From: Sideroxydans lithotrophicus ES-1
GTDB lineage: Bacteria; Pseudomonadota; Gammaproteobacteria; Burkholderiales; Gallionellaceae
DNA: 64,000 bases
Reading direction: 5' to 3'
Assembly: GCF_000025705.1 (NCBI RefSeq)
Contig: NC_013959.1
Coordinates: 2,488,001-2,552,000 of the forward strand
A program made the position numbers and the translations under genes. The stretch's first letter is position 1; every line of letters begins with the position of its first letter. Under the pieces are notes generated by a model. It ran no database searches. It was given only the letters and a program-made list of their open reading frames with translations, and had not been told where the DNA came from. Below are positions 1 through 64,000 of this stretch, piece by piece.

Positions 1-735
1 GGCGCTGGCGACCGCGAATACCGGTATAGGCACTTCCGATTTCGGCAAAGCCTGCGTCACCGCATACATCTGTGCTGCGGCATTCTTGCAGAACGACTCG
101 TATTTATAGGTATCGCGGTCCTGCAGCACACTCACCCACGCCGCCGCAGGCCTCAGCCAGCTGTACAGCCGGTGCAGGTTCGCCCACTTCGCGCGCGAAG
201 TGATCTCGAATGCCGGCGAGAACAGGAACAGTCCGCGCACCCGCTCGTCACGCGAGGCTTGCAGCACGCTCAATGCCGCACCCGCCGAGAACCCGGCCAG
301 ATACAGCTCGTCCACTTCGGCCGCCAGACAGTCCGCACCGTAGGCCACTGCCTTCGCCCATTCCTGCCAGCGCATGTCGAGCAGATCTCCGGGCTGCGTA
401 CCGTGGCCGGGCAACAGGATGGCCATCACCCGGAAGCCGTTGCGCTGAAAGAATGCCGCCAGATGGCGCAGGTGATAGGGAGAGTCGATCAAGCCATGTG
501 TCAGCAGCACGCCGCGCCGATAGGGTTTGCCGTGCCCTTTGCGGTAATCCTCTGCCGGATGCAATTCAAAGGGAGTATTGCCGGCGACGATCTTTTCCTG
601 CTCGTTCCTGCCCTCATGCAGCTGTCGCAGCATGGCCTGTGTGCGCCGCACATATTCATCGAACGGCAGACCCTCACCGGCAAAGTGTGCATTCACGCCG
701 GACGGCCTGTGCCGCAAACCAAGTATTTCCATCAT
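1..735 (-). CDS. alpha/beta hydrolase (serine aminopeptidase/lysophospholipase-like), C-terminus cut by window edge
   Basis: Reading from ATG at 735 gives 245 open codons that run off the left edge, so the C-terminus is missing. The protein has the alpha/beta-hydrolase layout: a first strand followed by VLLTHGLIDSPYHLR, a PGHG loop, and a nucleophile elbow GFSAG near residues 148-152 whose Ser is the likely catalytic residue. The Asp and His of the triad would lie at or beyond the edge. GGAG lies just upstream of the start. Family members hydrolyse acyl esters such as monoacylglycerols or lysophospholipids; the substrate here cannot be read. It is divergent from the EAL protein and close to lipid-synthesis genes, which may be coincidence. 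Confidence 0.8.
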   Translation of the reverse strand, partial: MMEILGLRHRPSGVNAHFAGEGLPFDEYVRRTQAMLRQLHEGRNEQEKIVAGNTPFELHPAEDYRKGHGKPYRRGVLLTHGLIDSPYHLRHLAAFFQRNGFRVMAILLPGHGTQPGDLLDMRWQEWAKAVAYGADCLAAEVDELYLAGFSAGAALSVLQASRDERVRGLFLFSPAFEITSRAKWANLHRLYSWLRPAAAWVSVLQDRDTYKYESFCKNAAAQMYAVTQALPKSEVPIPVFAVASA

Positions 736-805
736 CGCTCCGTCATATTCGCGTAACAAGCCGCGGTTATCGTGCGCTCCCTGATAAGGCAAGCAGGAGG
801 ACTCC

Positions 806-2653
806 ATGCTCAGCATTCTACCTGTCGAGAAGTACCGCACCACTGCCCGCGCATTGTTTTTGGCAACACAAGCATTGACGCGCACCAAGGAGCAACCCAT
901 GACGCCACTCCGCGAGATCCTCGAACAGCGACGATTGAGCGCACTTTTCCAACCCATCCTCGACCTCAAGAGCGGCGAGTTCCTGGGTTTCGAGGGATTG
1001 ATCCGCGGCCCGGCGGACAGCCCGCTGCATTCCCCGGTCAACCTGTTCGGCGCTGCGGAACAACAGGGACTGCAGCTGGAAATGGAGATGCTGTCGCGGC
1101 AGACCGTGCTGGAGACTTTCGCCGAACTCAAGCTGCCCGGCTACCTGTTCCTCAACGTCAGCCCGGAGACCCTGACCCATCCGAGTTTCAAGAACGGCCA
1201 GACGCTGTCGTTCCTGCACGAGCTCGGTCTCGATCCGGAGCGGGTCATCATCGAGATCACCGAGAACCAGCCGACCTTCGATTTCGATGGCATGCGCAGC
1301 GCGCTGCTGCATTACCGCTCCATGGGCTTCAAGATCGCCATCGACGACTTGGGCGAGGGCTTCTCCAGCCTGCGCCTGTGGTCCGAATTGCGCCCCGAGT
1401 TCATCAAGATCGACATGCATTTCGTGCAAGGCGTGGATAGCGACCCGATCAAGCTGCAGTTCCTGAAGTCCATCCAGCACATCGCCGAAAGCTGTGGCAC
1501 GCAGGTCATCGCCGAGGGCGTGGAGACCGAGGCCGAGCTGCGCGTGGTCAAGGACATCGGCATCGCGCTGGGACAGGGCTATTTCATCGCGCGCCCCAAC
1601 CCCACACCGCCGCTGCTGGCTTCCGCCAAGACCAGCAGCATCATCAACTCGTCCAACATCGCGATCTTCCCCAAGGCGGAATTGAACCACCGCTCGCAGA
1701 CGACGGCGCACAAGCTGCTGACCTATGTCGAGCCGGTGCATCCGGAAACGCTGAACGACCACGTGTTCCAGCGTTTCTCCGTCAATCCCGCCCTGCGCAT
1801 CATCCCGGTCGTGAAGAACGGCAGGCCGCACGGGCTCATCAACCGCTACCAGTTCATCGACCGTTTCGCCAAGCCTTACCAGCGCGAACTGCTGGGCAAA
1901 AAACCCTGCGACGAGCTGGTGCAGGGCGAGCCGCTGCTGGTGGAAAAGAACATGCCCATCGAGGAGCTGAGCCACTTCCTGGCCGAGGCGGACAGCCGCC
2001 ACTTTGCCGACGGCTTCATCATCACCGAGAACGGCCGCTACATCGGCGTCGCCTCCGGTCAGGACCTGCTGCGCGAACTCACGCAGATGCAGCTCGAAGC
2101 GGCGCGCTACGCCAACCCGCTCACGCTGCTGCCGGGCAATGTGCCGATCAACGAACACATCGAACGCCTGCTGCAGGCGAACACGCCGTTCGTCGCCTGC
2201 TATTGCGACCTCGACCACTTCAAGCCATTCAACGACACCTACAGCTACCGCAAGGGCGACGAGATGATCCAGCTCACCGGGCGCATCCTCAACTGGGCCT
2301 GCGACCCCAAGCTGGATTTCATCGGCCACATCGGCGGCGACGACTTCATCCTGCTGATGCAGAGCCGCGACTGGAAGACGCGCTGCGAGCAGGCATTGCG
2401 TTCGTTCGAGCAGGCAGCAGAACTGATGTTCAAGGAAGAGCATCTGGCCGCGGGCGGCTACTCCAGCGAAGGCCGCGACGGCACCGTGAAATTCCATCCG
2501 CTCACCAGCCTGTCCATCGGCGCAACCCAGGTCGCACCCGGACAGTTCATCTCGCATCACGAAGTCTCCGCCGCCATGACCGATGCCAAGAAGATGGCGA
2601 AGAAGACCAGCGGCAACAGTCTATTCATCGAGCAACGCACTGCCGTCTCTTAA
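806..2653 (+). CDS. EAL-CBS-GGDEF cyclic-di-GMP signalling protein
   Basis: The domain order is EAL (about residues 40-280), a CBS pair (about 290-440) and a C-terminal GGDEF domain (about 450-600), the reverse of the common GGDEF-EAL order. The EAL signature reads EGL (E63), and the other expected acidic and amide positions look present: NVSP, EITE, DD at 180-181, KID, EGVE and GQG. Phosphodiesterase activity is therefore plausible. The GGDEF signature is GGDDF at 510-514, so cyclase activity is uncertain. No signal peptide or membrane segment is seen, so it is probably cytoplasmic, with the CBS pair sensing a nucleotide. AGGAGG sits 5 nt before this ATG; a second start at 899 also has AAGGAG and would give 584 residues. 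Confidence 0.88.
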   Translation: MLSILPVEKYRTTARALFLATQALTRTKEQPMTPLREILEQRRLSALFQPILDLKSGEFLGFEGLIRGPADSPLHSPVNLFGAAEQQGLQLEMEMLSRQTVLETFAELKLPGYLFLNVSPETLTHPSFKNGQTLSFLHELGLDPERVIIEITENQPTFDFDGMRSALLHYRSMGFKIAIDDLGEGFSSLRLWSELRPEFIKIDMHFVQGVDSDPIKLQFLKSIQHIAESCGTQVIAEGVETEAELRVVKDIGIALGQGYFIARPNPTPPLLASAKTSSIINSSNIAIFPKAELNHRSQTTAHKLLTYVEPVHPETLNDHVFQRFSVNPALRIIPVVKNGRPHGLINRYQFIDRFAKPYQRELLGKKPCDELVQGEPLLVEKNMPIEELSHFLAEADSRHFADGFIITENGRYIGVASGQDLLRELTQMQLEAARYANPLTLLPGNVPINEHIERLLQANTPFVACYCDLDHFKPFNDTYSYRKGDEMIQLTGRILNWACDPKLDFIGHIGGDDFILLMQSRDWKTRCEQALRSFEQAAELMFKEEHLAAGGYSSEGRDGTVKFHPLTSLSIGATQVAPGQFISHHEVSAAMTDAKKMAKKTSGNSLFIEQRTAVS

Positions 2654-2670
2654 CCATGAAGGGGAACGCC

Positions 2671-2805
2671 ATGAAACGCTACGCTACAGGCAACACCGAC
2701 ATCACCGGAAGAAATTTGCACAGCATCCGCACCATGCTGTTCACCCAGGGTTTCGGCAGGACGCTGGATTACTTCTGCACCATCTCCGTGTTCTCCATCG
2801 CCTGA
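2671..2805 (+). CDS. small hypothetical protein (44 aa)
   Basis: A short ORF starts at ATG 2671, with AAGGGG about 6 nt upstream, and ends at 2805, filling the gap between the EAL protein and the acyltransferase. The predicted peptide is basic at the N-terminus, has one Cys and ends in a moderately hydrophobic stretch (CTISVFSIA). An in-frame ATG at 2656 is an alternative start. No family is recognised. Its support is position, same strand as its neighbours and a plausible ribosome site; it could be a leader peptide or chance. Confidence 0.4.
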   Translation: MKRYATGNTDITGRNLHSIRTMLFTQGFGRTLDYFCTISVFSIA

Positions 2806-2818
2806 CCGGAAAATCATC

Positions 2819-3706
2819 TTGACCAGACGCCTGATCGCCCTGTTCCGCGCCGCGCGCCTTGCCCTGCATATCGCGTACGGCCTGTTCCTGGCCGTCTCCT
2901 ATCCATGGTTCGGCCTGGCCATACGGCGCCGCATCCTGCAGAGATGGTCGACCGGCCTGCTCGACATCTTCAACGTGCGCATCGAGATCGACCGCGACGA
3001 TCCATTGCATCGCTTGCACCACGGACTCATCGTCACCAACCACATCTCGTGGCTGGACGTGTTCGTGCTGAATGCCGTCGTGCCGATGCGCTTCGTCGCG
3101 AAATCGGAAGTGCGGCGCTGGCCGGCGATCGGCTGGCTGTGCGCGCGGGCGCAGACCCTGTTCATCGAGCGCGGCAAGGCACGCTCGGCGGCACGCATCA
3201 ACGTGCAGCTGGTCGACCTGCTGCAGCGCGGCGAATGTCTCGCCATCTTTCCCGAAGGTACCACCACCGACGGCAGCAAGGTCGCGCATTTCCATTCATC
3301 GCTGCTGCAACCCGCCATCGATGCCGGTGCACTGGTGCACCCCATCGCCATCCGCTACCAGGACAGGTACGGTGCACATAATCTGGCGTCCGCCTACATA
3401 GACGAGATGTCGTTTGGCGCCTCGATGTGGAACATTCTGAGCGAACCCGAATTGCATGTCCGCCTCGTCGCCACGCCGCCGCTGGATGCAAGCGGGACCG
3501 ACCGGCGCAACCTGACCCGCGCGGTGCACCATCACATCGGCGCGACGCTGGCCGGGATGCACGCAATACCGGTCATGTCGCAAACACCGGAAAGTCCCGA
3601 ACATGTCCTTGCCCGCATGGAGGCAGACCTGCATTTCCAGTCGCTCTACTGCGTATTGCTCGATTCGTCGTTGGCGCAAGAAGCCGCGCAGCAGCCGGCC
3701 AAATAG
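2819..3706 (+). CDS. lysophospholipid acyltransferase, PlsC/OlsA-like
   Basis: This has the PlsC acyltransferase fold: an N-terminal hydrophobic segment (about residues 5-35), the catalytic H-x4-D box in NHISWLD, the FIERG motif and the substrate motif FPEGTT. Family members transfer an acyl group to a lyso-lipid at the cytoplasmic face of the inner membrane. The following gene is an OlsB-like N-acyltransferase, so the likely role is the second step of ornithine-lipid synthesis, O-acylation of lyso-ornithine lipid (OlsA). A general 1-acylglycerol-3-phosphate acyltransferase role remains possible. The start is TTG, the only early start in this frame, with a weak GGA upstream. Confidence 0.82.
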   Translation: MTRRLIALFRAARLALHIAYGLFLAVSYPWFGLAIRRRILQRWSTGLLDIFNVRIEIDRDDPLHRLHHGLIVTNHISWLDVFVLNAVVPMRFVAKSEVRRWPAIGWLCARAQTLFIERGKARSAARINVQLVDLLQRGECLAIFPEGTTTDGSKVAHFHSSLLQPAIDAGALVHPIAIRYQDRYGAHNLASAYIDEMSFGASMWNILSEPELHVRLVATPPLDASGTDRRNLTRAVHHHIGATLAGMHAIPVMSQTPESPEHVLARMEADLHFQSLYCVLLDSSLAQEAAQQPAK

Positions 3707-3790
3707 CGTAATCAATTTTTCACAATCCTTTAACCCTGTTGCAACATCCGCTCGCTAATCTCCTGCCATCAACTCGACAGGAGCATCACC

Positions 3791-4549
3791 ATGCTGGATC
3801 TGATCAAGCAGGAACACCGCGAAGCGCAAGGCCGGCTCACCTTCAGCCTGGCACGCACAGTCGCTGAAGTGGCGGAAGCCCAGCGCGTCCGTTTCAAGGT
3901 CTTCGCCGAAGAGATGGGGGCGAAATTGCCCAGCGCCGACCTCGGCCTGGACATCGACCGCTTCGACGAATTCTGCGACCACCTGCTGGTGCGCGATCAC
4001 GGCGACAACAAGGTCGTCGGCACTTACCGCATCCTGCCGCCGGAGCAGGCAGTACGTGCCGGCGGTTATTATTCCGAGACCGAATTCGACATGACGCGTC
4101 TGATGCACCTGCGCGACCGCATGGTGGAAGTCGGCCGTTCCTGCGTGCATCCGGATTATCGCGACGGCGCGACCATCACCCAGCTGTGGAGCGGACTGGC
4201 GGACTACATCGGCAAGCACGGCCATGAATACCTGATCGGCTGCGCCAGCATCAGCATGGGCGACGGCGGCCACTACGCCGCCAGCGTGTACAACAAGGTG
4301 CACAAGCTGCACGGCGCGCCCGCCGAATATCACGTGTTCCCGCACTGCCGCCTGCCGCTGGAATCGCTGAACCAGAATCTGGAAGTCACCATCCCGCCGC
4401 TGATCAAGGGCTACCTGCGCCTGGGCGCCTACATCGCCGGCGAACCGGCATGGGATCCGGACTTCAACTGCGCCGACCTGTTCATCCTGATGCCGGTGTC
4501 GCGCATGAATGCACGCTACGCCAAACACTTCATGAAAAAAGCAGCATAG
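3791..4549 (+). CDS. olsB: L-ornithine N(alpha)-acyltransferase-like (OlsB family, GNAT fold)
   Basis: This 252-residue protein resembles the OlsB/hemolysin-like acyl-ACP N-acyltransferases: an early VRFKVFAEEMGA block, a conserved segment VEVGRSCVHPDYRDG that lines the acyl-donor site in this family, and IGCASISMGDGG. OlsB moves a 3-hydroxyacyl group from ACP to the alpha-amino group of ornithine, giving lyso-ornithine lipid. The PlsC-type gene 84 nt upstream would complete the lipid, and the pair is the basis for the call. CAGGAG precedes the ATG. A different amino-acid acceptor is possible. Confidence 0.78.
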   Translation: MLDLIKQEHREAQGRLTFSLARTVAEVAEAQRVRFKVFAEEMGAKLPSADLGLDIDRFDEFCDHLLVRDHGDNKVVGTYRILPPEQAVRAGGYYSETEFDMTRLMHLRDRMVEVGRSCVHPDYRDGATITQLWSGLADYIGKHGHEYLIGCASISMGDGGHYAASVYNKVHKLHGAPAEYHVFPHCRLPLESLNQNLEVTIPPLIKGYLRLGAYIAGEPAWDPDFNCADLFILMPVSRMNARYAKHFMKKAA

Positions 4550-4578
4550 CTTTCTCCCTTGCGTCTCTCCTCCCATTG

Positions 4579-4608
4579 CGCGCACGCAGTCCGGTGCGCG
4601 TTCTTTTT
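4579..4608 (+). terminator. intrinsic terminator after olsB
   Basis: CGCGCAC (4579-4585) pairs with GTGCGCG (4594-4600) around an 8-nt loop and is followed by TTCTTTTT. It lies 30 nt after the olsB stop and before dgkA, so the acyltransferase pair and the dgkA group are probably separate transcripts. Confidence 0.75.
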
Positions 4609-4670
4609 GGTTGAGAGGTTACACTTATGTTGTTCGCCCACTCTTATTACTTAAATTTCAGGAGCGCTTG

Positions 4671-5039
4671 ATGGAAAGTCCATACAAAGGCAAGACAGGT
4701 CTGGTGCGTCTATGGAACGCGTTCGGTTATTCGCTGGCCGGATTCCGTGCCGCCTACAAACACGAAGACGCCTTCCGCCAGGAAGTGCTGCTCGCCGTCG
4801 TCATGATCCCGCTGGCGCTGTGGCTGCCCGTGGGTTATATCGGCCAGGCGCTGATGATCTCCAGCGTGCTGCTGGTGATCATCGTCGAGCTGCTCAACTC
4901 CGCCGTCGAAGCGACCGTGGACCGCATCTCGCTGGAGAACCACGACCTGGCCAAGCGCGCCAAGGACATCGGCAGCTCGGCGGTACTGGTGAGCCTGATC
5001 AACGTGTTCGTGGTGTGGGGACTGGTCCTGCTGCACTGA
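4671..5039 (+). CDS. dgkA: diacylglycerol kinase (DgkA, integral membrane)
   Basis: This 122-residue protein is the usual DgkA size and has three membrane segments (about 33-50, 55-75 and 97-120). It carries the family signature ELLNSAVEATVDRI, whose Glu and Asn positions bind Mg-ATP, followed by the ENHDLAKRAKDIGSSAV block. It phosphorylates diacylglycerol to phosphatidic acid in the inner membrane. The ATG at 4671 is preferred because AGGAGCG precedes it. In this neighbourhood it would balance the diacylglycerol pool drawn on by the downstream glycosyltransferase and PAP2 phosphatase. Confidence 0.92.
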   Translation: MESPYKGKTGLVRLWNAFGYSLAGFRAAYKHEDAFRQEVLLAVVMIPLALWLPVGYIGQALMISSVLLVIIVELLNSAVEATVDRISLENHDLAKRAKDIGSSAVLVSLINVFVVWGLVLLH

Positions 5040-5111
5040 TCCTGCGACACCGACCCGCCGTCACAAACTCTTCAAGAAGGTTTAATCAAAAGTTCATGTA
5101 CGCGCGTCAGC

Positions 5112-6335
5112 ATGCGCGTCATGAATACACCAAACCATACCCCCCGCACGAGCCAGCCGCTGAACATCGCGCTGGTGACCGAAACCTACCTGCCCGAGGT
5201 GAACGGCGTCGCCATCACCATCGGGCGCATGGTGCACGGCCTGCGCCAGCGCAAACATCGCATCCACATGATCCGCCCGCGCCAGTTCAAGCAGGACGTC
5301 GCGGCGAAAGAAGACGGCTACGAAGAGACGCTGGTGACCGGCATGCCGATACCCGGCTATCCCGAACTGAAATCCGGCCTGCCGGCAAAAGGCCTGCTGC
5401 TGAAACTGTGGAAGATGCAGCGTCCGGACATCGTGCATATCGCCACCGAAGGCCCGCTCGGCTGGTCGGCACTGTCCGCGGCGCGCAAGCTCAACATCCC
5501 GGTGAGCACCGACTTCCACACCAATTTCCACAGCTATACCGCGCACTACGGCGTCGGCCTGCTGAAGAAGCCCATCGCAGCCTACCTGCGCCACTTCCAC
5601 AACAAGTCGGCCTGCACGCTGGTGCCCACGATCTCGTTGCAGCAGCAACTGGAGTTCGAGGGCTACAAGAACGTGCTGGTGGTCTCGCGCGGTGTCGATG
5701 CCGAGCTGTTCCATCCGTCCAAGCGCAGCAGCGAATTGCGCGCCTCGTGGAATGCGACCGATGACACCCCGGTGGTGATGCTGGTCAGCCGCATCGCGCC
5801 GGAGAAGAACCTGCACGTGGTCATCCAGGCCTTCGAGCAGATGCGCAAGGTCAACCCGCAGGCCCGCCTGGTGATGGTAGGCGACGGCCCGGCCCGCGCC
5901 GAGCTGGAGAAACAGCACCCGCACGTGATCTTCGCCGGCATGCAGACCGGCGAGCCGCTGGCACAGCACTACGCCTCCGGCGACATCTTCCTCTACCCCA
6001 GCCTGACCGAGACCTACGGCAACGTCACCGTCGAGGCGATGGCCAGCGGCCTGGCCACCGTGGCCTACGACTATGCCGCCGCACGCCAGCACATGCGCCA
6101 CGACGAGAACGGGCTGCTGGTGCCGTTCGCCGACACCGACGCCTTCGTCAGGATCGCCACCGGCCTGGTCTCGGACATGGAGCGCGTGCAGCGCCTGCGC
6201 ATCGCCGCACGGCAGACGGTGGAATCGCTGACCTGGGAACACATCATGGGCGAGATGGAATCCGTTTTGCTCGACGTTGTCCGCCAACAGGGAGAACAGA
6301 ATGTCCAACCTGAACTATCCGCTGCAACAGATTAA
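5112..6335 (+). CDS. GT4-family glycosyltransferase, probably glycolipid-forming
   Basis: This is a GT-B fold enzyme. The N-terminal acceptor domain begins LNIALVTETYLPEVNGVA, has the TDFHTNF segment, and the C-terminal domain carries SRIAPEKN, the GDGPARAELE loop and the GT4 donor motif around PSLTETYGNV-x-EAMA. Close families include MgtA/PimB-like mannosyltransferases and the diacylglycerol glycosyltransferases used in phosphate-starvation lipid remodelling. Lying between dgkA and a PAP2 phosphatase favours a diacylglycerol acceptor, but sugar and acceptor are not readable. No strong ribosome site is seen at 5112 or the in-frame ATG at 5121. The 3' end overlaps the next gene by 35 nt. Confidence 0.8.
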   Translation: MRVMNTPNHTPRTSQPLNIALVTETYLPEVNGVAITIGRMVHGLRQRKHRIHMIRPRQFKQDVAAKEDGYEETLVTGMPIPGYPELKSGLPAKGLLLKLWKMQRPDIVHIATEGPLGWSALSAARKLNIPVSTDFHTNFHSYTAHYGVGLLKKPIAAYLRHFHNKSACTLVPTISLQQQLEFEGYKNVLVVSRGVDAELFHPSKRSSELRASWNATDDTPVVMLVSRIAPEKNLHVVIQAFEQMRKVNPQARLVMVGDGPARAELEKQHPHVIFAGMQTGEPLAQHYASGDIFLYPSLTETYGNVTVEAMASGLATVAYDYAAARQHMRHDENGLLVPFADTDAFVRIATGLVSDMERVQRLRIAARQTVESLTWEHIMGEMESVLLDVVRQQGEQNVQPELSAATD

Positions 6336-6834
6336 GACCTGGGATATGGAGCTGTGCGCGTTCTGCAACCGGCAGAGCCGCAACTTCACGGTACGCAACC
6401 TGTTCCGCCTCGCCAGCCGCCTGGGCGACGGTGTGTTCTGGTATGTGCTGATGATCGTGCTGCTGCTGGAATACCAGGGCGCAGCACTGACTGCAGTGGT
6501 GCACATGATCGCCGTCGGCGTGACCGGCACGATCCTGTACAAATTCATCAAGGGCAAGACCCTGCGTCCGCGCCCGTTCAACGTCTATCCCGCCATCGTC
6601 TGCGTCGGCAAGACGCTGGACCAGTTCAGCTTCCCGTCCGGGCACACCATGCACGCGGTGGCGTTCAGCATCGTCTCCATCGCCTATTTCCCGGCGCTGT
6701 TCTGGCTGGTGGTGCCGTTCAGCGTGCTGGTCGGGCTGTCGCGCCCGATACTGGGCCTGCACTACCCCAGCGATGTGCTTGCCGGTGCCGCACTCGGCGC
6801 CGCGGTCGCCGGGCTGTCGTTCAATTTCTTCTGA
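6301..6834 (+). CDS. PAP2-family membrane phosphatase
   Basis: The three PAP2 phosphatase motifs are present in order: K-x6-RP (KGKTLRPRP), PSGHTMH, and SR-x5-H-x3-D (SRPILGLHYPSD). About five hydrophobic segments place it in the inner membrane with the active site on the periplasmic side. Such enzymes dephosphorylate phosphatidic acid, phosphatidylglycerol phosphate or undecaprenyl pyrophosphate. The ATG at 6301 has GGGAGAAC upstream and overlaps the glycosyltransferase end, suggesting translational coupling. A role in releasing diacylglycerol for the preceding glycosyltransferase is inferred from context. Confidence 0.87.
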   Translation: MSNLNYPLQQIKTWDMELCAFCNRQSRNFTVRNLFRLASRLGDGVFWYVLMIVLLLEYQGAALTAVVHMIAVGVTGTILYKFIKGKTLRPRPFNVYPAIVCVGKTLDQFSFPSGHTMHAVAFSIVSIAYFPALFWLVVPFSVLVGLSRPILGLHYPSDVLAGAALGAAVAGLSFNFF

Positions 6835-6870
6835 TCCATCCATCCCTGTTCAACGTTCCGGAGGTCCCGA

Positions 6871-8493
6871 ATGATGCGGCCCGTCTCCCTGCTCAAGACA
6901 CTTACCCTGCAACAGCAACTGCGCCTGATGATGGGCATATCGCTGGTCGGCATGTTCACCGTCATCGCTTTCGTGATGATCAACCTGAACCAGTTGCGCC
7001 AGGAATTCCATACCTACCAGACCATGCAGACGACGGACAAGAGCCTGATCGAGATCGAGGCGACCGCCCTGGCGGTGAGCCGCGGCGACCCCATTCTGGC
7101 CGAGACCGCGACCCAGCTTGAACAGGCGGATGCGCATATCCAGGAGCTGATCAAACGTGTCTCCGATGCGTCATCGCAACCAGCCCTGCTCAAGCCGCTG
7201 GCGGATGTATCCAAACAGTGGACAGCTTATGTGCAGGGCTTCAGGAACGCGATCAAGATCGCCGCGACCAGCCCGAACGACGCGCTGCAGATCCCGGATG
7301 TCATGTACAGCATGTACCTCGCCCCGATGGCGAAGAACCTGGACAGCCTGGTCTCTGCCAACAAATCGGCCGAGATCGCTTCCGGACAGAAGATCGAGAG
7401 TTTCATGAACAAGGTACTGTGGGTGGTGTTGCTGCCGATGATCGCGCTGGGTGTCATCACCGTGCTCGCCGAGACCATGTTCGGCCGCAACCTGCGCAAA
7501 CGCCTGGAACACATCGTCAGCGAGATCAACCATCTGCACAACGGCGACCTCAGCCGCCGCCTGACCGCACACAACAAGGACGAGATCAGCCACCTGTCCG
7601 GCACGATCAACAATTTCATCGCGCGCTTCGAATCCATCCTGCATGAGGTGCATGTCTCGGCCAACCAGACCCACAAGACCGCGCACGGCGTCAGCCAGAT
7701 GGCGCACTCGGTCACCGCCAATGCCAAGGAACAGTCGGCCAAGGTGTTCCAGGTGAGCGATGCCATCGAGACCATGGGCAACACGATCAAGCACATCGCC
7801 ACCAATGCGGCCAATGCCTCTGCCGCTGCCAAACAGACCTTGGCGCTGGTGCAGTCGGGCAGCGAGACCGGTCAGTCCACCATCCTCGCCCTCGGCCAGA
7901 TCGACCAGACCGTCAGTTCGTCAGTCACGACCATGACCGAGTTGAATGTTGCGACCCAGCGCATCGGCAGCGTCAGCAGTATGATCAAGGAGATCGCCGA
8001 GCAGACAAATCTGCTGGCGCTCAATGCCGCCATCGAGGCGGCACGGGCAGGCGAACAGGGCCGCGGTTTCGCGGTGGTCGCCAGCGAAGTGCGCAAGCTG
8101 GCGGAACGCACCACCAGCGCCACGGCGGACATCACCAGGATCGTGCAGCAGATCGAAAGCGAGACCGAACAGGCCAGCACAGCCATGACCCTGGCCAAGC
8201 AGGAAGTGGCCCAGGGCGTGCTGCACGGCGAGAACATGGGCCGGGTGCTGCAGCAGATCGAGGATTCGGTGCTCATCGTCGCCGAGATGATGCGCCAGAT
8301 CGCCTCTTCCACCGAGGACCAGTCGGCCGCCGGCGAGAACATCTCGCTCAACATCAATTCGGTCGCCACCATCAGCGCCAGCACCGCCACCGATATCGAG
8401 CAGGCGCGCAACGAGATGCTGACCCTGGCCAACTCCTCCAAAGCGCTCTACGAAACGATAGGCCAGTTCAAGCTGGCAAGAGCCGCAGCCTGA
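6871..8493 (+). CDS. methyl-accepting chemotaxis protein
   Basis: This is a 540-residue transducer with a first membrane helix at about 20-42, a periplasmic four-helix-type sensor of about 140 residues, a second membrane helix at about 184-206, a HAMP domain (about 207-260) and a long cytoplasmic coiled coil. The conserved hairpin tip, [19 protein letters not shown], starts near residue 376. It would signal through CheA/CheW to the flagellar or twitching motor. No C-terminal CheR-binding pentapeptide is seen; the protein ends [13 protein letters not shown] lies 8 nt before the ATG. The ligand is unknown. It follows the lipid genes on the same strand, 36 nt after the PAP2 stop. Confidence 0.92.
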
Positions 8494-8851
8494 TAGTCAA
8501 ATATCCACTCGGTTCACGGCAGATACTCCGAGCCGGCGAACGGACGGGACCTTTTGATCTTTCCGTAATTCATCACGCACACATCTTCAGCCGCCGTCAT
8601 TCCGGCGAAAGCCGGAATCCAGCCAAACATTAGATTCCCACGCAGTGGGACGACGCACCAAACGCGGCTTTGCCCGCTATGCGGAATTATTGGTCAAGCT
8701 GGATTCCGGCTTTCGCCGGAATGACGCAGGAGCGGATTCCAAATGTTGTCGCCAATTTGGGGAACCTCAATGATCTCGATAACTACCGCCAACCCTTGGC
8801 CACGATCTTTACATCAACTTGGCTGATGGACGGCGATTGATGCAGTGCTGC
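8494..8851. other. intergenic stretch after the chemoreceptor
   Basis: About 360 bases without a supported gene. It contains the palindromic repeat at 8596..8725. The remaining flanks show no RNA gene, no strong terminator and no open frame with a credible ribosome site. Confidence 0.6.
8596..8725. repeat. palindromic repeat element, copy A (130 bp)
   Basis: The left arm (8596-8623) GTCATTCCGGCGAAAGCCGG... is the exact reverse complement of the right arm (8698-8725). Each arm also contains its own small hairpin, CCGGCGAAAGCCGG. The centre holds a further hairpin, TCCCACGCAGTGGGA. Two related copies lie at 15719..15831 and 57775..57898. The structure resembles REP-doublet or NEMIS-like non-autonomous elements. 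Confidence 0.85.
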
Positions 8852-9700
8852 CTAGACCTCGCTGAACACATCCTGCGGCAGCGGGATGCGGTGCCGCAAT
8901 TGCAGCGGCGTGACGAGTTCGATGCGCTGGCGCAGCGTGGGATCGTCGGCATGCGGATTGGCGTCCCACACCGGTTCCTCGCCCAGCAGGATGCGGTCGA
9001 TGTGCGTCAGCCGCGCGCCGGTCTCGCTCAGGTAATAGTTGAAACGGCGCTGCATGCCGGCATCGAGGACACGTGCGCCGTGGTAGCACAGGTGCGACAG
9101 GCGGCTGCTGCGCAACAGGTTCTCGGCACCCGCCAGCATGCCCACACCGCGTTTCGCCAGGCTGTGCGGGCATGCAAAATGTTCTGCCACATACAGGGCC
9201 AGCTCGGCGCGATGCGCATGCATCAACTCGCCCGGTTCTGCGAACAACTGCTCGCGGATATGCATGTCCATCGCCCACTCGCAGGCCGCATGCGTCAGCA
9301 GGGGGATGTTGCCCCACATCTTTTCGTGCGCGGGGACGAAATGGTTGTGCGCGATCACATCCACCAGCAAGTGGCTGACGAAACCGAGCGAGATCGCATA
9401 TTCCTCATCGCTCTTGGCATCGTCGAGCAGCTTGCGTGCGCGCTGCCACTGGTGCGTGGTGGAGAACGGCTTGCCCCACGATTGCTCGCTCAGCAGCGCC
9501 AGATCCGGCAGACAAGCGCCGGCCAGCACCAGCCTGGGGAAAGACTTGATCGCGCGGCGATAGCGCGGGTCGGTGAACGGGACTGCCCACAGCAGCATCT
9601 GGGCGAAATAGACATGGGTGTATAAGCCCCAGGCATTGGCATCTGCACTCCACAGCAGCAGCGGGATCAGCCAGCGCCAGTATTTGAGCAGATTCTTCAT
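8852..9700 (-). CDS. exported zinc-dependent phospholipase C-like protein
   Basis: The N-terminus is a signal peptide with a likely cut after SADANA, leaving a mature protein that begins with Trp (WGLYTHVYFAQ). A mature N-terminal Trp that binds zinc is a hallmark of the zinc-dependent phospholipase C fold (PF00882). Further candidate zinc ligands are His in LYTH, Asp in ACLPDL, and the His/Asp set in GFVSHLLVDVIAHNHF. The enzyme would cleave phospholipid head groups in the periplasm or outside the cell. The C-terminal part is less conserved. Substrate unknown. It lies near OlsAB, DgkA and the glycosyltransferase, so a role in membrane-lipid turnover is attractive but unproven. Confidence 0.75.
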   Translation of the reverse strand: MKNLLKYWRWLIPLLLWSADANAWGLYTHVYFAQMLLWAVPFTDPRYRRAIKSFPRLVLAGACLPDLALLSEQSWGKPFSTTHQWQRARKLLDDAKSDEEYAISLGFVSHLLVDVIAHNHFVPAHEKMWGNIPLLTHAACEWAMDMHIREQLFAEPGELMHAHRAELALYVAEHFACPHSLAKRGVGMLAGAENLLRSSRLSHLCYHGARVLDAGMQRRFNYYLSETGARLTHIDRILLGEEPVWDANPHADDPTLRQRIELVTPLQLRHRIPLPQDVFSEV

Positions 9701-9764
9701 GTCGCGCAGTGTCGCCGCGGCATGCGAAATTTTAATGACAAGCAGATGATTTTATTGTGACGCT

Positions 9765-9792
9765 CTGACAGCGATCCGCTCTCTGCGATAAT
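9765..9792 (+). promoter_or_regulatory. sigma70-type promoter for the YdcF-like gene
   Basis: CTGACA (9765-9770) and GATAAT (9787-9792) are separated by 16 nt, each matching 5 of 6 consensus bases. Transcription would start near 9799, leaving a very short leader before the start codon. Confidence 0.6.
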
Positions 9793-9818
9793 GGCGCACC
9801 TTGTTCATTTGGTTGCTT

Positions 9819-10574
9819 ATGGATATCAACTGGTTCATCACCAACCTGGTCAGCGCCTTCCTGCTGCCGCCGCTCAACCTGCTGCTGCTCGCCGTGCTCG
9901 GCCTGTGGCTCTGGCACAAGCGGCCAGTGATCGCACGCACCCTGCTGACTGTATCGGTAGCCTTGCTGTGGCTGCTCTCCACACCCTTCTTCGCCGAGGC
10001 CATGCTGCAAGGCCTGGAAGGCCAGCCTTTCGTCAACGACACCAGCAAACCGCAGGCAGATGCCATCGTGGTGCTGGGCGGCGGCACCAACTTCCGCGCT
10101 CCCGAATACGGAGGCGACACGGTCAGCAAGGAGACGCTGGAACGGCTACGCTATGCCGCCCGGCTGTACCGCCAAACCGGCAAACCTATCCTGGTCACCG
10201 GCGGTACGCCGCTGGGCAACGACCTGTCCGAAGCGGCACAGATGAAAAAAACACTGGAACAGGAATTCAACGTACCCGTGCGCTGGGCTGAAGGCGCCTC
10301 GAACAACACGCTGGAGAACGCCCGCCTGAGTCGCGAGGTTCTCAAAAAAGAAGGCATCTCGCGCATCTACCTGGTCACTCATGCCTGGCACATGCCGCGT
10401 GCCGTGCAGGTCTTCCAGGCCGCCGGATTCCAGGTCTACCCCGCCCCCACCGCCTACACCACGCGCTATCAGCTCGACTTGCTGGTCTTCATCCCCAGCG
10501 CCAGCGCCTTACGCGACAGCCGGATATTCATGCACGAGATGATCGGCCTGCTCTGGTATCGGCTAAAATCATGA
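9819..10574 (+). CDS. YdcF/ElyC-like DUF218 membrane protein
   Basis: Two N-terminal membrane segments (about 8-30 and 37-55 from this start) are followed by the DUF218 domain. That domain begins ADAIVVLGGGTNFRAPEY, then has LVTGGTPLGND and a NTLENAR segment, and ends with IYLVTHAWHMPRA. Related proteins (SanA, ElyC, YdcF) act in envelope integrity and may bind nucleotides or lipid carriers; the exact reaction is not established. An in-frame TTG at 9801 is possible but sits at the predicted transcription start. No Shine-Dalgarno is visible at 9819. Confidence 0.82.
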   Translation: MDINWFITNLVSAFLLPPLNLLLLAVLGLWLWHKRPVIARTLLTVSVALLWLLSTPFFAEAMLQGLEGQPFVNDTSKPQADAIVVLGGGTNFRAPEYGGDTVSKETLERLRYAARLYRQTGKPILVTGGTPLGNDLSEAAQMKKTLEQEFNVPVRWAEGASNNTLENARLSREVLKKEGISRIYLVTHAWHMPRAVQVFQAAGFQVYPAPTAYTTRYQLDLLVFIPSASALRDSRIFMHEMIGLLWYRLKS

Positions 10575-10719
10575 TCACCCTGCCCTTCTCGGCCAGCTGG
10601 GCAAGGGCGTACTCCTTGCGGGTGATGGCGGTAGTCCAGTATCTTCGTCGACAATGTCCGGGAACTGTTTTGCTGGATCTCGGACAAATCGGACAACTGA
10701 ACAACATACGGGGTGTCAC

Positions 10720-11136
10720 ATGAAAGCACGCATCAAATGGGTAGAAGAAGTCTCTTTTCTCGGTGAAACGGAAAGCGGCCACGCCGTATTGATGGATGGC
10801 CCGCCCGCCGGCGGTGGACGCAACCTGGGACCGCGCCCGATGGAGATGCTGCTGATCGGCACCGGCGCCTGTACTGCTTACGATGTGGTGACCATCCTGA
10901 AGAAAGCACGCCAGCAGATCAGCGATTGCGTGGTGGACATCCAGTCCGAACGCGCCGAGAAGGATCCCAAGGTGTTCACCGGCATCCATTTGCATTTCGT
11001 GGTGACAGGAAAAAACCTGAGACCCGAACAGGTCGAGCGTGCCATCCACCTGTCAGCGGAAAAATACTGCTCGGCCTCCATCATGCTGGGGAAGACGGCC
11101 AAGGTGACGCACGATTTCGAGATCATCGAGGGATAG
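10720..11136 (+). CDS. OsmC-family thiol peroxidase-like protein
   Basis: This 138-residue protein has the OsmC/Ohr/YhfA layout: an N-terminal strand region, RNLGPRPMEMLL, a first Cys in GTGACTAYD, and a second in SAEKYCSAS. The paired Cys residues are the expected redox pair that reduces organic hydroperoxides. The pattern is nearer the YhfA-like branch than classical Ohr. Its start at 10720 follows GGGGTG. A longer frame back to 10654 exists but has no better ribosome site. It is cytoplasmic and probably monocistronic, since it is followed by a large inverted repeat. Confidence 0.85.
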   Translation: MKARIKWVEEVSFLGETESGHAVLMDGPPAGGGRNLGPRPMEMLLIGTGACTAYDVVTILKKARQQISDCVVDIQSERAEKDPKVFTGIHLHFVVTGKNLRPEQVERAIHLSAEKYCSASIMLGKTAKVTHDFEIIEG

Positions 11137-11138
11137 AC

Positions 11139-11294
11139 TTCCCTCACCCTAACCCTCTCCCAGGGGGAGAGGGGACCAGTCTTCTTCAGTTCAGTTGAAT
11201 ATTCAATATCCGTGCGTACTCTGGATATAGCTGCAGAGACTTCAATTTCGACTGACATTCCCTCTCCCCCTGGGAGAGGGTTAGGGTGAGGGAA
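11139..11294. repeat. large inverted repeat (C/T-rich arms)
   Basis: The arm 11139-11174 begins TTCCCTCACCCTAACCCTCT and reappears as its reverse complement at 11258-11294, with about 80 bases between. Each arm also contains a small CTCCC/GGGAG hairpin. It fills the gap between the convergent osmC-like and coq7 genes and may end both transcripts. Related C/G-rich hairpins occur at 15551-15601 and 56961-56983. Confidence 0.85.
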
Positions 11295-11298
11295 CGTA

Positions 11299-11925
11299 TC
11301 AAACCCAATAAACCGTTTTCGTCATCACCTTCGACATCCCGCGCATCGCCAGCTTCACCGGCAGCGGCAATTCTTCCGCACCCAGCTCCACCGCCATGTC
11401 GGCGTGACCGACCTCATCCACGTACATCTGCTGCGCCACGGCACGGCTCTTCGCATCCTGCGCCGGCAGGCTGTCCAGATGGCTTTGCAGGTGGGCACCG
11501 ACTTGGCGTTCGGTCTCGGCCAGGAAACCCAGGTTCCACTTGTCGCCCAGCGCACCGGCCAATGCACCCAGCGCCAGCGAGCCGGTGTACCAGAACGGGT
11601 TGAGCAGACTCAGGCGGCCGCCGAGTTCGTGCACGCGGTGCGATGTCCAAGCCAGGTGCTCGGTCTCTTCCCACGCGGCGTGGTTCAGCTTCTCCTGCAC
11701 CGCAGCATCGCGGGCAGTCAGCGCCTGCCCCTGATACAGGGCTTGGGCACAGATCTCGCCGGTGTGGTTGATGCGCATCAGCGCGGCGGCGTGCTTCTTT
11801 TCCGCTGCACTCATTTCAGCATCGGCGATGTCGCCATCGGGATAGGGACGCGCGGTCGGCGCCGTGGCGAACAGGGTGCGCAGGCCCTTGTCGAATTCGA
11901 TGATGAGACTATCCAGATTCAGCAT
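11299..11925 (-). CDS. coq7: 2-polyprenyl-3-methyl-6-methoxy-1,4-benzoquinol monooxygenase (Coq7)
   Basis: This is the 208-residue di-iron hydroxylase of ubiquinone synthesis. The iron-ligand motifs of the ferritin-like fold are clear: [26 protein letters not shown], the second-repeat Glu in [11 protein letters not shown], and the final [11 protein letters not shown]. It hydroxylates C6 of the benzoquinol ring on the inner face of the membrane. Length and motifs are complete. It implies the cell makes ubiquinone, the likely acceptor for CymA and bc1-type chains. The gene stands alone, convergent with the OsmC gene. Confidence 0.95.
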
Positions 11926-11945
11926 GATGATGCTCCTTGTTTACT

Positions 11946-12290
11946 CTATTTATTGCCTGAGCTGATTTCCACACATGCAAGATTCTGTTCAAACAATGCC
12001 TGTTCGATTTCCGTGTGGTGATCGAGCAGAATATTTAGCACAACCGTTTTGGAACGGTTTGGTATCTTGAGCCACACCACCTGTGGCGGGTGGCCAGCTA
12101 CAAGTGAGCGCTCCTGAAAGTCCGAATCACGGCTGACGATCACGAAACCATTATTTTTTGCGTATTGCCAGACTTCGGAATCACTTGCACCTTCCAAGTT
12201 AAGCAACGCGACCTGTGAAGAACCGGGGTATGCGGTTTGCAGAAATGGCACGATTCGCCTCGACAGATTTTCGTCGAGCAAAAGCTTCAT
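11946..12290 (-). CDS. DUF5615 PIN-like protein, putative toxin
   Basis: This 114-residue protein starts MKLLLDENLS and has VIVSRDSDF, the spaced acidic residues of the DUF5615/Mut7-C-like PIN nuclease fold. Such proteins are usually encoded after a DUF433 partner, as here, and are regarded as toxins of type II-like modules acting on RNA; activity is inferred. The start codon overlaps the stop of the DUF433 gene by one base (TAATG), indicating translational coupling. Confidence 0.82.
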   Translation of the reverse strand: MKLLLDENLSRRIVPFLQTAYPGSSQVALLNLEGASDSEVWQYAKNNGFVIVSRDSDFQERSLVAGHPPQVVWLKIPNRSKTVVLNILLDHHTEIEQALFEQNLACVEISSGNK

Positions 12291-12511
12291 TAAACCGCCA
12301 CGGTATAAAGATTATGTTCGCGGTTTGCCGCAAAGGCCAGACAAGCACGAATGTCGGCGGTTTCAAGTTCAGGAAAATCTTCGATAATGTCTGCCTCGCT
12401 CATGCCTTCGGCAAGCATATCCAACACGTCATAAACGCTGATACGCAAATTGCGAACGCACGGACGACCACCACGTTTGCTGGCGTCTAGCGTGATACGG
12501 GAATTAGGCAT
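12290..12511 (-). CDS. DUF433 protein, putative antitoxin
   Basis: This 73-residue protein carries the DUF433 pattern: GGRPCVRNLRISVYDVL, a helix-turn-helix-like part LAEGMSEADIIEDFPEL, and a final TADIRACLAFA. DUF433 proteins pair with DUF5615 proteins as the antitoxin and probable autorepressor. ATG at 12511 is favoured because AAGGGG lies 5 nt upstream; a GTG two codons earlier is less likely. Confidence 0.82.
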   Translation of the reverse strand: MPNSRITLDASKRGGRPCVRNLRISVYDVLDMLAEGMSEADIIEDFPELETADIRACLAFAANREHNLYTVAV

Positions 12512-12704
12512 GTTCACCCCTTGCTGGTAAGGTTGTTGAGCATATGATTTGCTGTCACCTTTGTACTATAAGTGACATGACACAGTTATACAACAACCCG
12601 TAAATGCAAGCGTTCATGGACGCACCGTCAGCGCGGCGCTGTCAAATGAAAACGGCCCTCACAGACAGTCGATCATTCAGCATGCCCATCGCTTTGGATG
12701 AACG

Positions 12705-12735
12705 TAAAAAACCCACTGTGTCGCCACAGTGGGTT
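12705..12735 (-). terminator. intrinsic terminator of the first porin gene
   Basis: A perfect 11-bp stem (12710-12720 with 12725-12735) and 4-nt loop, followed on the minus strand by a run of six T (12705-12710), lies 45 nt after the porin stop. Confidence 0.9.
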
Positions 12736-12780
12736 TCAGATACTACGTACTAATCTCTGACTGGCTAAGCCAGCGAGTGA

Positions 12781-13860
12781 TTAGAACTTCTTGCGCATAC
12801 CAAATGCCAGCTCGGAAGAACCGCCACCCAGATTCATAGTGGCCAGACCACCCAAGGCGCTGTTGTCCACGCTGAATGCGCGAGTGCCAGCATCTTGGGA
12901 CATCTTCGAGTAAGCGCCGTACAGGGTCACGTCCTTGGACAGGTTGTACAGGTAGCCAACGGTCTCGCCGGAAGCACCGGTGCTTGCAACTGCCATCTTG
13001 GCCTTGGCATAGCTCACGACCACTGTGCCAGGACCAGCCGGGATGGTTGCGCCGACGGACTCGGCCTTGTTCGCGCTGCCGCTCACGCCTGCAACTGTCG
13101 GTGTGTTGGACTGGTAAGTTGCGAAGATCTTGGCCACGCCGAAGTCATACGAACCGCCCAGAGCGTATTCCTTTGCGCTGGTGTCGATCGCATTGCTGGT
13201 CGAGGTCTTGACATACACCGCGCCGACCGCCAGAGGCAGGGAGGTACCAACGTAGTTAGCCGATGCCAACAGTGCGCTGGTCTTCAGGCCTGTTGTAGCT
13301 GTGCTCGCAGCACCCAGGTTGCCCAGAGTATCGGACAGGTTGGTGGAGTAGTTCACGGCAACTGTCACGCCGCTGAAGCTAGGCGAGATGTAGGCCAGAG
13401 CGTGCTGGGCACGGTTGGCACCAGTCAGCGAGCTGACCAGGAAGCCGCCACCCTTGTGGATGTTGGCCAGTGGGGAGATCGTCGAACCGGAAGTCGGGTC
13501 ATAGCTGTTCTGGAAGTCATAAGCTGTGGTTTGCAGGTAACCGGCAGCAACAGTACCGAAGTCGCCAGCCAAGCCCAGCAGTTGTTGACGAGCAGATTGG
13601 TTCAGGCCAACGGAAGTACCAGCGTCGATCTTGTATTCCAGGTTAACCAGAACCTTCATGCCGTTGCCCACGTCTTCTGCGGACTTCAGGCCAACGCGAG
13701 AAGTGGACAGGCCGCCGGAGATGGCTTGCGTGTCGCTCTTCTGGCCGTCAGCTGACAGGTTTGCAACTGCCATGTCCACCAGACCGTAAACTTGTACATC
13801 AGCGAAAGCCGGTGCAGAGAAAGCTGCAGCGATTGCCAGTGCGATGATTTTCTTTTGCAT
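12781..13860 (-). CDS. outer-membrane general porin (first of two)
   Basis: A 359-residue Gram-negative porin of the 16-strand type. It has a signal peptide MQKKIIALAIAAAFSAPAFA, a first strand VQVYGLVDMA, the RVGLKSAEDVGNGM segment typical of betaproteobacterial porins, and a C-terminal Phe (FGMRKKF) needed for BAM recognition. It forms a trimeric diffusion channel; selectivity is unknown. The start at 13860 follows AGGAG. The longer frame back to 13983 has no signal peptide at its start and is not credible. A perfect FNR-type box lies about 170 bases upstream, so oxygen-linked control is likely. Its neighbour is a paralogue with a near-identical signal peptide. Confidence 0.93.
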   Translation of the reverse strand: MQKKIIALAIAAAFSAPAFADVQVYGLVDMAVANLSADGQKSDTQAISGGLSTSRVGLKSAEDVGNGMKVLVNLEYKIDAGTSVGLNQSARQQLLGLAGDFGTVAAGYLQTTAYDFQNSYDPTSGSTISPLANIHKGGGFLVSSLTGANRAQHALAYISPSFSGVTVAVNYSTNLSDTLGNLGAASTATTGLKTSALLASANYVGTSLPLAVGAVYVKTSTSNAIDTSAKEYALGGSYDFGVAKIFATYQSNTPTVAGVSGSANKAESVGATIPAGPGTVVVSYAKAKMAVASTGASGETVGYLYNLSKDVTLYGAYSKMSQDAGTRAFSVDNSALGGLATMNLGGGSSELAFGMRKKF

Positions 13861-14030
13861 GTTGAATGATCTCCTAGTGTTGATATTCACTTTCGTATCG
13901 GGCCAATCCCTCGCGAAATGGTTCGGAAGGTCGCCCTTCCTATTCCGACGCGCAAGGTAACACCGCCGCCTCAGGCGTTTCAATGCTCAGCATGTAATAT
14001 ATTAGTAATATGTATCTTTTTTGCGACACC

Positions 14031-14044
14031 TTGATCAACATCAA
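14031..14044. promoter_or_regulatory. FNR/ANR-type box upstream of the first porin
   Basis: TTGATCAACATCAA matches the FNR consensus TTGAT-N4-ATCAA exactly. A/T-rich -10 candidates on the minus strand (13996-14010) would put its centre about 40-48 bases upstream of the transcription start, a position used for activation. A CRP-family regulator other than FNR could also bind. Confidence 0.65.
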
Positions 14045-14100
14045 TAAACACGGGGTTTTCCAGTAAATTAGCGTTTGCTTCTTAACTCTTTCTTTGCGCA

Positions 14101-14130
14101 AAGAAAAACGGACACCCGAAGGTGTCCGTT
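14101..14130 (-). terminator. intrinsic terminator of the second porin gene
   Basis: AACGGACACC (14107-14116) pairs with GGTGTCCGTT (14121-14130) around a CGAA loop, followed on the minus strand by TTTTTC. Confidence 0.9.
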
Positions 14131-14162
14131 CTATTCCTTGAAAATTGACAGTTAAGTCAGAT

Positions 14163-15197
14163 TTAGAAGGAGTGGGCGATGCCTACGCCGAATGCAGACA
14201 CGGTAGAACCCGCAGCAGCGCCAGTGTAGATCGCAGCGCCGTAAGATGCAGCAGCGTCGTTCTTCAGCGAAGTGTATGCAGCGAACACTTCAGTGCGCTT
14301 GGAGAAGTTGTAACCGTAACGCAGGGAAACCTGGTTGGCACCAGTGTTAGCAACATTGGTCTTGCCTGCCTTGGCGTAGCTCAGAGCGAGGGTGCTTGCG
14401 TCGAACTTCACGCCGCCAACCACTTCTGCGTTGCTTTGTGTGTAGTTGACAGCGGCAGTTGCATTCACCTTGATACGCTCAACAGTTGCACCGATCCATG
14501 CGCCGCCGAAGTCATAACGGCCTACCAGACGCATCGCATTGTCGGTCTGGCCAGTAGTTGTCTGGTCAGGACGGCTTTCGTAGCCGAAAGAACCGTAGAT
14601 GCCGTCTGCATCATAGGTAGCGGACAACGACAGCAATGTCTTGTTCACAGTGGCTGTCTTGGCAGAGTCAGGAGCGTACATCACTGCAACTTTCACACCG
14701 CCCAGAGATGGGGAAATGTACTGGATGTTGGCAGCCTTGCGAGTCACGTAGTTGACGCCGCCAGTTGCAGTAGCGTGACCGATGATGTTGGTCGCGCTGT
14801 ATGCAGTGGTGTTGTCGAACAGTTCGATCTTGTTGTGGGTGACTTTGTAAGGAGTATCCCAGACGCCCAGAGCGATCTCACCGAAACTGCCAGCCAGACC
14901 TACGTGGGAGTTACGTGTGCCGTTGCCAAAACCGTTGCCAGCTGCGCCGTTGGCATCAACTTGCACTTCGTATTGGTAGATAGCCTTCAGACCATCACCC
15001 ACGTCTTCGCTGCCATTGACGCCGAAACGCGATGCGTTGGAAGCAACGCGCATATTGCTTACGCTGGCAGCCTGGTTGCTGGTGTAGGAATCCAGTGTCA
15101 GGATTGCCTTGCCGTACAGGTTAACGTTGGCATTGTCAGCGAATGCCGGTGCGGAGAATGCAGCGGCGATAGCCAGTGCGATCAGTTTCTTTTGCAT
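14163..15197 (-). CDS. outer-membrane general porin (second of two)
   Basis: A 344-residue porin with a signal peptide (MQKKLIALAIAAAFSAPAFA) differing from the first porin by one residue, a first strand NVNLYGKAILTL, the segment RFGVNGSEDVGDGL, and a C-terminal Phe (GIAHSF). The shared signal peptide and differing barrels suggest an old tandem duplication with diverged pore loops. AAGGAG lies upstream of the start, and the leader contains a small hairpin. Pore selectivity is not readable. Confidence 0.93.
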   Translation of the reverse strand: MQKKLIALAIAAAFSAPAFADNANVNLYGKAILTLDSYTSNQAASVSNMRVASNASRFGVNGSEDVGDGLKAIYQYEVQVDANGAAGNGFGNGTRNSHVGLAGSFGEIALGVWDTPYKVTHNKIELFDNTTAYSATNIIGHATATGGVNYVTRKAANIQYISPSLGGVKVAVMYAPDSAKTATVNKTLLSLSATYDADGIYGSFGYESRPDQTTTGQTDNAMRLVGRYDFGGAWIGATVERIKVNATAAVNYTQSNAEVVGGVKFDASTLALSYAKAGKTNVANTGANQVSLRYGYNFSKRTEVFAAYTSLKNDAAASYGAAIYTGAAAGSTVSAFGVGIAHSF

Positions 15198-15232
15198 CTT
15201 TAAAGCTCCTTAAGTGTAGGTTGGTTTCGTCA

Positions 15233-15250
15233 GTCGGCACGCCGGCCGAC
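15233..15250 (-). promoter_or_regulatory. hairpin in the leader of the second porin
   Basis: GTCGGC and GCCGAC pair around a 6-nt loop about 36 bases before the start codon. It could stabilise the mRNA or affect translation; function is not shown. Confidence 0.3.
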
Positions 15251-15550
15251 GGAATCAAATAAATTCCCTGATTGAGAATTCGGCGCGGATTTTGCCGCGA
15301 AAAAATCCAAAACCCGCCTTGTAATAAAAAATTCACGGAGCTGTTTCATATGAGCAACAGCGGATGTGGATTAATAAAACTGCAACAAAAATGTGCCTGG
15401 GAAAATTCGGCGGGGACGAAACTGATATCCATTTTCCAGTCAACCCAGATGATTCAATGCCCGCTGCAAACGGGTTTATTCTGACCAGTCCACTACGCTG
15501 GCTTACCTGTTAAGGTACACACGCAGTCGGCGTATTTCTCAAAAACAAAA

Positions 15551-15601
15551 AAAAGACCCCTCCCCCCAAAAGGGGAGAGTGGGATGGGGGAGGGGCTGGG
15601 G
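15551..15601 (-). terminator. C/G-rich hairpin repeat, probable terminator of the ppsA operon
   Basis: CTCCCC (15560-15565) pairs with GGGGAG (15572-15577), and on the minus strand the hairpin is followed by a run of T shortly after. It lies about 260 bases past the ppsA stop, so it could end that transcript. The adjoining C/G-rich stretch resembles the repeat at 11139-11294. Confidence 0.5.
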
Positions 15602-15718
15602 AAACGTTTTGCTGGTGATGCCGCACAAGTTGCTTGTGCGGTGGTGGTTGCGGCAGTCGGACTCACCTGATCTGGCTGCTGCGGTCGCCAGGTTTTTGGC
15701 AACCCATTTTTGAATTCC

Positions 15719-15831
15719 GTCATTCCGGCGCAGGCCGGAATCCAGTTGATTAAAAATCCCTTGCATCGCAAGGGCAAACACAAAAGGTTGATTGAATAAA
15801 ATCGCTGGATTCCGGCCTGCGCCGGAATGAC
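15719..15831. repeat. palindromic repeat element, copy B (113 bp)
   Basis: Left arm 15719-15745 (GTCATTCCGGCGCAGGCCGG...) is the exact reverse complement of right arm 15805-15831. It has the same arms as copies A and C but a shorter, diverged centre with a CCCTTGC/GCAAGGG hairpin. It ends 7 bases after the ppsA stop. Confidence 0.85.
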
Positions 15832-15838
15832 AACTTAC

Positions 15839-18214
15839 TTATTTCCCGGCAGTTCCTTTCTCGGCCAGTCTGCGCCATGTCTCGACGACCGTATCCGGAT
15901 TCAGCGACATGGTCTGGATACCTTCCTCCATCAGCCATTGCGCGAAATCAAAATGATCGGACGGGCCCTGTCCGCAGATGCCGACGTATTTATCCAGGCG
16001 GTTGCAAGTGGAGATGGCCATCCTCAGCAGCGCCTTCACCGCGCCATCGCGTTCGTCGAAACGGTCCGCCACCAGGCTGGAGTCCCGATCCAGTCCCAGA
16101 GTCAGTTGCGTAAGGTCGTTGGAGCCGATGGAGAAGCCGTCAAAGTATTGCAGGAACTCTTCCGCCAGCAGCGCGTTGGAAGGTATCTCGCACATCATGA
16201 TCAGGCGCAATCCCTTTTCGCCGCGCTTGAGTCCGTTCTTTTCCAGCGTGGCGACGACCTCGCGCGCCTCACCCACAGTACGCACGAACGGGATCATCAG
16301 TTCGACATTGGTATAACCGAGCTTCTCGCGCACACGCTTCATGGCACGGCATTCCAGTTCAAAACAATCGCTGAAGTTCGCCGCGACATAACGCCCGGCA
16401 CCGCGGAAGCCGATCATCGGGTTCTCTTCCATCGGTTCGTAGATCTCGCCGCCCAGCAATTTGCGGTATTCGTTCGACTTGAAGTCGGACAGGCGCACGA
16501 TGACCGGTTTGGGCCAGAACGCGGCCGCCAGCGTGGACACGCCCTCGACGATCTTCTCCACATAGAACTCGACCGGGTCGGCATAGCCTGCCGCACGCTG
16601 CATCACCGCGTCGTGCAACTTGCCCGGCAGTTTGTTGTGTTCCAGCACCGCCTTGGGGTGGATGCCGATCAGGTTGTTGATGATGAATTCGAGGCGGGCC
16701 AGTCCCACGCCGGCAGACGGCAGTTGCGCGAACTCGAACGCCAGCGTGGGATTGCCGACGTTGAGCATCAGCTTGACCGGGATCGGCGGCAACGCGGCTT
16801 CGCTGTGGAACACCACTTCGAACTCCAGCTTGCCGTGGTAGACGTAGCCGGTATCGCCTTCGGCGCAGGATGCGGTCACGGTCTCGCCATCCTGCAGTGC
16901 CGTCGTCGCATCGCCACAACCGACGATGGCCGGGATGCCCAGTTCGCGCGCGATGATGGCGGCATGGCAGGTGCGCCCGCCGCGATTGGTGATGATGGCA
17001 GACGCCTTCTTCATCACCGGCTCCCAGTTGGGATCGGTCATGTCAGTGACCAGCACATCGCCCGCCTGCACCTTGTCCATCTCGGCGGTACTGGCGACGA
17101 TGCGCACGCGGCCCGCACCGATCTTCTGGCCGATGGCACGGCCTTCGACCAGCACGTCGCCGCGCTGTTTCAATTTGTATTTCTCGGTGCCGCCGGCGGA
17201 GGCATTCGACTTCACCGTCTCGGGCCGCGCCTGCAGGATGTAGAGCTTGCCGTCGAGGCCGTCCTTGCCCCACTCGATGTCCATCGGCCGACCGTAATGC
17301 TGTTCGATGGAAACGGCGTAGCGCGCCAGTTGCAGCACGTCCGCATCGTTGAGCGAGAAACGCGACTGCTCGGCCGCGGGCACGCTCTCGATGCGCGTGG
17401 AACGCCCGGCGGAGCGTTGTTCGTCGAACACCATGCGCTGCAGTTTGGAACCCAGGCTGCGGCGTATCACGGCAGGAAAACCTGCCGCGAGCTGCGGCTT
17501 GTGCACGTAGAACTCGTCCGGGTTGACCGATCCCTGCACCACCATCTCACCCAGACCGTAGGACGAGGTGATGAACACCGCATCGCGGAAGCCGGACTCG
17601 GTGTCCAGCGTGAACATCACGCCGGAGGCGCCCAGGTCGGAACGCACCATGCGCTGCACGCCCGCCGACAGTGCCACGTCGGCATGGGTGAAGTCCTTGT
17701 GCACGCGGTAGGAGATGGCGCGGTCGTTATACAGCGAGGCGAACACTTCGCGGATCGCATGCAGGATGTTGTCGATGCCGTGGATGTTGAGGAAGGTCTC
17801 CTGCTGTCCGGCGAACGAGGCGTCCGGCAGGTCTTCCGCGGTGGCCGATGAGCGCACCGCGAAACTGCCCTCGCCTTCACTGGACAATTTTGCATAATGC
17901 TGGCGTATCTCCTCTTCCAGCTGCTTCGGCAGCGGCGCCTCGACGATCCAGCCGCGTATCGTGCGGCCTGCCTCGGCCAGCGCCGTGACGTCTTCCACAT
18001 CCAGCTTTTCCAGCGCCTGTTCGATGCGCTTGTCCAGTCCGCCATGCGCCAGAAAATCGCGATAGGCTTGCGCCGTGGTGGCGAATCCGCCGGGCACGAG
18101 CACACCGGAGGAACTCAGGTTGGAAATCATCTCGCCGAGCGATGCGTTCTTTCCGCCCACTTCCGGGATGTTTGCGATACCCAGAGACTGGAAAGGAATG
18201 ACGTAGGGTTGCAT
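15839..18214 (-). CDS. ppsA: phosphoenolpyruvate synthase (PpsA)
   Basis: This 791-residue enzyme converts pyruvate, ATP and water to PEP, AMP and phosphate. The ATP-grasp domain is N-terminal (begins [11 protein letters not shown]). The swivelling phospho-His domain carries [14 protein letters not shown] near residue 418. The C-terminal PEP/pyruvate barrel ends with the catalytic Cys in GICGQGPSD near residue 746. The length is normal. It follows the rnf genes on the same strand with an 86-nt gap, and its regulator gene ppsR lies beyond the other end of the rnf-nifJ run. It is therefore placed to turn pyruvate from NifJ into PEP. Phosphorylation by PpsR is the expected control. Confidence 0.96.
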
Positions 18215-18300
18215 GGACTTCTCCTGTGTTGTTGAACTACGTTTCAGATACCTTCACCGGCCCTGCCGGCACAAAAATCTTCCGGTCGCAAAAACAGCGG

Positions 18301-18486
18301 TCAGTGCGCCTTCCTCTTGCATTCCGCTTCGCCGCATTTATGGTTGCCGCAGCCGCAACCTTCGCCTTCCTCGCGCACTGCGCCGAACTCCGGATGGCCT
18401 GCGGCAAAGCGCCGGGCGGCAGCGCGCACCAGCAGCCAGCCCGCCAGCAAGGCGAGCAGTATCAATATGGTCCTGACGTAGATCAT
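18301..18486 (-). CDS. small Cys-rich membrane protein at the end of the rnf operon
   Basis: A 61-residue protein whose ATG overlaps the rnfA stop (ATGA). It has one N-terminal membrane helix (about residues 4-24), a basic stretch, then a Cys-rich tail GCGCGNHKCGEAEC with five Cys. That tail recalls the small FeoB-associated Cys-rich membrane proteins and could bind a metal or Fe-S cluster. It is not one of the six standard Rnf subunits. Overlap with rnfA argues that it is translated with the complex and may be an accessory electron carrier or assembly factor; this is inference. Confidence 0.72.
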   Translation of the reverse strand: MIYVRTILILLALLAGWLLVRAAARRFAAGHPEFGAVREEGEGCGCGNHKCGEAECKRKAH

Positions 18487-19070
18487 TCGCCACCTCCCAG
18501 TCCGGCAAAACCCATGAACGTCAGCGACAGCAATCCCGCCAGGATCAAGGACAGCGCGGTGCCCTGCACCAGTGTCGGTACGTTGGAAAGCTGCAGCCGT
18601 TCGCGCAGCGAGGCCATCAACACCAGCGCCAGAGTGAAACCCGCGCCGCCGCCGGAAGCGAACGCCAGCGATTGCGTGAAGTTGTAGTCGCGCGCGGTCT
18701 GGAACAGCGCCACGCCCAGCACCGCGCAGTTGGTGGTGATCAGCGGCAGGTAGATGCCGAGCGCGCGGAACAGCGCCGGGCTGTATTTCTTCATCACCAT
18801 CTCCACCAGCTGCACCGAGGAGGCGATCACCACGATGTAGGAGATCAGGCGCAGAAATTCGAGATGGAAATAGCCCAGCAACAGGTTCAGCCCGTAGGCG
18901 CACAACGATGCCACCAGCATCACGAACGTCGTCGCCACACCCATCGGGAAGGCGGTGCCCAAACGGCCCGACACGCCGAGGAACGGACACAGGCCGAGGA
19001 ACATCGCCAGCACGAAGTTGTTGGTGAGCAGCGTGCTGATGAATATCTGGCTTACAGACTCATGCCCCAT
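18483..19070 (-). CDS. rnfA: Rnf complex subunit A
   Basis: This 195-residue integral membrane subunit has about six helices and the typical segments TNNFVLAMFLGLCPFLGVS and TTNCAVLGVAL, whose Cys residues are thought to hold a Fe-S centre between RnfA and RnfE. Rnf couples ferredoxin:NAD electron transfer to ion movement across the inner membrane. The start overlaps rnfE by 11 nt. Confidence 0.95.
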   Translation of the reverse strand: MGHESVSQIFISTLLTNNFVLAMFLGLCPFLGVSGRLGTAFPMGVATTFVMLVASLCAYGLNLLLGYFHLEFLRLISYIVVIASSVQLVEMVMKKYSPALFRALGIYLPLITTNCAVLGVALFQTARDYNFTQSLAFASGGGAGFTLALVLMASLRERLQLSNVPTLVQGTALSLILAGLLSLTFMGFAGLGGGE

Positions 19071-19707
19071 GATGATGCCCTCCTTCCGTTGCCGGTTTGC
19101 CGCGGAACAGCGCGAACAGCAGCAGCCAGCCGCCCAGCACGAAGAAGCCGCCCGGCGGCAACACCATCACCACCCAGGGCTGGAAATGCTCGCCGAACAG
19201 CGAGATGCCGAACAGCTTGCCCGCCCCCAGGATCTCGCGCGTGCCGCCGAGTGTGAACAGGCCGATGGTGAAACCGACCCCCATGCCGAGCGCATTGACC
19301 ACGGCCTTGAGCGGCGGATTCTTGGAGGCGTGCGCTTCGGCGCGGCCGAGGATGATGCAGTTCACCACGATCAGCTGGATGAATGCGCCCAGCGCTTCGT
19401 ACAGTTTCAGGCTGGTCGCCTGGATCAGGTAGTCGACCAGCGTGACAAAGGTGGCGATGATGACGATGTAGGTGGCGATGCGCACCTCCTTCGGCACCAG
19501 GTTGCGGATCAGCGAGATCAGGAAGCAGGAGCTGGTCAGCACGAAGGTGGTGGCGGCTCCCATCGACAGCCCGTTGACCGCGGAGACGGTGACGGCCAGT
19601 GTCGGGCACATGCCCAGCACCATCACGAACACCGGGTTCTGGCGCCACACGCCTTCCATGAAGGTATCGAAAGTGATCGACTCGTCGGCTTGATTGGGCA
19701 GGCTCAT
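19060..19707 (-). CDS. rnfE: Rnf complex subunit E
   Basis: This 215-residue membrane subunit is homologous to RnfA: NPVFVMVLGMCPTLAVT and VNCIILGRAEA carry the paired conserved Cys. About six helices; the C-terminus ends in a His-rich tail (GGHHHGA). The ATG overlaps the rnfG stop (ATGA). Function is as part of the membrane core of Rnf. Confidence 0.95.
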   Translation of the reverse strand: MSLPNQADESITFDTFMEGVWRQNPVFVMVLGMCPTLAVTVSAVNGLSMGAATTFVLTSSCFLISLIRNLVPKEVRIATYIVIIATFVTLVDYLIQATSLKLYEALGAFIQLIVVNCIILGRAEAHASKNPPLKAVVNALGMGVGFTIGLFTLGGTREILGAGKLFGISLFGEHFQPWVVMVLPPGGFFVLGGWLLLFALFRGKPATEGGHHHGA

Positions 19708-20378
19708 GGTTTCAACTCCCCGATATGTGGGAACAGCTTGGGCAGCAGTTTCTGTGCGCTCTCGTTGATGCCGCGTCCGACCGCCTTGGACGTGATCGTG
19801 GCACCGGCGATCGCGTCGATCTGCCATGGATCGGATTTGGTGCCGTGCTTGACGGTCTTCACCTCGTTGGCCAATGCGGTCAGCTCGCTGTTGACGCGCA
19901 CATCGAGCGCCTCGAAGTTCTTCAGGAACGCCTGGTCGGTGATGATCCTGTCGCCGATGCCGGGCGTCTCGCGCATCGACACCACACTGATGCCGATGAT
20001 GCACTGGCACTTCACGTCATAGCCGTAGAGCAGGCGCACCATGTCGGCGTAGCCCTTGCTTGCAGCCTCGGCGGCAATGCCCTTGAGTGCGCCGGACTGG
20101 TCATAGGCTGCATAGAACTTGATGCCGCCCGGCGGAACCGTCCCGTCTGCCATCGGCTGGATGCCCGCGGCTGTCGCGGCATATTCGCGCATGGTCGCCG
20201 CACCCGGCAGAACCTTGAACACGGCACGCTCGACCATGATGCGCTTGTTCTCGGCGATGGGCGCCTTGGTACTCTCGAATGCGCCGACGATGAGCACGCC
20301 GCAGATGCTGGCGACCAGCACCATGGTGAGGATCATCTTGCTGCCGGGTGTCGTCTGGATGTCGGTGGGTTCGCTCAT
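19704..20378 (-). CDS. rnfG: Rnf complex subunit G (flavoprotein)
   Basis: This 224-residue protein has one N-terminal membrane helix (about 14-34) and a periplasmic FMN-binding domain. The covalent flavinylation motif is visible as AIAGATITSKAV, the Thr being the FMN attachment site. ATG at 20378 overlaps the rnfD stop by 4 nt; longer upstream frames are shadows. It passes electrons between RnfD and the cytoplasmic Fe-S subunits. Confidence 0.94.
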   Translation of the reverse strand: MSEPTDIQTTPGSKMILTMVLVASICGVLIVGAFESTKAPIAENKRIMVERAVFKVLPGAATMREYAATAAGIQPMADGTVPPGGIKFYAAYDQSGALKGIAAEAASKGYADMVRLLYGYDVKCQCIIGISVVSMRETPGIGDRIITDQAFLKNFEALDVRVNSELTALANEVKTVKHGTKSDPWQIDAIAGATITSKAVGRGINESAQKLLPKLFPHIGELKP

Positions 20379-21406
20379 TTCTGCCTCTTCTGGCGGGTAC
20401 CGAACACGCGCGGCTGTGTATAGCGGTCGATGAACGGCGACATCGCGTTGCCCAGCAGGATGGCGTACATGACCCCCTCGGTCAGTCCGCCGAAATAACG
20501 GATCATCACCGTCACCACGCCGATGACCGCGCCGTAGATCCATACCCCCACCGGTGTCACCGGCGATGTCGCCATGTCGCTCGCCATGTACACCGCCCCC
20601 AGCATCAGGCCGCCGGACAGCAATACGAACGACGGCGACGGATAGTGGCTCGGATCGTACAACTGGAACATCCACGCGGTGAATGCCGCCGAGGCCAGCA
20701 CTGCCACGGGGATGCGCCAGTCCATGAACTTGCGCGCGGCGAGATACATGCCGCACACCAGGATGAGGATGGCCGAGGTCTCGCCGGTGGACGCGGTCAC
20801 CGCACCGCTCAACAGGTCATGCGCAGTAGCGGTGACGTTCTCGAACTTCCAGCGCGCCAGCGGTGTCGCGCCGGTGAAGGCATCCACGCTCTGCAGCTTG
20901 ATCCAGGCGGCGATGTCGGGCGGTATCATCAGCGGCGCAGTGAGCGTGCTGGGGATGAATTCGCTGAAGCGCTGCGTGGAGAAGGCCGGCGACCAGGTGG
21001 TGATGGCGACCGGGAAGGCCGCTTGCACGAACGCGCGCCCGATCAGTGCCGGGTTGAACACGTTGAAGCCCAGCCCGCCGAACAGCGCCTTGCCGATGGC
21101 GATGGCGACGAATCCGGCCACCACGCCCATCCATAATGGAAAGGTCGGCGGCAACGTCAGTGCCAACAGGATGCCGGTGATGGCCGCGCTCCAGTCGTTC
21201 AGCGTGCTCGGGGCAGAACGGTTGAGCAGGCGTTCGGTGAGCAGGCAGGTCGCGGTGACCGTGAGCAGCAAGGCCAGCGCCGACAGGCCGTATTGCCAGA
21301 TCGCAAACGCACAGATCGGCAGCATCGACAGCACCACATGCTTCATGATGGTGGGGACGCTGCGGTCGCTGACTTGGTGGGGTGAAGTGCGAAGTTCGAT
21401 GCTCAT
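20375..21406 (-). CDS. rnfD: Rnf complex subunit D (flavoprotein)
   Basis: This 343-residue subunit has about nine to ten helices and the flavinylation motif SVDAFTGATPLA, where Thr carries FMN. The segment LFGGLGFNVFNPALIGRAF is typical of RnfD/NqrB. It overlaps rnfC by 4 nt (ATGA). It forms part of the ion-translocating core. Confidence 0.95.
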   Translation of the reverse strand: MSIELRTSPHQVSDRSVPTIMKHVVLSMLPICAFAIWQYGLSALALLLTVTATCLLTERLLNRSAPSTLNDWSAAITGILLALTLPPTFPLWMGVVAGFVAIAIGKALFGGLGFNVFNPALIGRAFVQAAFPVAITTWSPAFSTQRFSEFIPSTLTAPLMIPPDIAAWIKLQSVDAFTGATPLARWKFENVTATAHDLLSGAVTASTGETSAILILVCGMYLAARKFMDWRIPVAVLASAAFTAWMFQLYDPSHYPSPSFVLLSGGLMLGAVYMASDMATSPVTPVGVWIYGAVIGVVTVMIRYFGGLTEGVMYAILLGNAMSPFIDRYTQPRVFGTRQKRQK

Positions 21407-22746
21407 GCTGCGGATGCTTTCTCACGATTCACAGCCTTGGCGATGCGGAATTGCTGCACCAGCGGGATGTGCGACGGGCAGACATAGCTGCAGCAGCCGC
21501 ACTCGAAACAGCGATCCAGATTGTAGCGCTCGGCCATTTCCTCATATTCACGCTTGGCTGCCAGCAATCCCAGTTGCGACGGGTTGAGAAACTTGGGGCA
21601 GACCTTGAGGCATTCGCCGCACTTGATGCAGGAATAGACCTTGGGCGCTTCCTCGGGCAGTTGCGCCCTGCCGAACGCGAGCACACCCGAGGTGCCCTTG
21701 GTCACCGGCACGTCCAGCGACGAGATGGTCATGCCCATCATCGGGCCGCCAAGGATGATCTCGCTTGCATTGCTCTTCGCGCCAACCTGTTCCAGCAGGA
21801 AACGCAACGGTGTGCCGATCGGCACGATGTAGTTGCCGGGCTTTTCCACTGCAGGGCCGGCCACGGTCAGCACGCGTTCGACGATGCCCTCACCGGCAGG
21901 CAACAGGCGGCCGAGATAGGCCAGCGTCATCACGTTGTTCACCAGCACGCCTATCGAGGCGGGACGCTGGCCGGCGGGGATCTCGCGCCCGAGCAGTGCA
22001 TAGATGATGGTGTCTTCCGCGCCTTGCGGGTATTTGGTCTCCAGCGCCTTCACCGTGACCGTGCCATCAAGCGGCAATGCGGCCTCGATCGCGGCGATAG
22101 CATCCGGTTTGTTGTCTTCCACGCCGATCACCGCGCGCGGCGCGCCGCTGGCCTGCATGGCAAAACGTATCCCGCGCAACAGGTCCTGCGTGCGCTCCAC
22201 CATGATGCGATGGTCGCAGGTGAGGAAGGGTTCGCATTCCGCCCCGTTCACCACCAGCGTGTCGATCGCAGTCTCCGGCGGGACATTGAGCTTGACGTGC
22301 GCCGGGAAGGTCGCACCGCCCAGGCCGGAGATGCCGGTCTGCTGGATTGCTTCCAGCAGCTCTTTCTTGCCGAGGGATTCGACATCGCGCGGTGTGCGTA
22401 CCTGCACTTCCTGGCTGTCGGCTTCGTACACGCGGATGGTGATCGATTCCACCATCTTGCCGTTGGCCGCCAGCGACACGCCGATGTCCTCCACCACGCC
22501 GGTGGCGGGAGCATGGACCGGCAGCGAGACGAAACCGTCCGCAGTGGCGATGACTTCGCCGCGCACCACTTCCTGGCCGACGTTCACGCAGCATACGGCA
22601 GGTTTACCGATGTGCTGCGACAGCGGCACGATCAGCCGCGGTGCGAACGCCATGCGGCGTATCGGCAAACTTCCGGTCTCCTTGTGGTAGGCCGGATGGA
22701 TGCCGTGCTCGAAGGTCGCGGCGCGTTTGAAGAATGGCAGTCGCAT
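21403..22746 (-). CDS. rnfC: Rnf complex subunit C (NADH-binding, Fe-S)
   Basis: This 447-residue protein has the N-terminal biotinyl-lipoyl-like fold, an NADH/FMN-binding region (GISGLGGATFPAHVKL, NGAECEPFLTCD), and two C-terminal [4Fe-4S] motifs (CIKCGECLKVCP and CFECGCCSYVCP). It is the site where NAD(H) meets the complex. It begins one base after the nifJ stop, so both are almost certainly on one mRNA. Confidence 0.96.
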   Translation of the reverse strand: MRLPFFKRAATFEHGIHPAYHKETGSLPIRRMAFAPRLIVPLSQHIGKPAVCCVNVGQEVVRGEVIATADGFVSLPVHAPATGVVEDIGVSLAANGKMVESITIRVYEADSQEVQVRTPRDVESLGKKELLEAIQQTGISGLGGATFPAHVKLNVPPETAIDTLVVNGAECEPFLTCDHRIMVERTQDLLRGIRFAMQASGAPRAVIGVEDNKPDAIAAIEAALPLDGTVTVKALETKYPQGAEDTIIYALLGREIPAGQRPASIGVLVNNVMTLAYLGRLLPAGEGIVERVLTVAGPAVEKPGNYIVPIGTPLRFLLEQVGAKSNASEIILGGPMMGMTISSLDVPVTKGTSGVLAFGRAQLPEEAPKVYSCIKCGECLKVCPKFLNPSQLGLLAAKREYEEMAERYNLDRCFECGCCSYVCPSHIPLVQQFRIAKAVNREKASAA

Positions 22747-22747
22747 A

Positions 22748-25700
22748 TCAGTTGAACTTGGCGGCGCGCAGTTTCAGCTTGTCCAGGTTCGGCTCGCTCA
22801 TGTTCCATGGGGTGCCGGGGTGGATGACACTCGCCGTGCATTTCTCCGCCGCCTTAACAAGGTCAAGATAACTGCCCGCCTTCGGGTCGATGATGACGAT
22901 CTTCTTCGCTTCATTGTAGGAAAATATCTTCGGGTTGATGTGGATACATTCGTCGCATGCGGTACATTCCGGCGTATCGACCCATGCCGGTTCATAGCCG
23001 TCCGCTGCCGCTGCAGCTGGTACCGGAGCCGCTGCGGCAGGCGCTGCCGGTTGCGGTGCATCGCTGGAGCTGATGCCGAGACCGGCCGAAAGTTTCTGGA
23101 TCAGTTCCTGGCGCACGCGGTTGGCGATGGCGACCTCATCGACTTGCGGACGGCTGATGCCGGCCACGTCCTTGAGCTGATGCCAGAACTGCAGGCGTTC
23201 TTCGCAGGAACGCACCATCTCCACCGACGTGAGCACGCGCACCAGACGGTTCTTCTTGTCCACCGACCAGATGAACGGGAACTTGCCTTCGCGCTCGCCT
23301 TCCGGGAGCTTGAGGAAATCGCCCAGCAGCACCATGTCCTCGTTCCAGGTCTCCGGCGGCGCTTTCTTGAACTGCTTGGCGAAGCGCCCCTCGCTCAGGG
23401 CGAAATCGGCGAACGTCATCGGCAGCGTCATCGATTTCCTGTCGCCTTTCTCATCCGCGTACTCGAGCGTATAGGTCGGCCAGTCGGCATCCAGCGACGG
23501 ATTGCCTTCCAGCGTGACGCAGTCGGAGAAGGTCACCCCCAGATCGGGGTTGTAACGGAACAGCGGGAAGGCGCGCGATTCCACCGCCATCTTGCTTTGC
23601 GCCACGGCGCTGTTGTCGCCCACACCGTGTTCCGGCGGACATACGGCGTACACGTTGAACAGTGCCGGACGGCGGCTGTTGAGACCGTCGATGAAACTTT
23701 CCAGCAGGTGCGTGGTGTTGGCCAGCGAACCTTGCGCCACGAACGAAGTGCGGTGCGCCATGCCGATGACGCTGATCTCCTTGCGCTTCTCGGTCTTGCC
23801 ATGCTTGCTGGCGCCGTACGGCGACATGTCCGCCACCTGGCCGATGAAGCCGGAGGTGCAGGCCTGGCCGCCAGTGTTGGAATACACCTGGGTATCGACG
23901 ATCAGTATCTTGATCGGCTTGCCCGCCATCAATGCGCGCGACAGGTTCTGGAAACCGATATCGAACATCGCGCCGTCACCACCCAGCGCCACGACCGGCG
24001 GACACAGGTGCCATTCCTCCTCGCTCAGCTGTTCCCAGTTGAAGCGCGAGAAGAACTCGTCGTTCGCGTCCGGATCGTAACCGCCCGCCAGTTCCATCTC
24101 GGCCATGCGCACGTCCTTGAAGCCTTCCACCATCTTGGCCATATGACCTTCGAACACGCCCATCGCCACCGAGGGCGAATCCTGGAACAGGTGTGAGGTC
24201 CACGGGAACGGGTAGGGATTGAACGGGAAAGTGGACGACCACACCGAGGTGCAGCCGGTGGAGTTGACCATGCCCATCTCGGCGCGGCCCTTCTTGCTCG
24301 GGCCTTCCATGTAACGCCAGCGCAGGTCCTTGAGTTTTTCCAGCATCTGGCTCACGCGTTTCAGCCATTGCGGGTCAATCGGTTGGCCCGGATGTTTCGC
24401 CAGCAGGCTTTCCGTCAGGTTCGCCAGCGTCAGGTCGTGCCCGGCGTTCGCCTGCACTGCCTGCATCAGCCCCTTGGTATCGGTGAGATCCACCGTGGCG
24501 CTGAGCTTCATGCGAATGTGGTTCTCGAGGCCGTCGATCAGCGCATCCAGCTTGCCGAGGAACTTCTTCACGCGCGGTTGCTGCAGCGCGGTGACGGTGC
24601 TGGTGAACAGGTGGATAGTTCCTTTTTCGCCGCAGCCCAGACAGGCGCCGTCGCCGCTGACCATGGACTGGTAGTTGTGCTTGTCGAGCAGCAGCGTTTC
24701 CAGCGCACCCACCTTCTCGTCCAGATCGTCGATGCGGCTGAATTGCGGCGGCGTGGTCGGCAGGTCGAGCCAGAAGTTCCAGTCGTCGCGCAAGGTCTCG
24801 ATGCTTTCCTTGGTCTGCGTGACCATGGTCAGCGCGTTGTCGCCGCACACTTCCACGCACAGGGCGCAACCCTTGCAGGTATAGGGGTTGACGGTGATGG
24901 AGAAGAGTCCGCCGGCGCCTTTTTCCTTCTTCTCTTTCTGCGTCCAGTACGGCTTGGTGGTGGCGAACTTGAAGCCGCCGATCTGCTCGCGCAGCAGGTT
25001 CAATTCGGCTTCCAGACGTCCGCGATCATCGCCTTGCGTGCCGTCTTCGGCGAAGGCTTCGGTGATGGCATTGGCCAGCAGCGCGCTCACATCGAGGCCG
25101 TCCTTGTCCAGCATCTTGCGCAGTTTCTTGTCGACGACGCGGCTGAACTTGCGCAGGAAGCGGGTCGGATGCCCGCCGATCTCGATCTTCTGGATCGCGG
25201 TGTTGAGTACGTCGGCGGTGGTGGTGACCAGGCCCGGGATCGCGCTGTCCGGACATTGCGTGAAGCACTCGCCGCAGGCGGTGCAGTTCTCGGCATGCCA
25301 CTGCGGATGCTCGAAACGCACGCCGGTCATGTCGCGATACACGCCGGTGACGGCAGGAATGACAGACAACCCCATGAACGGATCGACCAGGTTGTCCGAG
25401 CCCTGCCCCTTCATGTAGAAGCTGCCAGTCTGCTCCCAGAAACGATGCACGTCGGAGATGCCGCCGTCGCCTTCCGGCAGCCGCTTGAGCATGACCGGCA
25501 ATGCGGGTGCGGGTTTGCCTGTAGCTTTGGCGCGCTGGCCGACTTTCATCTGCTCCGGTTTGATCTCGAAGATCTCTTCATAACCGCGGCGCACCACACG
25601 CAGATTGTCGTCGACGATGCGCTTGCCCTTCTTGCCGAATTTGTGTTCGAGCTGGTTCTCGATGGCGGTGAACAAGGTCTCTTCGCTCAACCCGGCACGC

Positions 25701-27685
25701 TCCTTCACATCGGAGGCACGGAAGAAAGCGCCCTGGAAGGCGTTGCCCTGCATGCGCAACTGCAGATCCGGATTGCTGGATTCTTCGCGCGCGATCTTGA
25801 ACGCATCCAGGTAGAACACGCGGATCTTCTTGTCCACGATGTATTTCTGCGTCTGCATCGGGAGGGTCTCCCACAAGGCCTCTGCGCTGCCCAGATTGCT
25901 CTGGATGATGAACACGCCGCCTGCACGCATTCCTTCCAGTGCATTGGTATGTCCGAACACTTGCGGATCGGGCGACAGCACCACGTCGACGTTGGTGTAT
26001 TCGCAGTTGATGCGGATCGGCTCCGGCGCGGCAGACAGATAATAAGTGGTCGGCTGGCCCTTCTTCTCGGAGCCGTATTTCGGATTGGCCTTGATGTCCC
26101 AGCCCAGCAGTTCGAACAGGGTCATCGCCAGGTTCTTGCCGGTGGTCACCGCACCCCAGCCGCCGATCGAGTGCATGCGCACGGCGATGGCGTTCTTCGG
26201 CAGCAGGTTCGGGTTCTCCGAGCCGCGCAGCGCCAGATCCTTGATGTGCGGATAGGCCGCCTGCAATTCCTGCTGGCGGATCTCCTGTTTCGGATTGGCC
26301 GATTCGGCGCGCACGAAATCCACCGACAGGTAATAGAACTTGCGGTGCGCGGCGCCGGGCAGCATGTTCTCGACGGCGGCGATCAGGCCTTCCGGTTGCA
26401 GGTCGCGCGAACCGAGTCCATAGCAACCGGAATACAGCGAAGGCATGTCCTTGGCGCTTTCGTAGGTGGCGTAATCGGCATAGGAATTCTCGCGCGCATT
26501 CTCCATGCACTTGGTCACGGTGGAGCGCACTTCACGCATCAGCGGCAGGTCTTCCGACAACGGCTGGTCGGTACGTTCCAGCACTGCGACGCCCTTCTTG
26601 CCCTTGAGTACCTGGCCCAGCAGTTCGCCGGGGAAAGGCCGGAACATGGTGATGTTGACCACACCCACCTTGATCTTGCGGTTCTCGCGCATCCAGTCGG
26701 CAACGGCTGCGGCTTGCACGGTCATGCTGCCCTGGCCGAGGATGACATAGTCCGCATCGTCGCAACGATAGGCATCGACGCGGCTGTAGCGGCGTCCGGT
26801 GAGCGACTGGAACTCTTCCGCATTCTTGTCGAACAGCGCGGGTATGTGGTCGAAGAAATACGGACGCTGCGCCGCCACTGCCTGCATGTAGGCATCCTGG
26901 TTCTGCACCACCCCGGTCTGCATCGGGTTGTCCACATCCCAATTGGCCGGCACGCGGCGGCGTTTGGGGCCGTACAGCATCTGCTGCGCAGGCGTCGGCG
27001 TATCGATGATGTCGTCGGCATTGCCGAGGTATTCGGCGATCAGTTCGCGTTCCGGCACCAGCATCGGCTCGATCAGGTGCGTGGTGAGGAAACCGTCCTG
27101 CGCGACGATGGCCGGAGTGAGCGCCAGTTCGGCGGTCTTGCGCGCGATCATGTTGAGGTCGGCGGCTTCCTGCGCGTTCTTCGCCATCACCTGGATGAAA
27201 CCGGTATCGTCGGCGCAATGGTAGTCGTCATGCGCGCAATGCACGTTGAGCGAGGCCTTGGTGATGGCGCGACAGCCGAGGTTGAGCACGTAGGTCAGGC
27301 GCTTGCCGACCGCCGCATACAGCGATTCGTGCATGAAGGCCAGACCCTGCGACGAGGTGAAGTTGACCGCACGCAGGCCGGTCATGGACAGCCCTGCGGT
27401 AACACCCGCAGCCGCATGTTCGGATTCCGGCTCGACAAAGATCAGCGGATGACCTGCCGTGTTGAGATGCCCCTTGGCCACCTCTTCCGCCCAGTATTCG
27501 CCCATCTGCGTGGACGGCGTGATGGGGTAAGCACCTGCACCCTGCGAGGCTTCGCGCTCCACCATGATCACGGCGGTGTTGCCGTCGATGGCATCGCGCA
27601 CGCCGGGATATTTGTATTTGGTGTGGCCGCCTTCCGTGCTAGTGGCTGCGCCGATCAGTTTGAATTGCTTGAGTTTGTTCAACAT
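22748..27685 (-). CDS. nifJ: pyruvate:ferredoxin (flavodoxin) oxidoreductase, extended 1645-aa form
   Basis: This is a single-chain PFOR that interconverts pyruvate plus CoA with acetyl-CoA, CO2 and reduced ferredoxin. Visible parts are the N-terminal pyrimidine-binding domain (DGNTAVIMVE, GAYPITPSTQM), the gamma domain near 500 (MHSIGGWGAVTTGKN), a two-cluster ferredoxin domain (CTACGECFTQCP near 800; CKGCALCVEVC near 935), and the TPP/Fe-S domain (GDGACLGCGEKG near 1010; STGCTS near 1143; GDGAMFDIGFQN near 1237; NTGGQA). About 450 residues exceed the usual 1170-1200. The end has an Ala/Pro linker near 1540-1560 and a ferredoxin-like domain (CTACDEC). It lies inside the rnf operon, between rnfB and rnfC. 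Confidence 0.95.
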   Translation of the reverse strand: MLNKLKQFKLIGAATSTEGGHTKYKYPGVRDAIDGNTAVIMVEREASQGAGAYPITPSTQMGEYWAEEVAKGHLNTAGHPLIFVEPESEHAAAGVTAGLSMTGLRAVNFTSSQGLAFMHESLYAAVGKRLTYVLNLGCRAITKASLNVHCAHDDYHCADDTGFIQVMAKNAQEAADLNMIARKTAELALTPAIVAQDGFLTTHLIEPMLVPERELIAEYLGNADDIIDTPTPAQQMLYGPKRRRVPANWDVDNPMQTGVVQNQDAYMQAVAAQRPYFFDHIPALFDKNAEEFQSLTGRRYSRVDAYRCDDADYVILGQGSMTVQAAAVADWMRENRKIKVGVVNITMFRPFPGELLGQVLKGKKGVAVLERTDQPLSEDLPLMREVRSTVTKCMENARENSYADYATYESAKDMPSLYSGCYGLGSRDLQPEGLIAAVENMLPGAAHRKFYYLSVDFVRAESANPKQEIRQQELQAAYPHIKDLALRGSENPNLLPKNAIAVRMHSIGGWGAVTTGKNLAMTLFELLGWDIKANPKYGSEKKGQPTTYYLSAAPEPIRINCEYTNVDVVLSPDPQVFGHTNALEGMRAGGVFIIQSNLGSAEALWETLPMQTQKYIVDKKIRVFYLDAFKIAREESSNPDLQLRMQGNAFQGAFFRASDVKERAGLSEETLFTAIENQLEHKFGKKGKRIVDDNLRVVRRGYEEIFEIKPEQMKVGQRAKATGKPAPALPVMLKRLPEGDGGISDVHRFWEQTGSFYMKGQGSDNLVDPFMGLSVIPAVTGVYRDMTGVRFEHPQWHAENCTACGECFTQCPDSAIPGLVTTTADVLNTAIQKIEIGGHPTRFLRKFSRVVDKKLRKMLDKDGLDVSALLANAITEAFAEDGTQGDDRGRLEAELNLLREQIGGFKFATTKPYWTQKEKKEKGAGGLFSITVNPYTCKGCALCVEVCGDNALTMVTQTKESIETLRDDWNFWLDLPTTPPQFSRIDDLDEKVGALETLLLDKHNYQSMVSGDGACLGCGEKGTIHLFTSTVTALQQPRVKKFLGKLDALIDGLENHIRMKLSATVDLTDTKGLMQAVQANAGHDLTLANLTESLLAKHPGQPIDPQWLKRVSQMLEKLKDLRWRYMEGPSKKGRAEMGMVNSTGCTSVWSSTFPFNPYPFPWTSHLFQDSPSVAMGVFEGHMAKMVEGFKDVRMAEMELAGGYDPDANDEFFSRFNWEQLSEEEWHLCPPVVALGGDGAMFDIGFQNLSRALMAGKPIKILIVDTQVYSNTGGQACTSGFIGQVADMSPYGASKHGKTEKRKEISVIGMAHRTSFVAQGSLANTTHLLESFIDGLNSRRPALFNVYAVCPPEHGVGDNSAVAQSKMAVESRAFPLFRYNPDLGVTFSDCVTLEGNPSLDADWPTYTLEYADEKGDRKSMTLPMTFADFALSEGRFAKQFKKAPPETWNEDMVLLGDFLKLPEGEREGKFPFIWSVDKKNRLVRVLTSVEMVRSCEERLQFWHQLKDVAGISRPQVDEVAIANRVRQELIQKLSAGLGISSSDAPQPAAPAAAAPVPAAAAADGYEPAWVDTPECTACDECIHINPKIFSYNEAKKIVIIDPKAGSYLDLVKAAEKCTASVIHPGTPWNMSEPNLDKLKLRAAKFN

Positions 27686-27693
27686 GATATCCC

Positions 27694-28575
27694 CTATGCC
27701 TCTATGTCTGCAGGTAATGGTTCGGTACGGATGATCTTTTTGGCTGACTTGCCCTTGATGATGCGGTCGCCCTCGATCCAGACGATGGCACCGGTGGGAC
27801 AGCGTTCGATCGCCTCGCGGCTGGCGCTGCCGTTCTTGCCGTAATCGATGACGGCAAGGTTATGCTCCAGATGGATCAGGCCCGGCGCCGCATCGGCCAC
27901 ACAGCGCCCGCAAGCGGTACAGGCCACTTCGCAGGCGGCTTCCGCCGCATCGGGGTCGTCCTCATTGCGGCAGGCCAGCCACAGTTTGTGCGATACGCCC
28001 TGGATCGAGAACAGATCCTTCGGGCAGATATCGACGCAATCGCCGCAGGCCGTGCATTTGGCGATGTCCACGACAGGCAGGCCGTAACTGTCCATATGTA
28101 TGGCATCGAAATCGCACACATCGGCACAATCGCCCAAGCCCAGACAGCCCCAGGCACAGCTCTTGCCGCCGCCGCCCGCCACTGCCGCAGCACGGCAGGA
28201 AGGAAGCCCGGCGTAATTTGCGCGCATCCTGGCGACGTGCTTGCCGCCGGCGCAGGCCAGACGTGCCACGCGTTTCTCGACATCGCCCATGGCGACACCC
28301 AATAACGCGGCGATCTTCTTGTTCTGTTCGGGAGTGTTGACGCTGCAGCGGGCCGGTTCGATCTTGCCGGCGACCGCCTGTTCGGCGAAGTTACGGCAGC
28401 CTGCCGTGCCGCAGGCGCCACAATTGGAATGGGGGAGCAGTTCTTCGACCTGGTCGATCCTGGGGTCTTCGTAGACAAACAGCCGCTTGCTGGCGATCGC
28501 CAGCAATAGTGCCAGCAAACCGCCCAAGCCGGCCATGAATAGCCCCGTGACTATGATGCTGTATATAGTACCCAT
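27694..28575 (-). CDS. rnfB: Rnf complex subunit B (Fe-S, ferredoxin-interacting)
   Basis: A 293-residue protein with an N-terminal membrane helix (about 5-29) and a four-Cys cluster motif (C52, C55, C60, C77). It then has an unusually Cys-rich ferredoxin region: SCAWGCLGLGDC, CTACGDCVDICP, CEVACTACGRC and ERCPTGAI. The high Cys content matches the long clostridial-type RnfB rather than the short E. coli RsxB. It is the expected contact for ferredoxin. ATG at 28575 has GGGAGAGAC upstream; the longer frame to 28635 lacks such a site. It leads the operon and ends 8 nt before nifJ. Confidence 0.93.
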   Translation of the reverse strand: MGTIYSIIVTGLFMAGLGGLLALLLAIASKRLFVYEDPRIDQVEELLPHSNCGACGTAGCRNFAEQAVAGKIEPARCSVNTPEQNKKIAALLGVAMGDVEKRVARLACAGGKHVARMRANYAGLPSCRAAAVAGGGGKSCAWGCLGLGDCADVCDFDAIHMDSYGLPVVDIAKCTACGDCVDICPKDLFSIQGVSHKLWLACRNEDDPDAAEAACEVACTACGRCVADAAPGLIHLEHNLAVIDYGKNGSASREAIERCPTGAIVWIEGDRIIKGKSAKKIIRTEPLPADIEA

Positions 28576-28735
28576 GTCTCTCCCCGCTTCAATAAATCCG
28601 CGCACAGAAGCGAAAATTCGCTCTGTATTCGCCAACTTATCAACGCCCCACCAAGCGTCAGGTGAATCACAAAACCATTTAAAAATTACTGTTTTTATTT
28701 GGTCGCAGGTTAAACCAAGCTACAATCATTTCGCG

Positions 28736-28769
28736 AATCAATTATTTCAATTTTGATTATTAATAATTG
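28736..28769. promoter_or_regulatory. inverted-repeat operator candidate between rnfB and the LysR gene
   Basis: CAATTATT (28739-28746) and AATAATTG (28762-28769) form an inverted repeat with 15 bases between, overlapped by AATCA (28736-28740) and TGATT (28754-28758). LysR-type proteins bind A/T-rich interrupted repeats like these beside their own gene. It lies in the 227-base divergent promoter region. Confidence 0.45.
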
Positions 28770-28802
28770 ACATATTGCAGCACCGGCAAGGGAGAGGCTG
28801 GG

Positions 28803-29750
28803 ATGAACACCGAAAAACAAAGTTATTACAAGAACAATCGCCTGAAACAGATGCGCGCATTTTGTGAGGTCGTTCACACCGGCAGTATCACCGTGGCCGC
28901 ACAAAAGCTGTTCTTGAGCCAACCTTCCGTAACCTTGCAGATCCAGGCGATGGAGCGCGAATTGGGCGTAACCGTGTTCGAACGTCGAGGTCCCGTGTTG
29001 AAGCTTACTCCTGATGGAGAAACTTTGTATACCCTTGCGAAACCGCTGGTGGAAGGGATAGACAGCCTGGAAGAGAACTTCGCCGCGCAGCATGGCAAAC
29101 TGGACTCGGGCGAATTGAACATCGGCGCAGGCGAATCCACCATCCTGTACATCCTGCCGGAAGCGGTGCGCAGATTCGTCACTGCGCATCCGCGCATCCA
29201 GCTGAAGATCCACAACGAGACCGGCCGCGACGGCCTGAAGATGCTGCGTAACGACGAGATCGACCTGGTTGTCGGATCGATGCTCGACGTGCCCGACGAC
29301 ATCACTTACCAGCCGGTGGTGACGTTCGACCCGGCACTGATCGTCCCGCTCGGCCACCCGCTGGCAAAACTCAGCGAGGTGACCCTGGAAGACATCAGCC
29401 AGTACGGCTTGATCCTGCCGCCGCGCCATCTCTCGACCTGGCGCATGGTCAAGTACGTGTTCCAGCAGAATAACCTGACCTTTACCGTGACGCTGGAGGC
29501 AGGCGGCTGGGAAGTGATCAAGAAATATGTCGAACTCGGGATGGGCATCTCCATCGTGACCGATATCTGCCTGACCGGTAGCGAGAAACTGGTGCGTATC
29601 CCGCTCACCCAGTATTTCCCGCAGCGCGGCTACGGCCTGGTGCTACGCAAGGGCCGCTTCCTGTCGCCGCAGGCGCGGCGCTTCGTCGAGATACTGAACG
29701 AGGTCTACGGCATCAAGCCGGGGGCCGCCGAACTCAGCGCTCGAGATTGA
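28803..29750 (+). CDS. LysR-family transcriptional regulator
   Basis: This 315-residue protein has an N-terminal winged helix-turn-helix (RAFCEVVHTGSITVAAQKL, then SQPSVTLQIQAMEREL) and a C-terminal periplasmic-binding-like effector domain (GELNIGAGESTILYILPEA, GWEVIKKYVELGMGISIV). It resembles the CysB/CbbR branch. It is divergent from rnfB, and by the usual LysR rule is the likely regulator of the rnf-nifJ operon. Its 3' end overlaps the convergent ppsR gene by 17 nt. The ATG at 28803 follows GGGAGAGG; the frame is open back to 28767. The effector is unknown. Confidence 0.9.
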   Translation: MNTEKQSYYKNNRLKQMRAFCEVVHTGSITVAAQKLFLSQPSVTLQIQAMERELGVTVFERRGPVLKLTPDGETLYTLAKPLVEGIDSLEENFAAQHGKLDSGELNIGAGESTILYILPEAVRRFVTAHPRIQLKIHNETGRDGLKMLRNDEIDLVVGSMLDVPDDITYQPVVTFDPALIVPLGHPLAKLSEVTLEDISQYGLILPPRHLSTWRMVKYVFQQNNLTFTVTLEAGGWEVIKKYVELGMGISIVTDICLTGSEKLVRIPLTQYFPQRGYGLVLRKGRFLSPQARRFVEILNEVYGIKPGAAELSARD

Positions 29751-30549
29751 GTTCCTGCATCAGTTGCACGGCCAGCTCTTCGATGGAACGCGCAGTGGTG
29801 TCGAACCATTTGATGCCTTCGCGCCGCATCAGCTTTTCCGCTGCAGCGACTTCATAGCGGCAATTTTCCAGCGAAGCATATTTGCTGTGGGGGCGGCGCT
29901 CGTTGCGGATGCGGTGCAGTTGCTCCGGCGCGATGGTCAGCCCGAACAATTTGCTGCGGTAAGGCAGCAGTCTCGACGGCAGATGATCGCGTTCGAAGTC
30001 TTCCGGGATCAGCGGATAGTTGGCCGCCTTCAGCGAGAACTGCAGCGACAGATACAGGCTGGTCGGCGTCTTGCCGCTGCGCGACACCCCCACCAGGATG
30101 ATGTCTGCACTCTTCAGGTCGGTATCCGAAACGCCGTCGTCGTGCGCCAGCGCAAAATTCATGGCGGCGATGCGCGAGTTGTATTCCGGATTGGCATGCC
30201 CGTGCGAACGGCCCACCGCACGCGTGTAGCGCGCATCGAGTTCCTGCTCCAGCGGCACGATGAAGGCATCGAACAGGTCGATGAAGAATGCGTCGGCCTG
30301 GTGCAGGATCCCGCTGAGTTCGGCATTGGTTTGCGTCATGATGACGATGGGGCGGGTGCCTTCGCGCTGGCAGACTTCATTGATGCGCGCCAGACAGTCC
30401 CTTACCTTGTCTTCGCTGTCCAGGAAGGGGAAACGCAAAGGCCGGAACTCGATCCCCTCGAATTGCGACAGCAAACCGTGCCCCAATGTTTCTGCGGTGA
30501 TACCCGTGCCGTCCGACACGTAGATGACGGTGCGTTTCTGAGTCGCCAT
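29734..30549 (-). CDS. ppsR: PEP synthase regulatory kinase/pyrophosphorylase (PpsR, DUF299)
   Basis: This 271-residue protein begins TVIYVSDGTGITAETLG, the DUF299 signature, and has a P-loop GVSRSGKTPTSLYL near residue 153, followed by ANYPLIPEDFERDHLP. Family members inactivate PEP synthase by ADP-dependent phosphorylation of an active-site Thr and reactivate it by phosphate-dependent removal. The target ppsA is about 11 kb away at the far end of the rnf-nifJ run. It is convergent with the LysR gene. Confidence 0.95.
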   Translation of the reverse strand: MATQKRTVIYVSDGTGITAETLGHGLLSQFEGIEFRPLRFPFLDSEDKVRDCLARINEVCQREGTRPIVIMTQTNAELSGILHQADAFFIDLFDAFIVPLEQELDARYTRAVGRSHGHANPEYNSRIAAMNFALAHDDGVSDTDLKSADIILVGVSRSGKTPTSLYLSLQFSLKAANYPLIPEDFERDHLPSRLLPYRSKLFGLTIAPEQLHRIRNERRPHSKYASLENCRYEVAAAEKLMRREGIKWFDTTARSIEELAVQLMQELNLER

Positions 30550-30634
30550 AGTTCAAACTGCCCTGTGTGATCCTTCGACAAGTCGCCGCAGTATACGCCC
30601 GCGACTTTTGATTGCGATATCGCAAGAAGTTGGC

Positions 30635-32716
30635 TCAATTGGTTTTGACGTCTCTTTCCAGATTCGGATAACGCACGTGGTCGACCATGTCCTGTACCTG
30701 CTTGTCCGGCGCAGCTGTCAGCAGGCTGCCGACGATCACACCGACAAATCCGACCGCCATGCCGAAGACACCGGCCGAGATCGGATTGATGTCCCACCAC
30801 AGCGGGGCATTCACGCCGAAGAACGGGTAAGTGATGTACATATAGAACATGCAGGTGAACAAACCGCCCACCATGCCCAGGATCGCTCCGGTCTTGTTGG
30901 CCCGTTTCCAGAACACCCCCAGCGCCAGCGCCGGAAAGAACGCCGAAGCAGCCAGCGAGAATGCCGCGCAGACCAGGAACAGGATGTGGCCGGGCTTGAG
31001 CGAAGTGATATAGGCCGCGAACACCGCCACCCCCAGCAGCAAGGCCTTGGAGATGAACAGGCGACGCCCCGTCGGAGCTTTCGGGTCGATCATCTTGTAG
31101 TACACGTCATGCGACAGCGAGTTGGAGATGGTCAGCATCAGGCCATCGGCTGTGGATAGTGCCGCTGCCAGTCCCCCGGCCGCCACCAGCGCGGTGACCA
31201 CATAGGGCAAGCCGGCGATCTCCGGCGTCGCCAGCACGATCAGGTCGCCGCCGATAGTGACCTCGGCCAGTTGCACGATGCCATCATGGTTGACGTCGGT
31301 CACGCTCATCAGCGATTTGTCCACGGATGCCCAGGCCGAGACCCAGCTGGGCAGTTCGGAGAAGCTGGACCCTACCAGCAGGGTGTATACATCATACTTG
31401 GCCAGTACCGCCAGGGCGGGTGCGGTGATGTAAAGCAGGGAGATGAAGAACAGCGACCAGAACACCGATTTGCGCGCTTCCTTCACCGAAGTGGTGGTGT
31501 AGAAACGCATCAGGATATGCGGCAAGGCTGCAGTTCCGACCATCAGGCACAACACCAGTGCCATGAAATTCTTGCGCTTGTTGTCGCGCGTCTTCTCGTC
31601 GGGGCCCGCGAACGGTTCGGCATGCGCGATGATCGGACCGGACTTGGCCTTGTCCGTTTCTGCTTCCTGGCGCCATTTGCGGTGGGCGGTCGCAACGTCC
31701 GGCGGCCAATCGGCCACCGCCCGGTCCGCCGCTGCGAGCGCTTTTGGATCGCTATCGTGCCTTGCCTTCAGCTCGGCTGCCGCCTTGACCAACTGTTCCT
31801 TTTCTTTGGCAAGATAGCTGCCGCCTCCTGCGTCGAGCGCCTTCAATTCGTCCTCGGCTGATTTCTCGCGTTGCTTGAAGATGGCGCGCACTTCGGCTTC
31901 GCGCGCACCGTCCGGCGTGGTCGGGTCGTTCAACACCTGTTCGCGCGCCGTCACCTTTTGCAGCACATAGCCATAGGCGACCTGCGGAACAGGATTGCCG
32001 GTGTGTTTCATGGATAGCCAGATCACCGGGATCATGTAGGCCACGATCAGAATGACGTATTGCGAAACCTGCGTCCAGGTCACCGCGCGCATGCCGCCCA
32101 GGAAAGAGCACACCAGGATGCTGCCCAGTCCGACGAACACGCCCACGCCGAAATCCAGCCCGGTGAAGCGACTGGTGATCAGCCCCACACCATATATCTG
32201 CGCGATCACATAGGTGAACGAGCACAGGATCGCCGCAAATACGCCGATGGTGCGCGGGATGCTGCCGCCATAACGGGCGCCGAGGAAATCCGGGATGGTG
32301 AATTGTCCGAACTTGCGCAGGTATGGAGCCAGCAGCAAGGCCACCAGCACGAAGCCCCCGGTCCATCCCAGCACGAAGGCCAGCCCGTCGTAACCGGACA
32401 AGTACAGGGTGCCTGCCAGGCCGATGAAACTGGCCGCCGACATCCAGTCGGCGCCCACCGCCATGCCGTTGAAGAATGCCGGCACGCGCCGGCCGGCCAC
32501 ATAATATTCGGCGACGTCGGAGGTCCGGGAAAGTATGCCGATCCCCGCATACAGCAACGCCGTCACACCGAGGAAGATGTAGCCCAGTATCTTGTTGGGT
32601 ACTCCCATCTGCTCGAGGATGGACAGCGAGACGACGAAACCGATGAACCCGCCCGTGTACAGGGCATAGTAACGCTTGAGTTGCGAGACGAATCTCGATT
32701 GCGCCGGCGCTGCCAT
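30635..32716 (-). CDS. sodium/solute symporter (VC_2705-type SSS family)
   Basis: A 693-residue permease with about 13 membrane helices and the SSS signatures EYYVAGRRVPAFFNGMA, GADWMSAASFIGLAG and ALSTADGLMLTISNSLSHD. A hydrophilic, helix-rich insert of about 120 residues (about 255-375, including KEKEQLVKAAAELKARHD) interrupts the core. Family members import acetate or other short carboxylates. ATG at 32716 shares one base with the stop of the DUF4212 gene (TGATG); an upstream GTG is less likely. A divergent TctDE-like two-component system suggests substrate-dependent control. Confidence 0.9.
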   Translation of the reverse strand: MAAPAQSRFVSQLKRYYALYTGGFIGFVVSLSILEQMGVPNKILGYIFLGVTALLYAGIGILSRTSDVAEYYVAGRRVPAFFNGMAVGADWMSAASFIGLAGTLYLSGYDGLAFVLGWTGGFVLVALLLAPYLRKFGQFTIPDFLGARYGGSIPRTIGVFAAILCSFTYVIAQIYGVGLITSRFTGLDFGVGVFVGLGSILVCSFLGGMRAVTWTQVSQYVILIVAYMIPVIWLSMKHTGNPVPQVAYGYVLQKVTAREQVLNDPTTPDGAREAEVRAIFKQREKSAEDELKALDAGGGSYLAKEKEQLVKAAAELKARHDSDPKALAAADRAVADWPPDVATAHRKWRQEAETDKAKSGPIIAHAEPFAGPDEKTRDNKRKNFMALVLCLMVGTAALPHILMRFYTTTSVKEARKSVFWSLFFISLLYITAPALAVLAKYDVYTLLVGSSFSELPSWVSAWASVDKSLMSVTDVNHDGIVQLAEVTIGGDLIVLATPEIAGLPYVVTALVAAGGLAAALSTADGLMLTISNSLSHDVYYKMIDPKAPTGRRLFISKALLLGVAVFAAYITSLKPGHILFLVCAAFSLAASAFFPALALGVFWKRANKTGAILGMVGGLFTCMFYMYITYPFFGVNAPLWWDINPISAGVFGMAVGFVGVIVGSLLTAAPDKQVQDMVDHVRYPNLERDVKTN

Positions 32717-32979
32717 CACTGGTCGCTTTCCGCGACGCCGTATTCGCGATCCAGCTTGTCCATGCAGTAAGCGTAATATCCGACCAGGACAACATAGATC
32801 AGCATTGCTCCCTGGGCACTCATATAGAACGAGAGCGGGAAGCCCAGGAAAGTGATGGAAGACAAGTCACGCGCGAACCAGCCGATCACGAACGTGAACA
32901 CGAACCAGATCGCCAGCAACGCCCCGGTCAGCCGAAGGTTCTTGCGCCAATACTGTCTGTGTCTCTCCGTCAGTTGCAT
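32716..32979 (-). CDS. DUF4212 small membrane protein, symporter partner
   Basis: This 87-residue protein begins QLTERHRQYWRKNLRL and has two membrane helices (about 18-38 and 52-72), the DUF4212 pattern. These proteins are encoded just before VC_2705-type symporters, as here, and probably act as a small subunit. ATG at 32979 is preferred over a frame open back to 33051, because the family begins here. Confidence 0.87.
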   Translation of the reverse strand: MQLTERHRQYWRKNLRLTGALLAIWFVFTFVIGWFARDLSSITFLGFPLSFYMSAQGAMLIYVVLVGYYAYCMDKLDREYGVAESDQ

Positions 32980-33069
32980 GTCATCGCCTGTTGTTAAGTG
33001 AAGTTTACCCTGTCCCGCCGGACCGCAGCTTGGACAAATATCCGCTTCCACTTAGAATAGCCGCATAAA

Positions 33070-33109
33070 GGACGGTGGCTGCTGCACAAGAATCAACCGT
33101 CCATTGATT
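33070..33109. promoter_or_regulatory. nested inverted repeats between the symporter and regulator genes
   Basis: GGACGGT (33070-33076) pairs with ACCGTCC (33096-33102), and AATCAA (33091-33096) pairs with TTGATT (33104-33109) across 7 bases. The overlap of two palindromes in the divergent promoter region suggests a binding site for the adjacent OmpR-type regulator. Confidence 0.45.
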
Positions 33110-33149
33110 GGAACTTAACCCCCTATCCTTACACGGTGCTTACATTCCG

Positions 33150-33824
33150 ATGCGCATACTGATCGCCGAAGACGATGAAGTGCTGTCCGATGGCTTATGC
33201 CATTCCATGCGCCAATCCGGTTATGCCGTCGACTGTGTGAAGGATGGCCATTCGGCCAACCTCATCCTGAGCGGAGAACAGCCGTTCGACCTGGTGATCC
33301 TCGATCTGGGGCTGCCCAAGGTGGATGGCTTCAGCGTGTTGCGCAGCCTGCGCGAGAAGAACCGCCAGGTTCCCGTGATCATCCTTACCGCGCGCGATGC
33401 GGAGGGTGACCGGGTCAAGGGTCTCGATCTGGGCGCCGACGACTACATGATCAAGCCGTTCAGCCTGCCCGAACTTGAAGCGCGGGTTCGCGCGCTGATC
33501 CGGCGCGGGCAATGCGGCGTGAACCCGGTATACAGTTGCGGTACGCTCACTTTCGACAGCGTCGGGCGCCGCGCCAGCATCAATGGCACCACGCTGGAAC
33601 TCACCACCCGCGAGTTGAGCGTACTGGAAGCACTGATGCTGCGCACCGGCTGGGTCGTCAGCAAGGAACAATTGCTGGAAAGGCTCTACAGCTATGCGGA
33701 AGAAGCCAGCAACAACGCGATCGAGGTATATATCCATCGCTTGCGCAAAAAGATCGAGCCCGCCGGAGTGACCATACGCACCATACGCGGCCTCGGCTAC
33801 GTCATCAACGACCTGCCCTCCTGA
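33150..33824 (+). CDS. OmpR-family response regulator
   Basis: A 224-residue regulator with a receiver domain (acidic pocket EDD at 7-9, phosphoacceptor D52 in ILDLGLP, Lys in MIKPFS) and a C-terminal winged helix with RELSVLEALM and IEVYIHRLRKKIE. It resembles TctD/QseB. It is divergent from the DUF4212-symporter pair and followed by its kinase after 49 nt, so regulation of that transporter is the simplest inference. Confidence 0.95.
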   Translation: MRILIAEDDEVLSDGLCHSMRQSGYAVDCVKDGHSANLILSGEQPFDLVILDLGLPKVDGFSVLRSLREKNRQVPVIILTARDAEGDRVKGLDLGADDYMIKPFSLPELEARVRALIRRGQCGVNPVYSCGTLTFDSVGRRASINGTTLELTTRELSVLEALMLRTGWVVSKEQLLERLYSYAEEASNNAIEVYIHRLRKKIEPAGVTIRTIRGLGYVINDLPS

Positions 33825-33873
33825 GCATCATCGCGGCCATGGCAGCCTGCCACTGGAGACAATAAGGAGCGAC

Positions 33874-35268
33874 ATGGAAAACAACATCCGTTCCCTGCGC
33901 AGCTACCTCATGCAGAGGTTATTGATCTCGCTCTACTTGCTGTGGATCATCAGCACCGTGGTGGGTTACTTTGCCACCATCAACTACGCCAACCAGCCCT
34001 ACGACCTGGTGTTGCTGCAGCGCGCCAACGAAGTGGCGGCCGAGCTCAAGCTGGGCACCGGACACGAACAACTGGATGTGGTACCGGCGCTCCCCGACGG
34101 TTCCGATCTGGGTATGCCGGACCGGGTGCTCTACACCGTGACCGACAGCGAAGGCAGAAAGCTCGCCGGCAACGGCAACACCTTGCGCCCCCTCTCCTAC
34201 CGGCGCGAAAGAAAGGGCCCGCTGTTCAGCAACGGCGAACGCGAAGGCCAGAAGACGCGCATGGTCAGTCTGACCTTCCCTTCCCGAAACGGGGTGCTGC
34301 AACTGCATGTCTCCGAAACGACACAACAGCGCCAGGCGCTCATTCGAGGCATCCTGGCCAACATCGTCATTCCGGAACTCCTGCTCACCCTGATCGCCCT
34401 TGCGGTAGTCTGGTACGGCCTGAAGGAAGGTTTGCGACCGCTCGAAGAATTGCGGCATGAAGTGGCCAACAGGCGACGGGACGATCTGAGCCAGCTCGAT
34501 GGCGGAAAGGCGCCCGCCGAAGTGCGTCCGCTCATCGATGCGGTCAACAACCTGCTGGAGAGGCTGAAGCAGGTGATGGCGGCGCAACAGCGTTTCGTCG
34601 CCGACGCGGCGCACCAGTTGCGCACGCCGTTTGCCGGCCTGAAGACCCAATCCGAACTGGCTTTGCGTACAGATGCACCGGAGCGCAAGCAACATGCGCT
34701 CGAGCACATCCACACCAGCACCCAGCACGGCATCCGCCTGGTCAACCAGCTGCTGGCACTGGCGCGCAATGAACCCGGAGGCCAGAGTACCGATAGTTTC
34801 ACGGTACTCGACCTCAACCAGCTGGCGCAGGAATGCACGGTCGAATGGGTGCAGATGGCGCTGGAAAAGAACATCGACCTCGGCTACGAGGGTACGTCCG
34901 CTGCGCAATCCGTACAGGGAGATCCCAACAGCCTGATCGAGATGCTCAACAACCTGATCGACAACGCGGTCCGCTATACCCCAGTGGACGGACACATCAC
35001 CGTCGGGGTGAAGGCTGCAGCACAAGGGACGGAATTGAGCGTGGAAGACAACGGCCCCGGCATCGAACCGCAACATCGCGAACGCGTGTTCGAACGTTTC
35101 TATCGAATCCTCGGCACAGGACAAAGCGGTAGCGGACTCGGGCTTTCCATCGTCGCCGAAGTCGCGAAACGCCATGGCGCGAAGTTGAAGCTGGACGTCG
35201 GCCGCGACGGGATCGGTACCAGGATCAGCATCCTTTTCCCGGTTCGCCCGTCCAGCATCATCAACTGA
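33874..35268 (+). CDS. membrane sensor histidine kinase (TctE-like)
   Basis: A 464-residue kinase with a first membrane helix (about 15-35), a periplasmic 2CSK_N-type sensor of about 130 residues, a second helix (about 163-183), a linker, the H box DAAHQLRTPFAGLK with H247, the N box NLIDNAVRYTP, and G boxes EDNGPGIE and GSGLGLSIV. TctE relatives sense carboxylates, which suits the neighbouring symporter. GGAG sits before the ATG. Confidence 0.94.
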   Translation: MENNIRSLRSYLMQRLLISLYLLWIISTVVGYFATINYANQPYDLVLLQRANEVAAELKLGTGHEQLDVVPALPDGSDLGMPDRVLYTVTDSEGRKLAGNGNTLRPLSYRRERKGPLFSNGEREGQKTRMVSLTFPSRNGVLQLHVSETTQQRQALIRGILANIVIPELLLTLIALAVVWYGLKEGLRPLEELRHEVANRRRDDLSQLDGGKAPAEVRPLIDAVNNLLERLKQVMAAQQRFVADAAHQLRTPFAGLKTQSELALRTDAPERKQHALEHIHTSTQHGIRLVNQLLALARNEPGGQSTDSFTVLDLNQLAQECTVEWVQMALEKNIDLGYEGTSAAQSVQGDPNSLIEMLNNLIDNAVRYTPVDGHITVGVKAAAQGTELSVEDNGPGIEPQHRERVFERFYRILGTGQSGSGLGLSIVAEVAKRHGAKLKLDVGRDGIGTRISILFPVRPSSIIN

Positions 35269-35313
35269 CCGCTACGCCAGTCCTGCGACTATCACCGAGC
35301 CGGCTCCGGATGC

Positions 35314-35697
35314 TCAGTTGTTCTTCGCCCCCTGGTCCACCCAGGTTTTCAGGACATCGACTTTGTCCTTGGCCAACCCCCCGGTCCCGAATGGCATCTT
35401 GATGGACGCATGCGCGCGTCCTTCGACCAGCTGGATCATGATGCTGGAGAAACTGTCGCCCGGCTTGATGATCGACCCGAACTTGGTGCCCTTCATCAAG
35501 CTCTTGTAGCTACGCATATCGAGCCCGCTTTTCTCATAGCCCTGGCCTCCGGGCTGGTGACAGCTCAAACAATAGTCGTGGATGATCGGTTTGACCTGAC
35601 TTTTGAAACTGACATCCGCGAATGCCATCGGAGTAAAAGCCATTCCATACAGTGACACAGCGACAACAATGCCTTTTAGCAATGTCTGGTTTTTCAT
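35314..35697 (-). CDS. exported monoheme c-type cytochrome
   Basis: A 127-residue protein with a signal peptide (likely cut after PMAFA), one heme motif CLSCH at 43-47 and a Met in KMPFG at about 101 as the probable sixth ligand. The segment SGLDMRSYKSLMKG is typical of the planctomycete-type cytochrome c domain. It would carry electrons in the periplasm. ATG at 35697 has GAGGTG upstream. It follows cymA on the same strand, after a 185-base gap with a hairpin, so it may be a separately transcribed partner of the Mto chain. It is not part of the four-gene core I recall for this pathway. Confidence 0.88.
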   Translation of the reverse strand: MKNQTLLKGIVVAVSLYGMAFTPMAFADVSFKSQVKPIIHDYCLSCHQPGGQGYEKSGLDMRSYKSLMKGTKFGSIIKPGDSFSSIMIQLVEGRAHASIKMPFGTGGLAKDKVDVLKTWVDQGAKNN

Positions 35698-35776
35698 ATT
35701 GCACCTCACATGGTGAGCCTCATGCATCAAAACAAAGTCCCTCGAAATCGCATATCAGAATGATTCGAAGAACGCC

Positions 35777-35799
35777 TGCGGGGCACAACCAGCCCCGCA
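35777..35799 (-). terminator. hairpin after cymA, possible weak terminator
   Basis: TGCGGGGC and GCCCCGCA form a perfect 8-bp stem with a 7-nt loop. Only a weak T stretch follows on the minus strand, so termination may be partial. Confidence 0.4.
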
Positions 35800-35882
35800 A
35801 TCCGATCCTTTCAGATGTTGGCGCTGTTCCAGATCATGCGGTGCACGGCTGGTCACCAACACAAAACCTGTTACTCCGGGTA

Positions 35883-36479
35883 TCACTCCTCATCCGGATC
35901 GCGGTACTCCTTCGGCAGATGGTGAGCGATGCCCTTGTGGCAATCGATACAGGTCTGGCCGTCCGCCCTCGCCTTCATATGCTTGTTGTAGACCGTCTGC
36001 TTTTGTATGTCGCCGCTCATGGCATCGAAAGAGTGGCAATTGCGGCATTCGCGCGAATCAGAGGCCTTCATGCGTGCCCACTCGTGGGTCGCCAGTTCCA
36101 TGCGGTGCGATTCGAATTTCTCCGGCGTATCGACATATCCCGTGAGCTTGCCCCAGATCTCCTGGCTTGCCTGTATCTTGCGGATCAGCTTGTGTGTCCA
36201 GTCCTTGGGCACGTGGCAATCGGAGCAGATCGCGCGCACACCGGTACGGTTCGCATAGTGGATGGTCTTCTTGTATTCCTGGTACACGTTGTCGCGCATC
36301 TCGTGGCAGCCGATGCAGAATTCCAGCCGGTTGGTCGCCTCCATGCCGGTGTTGAAACCGCCCCAGAAGATGATGCCGGAGAAGAAGCCCACCACCAGCA
36401 AAGTCAGCAACGAGTACTTCGCACTTGGCTGTTTCAGAAAGTCCCATGAACGTTTCAGGATGCCAGTCTTGTTATTCAT
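35883..36479 (-). CDS. cymA: NapC/NirT-type tetraheme cytochrome c (CymA-like)
   Basis: A 198-residue protein with an N-terminal membrane anchor (about 22-42) and four heme motifs: CIGCH (55-59), CSDCH (85-89), CRNCH (145-149) and CIDCH (177-181), in the NapC/NirT pattern. It sits in the inner membrane facing the periplasm and exchanges electrons with the quinone pool. In iron oxidisers it is proposed to take electrons from MtoD and reduce quinone, the reverse of CymA in Shewanella. It follows mtoB, but a terminator lies between them. Confidence 0.94.
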   Translation of the reverse strand: MNNKTGILKRSWDFLKQPSAKYSLLTLLVVGFFSGIIFWGGFNTGMEATNRLEFCIGCHEMRDNVYQEYKKTIHYANRTGVRAICSDCHVPKDWTHKLIRKIQASQEIWGKLTGYVDTPEKFESHRMELATHEWARMKASDSRECRNCHSFDAMSGDIQKQTVYNKHMKARADGQTCIDCHKGIAHHLPKEYRDPDEE

Positions 36480-36530
36480 TTATCTCTCCGCAAAAATATC
36501 GAATCCATGGAAGCAACTTTAGCGATCCAG

Positions 36531-36563
36531 AAAAAGACGGTGCACCAAATTAGCTGTGCACCG
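36531..36563 (-). terminator. intrinsic terminator between mtoB and cymA
   Basis: CGGTGCAC (36538-36545) and GTGCACCG (36556-36563) form a perfect 8-bp stem around a 10-nt loop, followed on the minus strand by a T run (TCTTTTT). It would end or attenuate the mtoDAB message before cymA. Confidence 0.8.
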
Positions 36564-36590
36564 TTTGCTCGTCATGATCCGGATCCTTTC

Positions 36591-39023
36591 CTAGAAGTTG
36601 TAGATGTAGCTCGCGCTCACCACATTGACTGTGTAGTTCGGCGACTGCTGATCGGTCGGCATCAACGCACTAGGAGTAAAGCCTGTCTGCAATCCATTGT
36701 AGTAATAGTCTGTACTTCTCATGTGCTGATAGAGGTAACCGACGGCAACTTTGGAGTTCTTGTCGAGCTTGTATCTGCCAGACAGCTTGAGCTGGATCAC
36801 ATGATTGTTGACTTCCGGCAACGTACCGCAGGTGAGGAATTGTGGCGAAGCACAAGTCAGTCCCGTCGTTGTCGCAGCGGCATAATTGAACACCGTGTTA
36901 TAGACGGTCTTGCCATAGGTGTAGGTCAGGTCTTCATCGAGTTCCAGCCTGGAGGCCATCATCCCGCTCTGCTTGGCTCCAACGCCCACGGTCGTGTCGT
37001 CATCCTTTTGCGTGTCGGTCCAGGTGGCGCCGGAAGGAATGTTAAGAGCAGTGGCAGATGCCGCCCCGGGTGCTAAGTAAGGTGAACGATACAGGTCCGT
37101 CATTTCGCGTTGCCTGTGCTGCTGGGTCAGGTAGGCCACGACTGAGCTGTTTTCGCTGTAACCGTAGCTTGCATCCAGGTTCACACTCCAGGAATTGCCC
37201 TTCTGCTCGCCATAGGTCGAGTCGTACTTGTCCAACGTATATTTCCCACCCATGCTCACGGACAGTTTCTCGGTGGTCTGCCAGTTCGCACCTGCCTTCA
37301 ACATATGTTCCTTGCGCGAAGCATCGAACACCGGATAGAACCCGCGGAAGTCCCCGCCATTCTGGCCCTCGATGAGGGTAGCGGCAGCCAGAGCCGGGTT
37401 GAGGTTACCGTTCAATCCTATGCGAGAGGTGACTGCGTTCGGATCGGAGGTTGTTACGCGCTTGCTGAAGGAATAACCCACATTCAGGTTCAGATCCTCG
37501 CTCGCCCTGGCCTTGTAGGTGGCGCCCAGCTTGTTGTCATAACTCTTGGGCGCGACGACACAATTCGTCCCCGCCGGATAGGAAACGATGCCCGTCGTTG
37601 TAGCACCTGGAACCAGCGCAGGCATGAGACTGGGCACGTTCACCGCATACTGGTCGCACCAGCGTCTGACATCTTCGCGGTTAAAGGCAAGCAACAGATG
37701 CTGATCGCTATCCAGCTTGTAGTCCCCAGCCAATTCCCATACGGTCTTCCTGAGACTCAGGGGCGTATTGGCAAAATAGGCGATATGGGCGGTACTTCCA
37801 TCCAGCGCATTGAAAGCGTAGAAATTCGATGGCGTCTTGTCCCTGCGTTCGTCGAATTTCACACCGGCAGAAAGCACCAGGTCCTTGCTGGTCTGGTTGG
37901 TCAGCTTCATATCTGCATGCTTGTTGATGACCAGCCCGTTCAGAGAAGCCACCGGGGCTGGCAGGACCATCGAATAGGCATCCGCGACATAGGCATCGTT
38001 CTGCGTGTTGCGCCCATATGAAAGTCCGCCGGTCAATTTCGTCGCTGGTGAAAGGTCATAGCCCCCGCTCACGTTCAATTGGTGGAAATTATTGCTGGGT
38101 GCAGTGCTCATCGTCTGCGTGACACTTACACCTGCAGCATTATTGACAGCAAAGGTCTGGAAATTGACACGATCATATCCTTCGCGGAAGAACGAACCGA
38201 AATAGGAAGTGGTGACATATGCCCCGTCGCCTCTCCAGTCCAGCGCGAGGTTGAGCGTGTCGGTCTTGTAGTTGGTCGGGTTCGGCAAAATCGAGATCGC
38301 CTCACCCTGTGGATTGCCGGCTCCCCCCGCCCCCATCGAACCGAAGGATGCCAATTTCGCACCGGACTGTTCAAGATGATTGAAATCGAACCTGATATCC
38401 CATTGCGCATTCAGATTGACGCCGGCACTGACCTTGCCGTTCTTTCTGGTGGAGTATATGTCCACTTGATTGGTAACTGCATTGATCGCCGCGATAGCCG
38501 ATGCTCTATCCGTACCCACTGGGGTAGTACCAGCTGCAACGGTACTAATCGTGGGGGGCAACAGACTTGCAGGCAGGGTGAAATTGTTCCCGCCCATCGC
38601 ACCTTGATAGGGAGTTTTATAGCTATCCCACAGGTTGTGCTGCAACTCATCGTAGCCGATACCGAAATTCCAGCTCCCCTGGTTCCCTACAGAGGCTCCA
38701 AGTGCGCGCGAGGTCGTACCGAGGTTACTGCCGTTGAGTGACCAGTTTCTGGTGCCGTTGCCGTCACCATAGGCGTCGCCACCGCGTATGCTGAAGTTGC
38801 CGATCACCTTGCCCCCGGATTTGTTCAGGCCGGTGTATTCGCCGAACTTGGCCGAGCTTTGCGAGACGTTCTCGGCGCCGATCTCGATGGTGCTGGTCGG
38901 ATTCTTCAGTGCCGCCACCTCTTCGTCATCCGCCTGGGCCGGCATCGAACACATCGCGATCAACGCCCCCTGCACCGCCAGTGCCAACAAGCTGACCCTC
39001 ATTCTTTCATTATTGCTTTTCAT
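36591..39023 (-). CDS. mtoB: MtrB/PioB-family outer-membrane porin for a decaheme cytochrome (MtoB)
   Basis: An 810-residue outer-membrane beta-barrel protein: a signal peptide (likely cut after MPAQA), a long series of amphipathic strands, and a C-terminal Phe (SYIYNF). MtrB/PioB/MtoB proteins form a sheath through the outer membrane that holds the MtrA-type decaheme cytochrome. The N-terminal CxxC known from Shewanella MtrB is not visible here. ATG at 39023 has GGAG upstream. It follows mtoA by 22 nt, so the two are co-transcribed. Confidence 0.93.
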   Translation of the reverse strand: MKSNNERMRVSLLALAVQGALIAMCSMPAQADDEEVAALKNPTSTIEIGAENVSQSSAKFGEYTGLNKSGGKVIGNFSIRGGDAYGDGNGTRNWSLNGSNLGTTSRALGASVGNQGSWNFGIGYDELQHNLWDSYKTPYQGAMGGNNFTLPASLLPPTISTVAAGTTPVGTDRASAIAAINAVTNQVDIYSTRKNGKVSAGVNLNAQWDIRFDFNHLEQSGAKLASFGSMGAGGAGNPQGEAISILPNPTNYKTDTLNLALDWRGDGAYVTTSYFGSFFREGYDRVNFQTFAVNNAAGVSVTQTMSTAPSNNFHQLNVSGGYDLSPATKLTGGLSYGRNTQNDAYVADAYSMVLPAPVASLNGLVINKHADMKLTNQTSKDLVLSAGVKFDERRDKTPSNFYAFNALDGSTAHIAYFANTPLSLRKTVWELAGDYKLDSDQHLLLAFNREDVRRWCDQYAVNVPSLMPALVPGATTTGIVSYPAGTNCVVAPKSYDNKLGATYKARASEDLNLNVGYSFSKRVTTSDPNAVTSRIGLNGNLNPALAAATLIEGQNGGDFRGFYPVFDASRKEHMLKAGANWQTTEKLSVSMGGKYTLDKYDSTYGEQKGNSWSVNLDASYGYSENSSVVAYLTQQHRQREMTDLYRSPYLAPGAASATALNIPSGATWTDTQKDDDTTVGVGAKQSGMMASRLELDEDLTYTYGKTVYNTVFNYAAATTTGLTCASPQFLTCGTLPEVNNHVIQLKLSGRYKLDKNSKVAVGYLYQHMRSTDYYYNGLQTGFTPSALMPTDQQSPNYTVNVVSASYIYNF

Positions 39024-39045
39024 GACTATCTCCAATCTTCAAGAA

Positions 39046-40113
39046 TTAGCGTTGCAAGTAGCCGCCGGCCGGGCTGTTCGAACCATGGATCTGCCTGTGA
39101 CAGTTCATGCAGGCATTACCCACGTTGTTGGCACTTGGATACAGCGCTCCTGTGCCTGCCGCATTGATCGTGCTCAGTCCAGCCTGATAGCCTGCTGCAT
39201 TCGGGCCTACTGCCGTCCCGCTGGCATGTGAGCCGTCATGGCATTCCTGGCACATGAACGGAGGACGTGTCTTCAGCAACGGCGCGATGTTGGAACCGTG
39301 AGGCATATGGCAGTTGGTGCAGTCTTCAGTCACCGGCTGGTGTGCGAACAGGAACGGACCGCGCTTGTCTGCATGGCAGGTGAAGCAGGTCTCGGTCACC
39401 GTATTCTTCTTCAGCAATTTCGGACCGGCAGAGCCATGCGGATTGTGGCAGTCGGAACAGACGACCTTGCCGGCCTCGATCGGATGGGTCGATATCTTGT
39501 GAGCGTCTGCGCGCCTTTCCTTGTGGCAGGTGTAGCAGACCTCGGTCTGGGTAGCCCTTTCGCGTACCGTGTCAGCTTTCGCGTGTATCTTGTGGCAGTC
39601 GTTGCAGGCCATCTGGTTGCTCTGGTGGGCACTGCCCGCCCAATTGGTGCGATTGGTACCCTTGTGGCAGGTCAGGCACTGGGCGGAACGGACCTTGTCG
39701 TCGGATGCAGGGAAGGTGTGCTTCTTGAACACGACATCCGGTGCCGGGCGACCTTTTCCATCCACATTACCCTTCAGGTGGTTCGCGCTCTCGCCGTGGC
39801 AGGTCTGGCAATTCGGTGTGCGCATATCACCACGAAATCCATGCTTGGTCTGGTAGATGGCCAGGATCGGAGTGGTCTCGCTTTCATCGTGGCAGCGTGT
39901 GCAGACGGCATCCCTTTTCAATGACTCCTGGGCAGTCTGGGGCGCTTTCGCCTCCATGCTCAGATCGGGAAGCTGAGATTGCGATGCAGGCTGCGCTTCC
40001 GCTGCTGGTGCGCTTTGGGCTGCAGGCTGCTCATCTGCCGCCATCAAGCATGGCATTGCTGCCATGCCGGTGATGAACGCGCTCAACACCATAATTTTTC
40101 TTAACGGTTTCAT
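39046..40113 (-). CDS. mtoA: decaheme c-type cytochrome MtoA (MtrA/PioA family)
   Basis: A 355-residue exported protein (signal peptide ending near PCLMA) with ten CxxCH motifs, beginning at residues 71, 102, 146, 170, 193, 219, 243, 265, 288 and 335. An Ala/Gln/Pro-rich spacer of about 40 residues precedes the first heme. Decaheme cytochromes of this family form a wire inside the MtrB/MtoB barrel; in Fe(II) oxidisers MtoA moves electrons inward. The gene lies between mtoD and mtoB on one strand. I read the family from heme count, spacing and partners. Confidence 0.95.
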   Translation of the reverse strand: MKPLRKIMVLSAFITGMAAMPCLMAADEQPAAQSAPAAEAQPASQSQLPDLSMEAKAPQTAQESLKRDAVCTRCHDESETTPILAIYQTKHGFRGDMRTPNCQTCHGESANHLKGNVDGKGRPAPDVVFKKHTFPASDDKVRSAQCLTCHKGTNRTNWAGSAHQSNQMACNDCHKIHAKADTVRERATQTEVCYTCHKERRADAHKISTHPIEAGKVVCSDCHNPHGSAGPKLLKKNTVTETCFTCHADKRGPFLFAHQPVTEDCTNCHMPHGSNIAPLLKTRPPFMCQECHDGSHASGTAVGPNAAGYQAGLSTINAAGTGALYPSANNVGNACMNCHRQIHGSNSPAGGYLQR

Positions 40114-40157
40114 GGTTCTTCCCTTTTTAGTCTTTGAATGATCGTTGCTCGCGCGAA

Positions 40158-40511
40158 CTAGAGCGAAAGGATCCAGTCCACCAGGTTCTTGATGGCTTCA
40201 GGTGAGGCTTTGCCGTTGATGTTCTTGTGCTCTTCTTCATGACCATCGGGGAACTTGGCCTTTTCACCAGACGTGACATGGTGGATCAGCTTGGCTTCGG
40301 CATCGGCCTTGCCACGGTATTTTTCGGCGACTTTCTTGTAGGAAGGGCCGTCTTTTTCCTTGTCGACGCCGTGGCACTTGAAGCAATTGTTTTCTCGCGC
40401 CAGCGATTTCGCAGCGTCGACATCGACAGCGGCGGAGGCATTGAGTGAGAAGGCTAAAGTAAGGGCGGCGGCGGTACTGAGCAACATTGAGGAATAAGCT
40501 TGACGAGTCAT
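40158..40511 (-). CDS. mtoD: periplasmic monoheme cytochrome c MtoD
   Basis: A 117-residue exported cytochrome (signal peptide likely cut after NASA) with one heme motif CFKCH at 43-47 and a class I-like helix at the C-terminus (AIKNLVDWILS). It is proposed to carry electrons from MtoAB to CymA in the periplasm. The mature chain contains no Met, so the sixth heme ligand cannot be Met; His77, His78, His91 and His95 are candidates. GGGAG lies upstream of the start. First gene of the mto run. Confidence 0.92.
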   Translation of the reverse strand: MTRQAYSSMLLSTAAALTLAFSLNASAAVDVDAAKSLARENNCFKCHGVDKEKDGPSYKKVAEKYRGKADAEAKLIHHVTSGEKAKFPDGHEEEHKNINGKASPEAIKNLVDWILSL

Positions 40512-40656
40512 TTGTATCTCCCGATATCCAAAGTAGTTTTATGAAAAATTTACAACACTCTTTCATGCAGGATTGTCTACAAACCATGTCCTGGCCACTA
40601 CGGCCTATCAGCTCAAAATGAATGCGACCATGGTTCCTTTTTTTCAGACCTTGGTC

Positions 40657-40670
40657 TTATTCCGGAATAA
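40657..40670. promoter_or_regulatory. perfect palindrome between mtoD and the NarL-type kinase gene
   Basis: TTATTCCGGAATAA is a perfect 14-bp palindrome in the 232-base divergent promoter region. A second short palindrome, ACCATGGT, lies at 40627-40634. It is a candidate operator for the adjacent NarL-type regulator or a metal or oxygen sensor. Confidence 0.5.
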
Positions 40671-40743
40671 CCATCGCGTGATACCATTAATCGCACAATG
40701 TCCACTTGACGAGCATTCGCGACAACCAATCTGAAGAACTCCG

Positions 40744-42159
40744 ATGTTCACAGCCCTGCAACTAGCATTCAGACGTTTGAGTTTTTCGCGCCAGTTCCTG
40801 CTGGCGATCGTCGCTGTCCTGACTACTGGCATGCTGGTCATCGGTTCATGGATAGGTCATCTGATCGAAACGAATGCGGTGAACCGCACCGCCGCGATCT
40901 CGGCGGTTTATCTCGAGAGCATGTCTGCAGCGAAACTGCAGGGATGGCCGAAGAACGGCACTGTCGATGAAGCAACGCATGAAGAACTGGATCGGATCTT
41001 TATCGACGGACCACTGCACCGTGAGGTGCTTCGCTTCAAACTGTGGGACGCCAACGGCCGCATCGATTACAGCAATGACCATGCCCAGATCGGTCACGTC
41101 TTCCCGGTAAGGGGAAGACTGGCCGCCGCATTCGCTGGCAAGGTCCAGGCCCAGATCAGCGACCTCAAGGAGATCGACAACCTGCCCGAGCAGATCAGCT
41201 GGAATCAATTGCTCGAGATCTATGTGCCGATACGTTCCGCAAACGACGGCAAGGTCTATGCTGTTGCAGAGTTCTATCTGTCGGTGGCGAACCTGCAACA
41301 GGACATCCGCGCTGCACAGCAGCGCAGCTGGGGACTGGTGGCGCTCTCCAGCCTCGCTGTCTACCTGTTGCTGTATAGTCTGGTGCGTCGCGCCAGCAAC
41401 ACCATCGTCGTGCAGCAGCGCGACCTGCGCAGCCAGCTTCAGCAACTTCATCACGTACTCGACGAGAACGAACGCATGCGCGAGCAACTGCGCGAAGCAG
41501 GGGTAAGCACCACCGCGCTTAACGAGGAATTCCTGCTCCGGATCGCCGCCGACCTGCATGATGGCCCGGCACAAACGATCGCCTTCGCATTGATGCGCTT
41601 CGATGAGTTCGCCACAACTTGCCAAGGCTGCCTGTCTTCACAGGGTGATGCGCCGAATGAGCTCAACAGCATTCAGAATGCCTTGCAGCTGTCGCTGAAG
41701 GATGTGCGAAAGATATCGTCCGGGCTGGCGATCCCCGGCATGACCGAGCTATCGCTTGCCGACACCGCCAGGCGCGCCGTACTCGACTTCGAGCGCCTGT
41801 CCGGGCAAAAAGTCCAAACCGAGATCGACGAAAACCTGGGTAATGCGCCGCTGGCAGTCAAGATCACGGTATATCGCCTGCTGCAGGAGTCGCTCACCAA
41901 CTGCTGGCGACATGCCCCCGGCGGTTCTCCGCAGGTCAGTGTGCAAAATTCCGACGGCGAAGTGCTGGTCACGGTCATCGACCACGGTGTCGGCTTCGAC
42001 CCACAAGCTGCAGCGGTCGCCGGACGGCTGGGACTGGCATTCATGCGCGAGCGCGTGCGCCTGCTTGGTGGTATCTTTGAACTCGATTCTGCACCTGGCC
42101 GCGGCACCAGCATCCGCGTCAGGCTGCCACTTTCAACCGACGAGATGATCCATGTCTAA
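40744..42159 (+). CDS. NarX/DegS-type membrane sensor histidine kinase
   Basis: A 471-residue kinase with a membrane helix near 18-38, a periplasmic sensor of about 155 residues, a second helix near 197-216, and a HisKA_3 phosphoacceptor domain with H272 in AADLHDGPAQT. A HATPase domain follows (LLQESLTNCWRHA, IDHGVGFD, GLAFMRERVRLLGG). A CxxC pair (C293, C296) lies between the two helices of the dimerisation domain. It overlaps its regulator by 8 nt. Divergent from mtoD, so control of the mto genes is possible; the other candidate target is actP. Confidence 0.93.
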   Translation: MFTALQLAFRRLSFSRQFLLAIVAVLTTGMLVIGSWIGHLIETNAVNRTAAISAVYLESMSAAKLQGWPKNGTVDEATHEELDRIFIDGPLHREVLRFKLWDANGRIDYSNDHAQIGHVFPVRGRLAAAFAGKVQAQISDLKEIDNLPEQISWNQLLEIYVPIRSANDGKVYAVAEFYLSVANLQQDIRAAQQRSWGLVALSSLAVYLLLYSLVRRASNTIVVQQRDLRSQLQQLHHVLDENERMREQLREAGVSTTALNEEFLLRIAADLHDGPAQTIAFALMRFDEFATTCQGCLSSQGDAPNELNSIQNALQLSLKDVRKISSGLAIPGMTELSLADTARRAVLDFERLSGQKVQTEIDENLGNAPLAVKITVYRLLQESLTNCWRHAPGGSPQVSVQNSDGEVLVTVIDHGVGFDPQAAAVAGRLGLAFMRERVRLLGGIFELDSAPGRGTSIRVRLPLSTDEMIHV

Positions 42160-42802
42160 CCCGATCCGAATACTGCTTGCCGACGACCACCCGCTGTTCC
42201 GCGAGGGAGTAGCCCATTCGCTAAGCGTGGAACCAGACTTCGAAGTGGTCGCCCAGGCCGGCAGCGGCGAGGAAGCTGTGGAAATGGCACACCGGCTGCA
42301 TCCCGACATCGTGCTGCTGGATGTCTCGATGGCCGGCATGGGAGGAATCGCAGCAGCGGGAAAGATCGCGGCAGAGGCGCCGGTGGTCCGCATCATGATG
42401 CTGACCGTCTCCGAAAATCGCGAGAACCTGATGGCGGCGCTCAAGGCTGGCGCACATGGCTACGTACTGAAAGGCGTCTCCGCCAGTGAATTGCGCTCCA
42501 TCACGCGCCGTGTGGCGGGCGGTGAAGCCTATGTCACCCCTGCGCTTGCCGCGGACATGCTGACGGAATTCTCCAACCCTCATCCCATCGATTCATTTTC
42601 CGAACTGACGGCGCGCGAAACCACCATCCTCGAACTCCTGAGCCAGGGGCTGACCAACCGCGAGATTGGCGAACGCACCTATCTTGCCGAAAAGACCGTC
42701 AAGCATTACATGACGAGCATCCTGCAAAAGCTGCATGTGCGCTCGCGCACCGAAGCTGCGTTGATCGCGATGCAGCGCCACACACCTGGGGCTGAACAAT
42801 AG
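42152..42802 (+). CDS. NarL/LuxR-family response regulator
   Basis: A 216-residue regulator with a receiver domain (DDH at 11-13, D57 in LLDVSMAGM, Lys in VLKGVSA) and a LuxR-type helix-turn-helix (LTARETTILELLSQGLTNRE, then EKTVKHYMTSILQKLHV). It pairs with the preceding kinase through an 8-nt overlap. Its targets are not shown by sequence; the palindrome upstream of mtoD is a candidate site. Confidence 0.95.
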   Translation: MSNPIRILLADDHPLFREGVAHSLSVEPDFEVVAQAGSGEEAVEMAHRLHPDIVLLDVSMAGMGGIAAAGKIAAEAPVVRIMMLTVSENRENLMAALKAGAHGYVLKGVSASELRSITRRVAGGEAYVTPALAADMLTEFSNPHPIDSFSELTARETTILELLSQGLTNREIGERTYLAEKTVKHYMTSILQKLHVRSRTEAALIAMQRHTPGAEQ

Positions 42803-42918
42803 CCCACAGGCCACGCCCGACCCCCTGGATACTCCTATCTTTCTGTATGCAAGCCACAAAGCAACAGCGATTTTCGCTACTGTTCATTTTGCACACATCC
42901 TGGAGATGCAAACAAAAA

Positions 42919-42942
42919 GGCCGCCGGGTTTCCCCGGCGGCC
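42919..42942. terminator. bidirectional terminator between the NarL-type regulator and actP
   Basis: A perfect 10-bp G/C stem (42919-42928 with 42933-42942) and TTTC loop. On the minus strand it is followed by TTTTTG, so it ends actP; on the plus strand a weaker T stretch follows. Confidence 0.88.
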
Positions 42943-42966
42943 AGTTTGGTTTTGCGCTACTGCAAC

Positions 42967-44700
42967 TTAGTGTGAAGCACCCACTTCGGCACCCAGACCA
43001 GTTTCGGCACGAACCATCTGTGCGTCATACGCAGCCCGTTCTTTCGCTCCGCTTTCGCTGCTGTCTGTCTTCGACACGATATAGGCGACGATCAGAACAG
43101 CCGGCAACACAACGAAGGTCGGGAAGTCATACGGGAAGATGGCCGGGCCCATGCCAAGCACCTTGGTCCATACCGTCGGGCCGATGATCAGCAGGCCGAT
43201 GGAGCCGAATATGCCGGTATAGCCGCCGACAACTGCGCCGCGTGTCGTCAACCCGCGCCAGAAGATGGACAGTGCCAGGATGGGGAAGTTGGTACAGGCA
43301 GCGATCGAGAAGGTCAGTGCCACGATGTAGGCAACGTTCTGTTTCTCGAATGCGATGCCGAGAATGATCGCGAGGATGCCCAAGCCGATCACACTCAGTT
43401 TCGATACCCACACTTCCTGCTTCTCGGTCGCGTTGCCCTTCATGATCACTCGCGCATAGATGTCATGCGACAGAGCCGATGCACCCGCCAGGGTCAGACC
43501 CGACACCACCGCAAGGATCGTGGCAAAAGCGACCGCCGCAATGAAGCCCAGGAACAAGTCGCCACCCAGGGCATGCGACAGGTAGACCGCTGGCATGCTG
43601 CCGCCACCCTTCAGTGCAAGCACGCTCTTGGTGACATTTTCCACATACTCCGGGTTGTTGGCTACGAGCACGATGGCGCCAAAACCGATGATGAAGGTCA
43701 GCACGTAGAAGAAGCCGATGAAGCAGGTTCCATAGAGCACCGATTTGCGTGCCGCCTTGGAGTCGGTGACCGTGAAGAAACGCATCAGGATGTGCGGCAG
43801 ACCAGCCGTACCCAGCATCAACGTCAAGCCCAGGGAAATGGACTCGATCGGGTTGGCTTTCGCCCCCAACGGCACCACGGACTTCATGATATCCAGATGT
43901 TTCGGGTGAGCAGCAACCGCATCATTGAACAGTTTCGCAAAGCTGAAGCCTTCGTGCGACATCACGCCGATCGCCATCAGGGTGGCACCGCCCAGCAACA
44001 AACCGGCTTTGATGATCTGCACCCAGGTTGTGGCCTTCATGCCGCCGAAAGTGACGTAGATGATGATCAGTGCACCGACCACAACGATCGATTCACGGTA
44101 GGAGATCTGCGGCACCAGCGTATGCAGCAACTGTCCTGCACCCACCGCCTGCCCGATCAGGTACCAGATGACCACGATCAGCGAGCCGATCGCCGCCATG
44201 GTGCGAACCGGGCCTTGGCTGAGACGGAAAGAAACAACGTCGCCATAGGTATATTTGCCGAGGTTACGCAAGCGTTCTGCGATCAGGAACAGAATGATCG
44301 GCCAACCCACGAGCCAACCCACCGAAAAGATCAGGCCATAGAAGCCGTTCATGTATACCAGTGCCGCGATGCCGAGGAACGAAGCCGCCGACATGTAGTC
44401 GCCGGCGATCGCCATGCCGTTCTGCAATCCGGTGATACCGCGCCCGGCAGCATAGAAGTCGGTCGCCGTCTTGGTCCGGGTCGCTGCCCAGTAGGTGATG
44501 ACCAGGGTGACTGCAACAAAGATCAGGAACATCACGACGGCGTGCCAGTTGACGGGCACCTCTGCCGGTGCGGCCGCCGCTGCAACAGCTGATGCTGGCG
44601 TGACTGCAGACATCGCGGCATCAGCGGCGAACGTCAGATTGGTGAAAAAAAGAGCTGCAAGTGCCAGAAACGCTGAGAAGGTCGATTTGAATATTTTCAT
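42967..44700 (-). CDS. actP: acetate/cation symporter (ActP)
   Basis: A 577-residue SSS-family permease with a signal-like first helix, an Ala-rich stretch, and about 13 helices. Signatures are [32 protein letters not shown] and [15 protein letters not shown]. The order with a DUF485 gene just upstream is that of yjcH-actP, so acetate is the likely substrate, with related carboxylates possible. ATG at 44700 overlaps the DUF485 stop (ATGA); the frame open to 44784 is a shadow of that gene. Confidence 0.93.
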
Positions 44701-45008
44701 TTGGAGGCCTCGCGCACGATCTCGTTGACAATAGGGTCGAAAACCGTGTTCGCCTTGTACACGTAAACGCCTGTCAGCACACAAGAAAAGAAGATCACGC
44801 CGACCCCCATCAGCATGCCCATCGGAATCACGCTGTCGGCTGCAATGGGTTGCGTGAGCACGTCAGGTGCAAATGCGATCATCAGGGTGAAGCCAAAATA
44901 CATAACACAAACAAGCGCTGACAGCGTCCAGGCGAGCGTATCGCGCTGCCTGACCAATTGAAGGTATTTCGGATTGCTCTGTATCTTGCTTGCAATCAAT
45001 GCTGACAT
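44697..45008 (-). CDS. DUF485 small membrane protein (YjcH-like)
   Basis: A 103-residue protein with two membrane helices (about 27-48 and 62-84) and the DUF485 opening [19 protein letters not shown]. It is translated just ahead of actP with a 4-nt overlap, the standard arrangement. A strong AGGGAGG lies before ATG 45008. Confidence 0.93.
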
Positions 45009-45272
45009 GATTCCCTCCCTATAGTTATTTACCAAAATAAAAAATGCCCGACAACGCGTGATCACTCATCATTATTCCCGGACCTTTTCACATTAAAACA
45101 AAAGCTGCACTTCCAAAACTGAATCCACTGTGTGATGAATTGAAACGGCATATCCCGCATGTTCCTGTCGTCCGCGAAGGACATTCCCGCCGCCACAAAA
45201 CAATCGAGTCAGGTCTAATTTCCCGCCCCACTCGTACTACTAAGCCATGAGATTACGTCAGGAAGCTTACGG

Positions 45273-45980
45273 TCAGCTTACATCGCGCAGCCAGCGGTGT
45301 GACTTCTCAAGGTCATACAAACCCTCGAAATCATTGATGTTTTTATTGCGTGCTTGCGAGATGGCGATTTGAAACAGTTGGGCAGTAGCCAACGCATCGG
45401 CCAACGCGTTATGCCTGGCCTCGATATGGATATTGAAGCGCCCGATCCAGTCATCCAGTACCCGATGATTTTCCATCAGCGAACGATTCAGGGCGGGCAT
45501 CACATAAGCCAGATCCAGCCACTCATGTTTGAACGAGAGCCCCAGGTATTGGCGCATGGCCCGCCGAATCATGGTTTCATCGAAAGCGACATGGAAAGCG
45601 ATCAGCCGGGATTTGCCCAGATATTCAAGAAAGGTCAGCAATGCCTCTACCGGATCGACTCCGTCGCGCTGAGCGGTACTGGAGATGCCATGCACCAGTA
45701 TATTTTCCTTGTCGCTGCTCTCCTGCTGCTTCAACACTACGGAAAAGCTGTCCCCCAAGGCGATACGTCCGTTCACCACCGCCACCGCGCCGATGGAGAT
45801 CAGCGTATCGGTGATCAGGTTAAGGCCGGTCGTTTCCACGTCTACCACCACGACACGAGAATGCTCAAAAGTCACCGGCCCCAAGTTCGCCGGTATCGCC
45901 CGCCACGCATCCAGGCGTGCCTTCTGATGTGGCCTCAGGCGTGGCCCGGCAGAAAACCAGCGTTGCAGCAACTTTTTCAA
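45273..45980 (-). CDS. DnaQ-like 3'-5' exonuclease (DEDDh)
   Basis: A 235-residue protein with an Exo I motif VVVDVETTGLN, an Exo II region AFHVAFDETMI and an Exo III segment ARHNALADALAT with the DEDDh His. It removes 3' nucleotides from nucleic acid; the target is unknown. The start is TTG overlapping the stop of the DUF294 gene by 4 nt (TTGA). This exonuclease and the cNMP/CBS/DUF294 protein often accompany acetate symporters, which hints at a shared regulatory role. Confidence 0.88.
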   Translation of the reverse strand: MKKLLQRWFSAGPRLRPHQKARLDAWRAIPANLGPVTFEHSRVVVVDVETTGLNLITDTLISIGAVAVVNGRIALGDSFSVVLKQQESSDKENILVHGISSTAQRDGVDPVEALLTFLEYLGKSRLIAFHVAFDETMIRRAMRQYLGLSFKHEWLDLAYVMPALNRSLMENHRVLDDWIGRFNIHIEARHNALADALATAQLFQIAISQARNKNINDFEGLYDLEKSHRWLRDVS

Positions 45981-47878
45981 AGCTGGTAATCCAGTCTCAA
46001 CTTGGCCTGTGCTTTGCGCGCCTGGCGGAAAGCTTCCTTGAGAATGCGCCTGTCCAGTTCATTCAACGATGCAGGATCGATCAGATTATCCAGCGCATCA
46101 TCCTTCATCCCGTTGGCAATCGACTCATCGTGATGGCGCAGGCGCAAGACCTGGATGAACAGCAGCGCATCGATCCACGCCTCTATCTCGGCCTCAGGCA
46201 GGTTCATTTTGGCTGCGCTCAGGCGCAAGCGCTGGATGGTGTTCGTATGTGTCACCCCCGTAGCCAGGCTGAAGATGCGCGCCGCATCCACGAACGGGGT
46301 GATGCCGTTGAGTTTGAGGTCGAGACGGTTCGTGTCGTTCAGGACGAAATCCCGTATCACTCCCAGCGGCGGGCGGTTGCGCAAGGCATTCTCCGCCATC
46401 ATGTACAGGAAGCGGCTATTGTCGCTGGCGACCCGCGCCAGCCACGAGCGCAGGTCTTCTGCCAGATGCTGCGCTCCATACAGTGCACGAAAATCGAAAA
46501 AGATGCTCGCGTGCAGCAAAGCCTCTGGTGAACCGCTTCTGATCCAGGCAGAGAAGGTCTGTTTCCATTCTTCCAGCGACATGCACCACTTGGGATTGCT
46601 CGCCATGATCTCGCCACTGCATAACGGGAAGCCGCACAGTGCCAATTTTTCGTTGATGCGCTTGGCCACCGGCAACAATTTCCCGCGCATCTGATCGGCA
46701 TCCATGCCCTCCGGCACCTTGAACAGGATCGCGTTATCCTGGTCGGTGTTCAATGTCTGTTCGAAACGGCCTTCCGAACCCAGCGCCATCCAGCACATCC
46801 CTTCGTGCAGCGGGGTACCGAACAATCCGGCGGCCTTGAATTCCAGCTCGACGATGCGCGCACTGAGCAGGTCATTGAAGGTGGAGATGAACTGGGTCAA
46901 TTGCTCGGCTGCAACGCCCTGCGCCATCATGTTGTGCGCCATCTTGCGGATGTCTGCCGCCCCCTGTTGCAACACCTCGATGGTTTCGGCATGTCGTATG
47001 GCCGAGCCGATCTGCCGCAACCCCACCCGCTGCAGGGCAAACAGATCTTTTTCCGACACCAGTCCGACCAGTCTCTCGTTTTCGACCACCAGCACATGAC
47101 GAAAGCCCTGCCTGGCCATTACCAGTGCCGCCTCATGCGCCAGCGCCTGCGGCGGCAACACGGAAAGTTGCGAGCTCATCACGCCGCTGACCGGCTGGTC
47201 GAGGTCGATTTGCGGAATGGCGATGCGATCGCGCACGTCATGCAGCGTCATGATGCCGAGCGGCCGTCCATCCGCATCGACAGCGATCATGGAACCGATA
47301 CGATGTTCGCGCATCGCCTCCAGCGCTTGCCGTATTGACGTATCGGGCGAACATGTCACCGGCTCGCGCCGGATGATCGTTGACAGCGGGCTGGCCAGCG
47401 ATTGCCGTTCGACACTCGAATGACTGTACTGCGCCTGGATGACCTGTTTTGAATGCTCCAGCAGGTTGGCGATGCGCCGTGTGCAAAAATCGCGAAAGGC
47501 TCCACTCATGCCGATCAGTTCGCGGAAATCAGCCGCAGGAAGCTCGTAGCAAAAGGTATCGCTGCCGGCACGGTAAACGCTGGCAACGGAACGATTGGCC
47601 AACAGCGCGCCCAGCGGGAAGCATTCTCCTTCAGCCAGCTCCATCCAGGTGTCCGCCTCGGCAGCATGGGCGACATTCTGCTCGCCGTGCACCATGCCCT
47701 GCTTGATGACCAGAAAACGGTCCACCACCCCCTGCTGCGGCGAAACGATCACCTCGCCCTCGGCATAATAGCCAAGCTGCATGCGTTCCAGCATCCACAG
47801 CACATGTTCCAGCTCCATGCGATCGAACGGCGCATGCTTGCTGATGAAGGATAGTTCCGAGGGATGGATCACGCTCAA
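45977..47878 (-). CDS. cNMP-binding/CBS/DUF294 nucleotidyltransferase-like protein
   Basis: A 633-residue multidomain protein: an N-terminal cyclic-nucleotide-binding fold (about 15-130), two CBS repeats (about 165-285), a DUF294 nucleotidyltransferase-like domain (ALGSEGRFEQTLNTDQDNAIL near 380) and a DUF294 C-terminal helical domain. The G-S...D-x-D pattern suggests a GlnD-like uridylyl- or adenylyltransferase activity. It is probably cytoplasmic, sensing nucleotides and modifying a partner. Start TTG at 47878 has GGAGAAG upstream. It forms an operon with the exonuclease. Confidence 0.87.
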   Translation of the reverse strand: MSVIHPSELSFISKHAPFDRMELEHVLWMLERMQLGYYAEGEVIVSPQQGVVDRFLVIKQGMVHGEQNVAHAAEADTWMELAEGECFPLGALLANRSVASVYRAGSDTFCYELPAADFRELIGMSGAFRDFCTRRIANLLEHSKQVIQAQYSHSSVERQSLASPLSTIIRREPVTCSPDTSIRQALEAMREHRIGSMIAVDADGRPLGIMTLHDVRDRIAIPQIDLDQPVSGVMSSQLSVLPPQALAHEAALVMARQGFRHVLVVENERLVGLVSEKDLFALQRVGLRQIGSAIRHAETIEVLQQGAADIRKMAHNMMAQGVAAEQLTQFISTFNDLLSARIVELEFKAAGLFGTPLHEGMCWMALGSEGRFEQTLNTDQDNAILFKVPEGMDADQMRGKLLPVAKRINEKLALCGFPLCSGEIMASNPKWCMSLEEWKQTFSAWIRSGSPEALLHASIFFDFRALYGAQHLAEDLRSWLARVASDNSRFLYMMAENALRNRPPLGVIRDFVLNDTNRLDLKLNGITPFVDAARIFSLATGVTHTNTIQRLRLSAAKMNLPEAEIEAWIDALLFIQVLRLRHHDESIANGMKDDALDNLIDPASLNELDRRILKEAFRQARKAQAKLRLDYQL

Positions 47879-48032
47879 GATTTACTTCTCCAAGAGAATC
47901 CGAAAAGCCTTGCCATTGAGTACATAGTGCTCACAGAGAAAGCCACCAGCAAGCCTTGCAGCATCCCTTCCAAAGTACGCAAAGTTTCGGGTCACCCACC
48001 TGATTCTCTGTGCTCTCTGTGGCAGAAGATGT

Positions 48033-48845
48033 TTACGGTTGCATGCCAAAGACTTTGGCCAGCTCCGCCCCCGGCTCGTCCGCGCGCATGAATGCCTCGC
48101 CGACCAGGAAGGCATGCACCTGCTGGTCGCGCATCAATTTCACATCCGCTGCAGTGAAGATACCGCTTTCCGTGACCACGATGCGATCCTGCCCCTCTTC
48201 GGATGCAGAGATATGCGACAACAGGTCGAGCGTGGTCTGCAGGCTGACCTCGAAGGTGCGCAGGTTGCGGTTGTTGATCCCGATCAGCGGCGTGGCCAGC
48301 TGCAATGCGATCTCCAGTTCCTTGCCATCGTGCACTTCCACCAGCACAGCCATGCCCAGTTTGTGCGCCAGTTTCTCCAGCGTCTTCATCTGGTTGAGGG
48401 TCAAGGCGGAGGCGATCAGCAGGATCGCATCCGCCCCCATCGCCCGCGCCTGGTAGACCTGATATTCGTGCACCATGAAATCCTTGCGCAGCACCGGCAG
48501 GTCGCAGGCGGCGCGCGCCTGCTGCAGGTACGCCGCACTGCCCTGGAAGAACTGCTCGTCGGTCAGTACCGACAGGCAGGCCGCCCCATGCCGCGCATAA
48601 CTGGCCGCGATCTCGGCCGGGTGGAAATCCGCACGAATGACCCCTTTGCTGGGGCTGGCTTTCTTGATCTCGGCGATCACGGCGGGAAGCCCGGCTGCGA
48701 TCTTGTTGCGGATGGCGCCGGCAAAGTCCCGCGCAGGGGCGGCTTGCTCGGCTTCGGCACGGATCACCGGCAATGGCTTGGCCGACAATGCGGCGGCGAC
48801 TTCCTGGTTCTTGACGGCGAGAATCTTGTTAAGGATGTCGGACAT
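48033..48845 (-). CDS. trpC: indole-3-glycerol phosphate synthase (TrpC)
   Basis: A 270-residue TIM-barrel enzyme of tryptophan synthesis. Signatures: [14 protein letters not shown] with the catalytic Lys, [37 protein letters not shown] and VTESGI. It closes the indole ring. It stands alone here, with no other trp gene adjacent, and an inverted-repeat element directly upstream. ATG at 48845 is chosen because the family begins MSDIL. Confidence 0.96.
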
Positions 48846-48879
48846 GCTCTGCTCTCTTGAATTGAGTGCGCATTCTAGC

Positions 48880-49038
48880 CCGAATGTTTCATAAATTCGC
48901 GTGATGATCGCGCTGGGGTTTGTTCGACAGGCAGGTTTTGCGAAGAAGTGGCGTAGTGATCCATACACCCGACTGGGCAAAATTCGTATGGCGGACAAAG
49001 GACCAGCGAGGACGCACGAACTTTATGAAACACTCGGG
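48880..49038. repeat. MITE-like inverted-repeat element before proA (about 160 bp)
   Basis: GCCCGAATGTTTCATAAA near the left end reappears as the reverse complement near the right end (TTTATGAAACACTCGGGC), with short imperfect extensions (TTCGCGTG and CACGAA). The centre contains a further imperfect pair, AGGTTTTGC and GCAAAATT. No coding frame inside. It looks like a small non-autonomous element inserted between trpC and proA. Confidence 0.75.
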
Positions 49039-49091
49039 CGGATGCAAGCGGAATGCTAAAATACTCGCTACACGCAACAGTTGGAACCCAT

Positions 49092-50351
49092 ATGGAAGAC
49101 GTCAAGCAATACATGAAGAAAGTCGGGCAGCAGGCCCGCGCCGCATCGCGCCTGATGGCCCAGGCCAGCACCAACGCCAAGAACCACGCGCTGGAGAACA
49201 TCGCCACGGCCATCCAGCTCGGCAGCGCAAGGCTGATCGCGGAGAATGCCAAGGATGTCGCCGCAGCCAAGGCCAACGGACTGGATGCAGCTTCGGTGGA
49301 CAGGCTCACGCTCACCGAAAAGACCATAAAAGGCATGGTCGAGGGACTGCAGCAGATCGCGCAGCTGGCTGATCCCATCGGCGAGATCGACGGCATGCAT
49401 TATCGCCCCTCCGGCATCCAGGTCGGCAAGATGCGCGTGCCGCTCGGCGTCATCGGCATCATCTACGAATCGCGCCCGAACGTGACCGCGGACGCCGCCG
49501 GCCTGTGCCTGAAATCAGGCAATGCGGCCATCCTGCGCGGCGGCTCGGAGGCCATCCATTCCAACCAGGCCATCGCCGCCTGCGTGCATCAGGGCTTGCG
49601 CGAAGCCGGCCTGCCCGAGACGGCAGTGCAGGTCGTGAACACCACTGACCGTGCCGCCGTCGGCGAACTGATCACCATGAAAGACTATGTGGACGTGATT
49701 GTTCCGCGCGGCGGTAAGGAACTGATCGAGCGCGTCTCGAGCGAAGCGCGCATCCCCGTCATCAAGCACCTGCACGGCGTATGCCACGTCTACATCGACG
49801 ACGAGGCCGACCTGCACAAAGCCATACGCATCGCCGACAACGCCAAGACCCACCGCTACGGCGTGTGCAACGCGATGGAGACCCTGCTGGTGAATGCGAA
49901 CGTGGCAGCGAAAGTATTGCCGGAACTGTGCCGGATCTATCTGGACAAGGGCGTGGAACTGCGCGGCGACGAAGCGTCGCGCAAGCTGGTCCCCCAGATG
50001 AAGGTCGCCACCGAGGAAGACTGGCACACCGAGTATCTCGCGGCCATTCTCAGCATCCGCGTGGTCGCCGATCTGGATGAGGCACTTGCGCACATCGCCA
50101 CCTACGGTTCGCAACATACCGACAGCATCGTCACCGAGAACTACAGCAAGGCCATGCGCTTCCTGCGCGAAGTGGATTCATCGAGCGTGATGGTGAACGC
50201 CTCGACACGTTTCGCCGACGGCTTCGAGTATGGTCTGGGCGCGGAGATCGGCATCTCCACCGACAAGATCCACGCCCGCGGCCCGGTCGGACTGGAAGGA
50301 TTGACCTCGCAAAAATACATCGTGCTCGGCAGCGGGCAGATCCGTATCTGA
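49092..50351 (+). CDS. proA: gamma-glutamyl phosphate reductase (ProA)
   Basis: A 419-residue NADPH-dependent reductase of proline synthesis, standard length. Signatures: [31 protein letters not shown], and the catalytic Cys in [12 protein letters not shown] near residue 258, with [13 protein letters not shown] at the end. It makes glutamate-5-semialdehyde. ATG at 49092 starts the family sequence; an in-frame ATG at 49053 would lie over a TAAAAT that could be its -10 element. Confidence 0.96.
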
Positions 50352-50388
50352 CAAGAACACGATAATAAAGAGTTGAAAAGGAAACATC

Positions 50389-52155
50389 ATGAGCCAGACC
50401 ATTGAAATCAAAGTCCCCGACATCGGTAACTTCAAGGATGTCGCCGTCATCGAGATCGCCGTGAAGGCCGGCGATCACGTCGAGAAAGAACAGGCGCTCA
50501 TCTCGCTGGAAACGGACAAGGCGACGATAGACGTTCCCTCACCCGTCGCCGGCGTGGTGAAGCAGCTCAAGATCAAGGTCGGCGACAAGGTCAGCGAAGG
50601 CTCGATCATCCTGCTTCTTGAGAGTCAGGATTTAGGAACTGGGAATTCGGATTTGGCAAAACCGGCGGCTTCTGCGCCGCAAGTTGCCGCCGCAGCCCCA
50701 ACCAAATCCCAAATCCAAAATCCCAAATCCACCGTCAAAGGCGACATCCACGCCGAAGTCGTGGTACTCGGCGCCGGCCCCGGCGGCTACACCGCCGCGT
50801 TCCGCGCGGCCGATCTCGGCAAGCAGGTGGTACTGATCGAGAAGCATGCCTCGCTCGGCGGCGTTTGCCTCAATGTCGGCTGCATCCCGTCCAAGGCGCT
50901 GCTGCATGTGGCCAAGGTCATCACCGAAGCGGAAGAGGTTTCGCATCATGGCGTGACCTTCGGCAAGCCGAAGATCGACATCGACGGCATCCGCGGCTGG
51001 AAGGAAAGCGTCATCTCCAAATCCACCGGCGGCCTCGCCCAACTGGCGAAGCAACGCAAGGTGCAGGTGGTGCAGGGTGTGGCGAAGTTCACCTCGCCCA
51101 ACTCGCTCGTGGTGCAGACCGCCGACGGCGAGAAGATCGTCACCTTCGACAACGCCATCGTCGCCGCCGGCAGCAGCGTGGCGCGCATCCCCGGTTTCCC
51201 CTATGAAGACGAACGCATCATCGACTCCACCGGCGCGCTGGCGCTGAAGGATGTGCCCAAGCGCATGCTGGTCATCGGCGGCGGCATCATCGGCCTGGAG
51301 ATGGCGACGGTGTACGACGCATTGGGCAGCAAGATCTCCGTGGTCGAACTGATGGACCAGCTCATGCCCGGCGCGGACAAGGACATGGTCAAGCCGCTGC
51401 ACACGCGCATCGCCAAGCGTTACGAAGCCATCATGCTGAAGACCAAGGTCACCAAGATCGAGGCGACCAAGGCCGGCCTGAAGGTGACCTTCGAAGGCGA
51501 ACAGGCGCCCGCCGAACCACAGGTATACGACAAGGTGCTGATGGCCGTCGGCCGCCGTCCGAACGGTCGCGAGATCGCAGCAGAAGCTGCGGGCCTCATC
51601 GTCAACGAGCGCGGCTTCATCCCGGTGGACAAGCAGATGCGCACCAATGTGCCGCACATCTTCGCCATCGGCGACATCGTCGGCGATCCGATGCTGGCGC
51701 ACAAGGCAGTGCATGAAGGCAAGGTCGCGGCCGAGAACATCGCCGGACACAAAGCCTTCTTCGAACCATTGACCATCCCTTCGGTCGCTTACACCGATCC
51801 CGAAGTGGCATGGATGGGCTTGACCGAGACGCAGGCGCAGGCCAAGGGCACCCCCTTCGAGAAGGCGTCCTTCCCGTGGGTCGCTTCGGGACGTGCCGGT
51901 TCGGTGGGACGCCCCGAAGGTGCCACCAAGGTGCTGCTGGATCCGCAATCGCGCCGCATCCTCGGCATGGGCATCGTCGGCGTGAACGCGGGCGAACTGA
52001 TCGCCGAAGCCGTGCTGGCGCTGGAGATGGGGGCAGACATGGAAGACATCGGCCTCACCATCCATCCGCACCCGACCTTGTCGGAGACCCTGTGCTTCGC
52101 CGCCGAGATGGCGGAAGGCACCATCACCGACATCATGGCCCCGCGCAAGAAATGA
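50389..52155 (+). CDS. lpdA: dihydrolipoyl dehydrogenase with N-terminal lipoyl domain
   Basis: A 588-residue E3 with a lipoyl domain at 1-80 (Lys44 in ETDKATID) and a linker at 80-118. The FAD dehydrogenase domain follows, with GAGPGGYTAAFRAA, the redox pair C160/C165 in CLNVGCIPSK, and the C-terminal His-Glu in HPHPTLSE. It reoxidises dihydrolipoamide and usually follows aceE and aceF. Here proA is upstream and no E1 or E2 is in the window. The linker is partly encoded by an inverted repeat (50628-50730). AAGGA lies before the ATG. Confidence 0.95.
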   Translation: MSQTIEIKVPDIGNFKDVAVIEIAVKAGDHVEKEQALISLETDKATIDVPSPVAGVVKQLKIKVGDKVSEGSIILLLESQDLGTGNSDLAKPAASAPQVAAAAPTKSQIQNPKSTVKGDIHAEVVVLGAGPGGYTAAFRAADLGKQVVLIEKHASLGGVCLNVGCIPSKALLHVAKVITEAEEVSHHGVTFGKPKIDIDGIRGWKESVISKSTGGLAQLAKQRKVQVVQGVAKFTSPNSLVVQTADGEKIVTFDNAIVAAGSSVARIPGFPYEDERIIDSTGALALKDVPKRMLVIGGGIIGLEMATVYDALGSKISVVELMDQLMPGADKDMVKPLHTRIAKRYEAIMLKTKVTKIEATKAGLKVTFEGEQAPAEPQVYDKVLMAVGRRPNGREIAAEAAGLIVNERGFIPVDKQMRTNVPHIFAIGDIVGDPMLAHKAVHEGKVAAENIAGHKAFFEPLTIPSVAYTDPEVAWMGLTETQAQAKGTPFEKASFPWVASGRAGSVGRPEGATKVLLDPQSRRILGMGIVGVNAGELIAEAVLALEMGADMEDIGLTIHPHPTLSETLCFAAEMAEGTITDIMAPRKK

Positions 52156-52919
52156 GGCAGTTCGCTTCGGTCATCGGCATGCTGGCGATCAGCATGTCGG
52201 CCAGCGCCTTCGACCTGAACGATCTCAAGTCCAGGCTCAATGAACTGGAACAACCCGCCCCGAGCTCGAATGCACCCGCAGCCAAACCTTCCGGGCTGGC
52301 CCAGTTCACCGCACAGGAACAGGCCGCCAGCCTGAAACAGGCGCTCACACAAGGTGTGGAGACCGCCGTCCGCGATCTCGCAAAAGAGAACGGCTATCTG
52401 GGCAACGACAAGGTGCGCATCCCGCTGCCGGACAACCTGCAAAAGGCCGACCGCACCATGCGCAGGATCGGTCTGGGTAGGTACTCGGACGAATTGACGA
52501 CCTCCATGAACCGCGCCGCCGAGGCTGCCGTGCCGGAAGCGAAGGCACTGCTGGTCAGCGCGGTGAAGAGCATGACGGTGAACGATGCCAAGGAAATCCT
52601 GCTGGGCAAGGACGATGCTGCCACGCAATATTTCCGCGGCAAGACCGAAACGGCATTAGGCAGCAAGTTCAAGCCCATCGTGACCAGGTCGATGCAGAAG
52701 GTCGGCCTGGCGCAGGCGTATGACCGTTTCGCCGGCAGAGGTGTGAAACTGGGACTGGTCGATGAGCGCGATGCCAACCTCGAAGACTACATCACGCGCA
52801 AGGCACTGGACGGACTGTTCTACATGATGGCGGAACAGGAGAAGGAGATACGCGCCCACCCCCTGCAAGCGACCGGCGACCTGGCCAGAAAGATATTCTC
52901 CGCATTGCGCGGACAATAA
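52152..52919 (+). CDS. DUF4197 exported protein
   Basis: A 255-residue protein with a signal peptide (likely cut after SASA), a Pro/Ala spacer, then the DUF4197 helical domain (ALTQGVETAVRDLAKENGYL, IPLPDNLQKADRTMRRIG, AKALLVSAVKSMTVNDA). It is predicted to be periplasmic; function is unknown in the family. The ATG overlaps the lpdA stop (ATGA), so translation is coupled; a link to E3 is not obvious. Confidence 0.87.
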   Translation: MRQFASVIGMLAISMSASAFDLNDLKSRLNELEQPAPSSNAPAAKPSGLAQFTAQEQAASLKQALTQGVETAVRDLAKENGYLGNDKVRIPLPDNLQKADRTMRRIGLGRYSDELTTSMNRAAEAAVPEAKALLVSAVKSMTVNDAKEILLGKDDAATQYFRGKTETALGSKFKPIVTRSMQKVGLAQAYDRFAGRGVKLGLVDERDANLEDYITRKALDGLFYMMAEQEKEIRAHPLQATGDLARKIFSALRGQ

Positions 52920-52969
52920 GACCCGCAGCCTGAAGATGCCCGAATCTGCGGGCTCTCAGGCACGCACAC

Positions 52970-54289
52970 TCAGTTGTGCATCAGGTTGAGCTGCTTCGCG
53001 ATGATGTCGTGGTTGAGCCACAATACCGGCCCGGCCGGGTTCGACGACTCATGGAACATCAGGGGGCCGGTACCTTCCAGCACCAGGGAGCTCAAAATGT
53101 CGGTCACCAGCGCATCGCGGCTCTTGTGCATCTTGGTGATCTCTTCCGACGTGCCTATCATCACCTCGGCCAGCTCGGCTGAATTCGCCATCGGCCATGC
53201 CGCAAAATCGCGGAAGCGTTTCATCACATCGCTGGCATTGTAGGCGTCGATCTTCTGCAACAGGCTTTCCAGCGTCTGCCCTTCCTGCAGCACATCGCGG
53301 CAGGCCTGCCACTGCGACTCAGCCCAGGCTCCGCCCTGCTCCTTTTTCAATGCCTTGAGCAAGGGGAACAATGAAAGCTCCACGCCGACGAAGATGTCGG
53401 AAGAATTGGTGCGAATCTCGGGGCAGTTGTAGACGGTGGCCTTGATGCCCTGCTTCCATGCCTCTTCGGCGATGCGCTCGAGGCGCATCTTCGCCTTGCC
53501 CTGGGTATAGCTGGTATAGGTCTGCCACTCGTATTTGCCGCCGTCGATGATAATCTCGGTGCCGTGGTAACCATAGGCGGTGTAGCGCACCTGCCCGCCG
53601 GTCTTTTCCAGACGCGCGCGGATCGCAGCACTGCCTTCGATCAGGTGCTGGAAGGTGTTCGCGGTCACCTCGTCGAAATTCATCAGGATCAGCTTGCCCA
53701 GGTCGCTGTCGAGCAAGGCGCTCGACGACATGAAGCGTTCGCCGCGCCCCTTATAGATCCGGTTGGCGATGGCCAGGAACACTTTCACCTTGGGGATGCC
53801 GCCGGCCATGGTATGGGCGAAGAATGCATTGCTGCCGTCCGGGATCATGCGGTCGAGTTCCGCCATCACCTTTGCCACTGAATCCTTGAAGCGTTTCACC
53901 CCGACCTCGCGGCAGCGCTCGATCTGTTTCCAGTCGAGCTTGTCGTCCTGCCAGCTCTTCAGCGTCATGTCGGCCAACAGGTCGGTGGGAGTCGGCTCGC
54001 CCGCCGGCGCATCCAGATCGAACCCCGCCATCAGCGGCACATTGATGATGCGGCCGCCCAGATTGGCTTCGGCCTGGGCCAGTTCCTCCGCGTTCAGCGG
54101 ACGCAATTGATTGTTCTCGTCGCGGCGGCCTACGGTGACACCGATGATGGTCATGCCCGCCTTGCGTGCCTCGTTGATCAGGCCGTTGGCATAACCGCGG
54201 CCAAACAATTCGCCAAAGAGCACAAAGACGTCGTTCTTACGAAAGATGTTCCCCTTGGGAATATCTCTCAACGAAACCGGTGAAACCAT
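52970..54289 (-). CDS. Rossmann-like oxidoreductase, possibly FabMG-type enoyl-ACP reductase
   Basis: A 439-residue protein with an early nucleotide-binding-like segment (VFVLFGELFGRGYANG, then GMTIIGVTVGRRDEN) and conserved-looking stretches (FFAHTMAGGIPKVKVFLAIANRIYKGRG, in part). I recall an annotated family called enoyl-ACP reductase FabMG with this look, but the match is from memory and weak. ATG at 54289 is chosen because GGAGGT lies 8 nt upstream; a start at 54307 is less likely. It is divergent from a TetR gene with an operator between, so it may be repressed by it. Confidence 0.5.
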   Translation of the reverse strand: MVSPVSLRDIPKGNIFRKNDVFVLFGELFGRGYANGLINEARKAGMTIIGVTVGRRDENNQLRPLNAEELAQAEANLGGRIINVPLMAGFDLDAPAGEPTPTDLLADMTLKSWQDDKLDWKQIERCREVGVKRFKDSVAKVMAELDRMIPDGSNAFFAHTMAGGIPKVKVFLAIANRIYKGRGERFMSSSALLDSDLGKLILMNFDEVTANTFQHLIEGSAAIRARLEKTGGQVRYTAYGYHGTEIIIDGGKYEWQTYTSYTQGKAKMRLERIAEEAWKQGIKATVYNCPEIRTNSSDIFVGVELSLFPLLKALKKEQGGAWAESQWQACRDVLQEGQTLESLLQKIDAYNASDVMKRFRDFAAWPMANSAELAEVMIGTSEEITKMHKSRDALVTDILSSLVLEGTGPLMFHESSNPAGPVLWLNHDIIAKQLNLMHN

Positions 54290-54344
54290 AATATCTACCT
54301 CCAGCATGACGATCGGTTAAATTGTTTTGTCAATGATAGTCGAA

Positions 54345-54362
54345 TTTGGTAGCCTTACCAAA
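54345..54362. promoter_or_regulatory. TetR-type operator
   Basis: TTTGGTA and TACCAAA form a perfect palindrome around GCCT, 23 bases before the TetR start and in the divergent promoter of the reductase gene. Position and symmetry fit autoregulation by the TetR protein. Confidence 0.7.
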
Positions 54363-54385
54363 ACACACAACCTCCGGCTGGCCAA

Positions 54386-54946
54386 ATGAGCATCAAAGAC
54401 GACATCCTGATTGCGGGCTCGATGCTGTTACGTGAAAAGGGCGTGACTGCCCTGACACAGCCGCAGATCGCTCAAGCGGCCAACATCAAACAAAGCCATC
54501 TAACTTACTATTTTCCCACACGCGCGAATCTGTTGCTTGCCATTGCTGATTTCACGCTTTCCACCCTGATGGACGATGTCGCCGCCCAGCTGCAGGCCAA
54601 GCCGCAAGGCACTACGCTGGCCGATGCGATCTCCAGGATCATGATCGACGGTTTCCCGCCGCGCGTCTTCATCGGCCTGATCGTTGCAGCAGACAGCGAT
54701 CCCGACATCCGCAAGCTGCTGCGCAAACTGATCCGCCACGTTCGCACAGCCATCCAGGGCCTGCTGCAGCAGGCAGGCCTCGCATCCGACAGGGAGGCGG
54801 CCCTTTTGTTCCATGCCACGATCGTCGGCCTCGCCGTCATGCACCAGGCCAAGCTGAACAAGGAGTCCGCTACCGAAGTCAAACACGGCGTGGACATCCT
54901 GATGCGTTTGTTGCCTTCCATCCATTCCACGCGGTCGCCAATATGA
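54386..54946 (+). CDS. TetR-family transcriptional regulator
   Basis: A 186-residue regulator with an N-terminal helix-turn-helix (ILIAGSMLLREKGVTALTQP, then AQAANIKQSHLTYYFPTRAN) and an all-helical ligand domain. It precedes an HlyD-ABC-ABC2 efflux operon by 79 bases and is divergent from the putative reductase; it probably represses both through the palindrome at 54345-54362. The effector is unknown. Confidence 0.92.
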   Translation: MSIKDDILIAGSMLLREKGVTALTQPQIAQAANIKQSHLTYYFPTRANLLLAIADFTLSTLMDDVAAQLQAKPQGTTLADAISRIMIDGFPPRVFIGLIVAADSDPDIRKLLRKLIRHVRTAIQGLLQQAGLASDREAALLFHATIVGLAVMHQAKLNKESATEVKHGVDILMRLLPSIHSTRSPI

Positions 54947-55025
54947 ACACTCCGCTGCAGATGCCGTATTCTCATGTTTCCAGTTTTATTGTTTCGGACT
55001 CCGCGCGGGCTCAGGGACCAAGACC

Positions 55026-55901
55026 ATGAAAAAGAAAATCCTCCTTCTCCTTGCCGTCACGATAGGGCTCGGCGCATCCGGCGCGGCCGCATGGTATTTC
55101 GGCAACCGGCATGCCGCCAACAGTGAGACGCTGACGCTGTATGGCAATGTGGATATCAGGCAGGTGCAGCTCGCCTTCAACGGTTCCGAGCGCATCGCCA
55201 AGATGCTGGTGAAGGAAGGCGACCGCGTCAACAAGGGTCAATTGCTGGCAATGCTGGATACGGCGACGCTACAGCAGAAAGTCCGCAAGGCCGAGGCCGA
55301 TAGCGAGGCCGCACGCCTCGCCGCAGTCAATGCGGCCAGCACCTACCGGCGGACCAGAATGCTGGTCGACCAACATTTCGTTGCGCAGCAGCAGGCGGAC
55401 GATGCGCGTACCGCATCCGATGCGGCGCATGCGGGAGCCCACGCCGCTCAGGCCGGGTTGGAGCTGGCGCGCAGGGCGCTGGCCGATGCCTCGCTGTACG
55501 CACCGGACAATGGCATCATCCAGGAACGCATCCTCGAACCCGGTGACATGGCATCGCCGCAACGTCCGGTCTACACGCTCGCGATGACCGACCCGCTCTG
55601 GGTCCGCGCCTATGTGAAGGAGAGCGACCTCGGCAGGATACGGCCGGGCATGCACGCCGCAGTGGCAACCGACAGTTACCCGAACAAGCGCTACAACGGC
55701 TGGCTGGGCTACATCTCGCCGACTGCGGAATTCACACCGAAATCGGTGGAGACCACCGAGGTGCGCAGCAGCCTGGTCTACCAAGTGCGCATCTTCGTGT
55801 GCAACCCGCAGGGCGAATTGCGCCTGGGCATGCCGGCCACGGTGACCATCGCGCTGGGCCAACCCGCCGCCACGAACAACGAGCACTGCCGGAATCCGTG
55901 A
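55026..55901 (+). CDS. HlyD-family membrane fusion protein (YbhG-like)
   Basis: A 291-residue periplasmic adaptor anchored by an N-terminal helix (about 5-25). It has the lipoyl half LTLYGNVDIRQVQL, a coiled-coil hairpin rich in Ala and Asp (about 85-150), and the second lipoyl half LYAPDNGIIQERILEPGD. It would connect the ABC exporter to an outer-membrane channel. The stop is 8 nt before the ATPase start. The order HlyD, double ATPase, two permeases matches YbhGFSR. Confidence 0.92.
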   Translation: MKKKILLLLAVTIGLGASGAAAWYFGNRHAANSETLTLYGNVDIRQVQLAFNGSERIAKMLVKEGDRVNKGQLLAMLDTATLQQKVRKAEADSEAARLAAVNAASTYRRTRMLVDQHFVAQQQADDARTASDAAHAGAHAAQAGLELARRALADASLYAPDNGIIQERILEPGDMASPQRPVYTLAMTDPLWVRAYVKESDLGRIRPGMHAAVATDSYPNKRYNGWLGYISPTAEFTPKSVETTEVRSSLVYQVRIFVCNPQGELRLGMPATVTIALGQPAATNNEHCRNP

Positions 55902-55908
55902 GGTTGGC

Positions 55909-57756
55909 GTGAACGCGGCAAATCACGACACGGCGCCACCCACTCCCGCGAGCCCGGACAGCCGGGTCGCGCTGGTGGTGAAGCAACTCTCCAAATCCTT
56001 TCTCATCGGCAAACGCAGGATACAGGCGCTGCAGGACGTCAGCTTCAGCGTGCGCCACGGTGTGGTCACCGGGCTCGTCGGCCCCGACGCGGCCGGCAAG
56101 ACCACACTGATGCGTCTCGCCGCCGGATTGCTGGTACCGGATAGCGGCGCCATCAGCGTGCTCGGCATGGATGCAGCCACGCAGTCGCTCGCGGTGCAAG
56201 GCTCCATCGGTTACATGCCGCAACGCTTCGGTCTCTACGAAGACCTGACCGTGCAGGAGAATCTCGACCTCTACGCCGACCTGCAAGGCGTGCCGGAAAC
56301 GGCGCGTGCGGAACGTTACCGCGAGCTCATGCACATGGCCGGGCTTGCGCCTTTCGCCAGGCGGCTGGCCGGACAGCTTTCCGGTGGCATGAAACAGAAA
56401 CTCGGCCTCGCCTGCGCGCTGGTGCGCCAACCGCAGCTCTTGCTGCTCGACGAACCCACGGTCGGCGTGGACCCGCTGTCGCGCCGCGAGCTGTGGGACA
56501 TCGTCTATCGCCTGGTGCGCGAACAGGGCACCAGCGTGCTGCTCACCACGGCCTACCTCGACGAAGCGGAACGCTGCGACGACGTGGTGCTGCTGCACGA
56601 AGGACGGCTGCTCGACCAGGGCGCGCCCGCTGTGCTGCGCGAAACCATGCGCGGCCACACCTACCGTGTCACGGTGGCTGGCATGGACAAGCGTGTGCTG
56701 CAGAACCGCATCGCACAGGCGCCGGGCGTAATGGACGCGCTGATCCAGGGCGACCATGTGCGCGTAGTGATGGAAAGCGACACGCCTGTCGACTTCGCCG
56801 CGCTATGCCCCGCTGCGGTCGGCATCGAGTCAGCAGCGGTGGCGCCGCGTTTCGAGGACAGCTTCGTCGCACTGATCAAGAGGAAGGTTCGCGGCGATGA
56901 AGGTTCGCCGGTACATGACAATAAGGTTCTGCCCGCACATGTGACACTCACCGATACATCCCCTCCCCCCGCGGGGGAGAGGGAACAAGATCGGTTCGCT
57001 AAACCAGTGATCGAAGTCAGCAACCTGCAGCGCACCTTCGGCAGTTTCTACGCAGTGAACAACATCAGCTTCACCGTGCAGCGCGGCGAGGTGTTCGGAC
57101 TGCTGGGGGCGAACGGTGCGGGCAAATCCACCACTTTCCGCATGCTGTGCGGACTGTTGCCGCCGAGCAGCGGCACCCTGCGCGTCGCCGGTGCCGACCT
57201 GCGTCATGCCGCGGCGGCGGCACGCGCACGCATCGGTTACATGTCGCAGAAGTTCTCGCTCTACGGCAACCTCAGCGTGGCCGAGAACCTGCAGTTCTTC
57301 AGCAGCGCCTACGATCTGACCGGCACGCGCAGAAAGCAGCGCATCGACTGGGCGCTGCAGGAATTCGAACTGTCCGCCATGGCCGATGTCACCAGCGGCG
57401 ACCTGTCGCTCGGTTACAAGCAGCGCCTGGCCCTCGCCTGCGCACTGATGCACGAACCGGAGATCCTGTTCCTCGACGAACCCACCTCCGGCGTCGATCC
57501 GCTGGCGCGGCGCGAATTCTGGTCGCGCATCAACGCTCTGGCCGGACAAGGCGTGACCATCATGGTCACCACGCACTTCATGGAAGAGGCGGAATACTGC
57601 GACCGGCTGGCGATCATGGCGGCAGGCGAGATACTGACCATGGGCACGCCCGGCAGCATCAAGGCGCAGGCACGCAATGCCGCACAGCCCGAGCCGACCA
57701 TGGAAGACGCCTTCGTCGGGCTGATCATGGCGCATGAAAAGCGGGAGGCGGCATGA
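55909..57756 (+). CDS. double ABC-type ATPase (YbhF-like)
   Basis: A 615-residue protein with two nucleotide-binding domains. The first has Walker A GPDAAGKTT near 60, signature LSGGMKQKL and Walker B LLLLDEPT. The second has Walker A GANGAGKST near 396, a changed signature LSLGYKQRL and Walker B ILFLDEPT. The domain linker near 345-362 is partly encoded by a C/G-rich hairpin repeat (56961-56983, giving TSPPPAGERE). Start is GTG. It powers the exporter formed with the following two permeases. Confidence 0.93.
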   Translation: MNAANHDTAPPTPASPDSRVALVVKQLSKSFLIGKRRIQALQDVSFSVRHGVVTGLVGPDAAGKTTLMRLAAGLLVPDSGAISVLGMDAATQSLAVQGSIGYMPQRFGLYEDLTVQENLDLYADLQGVPETARAERYRELMHMAGLAPFARRLAGQLSGGMKQKLGLACALVRQPQLLLLDEPTVGVDPLSRRELWDIVYRLVREQGTSVLLTTAYLDEAERCDDVVLLHEGRLLDQGAPAVLRETMRGHTYRVTVAGMDKRVLQNRIAQAPGVMDALIQGDHVRVVMESDTPVDFAALCPAAVGIESAAVAPRFEDSFVALIKRKVRGDEGSPVHDNKVLPAHVTLTDTSPPPAGEREQDRFAKPVIEVSNLQRTFGSFYAVNNISFTVQRGEVFGLLGANGAGKSTTFRMLCGLLPPSSGTLRVAGADLRHAAAAARARIGYMSQKFSLYGNLSVAENLQFFSSAYDLTGTRRKQRIDWALQEFELSAMADVTSGDLSLGYKQRLALACALMHEPEILFLDEPTSGVDPLARREFWSRINALAGQGVTIMVTTHFMEEAEYCDRLAIMAAGEILTMGTPGSIKAQARNAAQPEPTMEDAFVGLIMAHEKREAA

Positions 57757-57774
57757 ACCCAACTTTCTTAGGCA

Positions 57775-57898
57775 GTCATACCGGCGAAGGCCGGTATCCA
57801 GTAATGGGAAAACCGCCGCGAAGCGGACATAACCGCGATGTAGTCCCACTTGCGCGGGGATTTCTAAATCATCTGGATTCCGGCCTGCGCCGGATAAC
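57775..57898. repeat. palindromic repeat element, copy C (124 bp), inside the efflux operon
   Basis: Left arm 57775-57801 (GTCATACCGGCGAAGGCCGG...) pairs with right arm 57873-57898. Its centre, read on the minus strand (AAATCCCCGCGCAAGTGGGA), matches the centre of copy A. It lies in the 223-base gap between the ATPase and the first permease genes, so it sits within one operon. Confidence 0.85.
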
Positions 57899-57979
57899 CA
57901 GCGACTTGCCCGCTTGCGGGCTTAGTCGAATGGCTAGTAGTTCCATCAATGACGTGGTTTTTTTAATGGAATATCTGGG

Positions 57980-59119
57980 ATGAATATCGATACCCGCCCC
58001 GGCTCTTCACGCATGCGGCTGCGCGGGCTCATCCGCAAGGAATTCCTGCAGATCGTGCGCGACCCCAGCAGTATCGCGATCGCCTTCCTGATGCCGATCT
58101 TCCTGCTGCTGCTGTTCGGCTACGGCGTATCGCTGGATTCCGAGCACATCCCGCTGGCGCTGGTGGTGGAACAGCCGAATTCCGATACCGCCGACTTCAC
58201 CGCCGAATTCGACCACTCGAAGTACTTCGTGCCCTTCTACTATGCCAGTACGCTCGAGGCGGAACAGGCCATGATGGCCGGGCGCGTCAACGCCATCGTG
58301 GTGCTGCGCCACGATTTTTCCAGAACATCGCGGCGAAGCGACGGCGCAGCGATACAGCTCATCGTCAACGGCGTGGACGCAAACACGGGGCGCATCATCT
58401 CCGGCTACGTGCAGGGCGCGTGGGGCAGCTGGCTGGCGCACGCAGCACAAAAACGCGGGCAGGAACTGCAGGTGCCGGTGCAGATGCAACAGCGCGTGTG
58501 GTTCAACAGCGAGCTGCGCAGCCGCAACTTCCTGGTGCCGGGACTGGTCGCGGTGATCATGACGCTGATCGGCTCCTTGCTGACCGCGATGGTGATGTCG
58601 CGCGAATGGGAACGCGGCACCATGGAAGCGCTGCTGGTCACGCCACTGTCGATGCGCGAGGTGATCATCGGCAAGTTGCTGCCTTACTTCATCCTCGGCA
58701 TGGGCGGCCTGGTGCTGGCGGTCGGCATGTCGCTGTTCCTGTTCGAAGTGCCGCTGCGCGGCTCGCTGTGGGTGCTGTTCTCGGCGTCTGCGCTGTTCCT
58801 CATCGCCGCGTTGAGCATGGGCCTGCTGATCTCCACCGTGGCGCGCAGCCAGTTCGTCGCCGGCCTGATCGCGCTGATCGCCACCTTCCTGCCCGCCTTC
58901 CTGCTCTCCGGTTTCATCTTCGACATCGGCAGCATGCCAACCATGGTCCAGGTCATCACCCATATCGTCGCCGCGCGCTATTACGTCGCCATCCTGCAGA
59001 CGGTGTTCCTCGCGGGCAACGTGTGGAGCGTGATCCTGCCGAACGCGCTGGCGCTGGTGCTGCTTGCGACGATCTTCCTCGGCCTGACCTGGCGCAATGC
59101 GCGCAAGAGACTGGAGTGA
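57980..59119 (+). CDS. ABC-2 type transport permease (YbhS-like)
   Basis: A 379-residue permease: an N-terminal helix (about 32-52), a periplasmic domain of about 140 residues, and five more helices from about 190 on. The ABC-2 motif EWERGTMEALLVTPLS is present. It would form the membrane channel together with the next gene. It is separated from the ATPase by repeat copy C. Substrate unknown; relatives export drugs or ions. Confidence 0.92.
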   Translation: MNIDTRPGSSRMRLRGLIRKEFLQIVRDPSSIAIAFLMPIFLLLLFGYGVSLDSEHIPLALVVEQPNSDTADFTAEFDHSKYFVPFYYASTLEAEQAMMAGRVNAIVVLRHDFSRTSRRSDGAAIQLIVNGVDANTGRIISGYVQGAWGSWLAHAAQKRGQELQVPVQMQQRVWFNSELRSRNFLVPGLVAVIMTLIGSLLTAMVMSREWERGTMEALLVTPLSMREVIIGKLLPYFILGMGGLVLAVGMSLFLFEVPLRGSLWVLFSASALFLIAALSMGLLISTVARSQFVAGLIALIATFLPAFLLSGFIFDIGSMPTMVQVITHIVAARYYVAILQTVFLAGNVWSVILPNALALVLLATIFLGLTWRNARKRLE

Positions 59120-59123
59120 CGGC

Positions 59124-60233
59124 ATGGTTGGACGCATACTCGCACTGGTGTTGAAGGAATTCCTGGCACTGCTGAAAGACAAGCGCGCCCGCCTCGTGCT
59201 CATCGGCCCGCCGCTGATCCAGCTGATGGTGTTCGGCTACGCGGCCACCTTCGACCTGAAGAACGTGCCGTACGCCGTGTACAACGAGGACCGCGGGGCG
59301 GCCGCGCGCGCGCTGCTGGCCGCCTTCGACGGTTCGCCCGGTTTCACCCCGGTGGCACAGATCACGCACGAGAGCGAGATCGCGCCGCTCGTCGACGGCA
59401 AGCAGGTGCTGATGGTGATCCATGCCGGGCCCAACTTCAGCGCCGAACTGGCAGCCGGGCGGCCGGCACAGCTGCAGGTGATCGTCGACGGGCGCAATTC
59501 CAACACCGCCATGCTGGCGATCAACGATGCCAGCGTGATCGTCGATCACTTCAACACAGACTGGGCGGCAAGCCATGGCGGCAGCCAGCCGCCCGCACAT
59601 ATCGTGACACGCGCCTGGTTCAATCCCAACCTGGAAAGTCGCTGGTTCTTCCTGCCCGGCATCGTCGGCATCCTGACCTTGTTGCTCACCATGCTGGTCA
59701 CCGCGTTGTCCGTCGCACGTGAACGCGAGCAGGGTACCTTCGACCAGTTGCTGGTCACACCGTTGCGGCCGGTGGAAATATTGATCGGCAAGACGCTGCC
59801 CGGATTCCTGATCGGCATGGCGGAGGCCAGCGTGATCATGCTGGCGGCAGTGTTCTGGTTCAAGGTGCCGCTGCTCGGCAGCCTGCTGACGCTGTATACC
59901 GGGATCGCGCTGTTCCTGCTGTCGGGTGTCGGCGTGGGGCTGATGATCTCGTCGTTCGCGGCCACCCAGCAGCAGGGGTTGCTGGGCGCGTTCATCTTCA
60001 TGGTGCCGGCCATCATCCTGTCCGGCTTTGCCACGCCGATCCGCAACATGCCGATACTGGTGCAGGACATCACGCTGCTGGATCCCATGCGCTATTTCCT
60101 GCTGGTGCTGCGCGGCGTATTCCTCGAGGACACACCGTTCCACCTGCTGATCCCGCAGTTCTGGCCGATGGCGCTGATCGGCGTAGCGGCGTTCAGCATC
60201 GCCGGCTGGCTGTTCCGCCACCGCATGTACTGA
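59124..60233 (+). CDS. ABC-2 type transport permease (YbhR-like)
   Basis: A 369-residue permease paralogous to its neighbour: an N-terminal helix, a periplasmic domain, then helices from about 175 with the motif EREQGTFDQLLVTPLR and GFATPIRNMP. ATG at 59124 has GGAG upstream and lies 4 nt after the previous stop, so translation is coupled. Confidence 0.92.
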   Translation: MVGRILALVLKEFLALLKDKRARLVLIGPPLIQLMVFGYAATFDLKNVPYAVYNEDRGAAARALLAAFDGSPGFTPVAQITHESEIAPLVDGKQVLMVIHAGPNFSAELAAGRPAQLQVIVDGRNSNTAMLAINDASVIVDHFNTDWAASHGGSQPPAHIVTRAWFNPNLESRWFFLPGIVGILTLLLTMLVTALSVAREREQGTFDQLLVTPLRPVEILIGKTLPGFLIGMAEASVIMLAAVFWFKVPLLGSLLTLYTGIALFLLSGVGVGLMISSFAATQQQGLLGAFIFMVPAIILSGFATPIRNMPILVQDITLLDPMRYFLLVLRGVFLEDTPFHLLIPQFWPMALIGVAAFSIAGWLFRHRMY

Positions 60234-60332
60234 CTGAATGCATGCGCGAATATAATCGATGCCCCTTCATATTCATCGCCGTCGTACTGCGCATCGGATC
60301 GAAGACTTGCCACTGCACCCTGGACTAGCCAT

Positions 60333-60752
60333 TTGGACACTCTGAATTCCATCGTCACCAGCGACCTCAGCCTGTGGGGCCTGTTCATCAGCAGCTTCCT
60401 TGCAGCGACACTGTTGCCGGGCGGTTCCGAAGCCGTGTTGTTCGGCGTGCTGAAACTGCATCCGGATCTGTTCTGGCCGGCGCTGCTGCTTGGTACAGTC
60501 GGCAACACGCTCGGCGGCATGGTCACCTTCGGCATGGGCTGGATGCTGCCGCAGACCCAGCAGCTCAAGCACGTGGACAAAGTCCGTCAACACGGTGCGC
60601 CCGCGTTGGTACTGGCCTGGGTACCGCTGGTCGGCGATGCGCTCTGCCTCGCCGCCGGCTGGCTGCGCCTGAACTGGTGGCAGGCGGCGCTGTTCATGGC
60701 CATCGGCAAGTTCGCGCGCTACTGGGTGATCGCGCTCGCCAGCCAATATTGA
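60333..60752 (+). CDS. YqaA-like DedA-superfamily membrane protein
   Basis: A 139-residue protein with about four hydrophobic segments and the SNARE-assoc/DedA pattern (FLAATLLPGGSEAVLFG, GNTLGGMVTFGMGW, VPLVGDALCLAAGWLRL). DedA relatives are linked to lipid flipping and envelope homeostasis. The start is TTG at 60333, the only early start in this frame; no clear ribosome site. Confidence 0.82.
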   Translation: MDTLNSIVTSDLSLWGLFISSFLAATLLPGGSEAVLFGVLKLHPDLFWPALLLGTVGNTLGGMVTFGMGWMLPQTQQLKHVDKVRQHGAPALVLAWVPLVGDALCLAAGWLRLNWWQAALFMAIGKFARYWVIALASQY

Positions 60753-60853
60753 ACCGTCATCGGCAGCGACACCTCCGCAAGGCAGGTTATATAGATATTG
60801 CTTCCGCCCCCCCTGCGGAATACAGTGTCACCTACCTAACAGAGCTTTGTTCC

Positions 60854-63800
60854 ATGAATAAACGCCTGACCCCAGCCAGGATCGCCCTGCTGTATGCAGC
60901 ATTCGCTGCGCTGTGGATATTCGCCTCCGACAAACTGCTTGTGCTTGCCGTACGCGACCCTGAGCTGATCGTCCAGATCAGCACCTATAAAGGCCTCATT
61001 TTCGTCTTCGTGACGACGTGGCTGCTTTACCTGCTGATGCAGAGCTGGATCATCCAGACCGTTCGCACATCCCTTCCTGAAACTGCGGCAAACGACGCAC
61101 ACAATGTCCACACCCTGTTCGCGATCTTCCTGTGCCTGGTATTGATCGTACCGCTATTCGGTTTCGGCATCGCCAGGCTCTACGGTCCGCGCATCCAGCA
61201 GGTCGCATTCGCAGACCTGGCCTCCATCGCCGAACTGAAAACGAACCAGATCGAGATCTGGCTGAAGGAATGGCGCGACGACGCCGAGGAATTCTCGCAA
61301 CGCGAAGGTTTCAGCGAGAATGTGGAGCAATGGTTCAAGCATGGGGACAAGAATGCAAAACACTACGTACTCGGAAGGATGGATACGCTTGCCGACATGC
61401 AGGGATACGATCCCGTGCTGCTGGACACACATGGCAAGCCGGGCCTGGCGGCCGATTTTGTGTCGGACCCGATCGCCGAGAAAGTCTGGCTTGACCTGCT
61501 GAAATCGGCGCTGCTCAGCAGCAGACCGCAGCATAGCGACTTGTATCGCGACAGCAACGGTGCGATACGCCTCGATTTCGTCGTTCCCTTGTATCTGCCG
61601 AACCCGCAGCGGTTGGTGGGTGCGATCGTGCTGCGCGCGCCGGTCAACAAATTGTTCTTTCCCCTGATCCAGTCCTGGCCGACATCCAGCTCCAGCGCCG
61701 AGACCGTGCTGGTACGGCAGGAGGGCGACCAGATCCTGTTCCTGAACGAACTGCGCCACCAGAAGAACACGGCATTGACGTTGCGCTTTCCCATCGATCA
61801 TTCCGGCATGCCGGCTGCCGCTTCCATCAAAAGCAAAACGCCGCAAACCCTGGAAGGAGTCGACTACCGCGGCATCAGGGTGCTGGCGGCGACCCGGCCG
61901 ATACCGGGCACCGACTGGCACCTGGTCGCCAAGGTGGACCGGGATGAGGTGATGGCCCTGCCCAATGAGATGATCTTCTGGCTCGGCCTGGTTGCGATCC
62001 TCATCGTGTTCGTAGTGACAAGCGCGGTGATGTTGATATGGCGGCAGCAGCAACGCTTACACCGGATGGAACTGGCAAACCGCTCATCCGAACAGGACAA
62101 GCAGCTCAAGCTGTTCTACGACCTGCCCTTCATCGGCATGGCGATCACCTCGCCGGCCACCAAGCGCTGGGTGTATGCGAATGACCGCTTGTGCGACATG
62201 CTGGGCTATAGCCGCGACGATCTGCTGAAAACCGCATGGATAGACCTTACCCACCCCGACGATGTCGCGGGCAACCTGAAAGAGTTCGAGCGCATGGTGG
62301 CCGGCGAGACGGACGGTTTCAACATTGAAAAACGTTTCATACGCAAGGACGGCTCACCCATCACCGTCAATCTCGATGTCAAATGCACGCGCAGGGCAGA
62401 CGGAAAACCGGACCTGATCGTGGCGCTGGTCGACGACATCACCCAGCGCAAGCAAACGGAACTGGCCTTGCGCGCAAAAGAGGCGACCTACCGCTCCCTG
62501 TTCGACAATATGTTGAATGGTGTCGCGCACTACCGCATGATCTTCCGCGACGGCGCTCCGGTGGATTACGAGTTCATCGCCGTCAATCCCGCCTTCGGGA
62601 AAACGACCGGATTAAAGGATGTCGTAGGCAGGAAAGTAAGCGAGGTCATTCCCGGCTATTGCGAAGCCAACCAGGATTCGCTGCAGGTGTTCGGCAAGGT
62701 GGCCCAAACCGGCGAAGCATGCCACTGGGAACATTATCTGTCCGCACTGGGCAAATGGTTCTCGTTCTCGATCTACAGCCCGGCACCGGGCGAGTTCGTT
62801 GTAGTGAGCGAGGATATCACCGAGCGCAAACAGGCCGAGACGGCATTGCGCGATAGTGAAGATCGCTTCCGCAGCATCTTCAACAATGCCATCGATGGGA
62901 TCCTGCTTGCCGACAGCGGGACACGGAAATTCATCATGGGGAATTCCGCGATAGCGCGCATGCTGGGTTACAGCAACGAGGAGCTCCTGCAGCTGGGAAC
63001 GGAGGATATCCATCCAGAACAGGACAAAGAATATTACATCGCCCAATTCGCGATGATGGTGCGCGGCGAAAGCACGCTCAGTTCGAATGCGGTGGTCAAA
63101 CGAAAAGACGGCTCGGTGTTCTACGCGGATATCAAAGCGTCTCCACTTCGCATCGGCGACAAGGTCTATCTCATGGGATTCTTCCGCGACATCACCGAGC
63201 GCAAACAGACAGAGGATGCACTTCGCCAGGGTGCGGCAGTATTCGAGAGCAGCCACAACGGGATCATCATCACCGATCTCGACGGACATATTCTGGCTGC
63301 GAATCAGGCCTATGCGGATATCTCCGGCTATACCGAATCCGAACTGCTGGGGCAGAACCCGCGCATCCTCAACTCCGGTCGCCAAAGCAGGGATTTTTAC
63401 CGGAAAATGTGGGCCAACATCAAAGAAGCCGGCTCGTGGCAAGGCGAGCTATGGAACAGGCGCAAGAACGGCGAGATCTACCCCACCTGGCTTGCCGTAA
63501 GTGCTGTCAGGAACGATCAAGGCAAGGCCACACATTACGTGGGCATCTCCTCCGACCTGAGCCAGCTCAGGCAGACCGAGGCAGAGCGCGAGCATCTGGC
63601 GCATTACGATCCGCTCACCGACCTGCCCAACCGCCTGCTGCTGCGATCGCATCTTACCCACGCACTGGCGCAGGCAAAACGCCATCACAACCAGGTCGGC
63701 GTGCTGTATCTCGACCTGGACCGCTTCAAGAACATCAATGACAGCCTGGGTTACCAGGTCGGCGACGAGTTGCTGGTCACCCTGACCGAGCGCCTGACCA

Positions 63801-64000
63801 TGCATATGCGCAGCGAGGATCTGCTGGCGCGACTGGGCGGCGATGAGTTCCTGCTGGTGCTGGAGCACATCAACGAACCGGAGGATAGCGCCATCGTGGC
63901 AAGGTCGCTGCTCGAAACATTGGCGCAACCCTTCGTCCTTCACGGCGAACGGGAGATCTTCATCGGCGCCAGTATTGGCATCAGCATTTTTCCGAACGAT
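60854..64000 (+). CDS. membrane-bound multi-PAS GGDEF protein, C-terminus cut by window edge
   Basis: Open from ATG 60854 through 1049 codons to the right edge. Two N-terminal helices, a third near 92-112, a sensor region of about 260 residues and a helix near 375-397 are followed by four PAS domains (starting near 417, 544, 669 and 795). A GGDEF domain begins near 917 (HYDPLTDLPNRLL) and has an intact RLGGDEFLLVL. Diguanylate cyclase activity is likely. An EAL domain may follow beyond the edge. Confidence 0.9.
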   Translation, partial: MNKRLTPARIALLYAAFAALWIFASDKLLVLAVRDPELIVQISTYKGLIFVFVTTWLLYLLMQSWIIQTVRTSLPETAANDAHNVHTLFAIFLCLVLIVPLFGFGIARLYGPRIQQVAFADLASIAELKTNQIEIWLKEWRDDAEEFSQREGFSENVEQWFKHGDKNAKHYVLGRMDTLADMQGYDPVLLDTHGKPGLAADFVSDPIAEKVWLDLLKSALLSSRPQHSDLYRDSNGAIRLDFVVPLYLPNPQRLVGAIVLRAPVNKLFFPLIQSWPTSSSSAETVLVRQEGDQILFLNELRHQKNTALTLRFPIDHSGMPAAASIKSKTPQTLEGVDYRGIRVLAATRPIPGTDWHLVAKVDRDEVMALPNEMIFWLGLVAILIVFVVTSAVMLIWRQQQRLHRMELANRSSEQDKQLKLFYDLPFIGMAITSPATKRWVYANDRLCDMLGYSRDDLLKTAWIDLTHPDDVAGNLKEFERMVAGETDGFNIEKRFIRKDGSPITVNLDVKCTRRADGKPDLIVALVDDITQRKQTELALRAKEATYRSLFDNMLNGVAHYRMIFRDGAPVDYEFIAVNPAFGKTTGLKDVVGRKVSEVIPGYCEANQDSLQVFGKVAQTGEACHWEHYLSALGKWFSFSIYSPAPGEFVVVSEDITERKQAETALRDSEDRFRSIFNNAIDGILLADSGTRKFIMGNSAIARMLGYSNEELLQLGTEDIHPEQDKEYYIAQFAMMVRGESTLSSNAVVKRKDGSVFYADIKASPLRIGDKVYLMGFFRDITERKQTEDALRQGAAVFESSHNGIIITDLDGHILAANQAYADISGYTESELLGQNPRILNSGRQSRDFYRKMWANIKEAGSWQGELWNRRKNGEIYPTWLAVSAVRNDQGKATHYVGISSDLSQLRQTEAEREHLAHYDPLTDLPNRLLLRSHLTHALAQAKRHHNQVGVLYLDLDRFKNINDSLGYQVGDELLVTLTERLTMHMRSEDLLARLGGDEFLLVLEHINEPEDSAIVARSLLETLAQPFVLHGEREIFIGASIGISIFPND

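Follow-up and report, generated by a model that had tools for sequence, protein, structure and literature searches.

A PFOR gene inside an rnf operon of Sideroxydans lithotrophicus ES-1 suggests a specialised Rnf complex, possibly an ion-driven pyruvate synthase

The genome of the iron-oxidising bacterium S. lithotrophicus ES-1 carries a divergent PFOR gene between rnfB and rnfC in a tightly packed rnf operon. The reading that best explains the evidence as a whole, to which we give odds of roughly two in three from sequence, is that the products of the operon form a specialised Rnf complex with PFOR as its dedicated 2-oxoacid partner, and that in ES-1 this complex would act mainly as an ion-driven pyruvate synthase. 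PFOR and Rnf would be in physical contact, and electrons would pass from NADH to RnfC, through membrane subunits to RnfB, and then through a ferredoxin domain tethered to PFOR and the Fe-S clusters to the thiamine site, with pyruvate / acetyl-CoA + CO2 as the couple exchanged with NADH. An ion gradient would drive or harvest the NADH/2-oxoacid step, and a freely diffusing ferredoxin would be unnecessary. Most likely, the ES-1 enzyme would feed PpsA, so that C2 units (acetate, storage polymer) might be taken up beside the Calvin cycle; it may also run in reverse under oxygen shortage.

Layout and conservation of the operon

The window that we analysed is a 64,000-nt stretch of the ES-1 genome, and the positions in Table 1 refer to it. 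Gene limits bore out the compact minus-strand block reported in a preliminary description: rnfB, the PFOR gene, rnfC, rnfD, rnfG, rnfE, rnfA and a gene for a small Cys-rich protein follow one another at 8 nt or less or overlap, with no internal stops. The gaps, from rnfB to the small-protein gene, are 8, 1, −4, −4, −4, −11 and −4 nt, and ppsA lies a further 86 nt downstream. The LysR-type gene diverges from rnfB, the two starts being 167 nt apart, and converges on ppsR with a 17-nt overlap. The same description had counted ppsR into the block; it does adjoin, but is a separate transcription unit because it lies beyond the LysR gene on the opposite strand. No RNA family or sigma-70 promoter was found in the block at the thresholds used (15000-34000; 15600-30700), and the 12 terminator-like sites between 15600 and 30700 are no excess over shuffled sequence (11.9).

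Table 1. Features of the PFOR-linked rnf operon and its surroundings (positions in the window)
Feature	Positions	Strand	Basis or remark
ppsA, PEP synthase	15839-18214	minus	TIGR01418, 1157.9 bits (cut-off 739.75)
Small Cys protein, 61 aa	18301-18486	minus	By eye: hydrophobic N-terminus, Cys-rich tail
rnfA	18483-19070	minus	238.1 bits (cut-off 229.3)
rnfE	19060-19707	minus	223.2 bits (cut-off 213.4)
rnfG	19704-20378	minus	92.5 bits, just short of cut-off 102; queried with N-terminal extension
rnfD	20375-21406	minus	294.6 bits (cut-off 207.05)
rnfC, 447 aa, PFOR-linked Rnf branch	21403-22746	minus	TIGR cut-off passed; tree
Rnf-linked PFOR, 1645 aa	22748-27685	minus	Domain make-up: POR_N, PFOR_II, POR, Fer4 motifs, TPP domain, C-terminal ferredoxin
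C-terminal single [4Fe-4S] ferredoxin domain of PFOR	22748-23008	minus	Fer4_13, residues 1569-1622
rnfB, long form, 313 aa, 20 Cys	27694-28635	minus	Profile search and ORF limits
LysR-type regulator	28803-29750	plus	Divergent from rnfB; ATG taken at 28803
ppsR, PEP synthase regulatory kinase/phosphorylase	29734-30549	minus	388.5 bits (cut-off 350)
VC_2705-type sodium/solute symporter with small subunit	30635-33051	minus	Beside ppsR; possible monocarboxylate import

We looked across public loci, taking the best 80 of 572 relatives, to determine if this arrangement is conserved. The rnfB gene was upstream of PFOR in all 80, and rnfC was downstream in all 69 that extended more than 700 bases beyond PFOR. 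Because the order is kept in 80/80 and 69/69 loci, the rnfB-PFOR-rnfC layout is not due to chance. Among the Gallionellaceae loci that were fetched, rnfB preceded PFOR in 30/30 and rnfC followed it in 29/30. Exceptions came from more distant genomes: one (G185) had a partial PFOR and no rnf gene found in the 14 kb beyond, and in another (G398) rnfB was located at the opposite end of the operon. Within the best 80 of 572, a protein of the 61-aa kind followed rnfA in 44 of the 56 sufficiently long loci, and a LysR relative occupied the same place in 34 of the 71 with 2.6 kb before PFOR. A Pfam search with the 61-aa protein found no family. The LysR-type protein probably regulates the operon.

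The same operon was present in Thiocapsa, Thiothrix, Rhodocyclus, Rubrivivax, Rhodoferax and Sedimenticola. This taxonomy of carriers rules out a Fe(II)-specific system, and the tie to an Fe(II) lifestyle that had been suggested is not supported.

The PFOR protein, its Rnf subunits and a sister operon

The PFOR has POR_N, PFOR_II, POR, Fer4 and TPP domains in a single chain, the make-up of the NifJ type, and nothing else in the ES-1 genome matches the POR domain (PF01558). The earlier label nifJ needs correction: this is no ordinary NifJ but a divergent PFOR of 1645 aa that ends in a ferredoxin domain. It scored 419.7 bits against the NifJ equivalog TIGR02176, which requires 911.35; this low score, the length and an identity of 27% rule out ordinary NifJ as a full description. 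The nearest solved protein to the fused ferredoxin is Desulfovibrio africanus ferredoxin I (E 7.7e-5).

Conservation was counted over 115 non-identical PFOR proteins, fragments included. The equivalents of T31, E64 and R114 (read on a solved PFOR chain) and of N996, the GDG motif and all 12 cluster Cys were kept in 113 to 115 of them, and the four Cys of the fused ferredoxin were kept in 110, the rest in each case being gaps. All 23 catalytic, cluster and ferredoxin positions were jointly kept in 108/115. The roles of these residues and the inclusion of N996 follow general background on PFOR. Pyruvate is the predicted substrate.

A profile search found all six Rnf subunits (A, B, C, D, E and G). 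A, C, D and E were above their TIGR cut-offs, and RnfB was slightly below (63.3 versus 68.7 bits). The ES-1 genome has two further Rnf clusters of the ordinary kind; the other two RnfB proteins are 184-185 aa long, with 12-13 Cys, and are 26% identical to the long RnfB over the aligned part. In a quick RnfC tree, the PFOR-linked proteins and a sister form shared one branch, apart from 24 ordinary sequences (SH-aLRT 100), and the RnfC of the operon failed to group with the ordinary proteobacterial copies.

In the sister operon, the PFOR-like protein lacks a complete thiamine motif and has at most one of the four proximal-cluster Cys, while the eight Cys of the two other clusters are kept in 35/35. 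The R114 equivalent is kept in 22/35, and therefore decay is not total. A second dead PFOR half keeps the ferredoxin Cys alone (17/17). Of 23 sister loci, 18 have genes of the korAB type upstream; in 4/23 neither korAB nor the half with the ferredoxin is adjacent to rnfB, and in 2/23 no rnfC follows within 3 kb. The sister KorA passed TIGR03710 (507 bits, cut-off 482.75), and KorB was under the cut-off of TIGR02177 (230 bits, cut-off 261.9). These relatives have apparently swapped in a different enzyme, keeping the disabled PFOR as a wire.

Direction of flow and competing readings

The preliminary description had interpreted the block as an Rnf-PFOR system making pyruvate and then PEP in a cell living on Fe(II). 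The functional coupling of Rnf and PFOR is supported by the conserved order, the separate Rnf branch, the fused ferredoxin and the dead PFOR in the same place in the sister clade; the direction from acetyl-CoA through pyruvate to PEP is favoured, and the Fe(II) link is not supported. The ES-1 operon would probably run in this direction because ppsA is in the same run, ppsR and the VC_2705-type symporter are adjacent, and the genome has a full pyruvate dehydrogenase E1 for the reverse. AceE was found in 149 of 150 Gallionellaceae genomes at E <= 0.001 (above cut-off in 135/150, ES-1 included), which rules out PFOR as a stand-in for a missing pyruvate dehydrogenase in this family. Gene context in relatives is less uniform: among the 56 long-enough loci of the best 80 of 572, ppsA followed the operon in 16, a flavoprotein reductase of the FNR/BoxA kind in 16, and neither in 24.

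Isocitrate lyase co-occurrence also weighs against the synthase direction. Within one gammaproteobacterial order, it was present in 65/99 genomes with PFOR and 27/96 others, uncorrected for kinship. Here "present" means a strong N-terminal match (92 genomes); some match above the Pfam cut-off occurred in 132/195, and one genome with a partial sister-like match (G1077) was left out of the PFOR lists and counted among those without PFOR. The idea that PFOR marks genomes without a glyoxylate shunt is not supported by these counts. ES-1 itself has one isocitrate-lyase Pfam match, which is short though above the family cut-off (51 bits, positions 147-253 of 526, 307-aa frame) and may well be another superfamily member; its shortness favours the synthase direction, its score counts against it. 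A further point against synthesis is that strain ES-1 reportedly failed to grow when acetate or pyruvate was the only substrate (PMC3770913).

The same complex might instead work mainly in the opposite direction, a reading we hold less probable than synthesis but a serious contender: under oxygen limitation, glycogen reserves would yield pyruvate that is oxidised to acetyl-CoA, with electrons passing via Rnf to NAD+ and ions pumped out. It fits the isocitrate lyase found together with PFOR in many gammaproteobacteria and the reductase downstream in 16 of the 56 loci. Pyruvate has been proposed as donor to a PFOR-linked Rnf in the Solemya velum symbiont (PMC4287430), and the PFOR in four Gallionellaceae genomes has been read as possibly fermentative (PMC10734482). 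Against this, ppsA and ppsR occur near the operon in beta- and gammaproteobacteria alike, pointing to gluconeogenic use, and the highly expressed PFOR of Kentron symbionts has been read as reductive (PMC6593406).

PFOR and Rnf could also be no more than co-regulated neighbours that never touch and both draw on the general soluble ferredoxin pool. Ordinary NifJ proteins do use soluble ferredoxin, and pathway genes are often grouped in operons without any complex. We consider this unlikely, as it does not explain why the ferredoxin is fused, why this Rnf forms a branch of its own, or why a PFOR that has lost its catalytic residues is kept beside rnfB and rnfC. That the unit uses pyruvate to reduce ferredoxin for nitrogenase is very improbable: an Rnf cluster near nitrogenase genes in contigs of acidophilic Sideroxydans has been interpreted in this way, and so has Rnf in ES-1 (PMC5178258), but ES-1 has its two other, ordinary Rnf clusters, the ferredoxin of the PFOR operon is fused rather than free, and some Gallionellaceae are reported to have Rnf genes without nitrogenase genes (PMC10734462).

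Significance and comparison with known systems

Rnf can work in both directions, and with NADH as the donor an ion gradient is able to power the reduction of ferredoxin (PMC7414866). The ion-driven synthase that we prefer touches the question of where aerobic or microaerophilic autotrophs would find low-potential electrons for pyruvate or 2-oxoglutarate synthase. Tethering a 2-oxoacid enzyme to Rnf would be a concrete, testable answer, with carboxylation taking place at a dedicated site at the expense of the membrane gradient. Tentatively, and at somewhat less than even odds, we propose a distinct class of membrane ion pump, an Rnf whose built-in 2-oxoacid oxidoreductase subunit would make it an ion-driven 2-oxoacid:NAD+ synthase in no need of free ferredoxin; the PFOR body would serve for docking and wiring. 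In the sister clade, where its catalysis would have decayed, KorAB would plug in and give gradient-driven 2-oxoglutarate synthesis in sulfur-oxidising bacteria. The Rnf-linked PFOR could serve as a genome marker, and a PFOR stripped of its catalytic residues but kept as a wire would be a natural experiment on redox enzymes turning into ion-pump subunits.

Compared with NifJ-type PFOR (TIGR02176; 6cin, 7plm, 1b0p), the Rnf-linked protein has its domains in the same order, the same thiamine site and residues contacting pyruvate, and likewise three [4Fe-4S] clusters. It differs in being 27% identical to six ordinary NifJ proteins of the same bacterial family, in its length (1645 aa versus 1171-1232 aa in solved chains), in its fused ferredoxin and in its gene's place inside an rnf operon. 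The operon shares all six subunits with ordinary proteobacterial rnfABCDGE, but its RnfC is on a separate branch, its RnfB is longer with more Cys, and its order is rnfB-PFOR-CDGEA with an extra small Cys protein. The sister operon encodes a catalytic partner of the KorAB type (2-oxoacid oxidoreductase, OAFO type), but its korAB genes stand together with those of Rnf and of two proteins derived from PFOR that have no catalytic residues.

PFOR genes between rnfB2 and rnfC2 have already been published for the Solemya velum symbiont, as in ES-1; the passages on rnf2 report the position and the pyruvate donor, and in them the fused ferredoxin, the Rnf lineage and a dead-PFOR sister go unmentioned (PMC4287430). 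The rTCA cluster of the Riftia symbiont (Hdr-Flx, korABCD, pntAB, Rnf) likewise joins a 2-oxoacid oxidoreductase and Rnf in one cluster, and a separate dimeric korAB responds together with a gene which that 2024 study labels "PFOR-like", the latter and korAB(3) having fallen together (PMC11636981). Its authors list the function or direction of Rnf and of the PFOR/OGOR isoforms as unknown. Their account describes the cluster with korABCD and Hdr-Flx and, in the sections concerned, does not mention a link to a dead PFOR between rnfB and rnfC.

Operon structure and the long PFOR

The host genome is a single contig of 3,003,656 bases, of which the window occupies 2488001-2552000. Nine genes lie on the minus strand in the order rnfB, PFOR, rnfC, rnfD, rnfG, rnfE, rnfA, a gene for a 61-aa Cys-rich protein, and ppsA. 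The first eight are separated by 8 nt or less or overlap (8, 1, −4, −4, −4, −11, and −4 nt), and ppsA begins after a gap of 86 nt, spacings that bear out the tight run reported in the preliminary description. A LysR-type gene diverges from rnfB, the two starts being 167 nt apart, and ppsR, on the other side of the LysR-type gene, converges on it and overlaps it by 17 nt. ppsR is therefore a separate unit: its position past the LysR-type gene had been correctly noted, but not its membership in the same block. Neighboring features are listed in the table. The row of cytochrome and porin genes probably represents the Mto cluster for Fe(II) oxidation; mtoA of ES-1 is Slit_2497 (PMC8788666).

Features surrounding the rnf-PFOR operon
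Feature	Window position	Location	Remarks
Two porin-like genes	12781-15197	Downstream of ppsA	First, Pfam match; second, signal peptide near-identical to that of the first
VC_2705-type sodium/solute symporter and small subunit	30635-33051	Beyond ppsR	Acetate/monocarboxylate-like kind
Row of genes for a NapC-type cytochrome, an MtrB/PioB porin, and a multihaem cytochrome	35886-40113	Some 5-10 kb from ppsR	
ActP-like sodium:solute symporter	42967-44784		Acetate/monocarboxylate-like kind; NF006903, 777 of 750 bits; ActP equivalog, 719 of 1099

The PFOR is 1645 residues long, and no other protein of the host genome matches the POR domain. By Pfam, it comprises POR_N, PFOR_II, POR, Fer4 motifs, and a TPP domain, followed by a single-cluster ferredoxin (Fer4_13) at residues 1569-1622. 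Among solved proteins, this ferredoxin part comes closest to Desulfovibrio africanus ferredoxin I (E 7.7e-5), a partner of D. africanus PFOR. The gene had been called nifJ; the PFOR domains are present, but the fused ferredoxin, a score of 420 bits against the 911 required by the NifJ equivalog profile, and an identity of 27% with six NifJ proteins of the ordinary type from the same bacterial family set the protein apart from ordinary NifJ.

Conservation of the gene order

At least 572 stretches in the public collection encode a relative of this PFOR, and the best 80 were retained, from Rhodocyclus, Rubrivivax, Rhodoferax, Sulfurisoma, Thiothrix, Sedimenticola, Thiocapsa, and Candidatus Venteria, among others. 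The expected co-occurrence in relatives was found throughout these 80: rnfB directly precedes PFOR in every one, and rnfC directly follows it in all 69 loci with more than 700 bases past PFOR (11 were too short to score). Among 30 loci fetched from Gallionellaceae, rnfB precedes PFOR in 30 and rnfC follows it in 29, the thirtieth contig ending inside PFOR. The class draw held one exception, with rnfB at the opposite end of the operon (G398), and one genome in which no rnf gene was found within 14 kb beyond a partial PFOR (G185).

Although 109 of 150 Gallionellaceae genomes match PFOR at E ≤ 0.001, many do so via ordinary NifJ or por subunits; by hand count, the long form at ≥77% identity occurs in 41 of the 150, own genome and fragments included. 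The class draw, at E ≤ 1e-200, gave 22 matching genomes out of 369; of these, G485 qualifies solely through the sister form (see below). This limit is too strict for some true cases: the sister operon of G316 fell outside it. The phylum draw gave 3 matches in 398 genomes.

Downstream genes vary. Of the 56 public loci (from the best 80 of at least 572) that include rnfA plus 3 kb of further sequence, 44 encode the small Cys protein, and the operon is followed by ppsA in 16, an FNR/BoxA-kind reductase in 16, and neither in 24; the two never occur together. This reductase, a 289-aa flavoprotein of the FNR/PetH/BoxA kind, follows the small Cys protein at L106:19635-20501 and in 20 other loci of L037-L116. 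Four Sedimenticola loci (L099, L100, L107, and L108) have a Redoxin/AhpC-TSA family gene between PFOR and rnfC, as identified on the L107 copy (L107:14917-15420), perhaps with a role in oxygen protection. In another locus, ppsR and the LysR gene are tandemly duplicated ahead of rnfB (L042:6035-8800).

Direction of the reaction

The earlier proposal of a pyruvate synthase feeding PEP is backed in part, and we put the probability that PFOR works mainly from acetyl-CoA to pyruvate in the host genome at about 0.55. Synthesis is favored by ppsA after the rnf genes with ppsR beside them, an arrangement recurring in several gammaproteobacteria, and by the presence of a complete AceE, which covers the forward reaction. 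A further point in favor is that the isocitrate lyase family has only a short match in the genome: at 51 bits, in a 307-aa frame, it exceeds the Pfam cut-off, but we take it not to be isocitrate lyase. PFOR is highly expressed in Kentron symbionts, which the authors of that study interpret as acetyl-CoA carboxylation (PMC6593406). The opposite direction, in which PFOR and Rnf serve pyruvate oxidation, is how the same layout is interpreted for the Solemya symbiont (PMC4287430). Isocitrate lyase is commoner with PFOR in one gammaproteobacterial order, and no growth of ES-1 on acetate or pyruvate alone is recorded (PMC3770913); these points are against, or neutral to, a synthase.

A sister operon and the proposed link between PFOR and Rnf

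In two class genomes (L146 and L150), the PFOR match is weak and stops before the ferredoxin. Their operons read korA, korB, a gene for an 836-840 aa protein, rnfB, a gene for a 1511-1564 aa PFOR-like protein, and rnfC, D, G, E, and A. The alignment between the PFOR-like protein and the window PFOR is full-length (28%). Among 35 such proteins, equivalents of the catalytic residues T31, E64, and N996 occur in none and that of R114 in 22, and the GDG motif is complete in none. The four proximal-cluster Cys are all lost in 32 and reduced to one in three, while the other two cluster sites (eight Cys) are whole in all 35. The protein encoded ahead of rnfB is a second, degenerate PFOR half (813-840 aa, 17 loci). 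It lacks Cys at all twelve cluster positions and has no GDG residue; Asn is kept at the N996 equivalent in 12 of 17, whereas every one of the 17 has the four ferredoxin Cys. Judged by these residues, the two proteins together retain the electron-carrying parts without those that perform the chemistry, which KorAB can supply.

A search of 195 genomes of one gammaproteobacterial order gave 114 with a match; hand-made lists place the sister form in 39 and intact PFOR in 99. The order korA-korB-half-rnfB-PFOR-like gene holds in 18 of 23 sister loci examined; of the rest, one is cut off by the end of its contig, and in four korA, korB, and the half do not adjoin rnfB. rnfC lies within 3 kb after the PFOR-like gene in 21 of the 23 (exceptions, L198 and L199). 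Candidatus Sedimenticola endophacoides has both operons, the intact one at L104 and the sister copy at the coordinates of G994, read as L202. Upstream of korA in the latter lies a NuoF-like NADH-binding flavoprotein (L202:15618-17402, the one copy scanned for this identity), a possible second NADH entry; L191, L194, and L199 have RnfC-like matches at the same place.

The host genome has three Rnf sets. RnfB of the PFOR operon is 313 aa long with 20 Cys, against 184-185 aa and 12-13 Cys for its two counterparts. The two ordinary clusters (L035, 838-857 kb; L036, 2411-2430 kb) adjoin a sodium/hydrogen exchanger and a potassium transporter. In a quick RnfC tree of 83 rows from the loci on hand (SH-aLRT only, midpoint root), 37 PFOR-linked rows form one branch (SH-aLRT 97), and these plus the sister rows form a larger one (SH-aLRT 100), apart from 24 ordinary rows taken from genomes carrying either PFOR form. 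Two rows without a prior sister label fell in the sister branch, and each comes from a sister operon, one in G316 and the other in G930, with 11 kb between dead PFOR and rnfC in the latter.

Together with the ferredoxin fused to the window PFOR, the survival of a dead PFOR with its clusters suggests docking of the PFOR body on Rnf, with electrons passing between the two through the tethered ferredoxin; we infer this contact, the electron path, and ion coupling. Co-regulation alone might place PFOR in an rnf operon, but it hardly explains why, next to rnfB and rnfC, a disabled enzyme was retained for the sake of its iron-sulfur clusters.

In passages from open-licence papers, our searches brought up no description of the fused ferredoxin, of a separate Rnf lineage, or of a sister operon with a dead PFOR, which is weak evidence of their absence from print. 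That PFOR can lie between rnfB and rnfC has already been published for the Solemya symbiont (PMC4287430), and so has the inclusion of an Rnf in the Riftia symbiont's rTCA gene cluster (PMC11636981).
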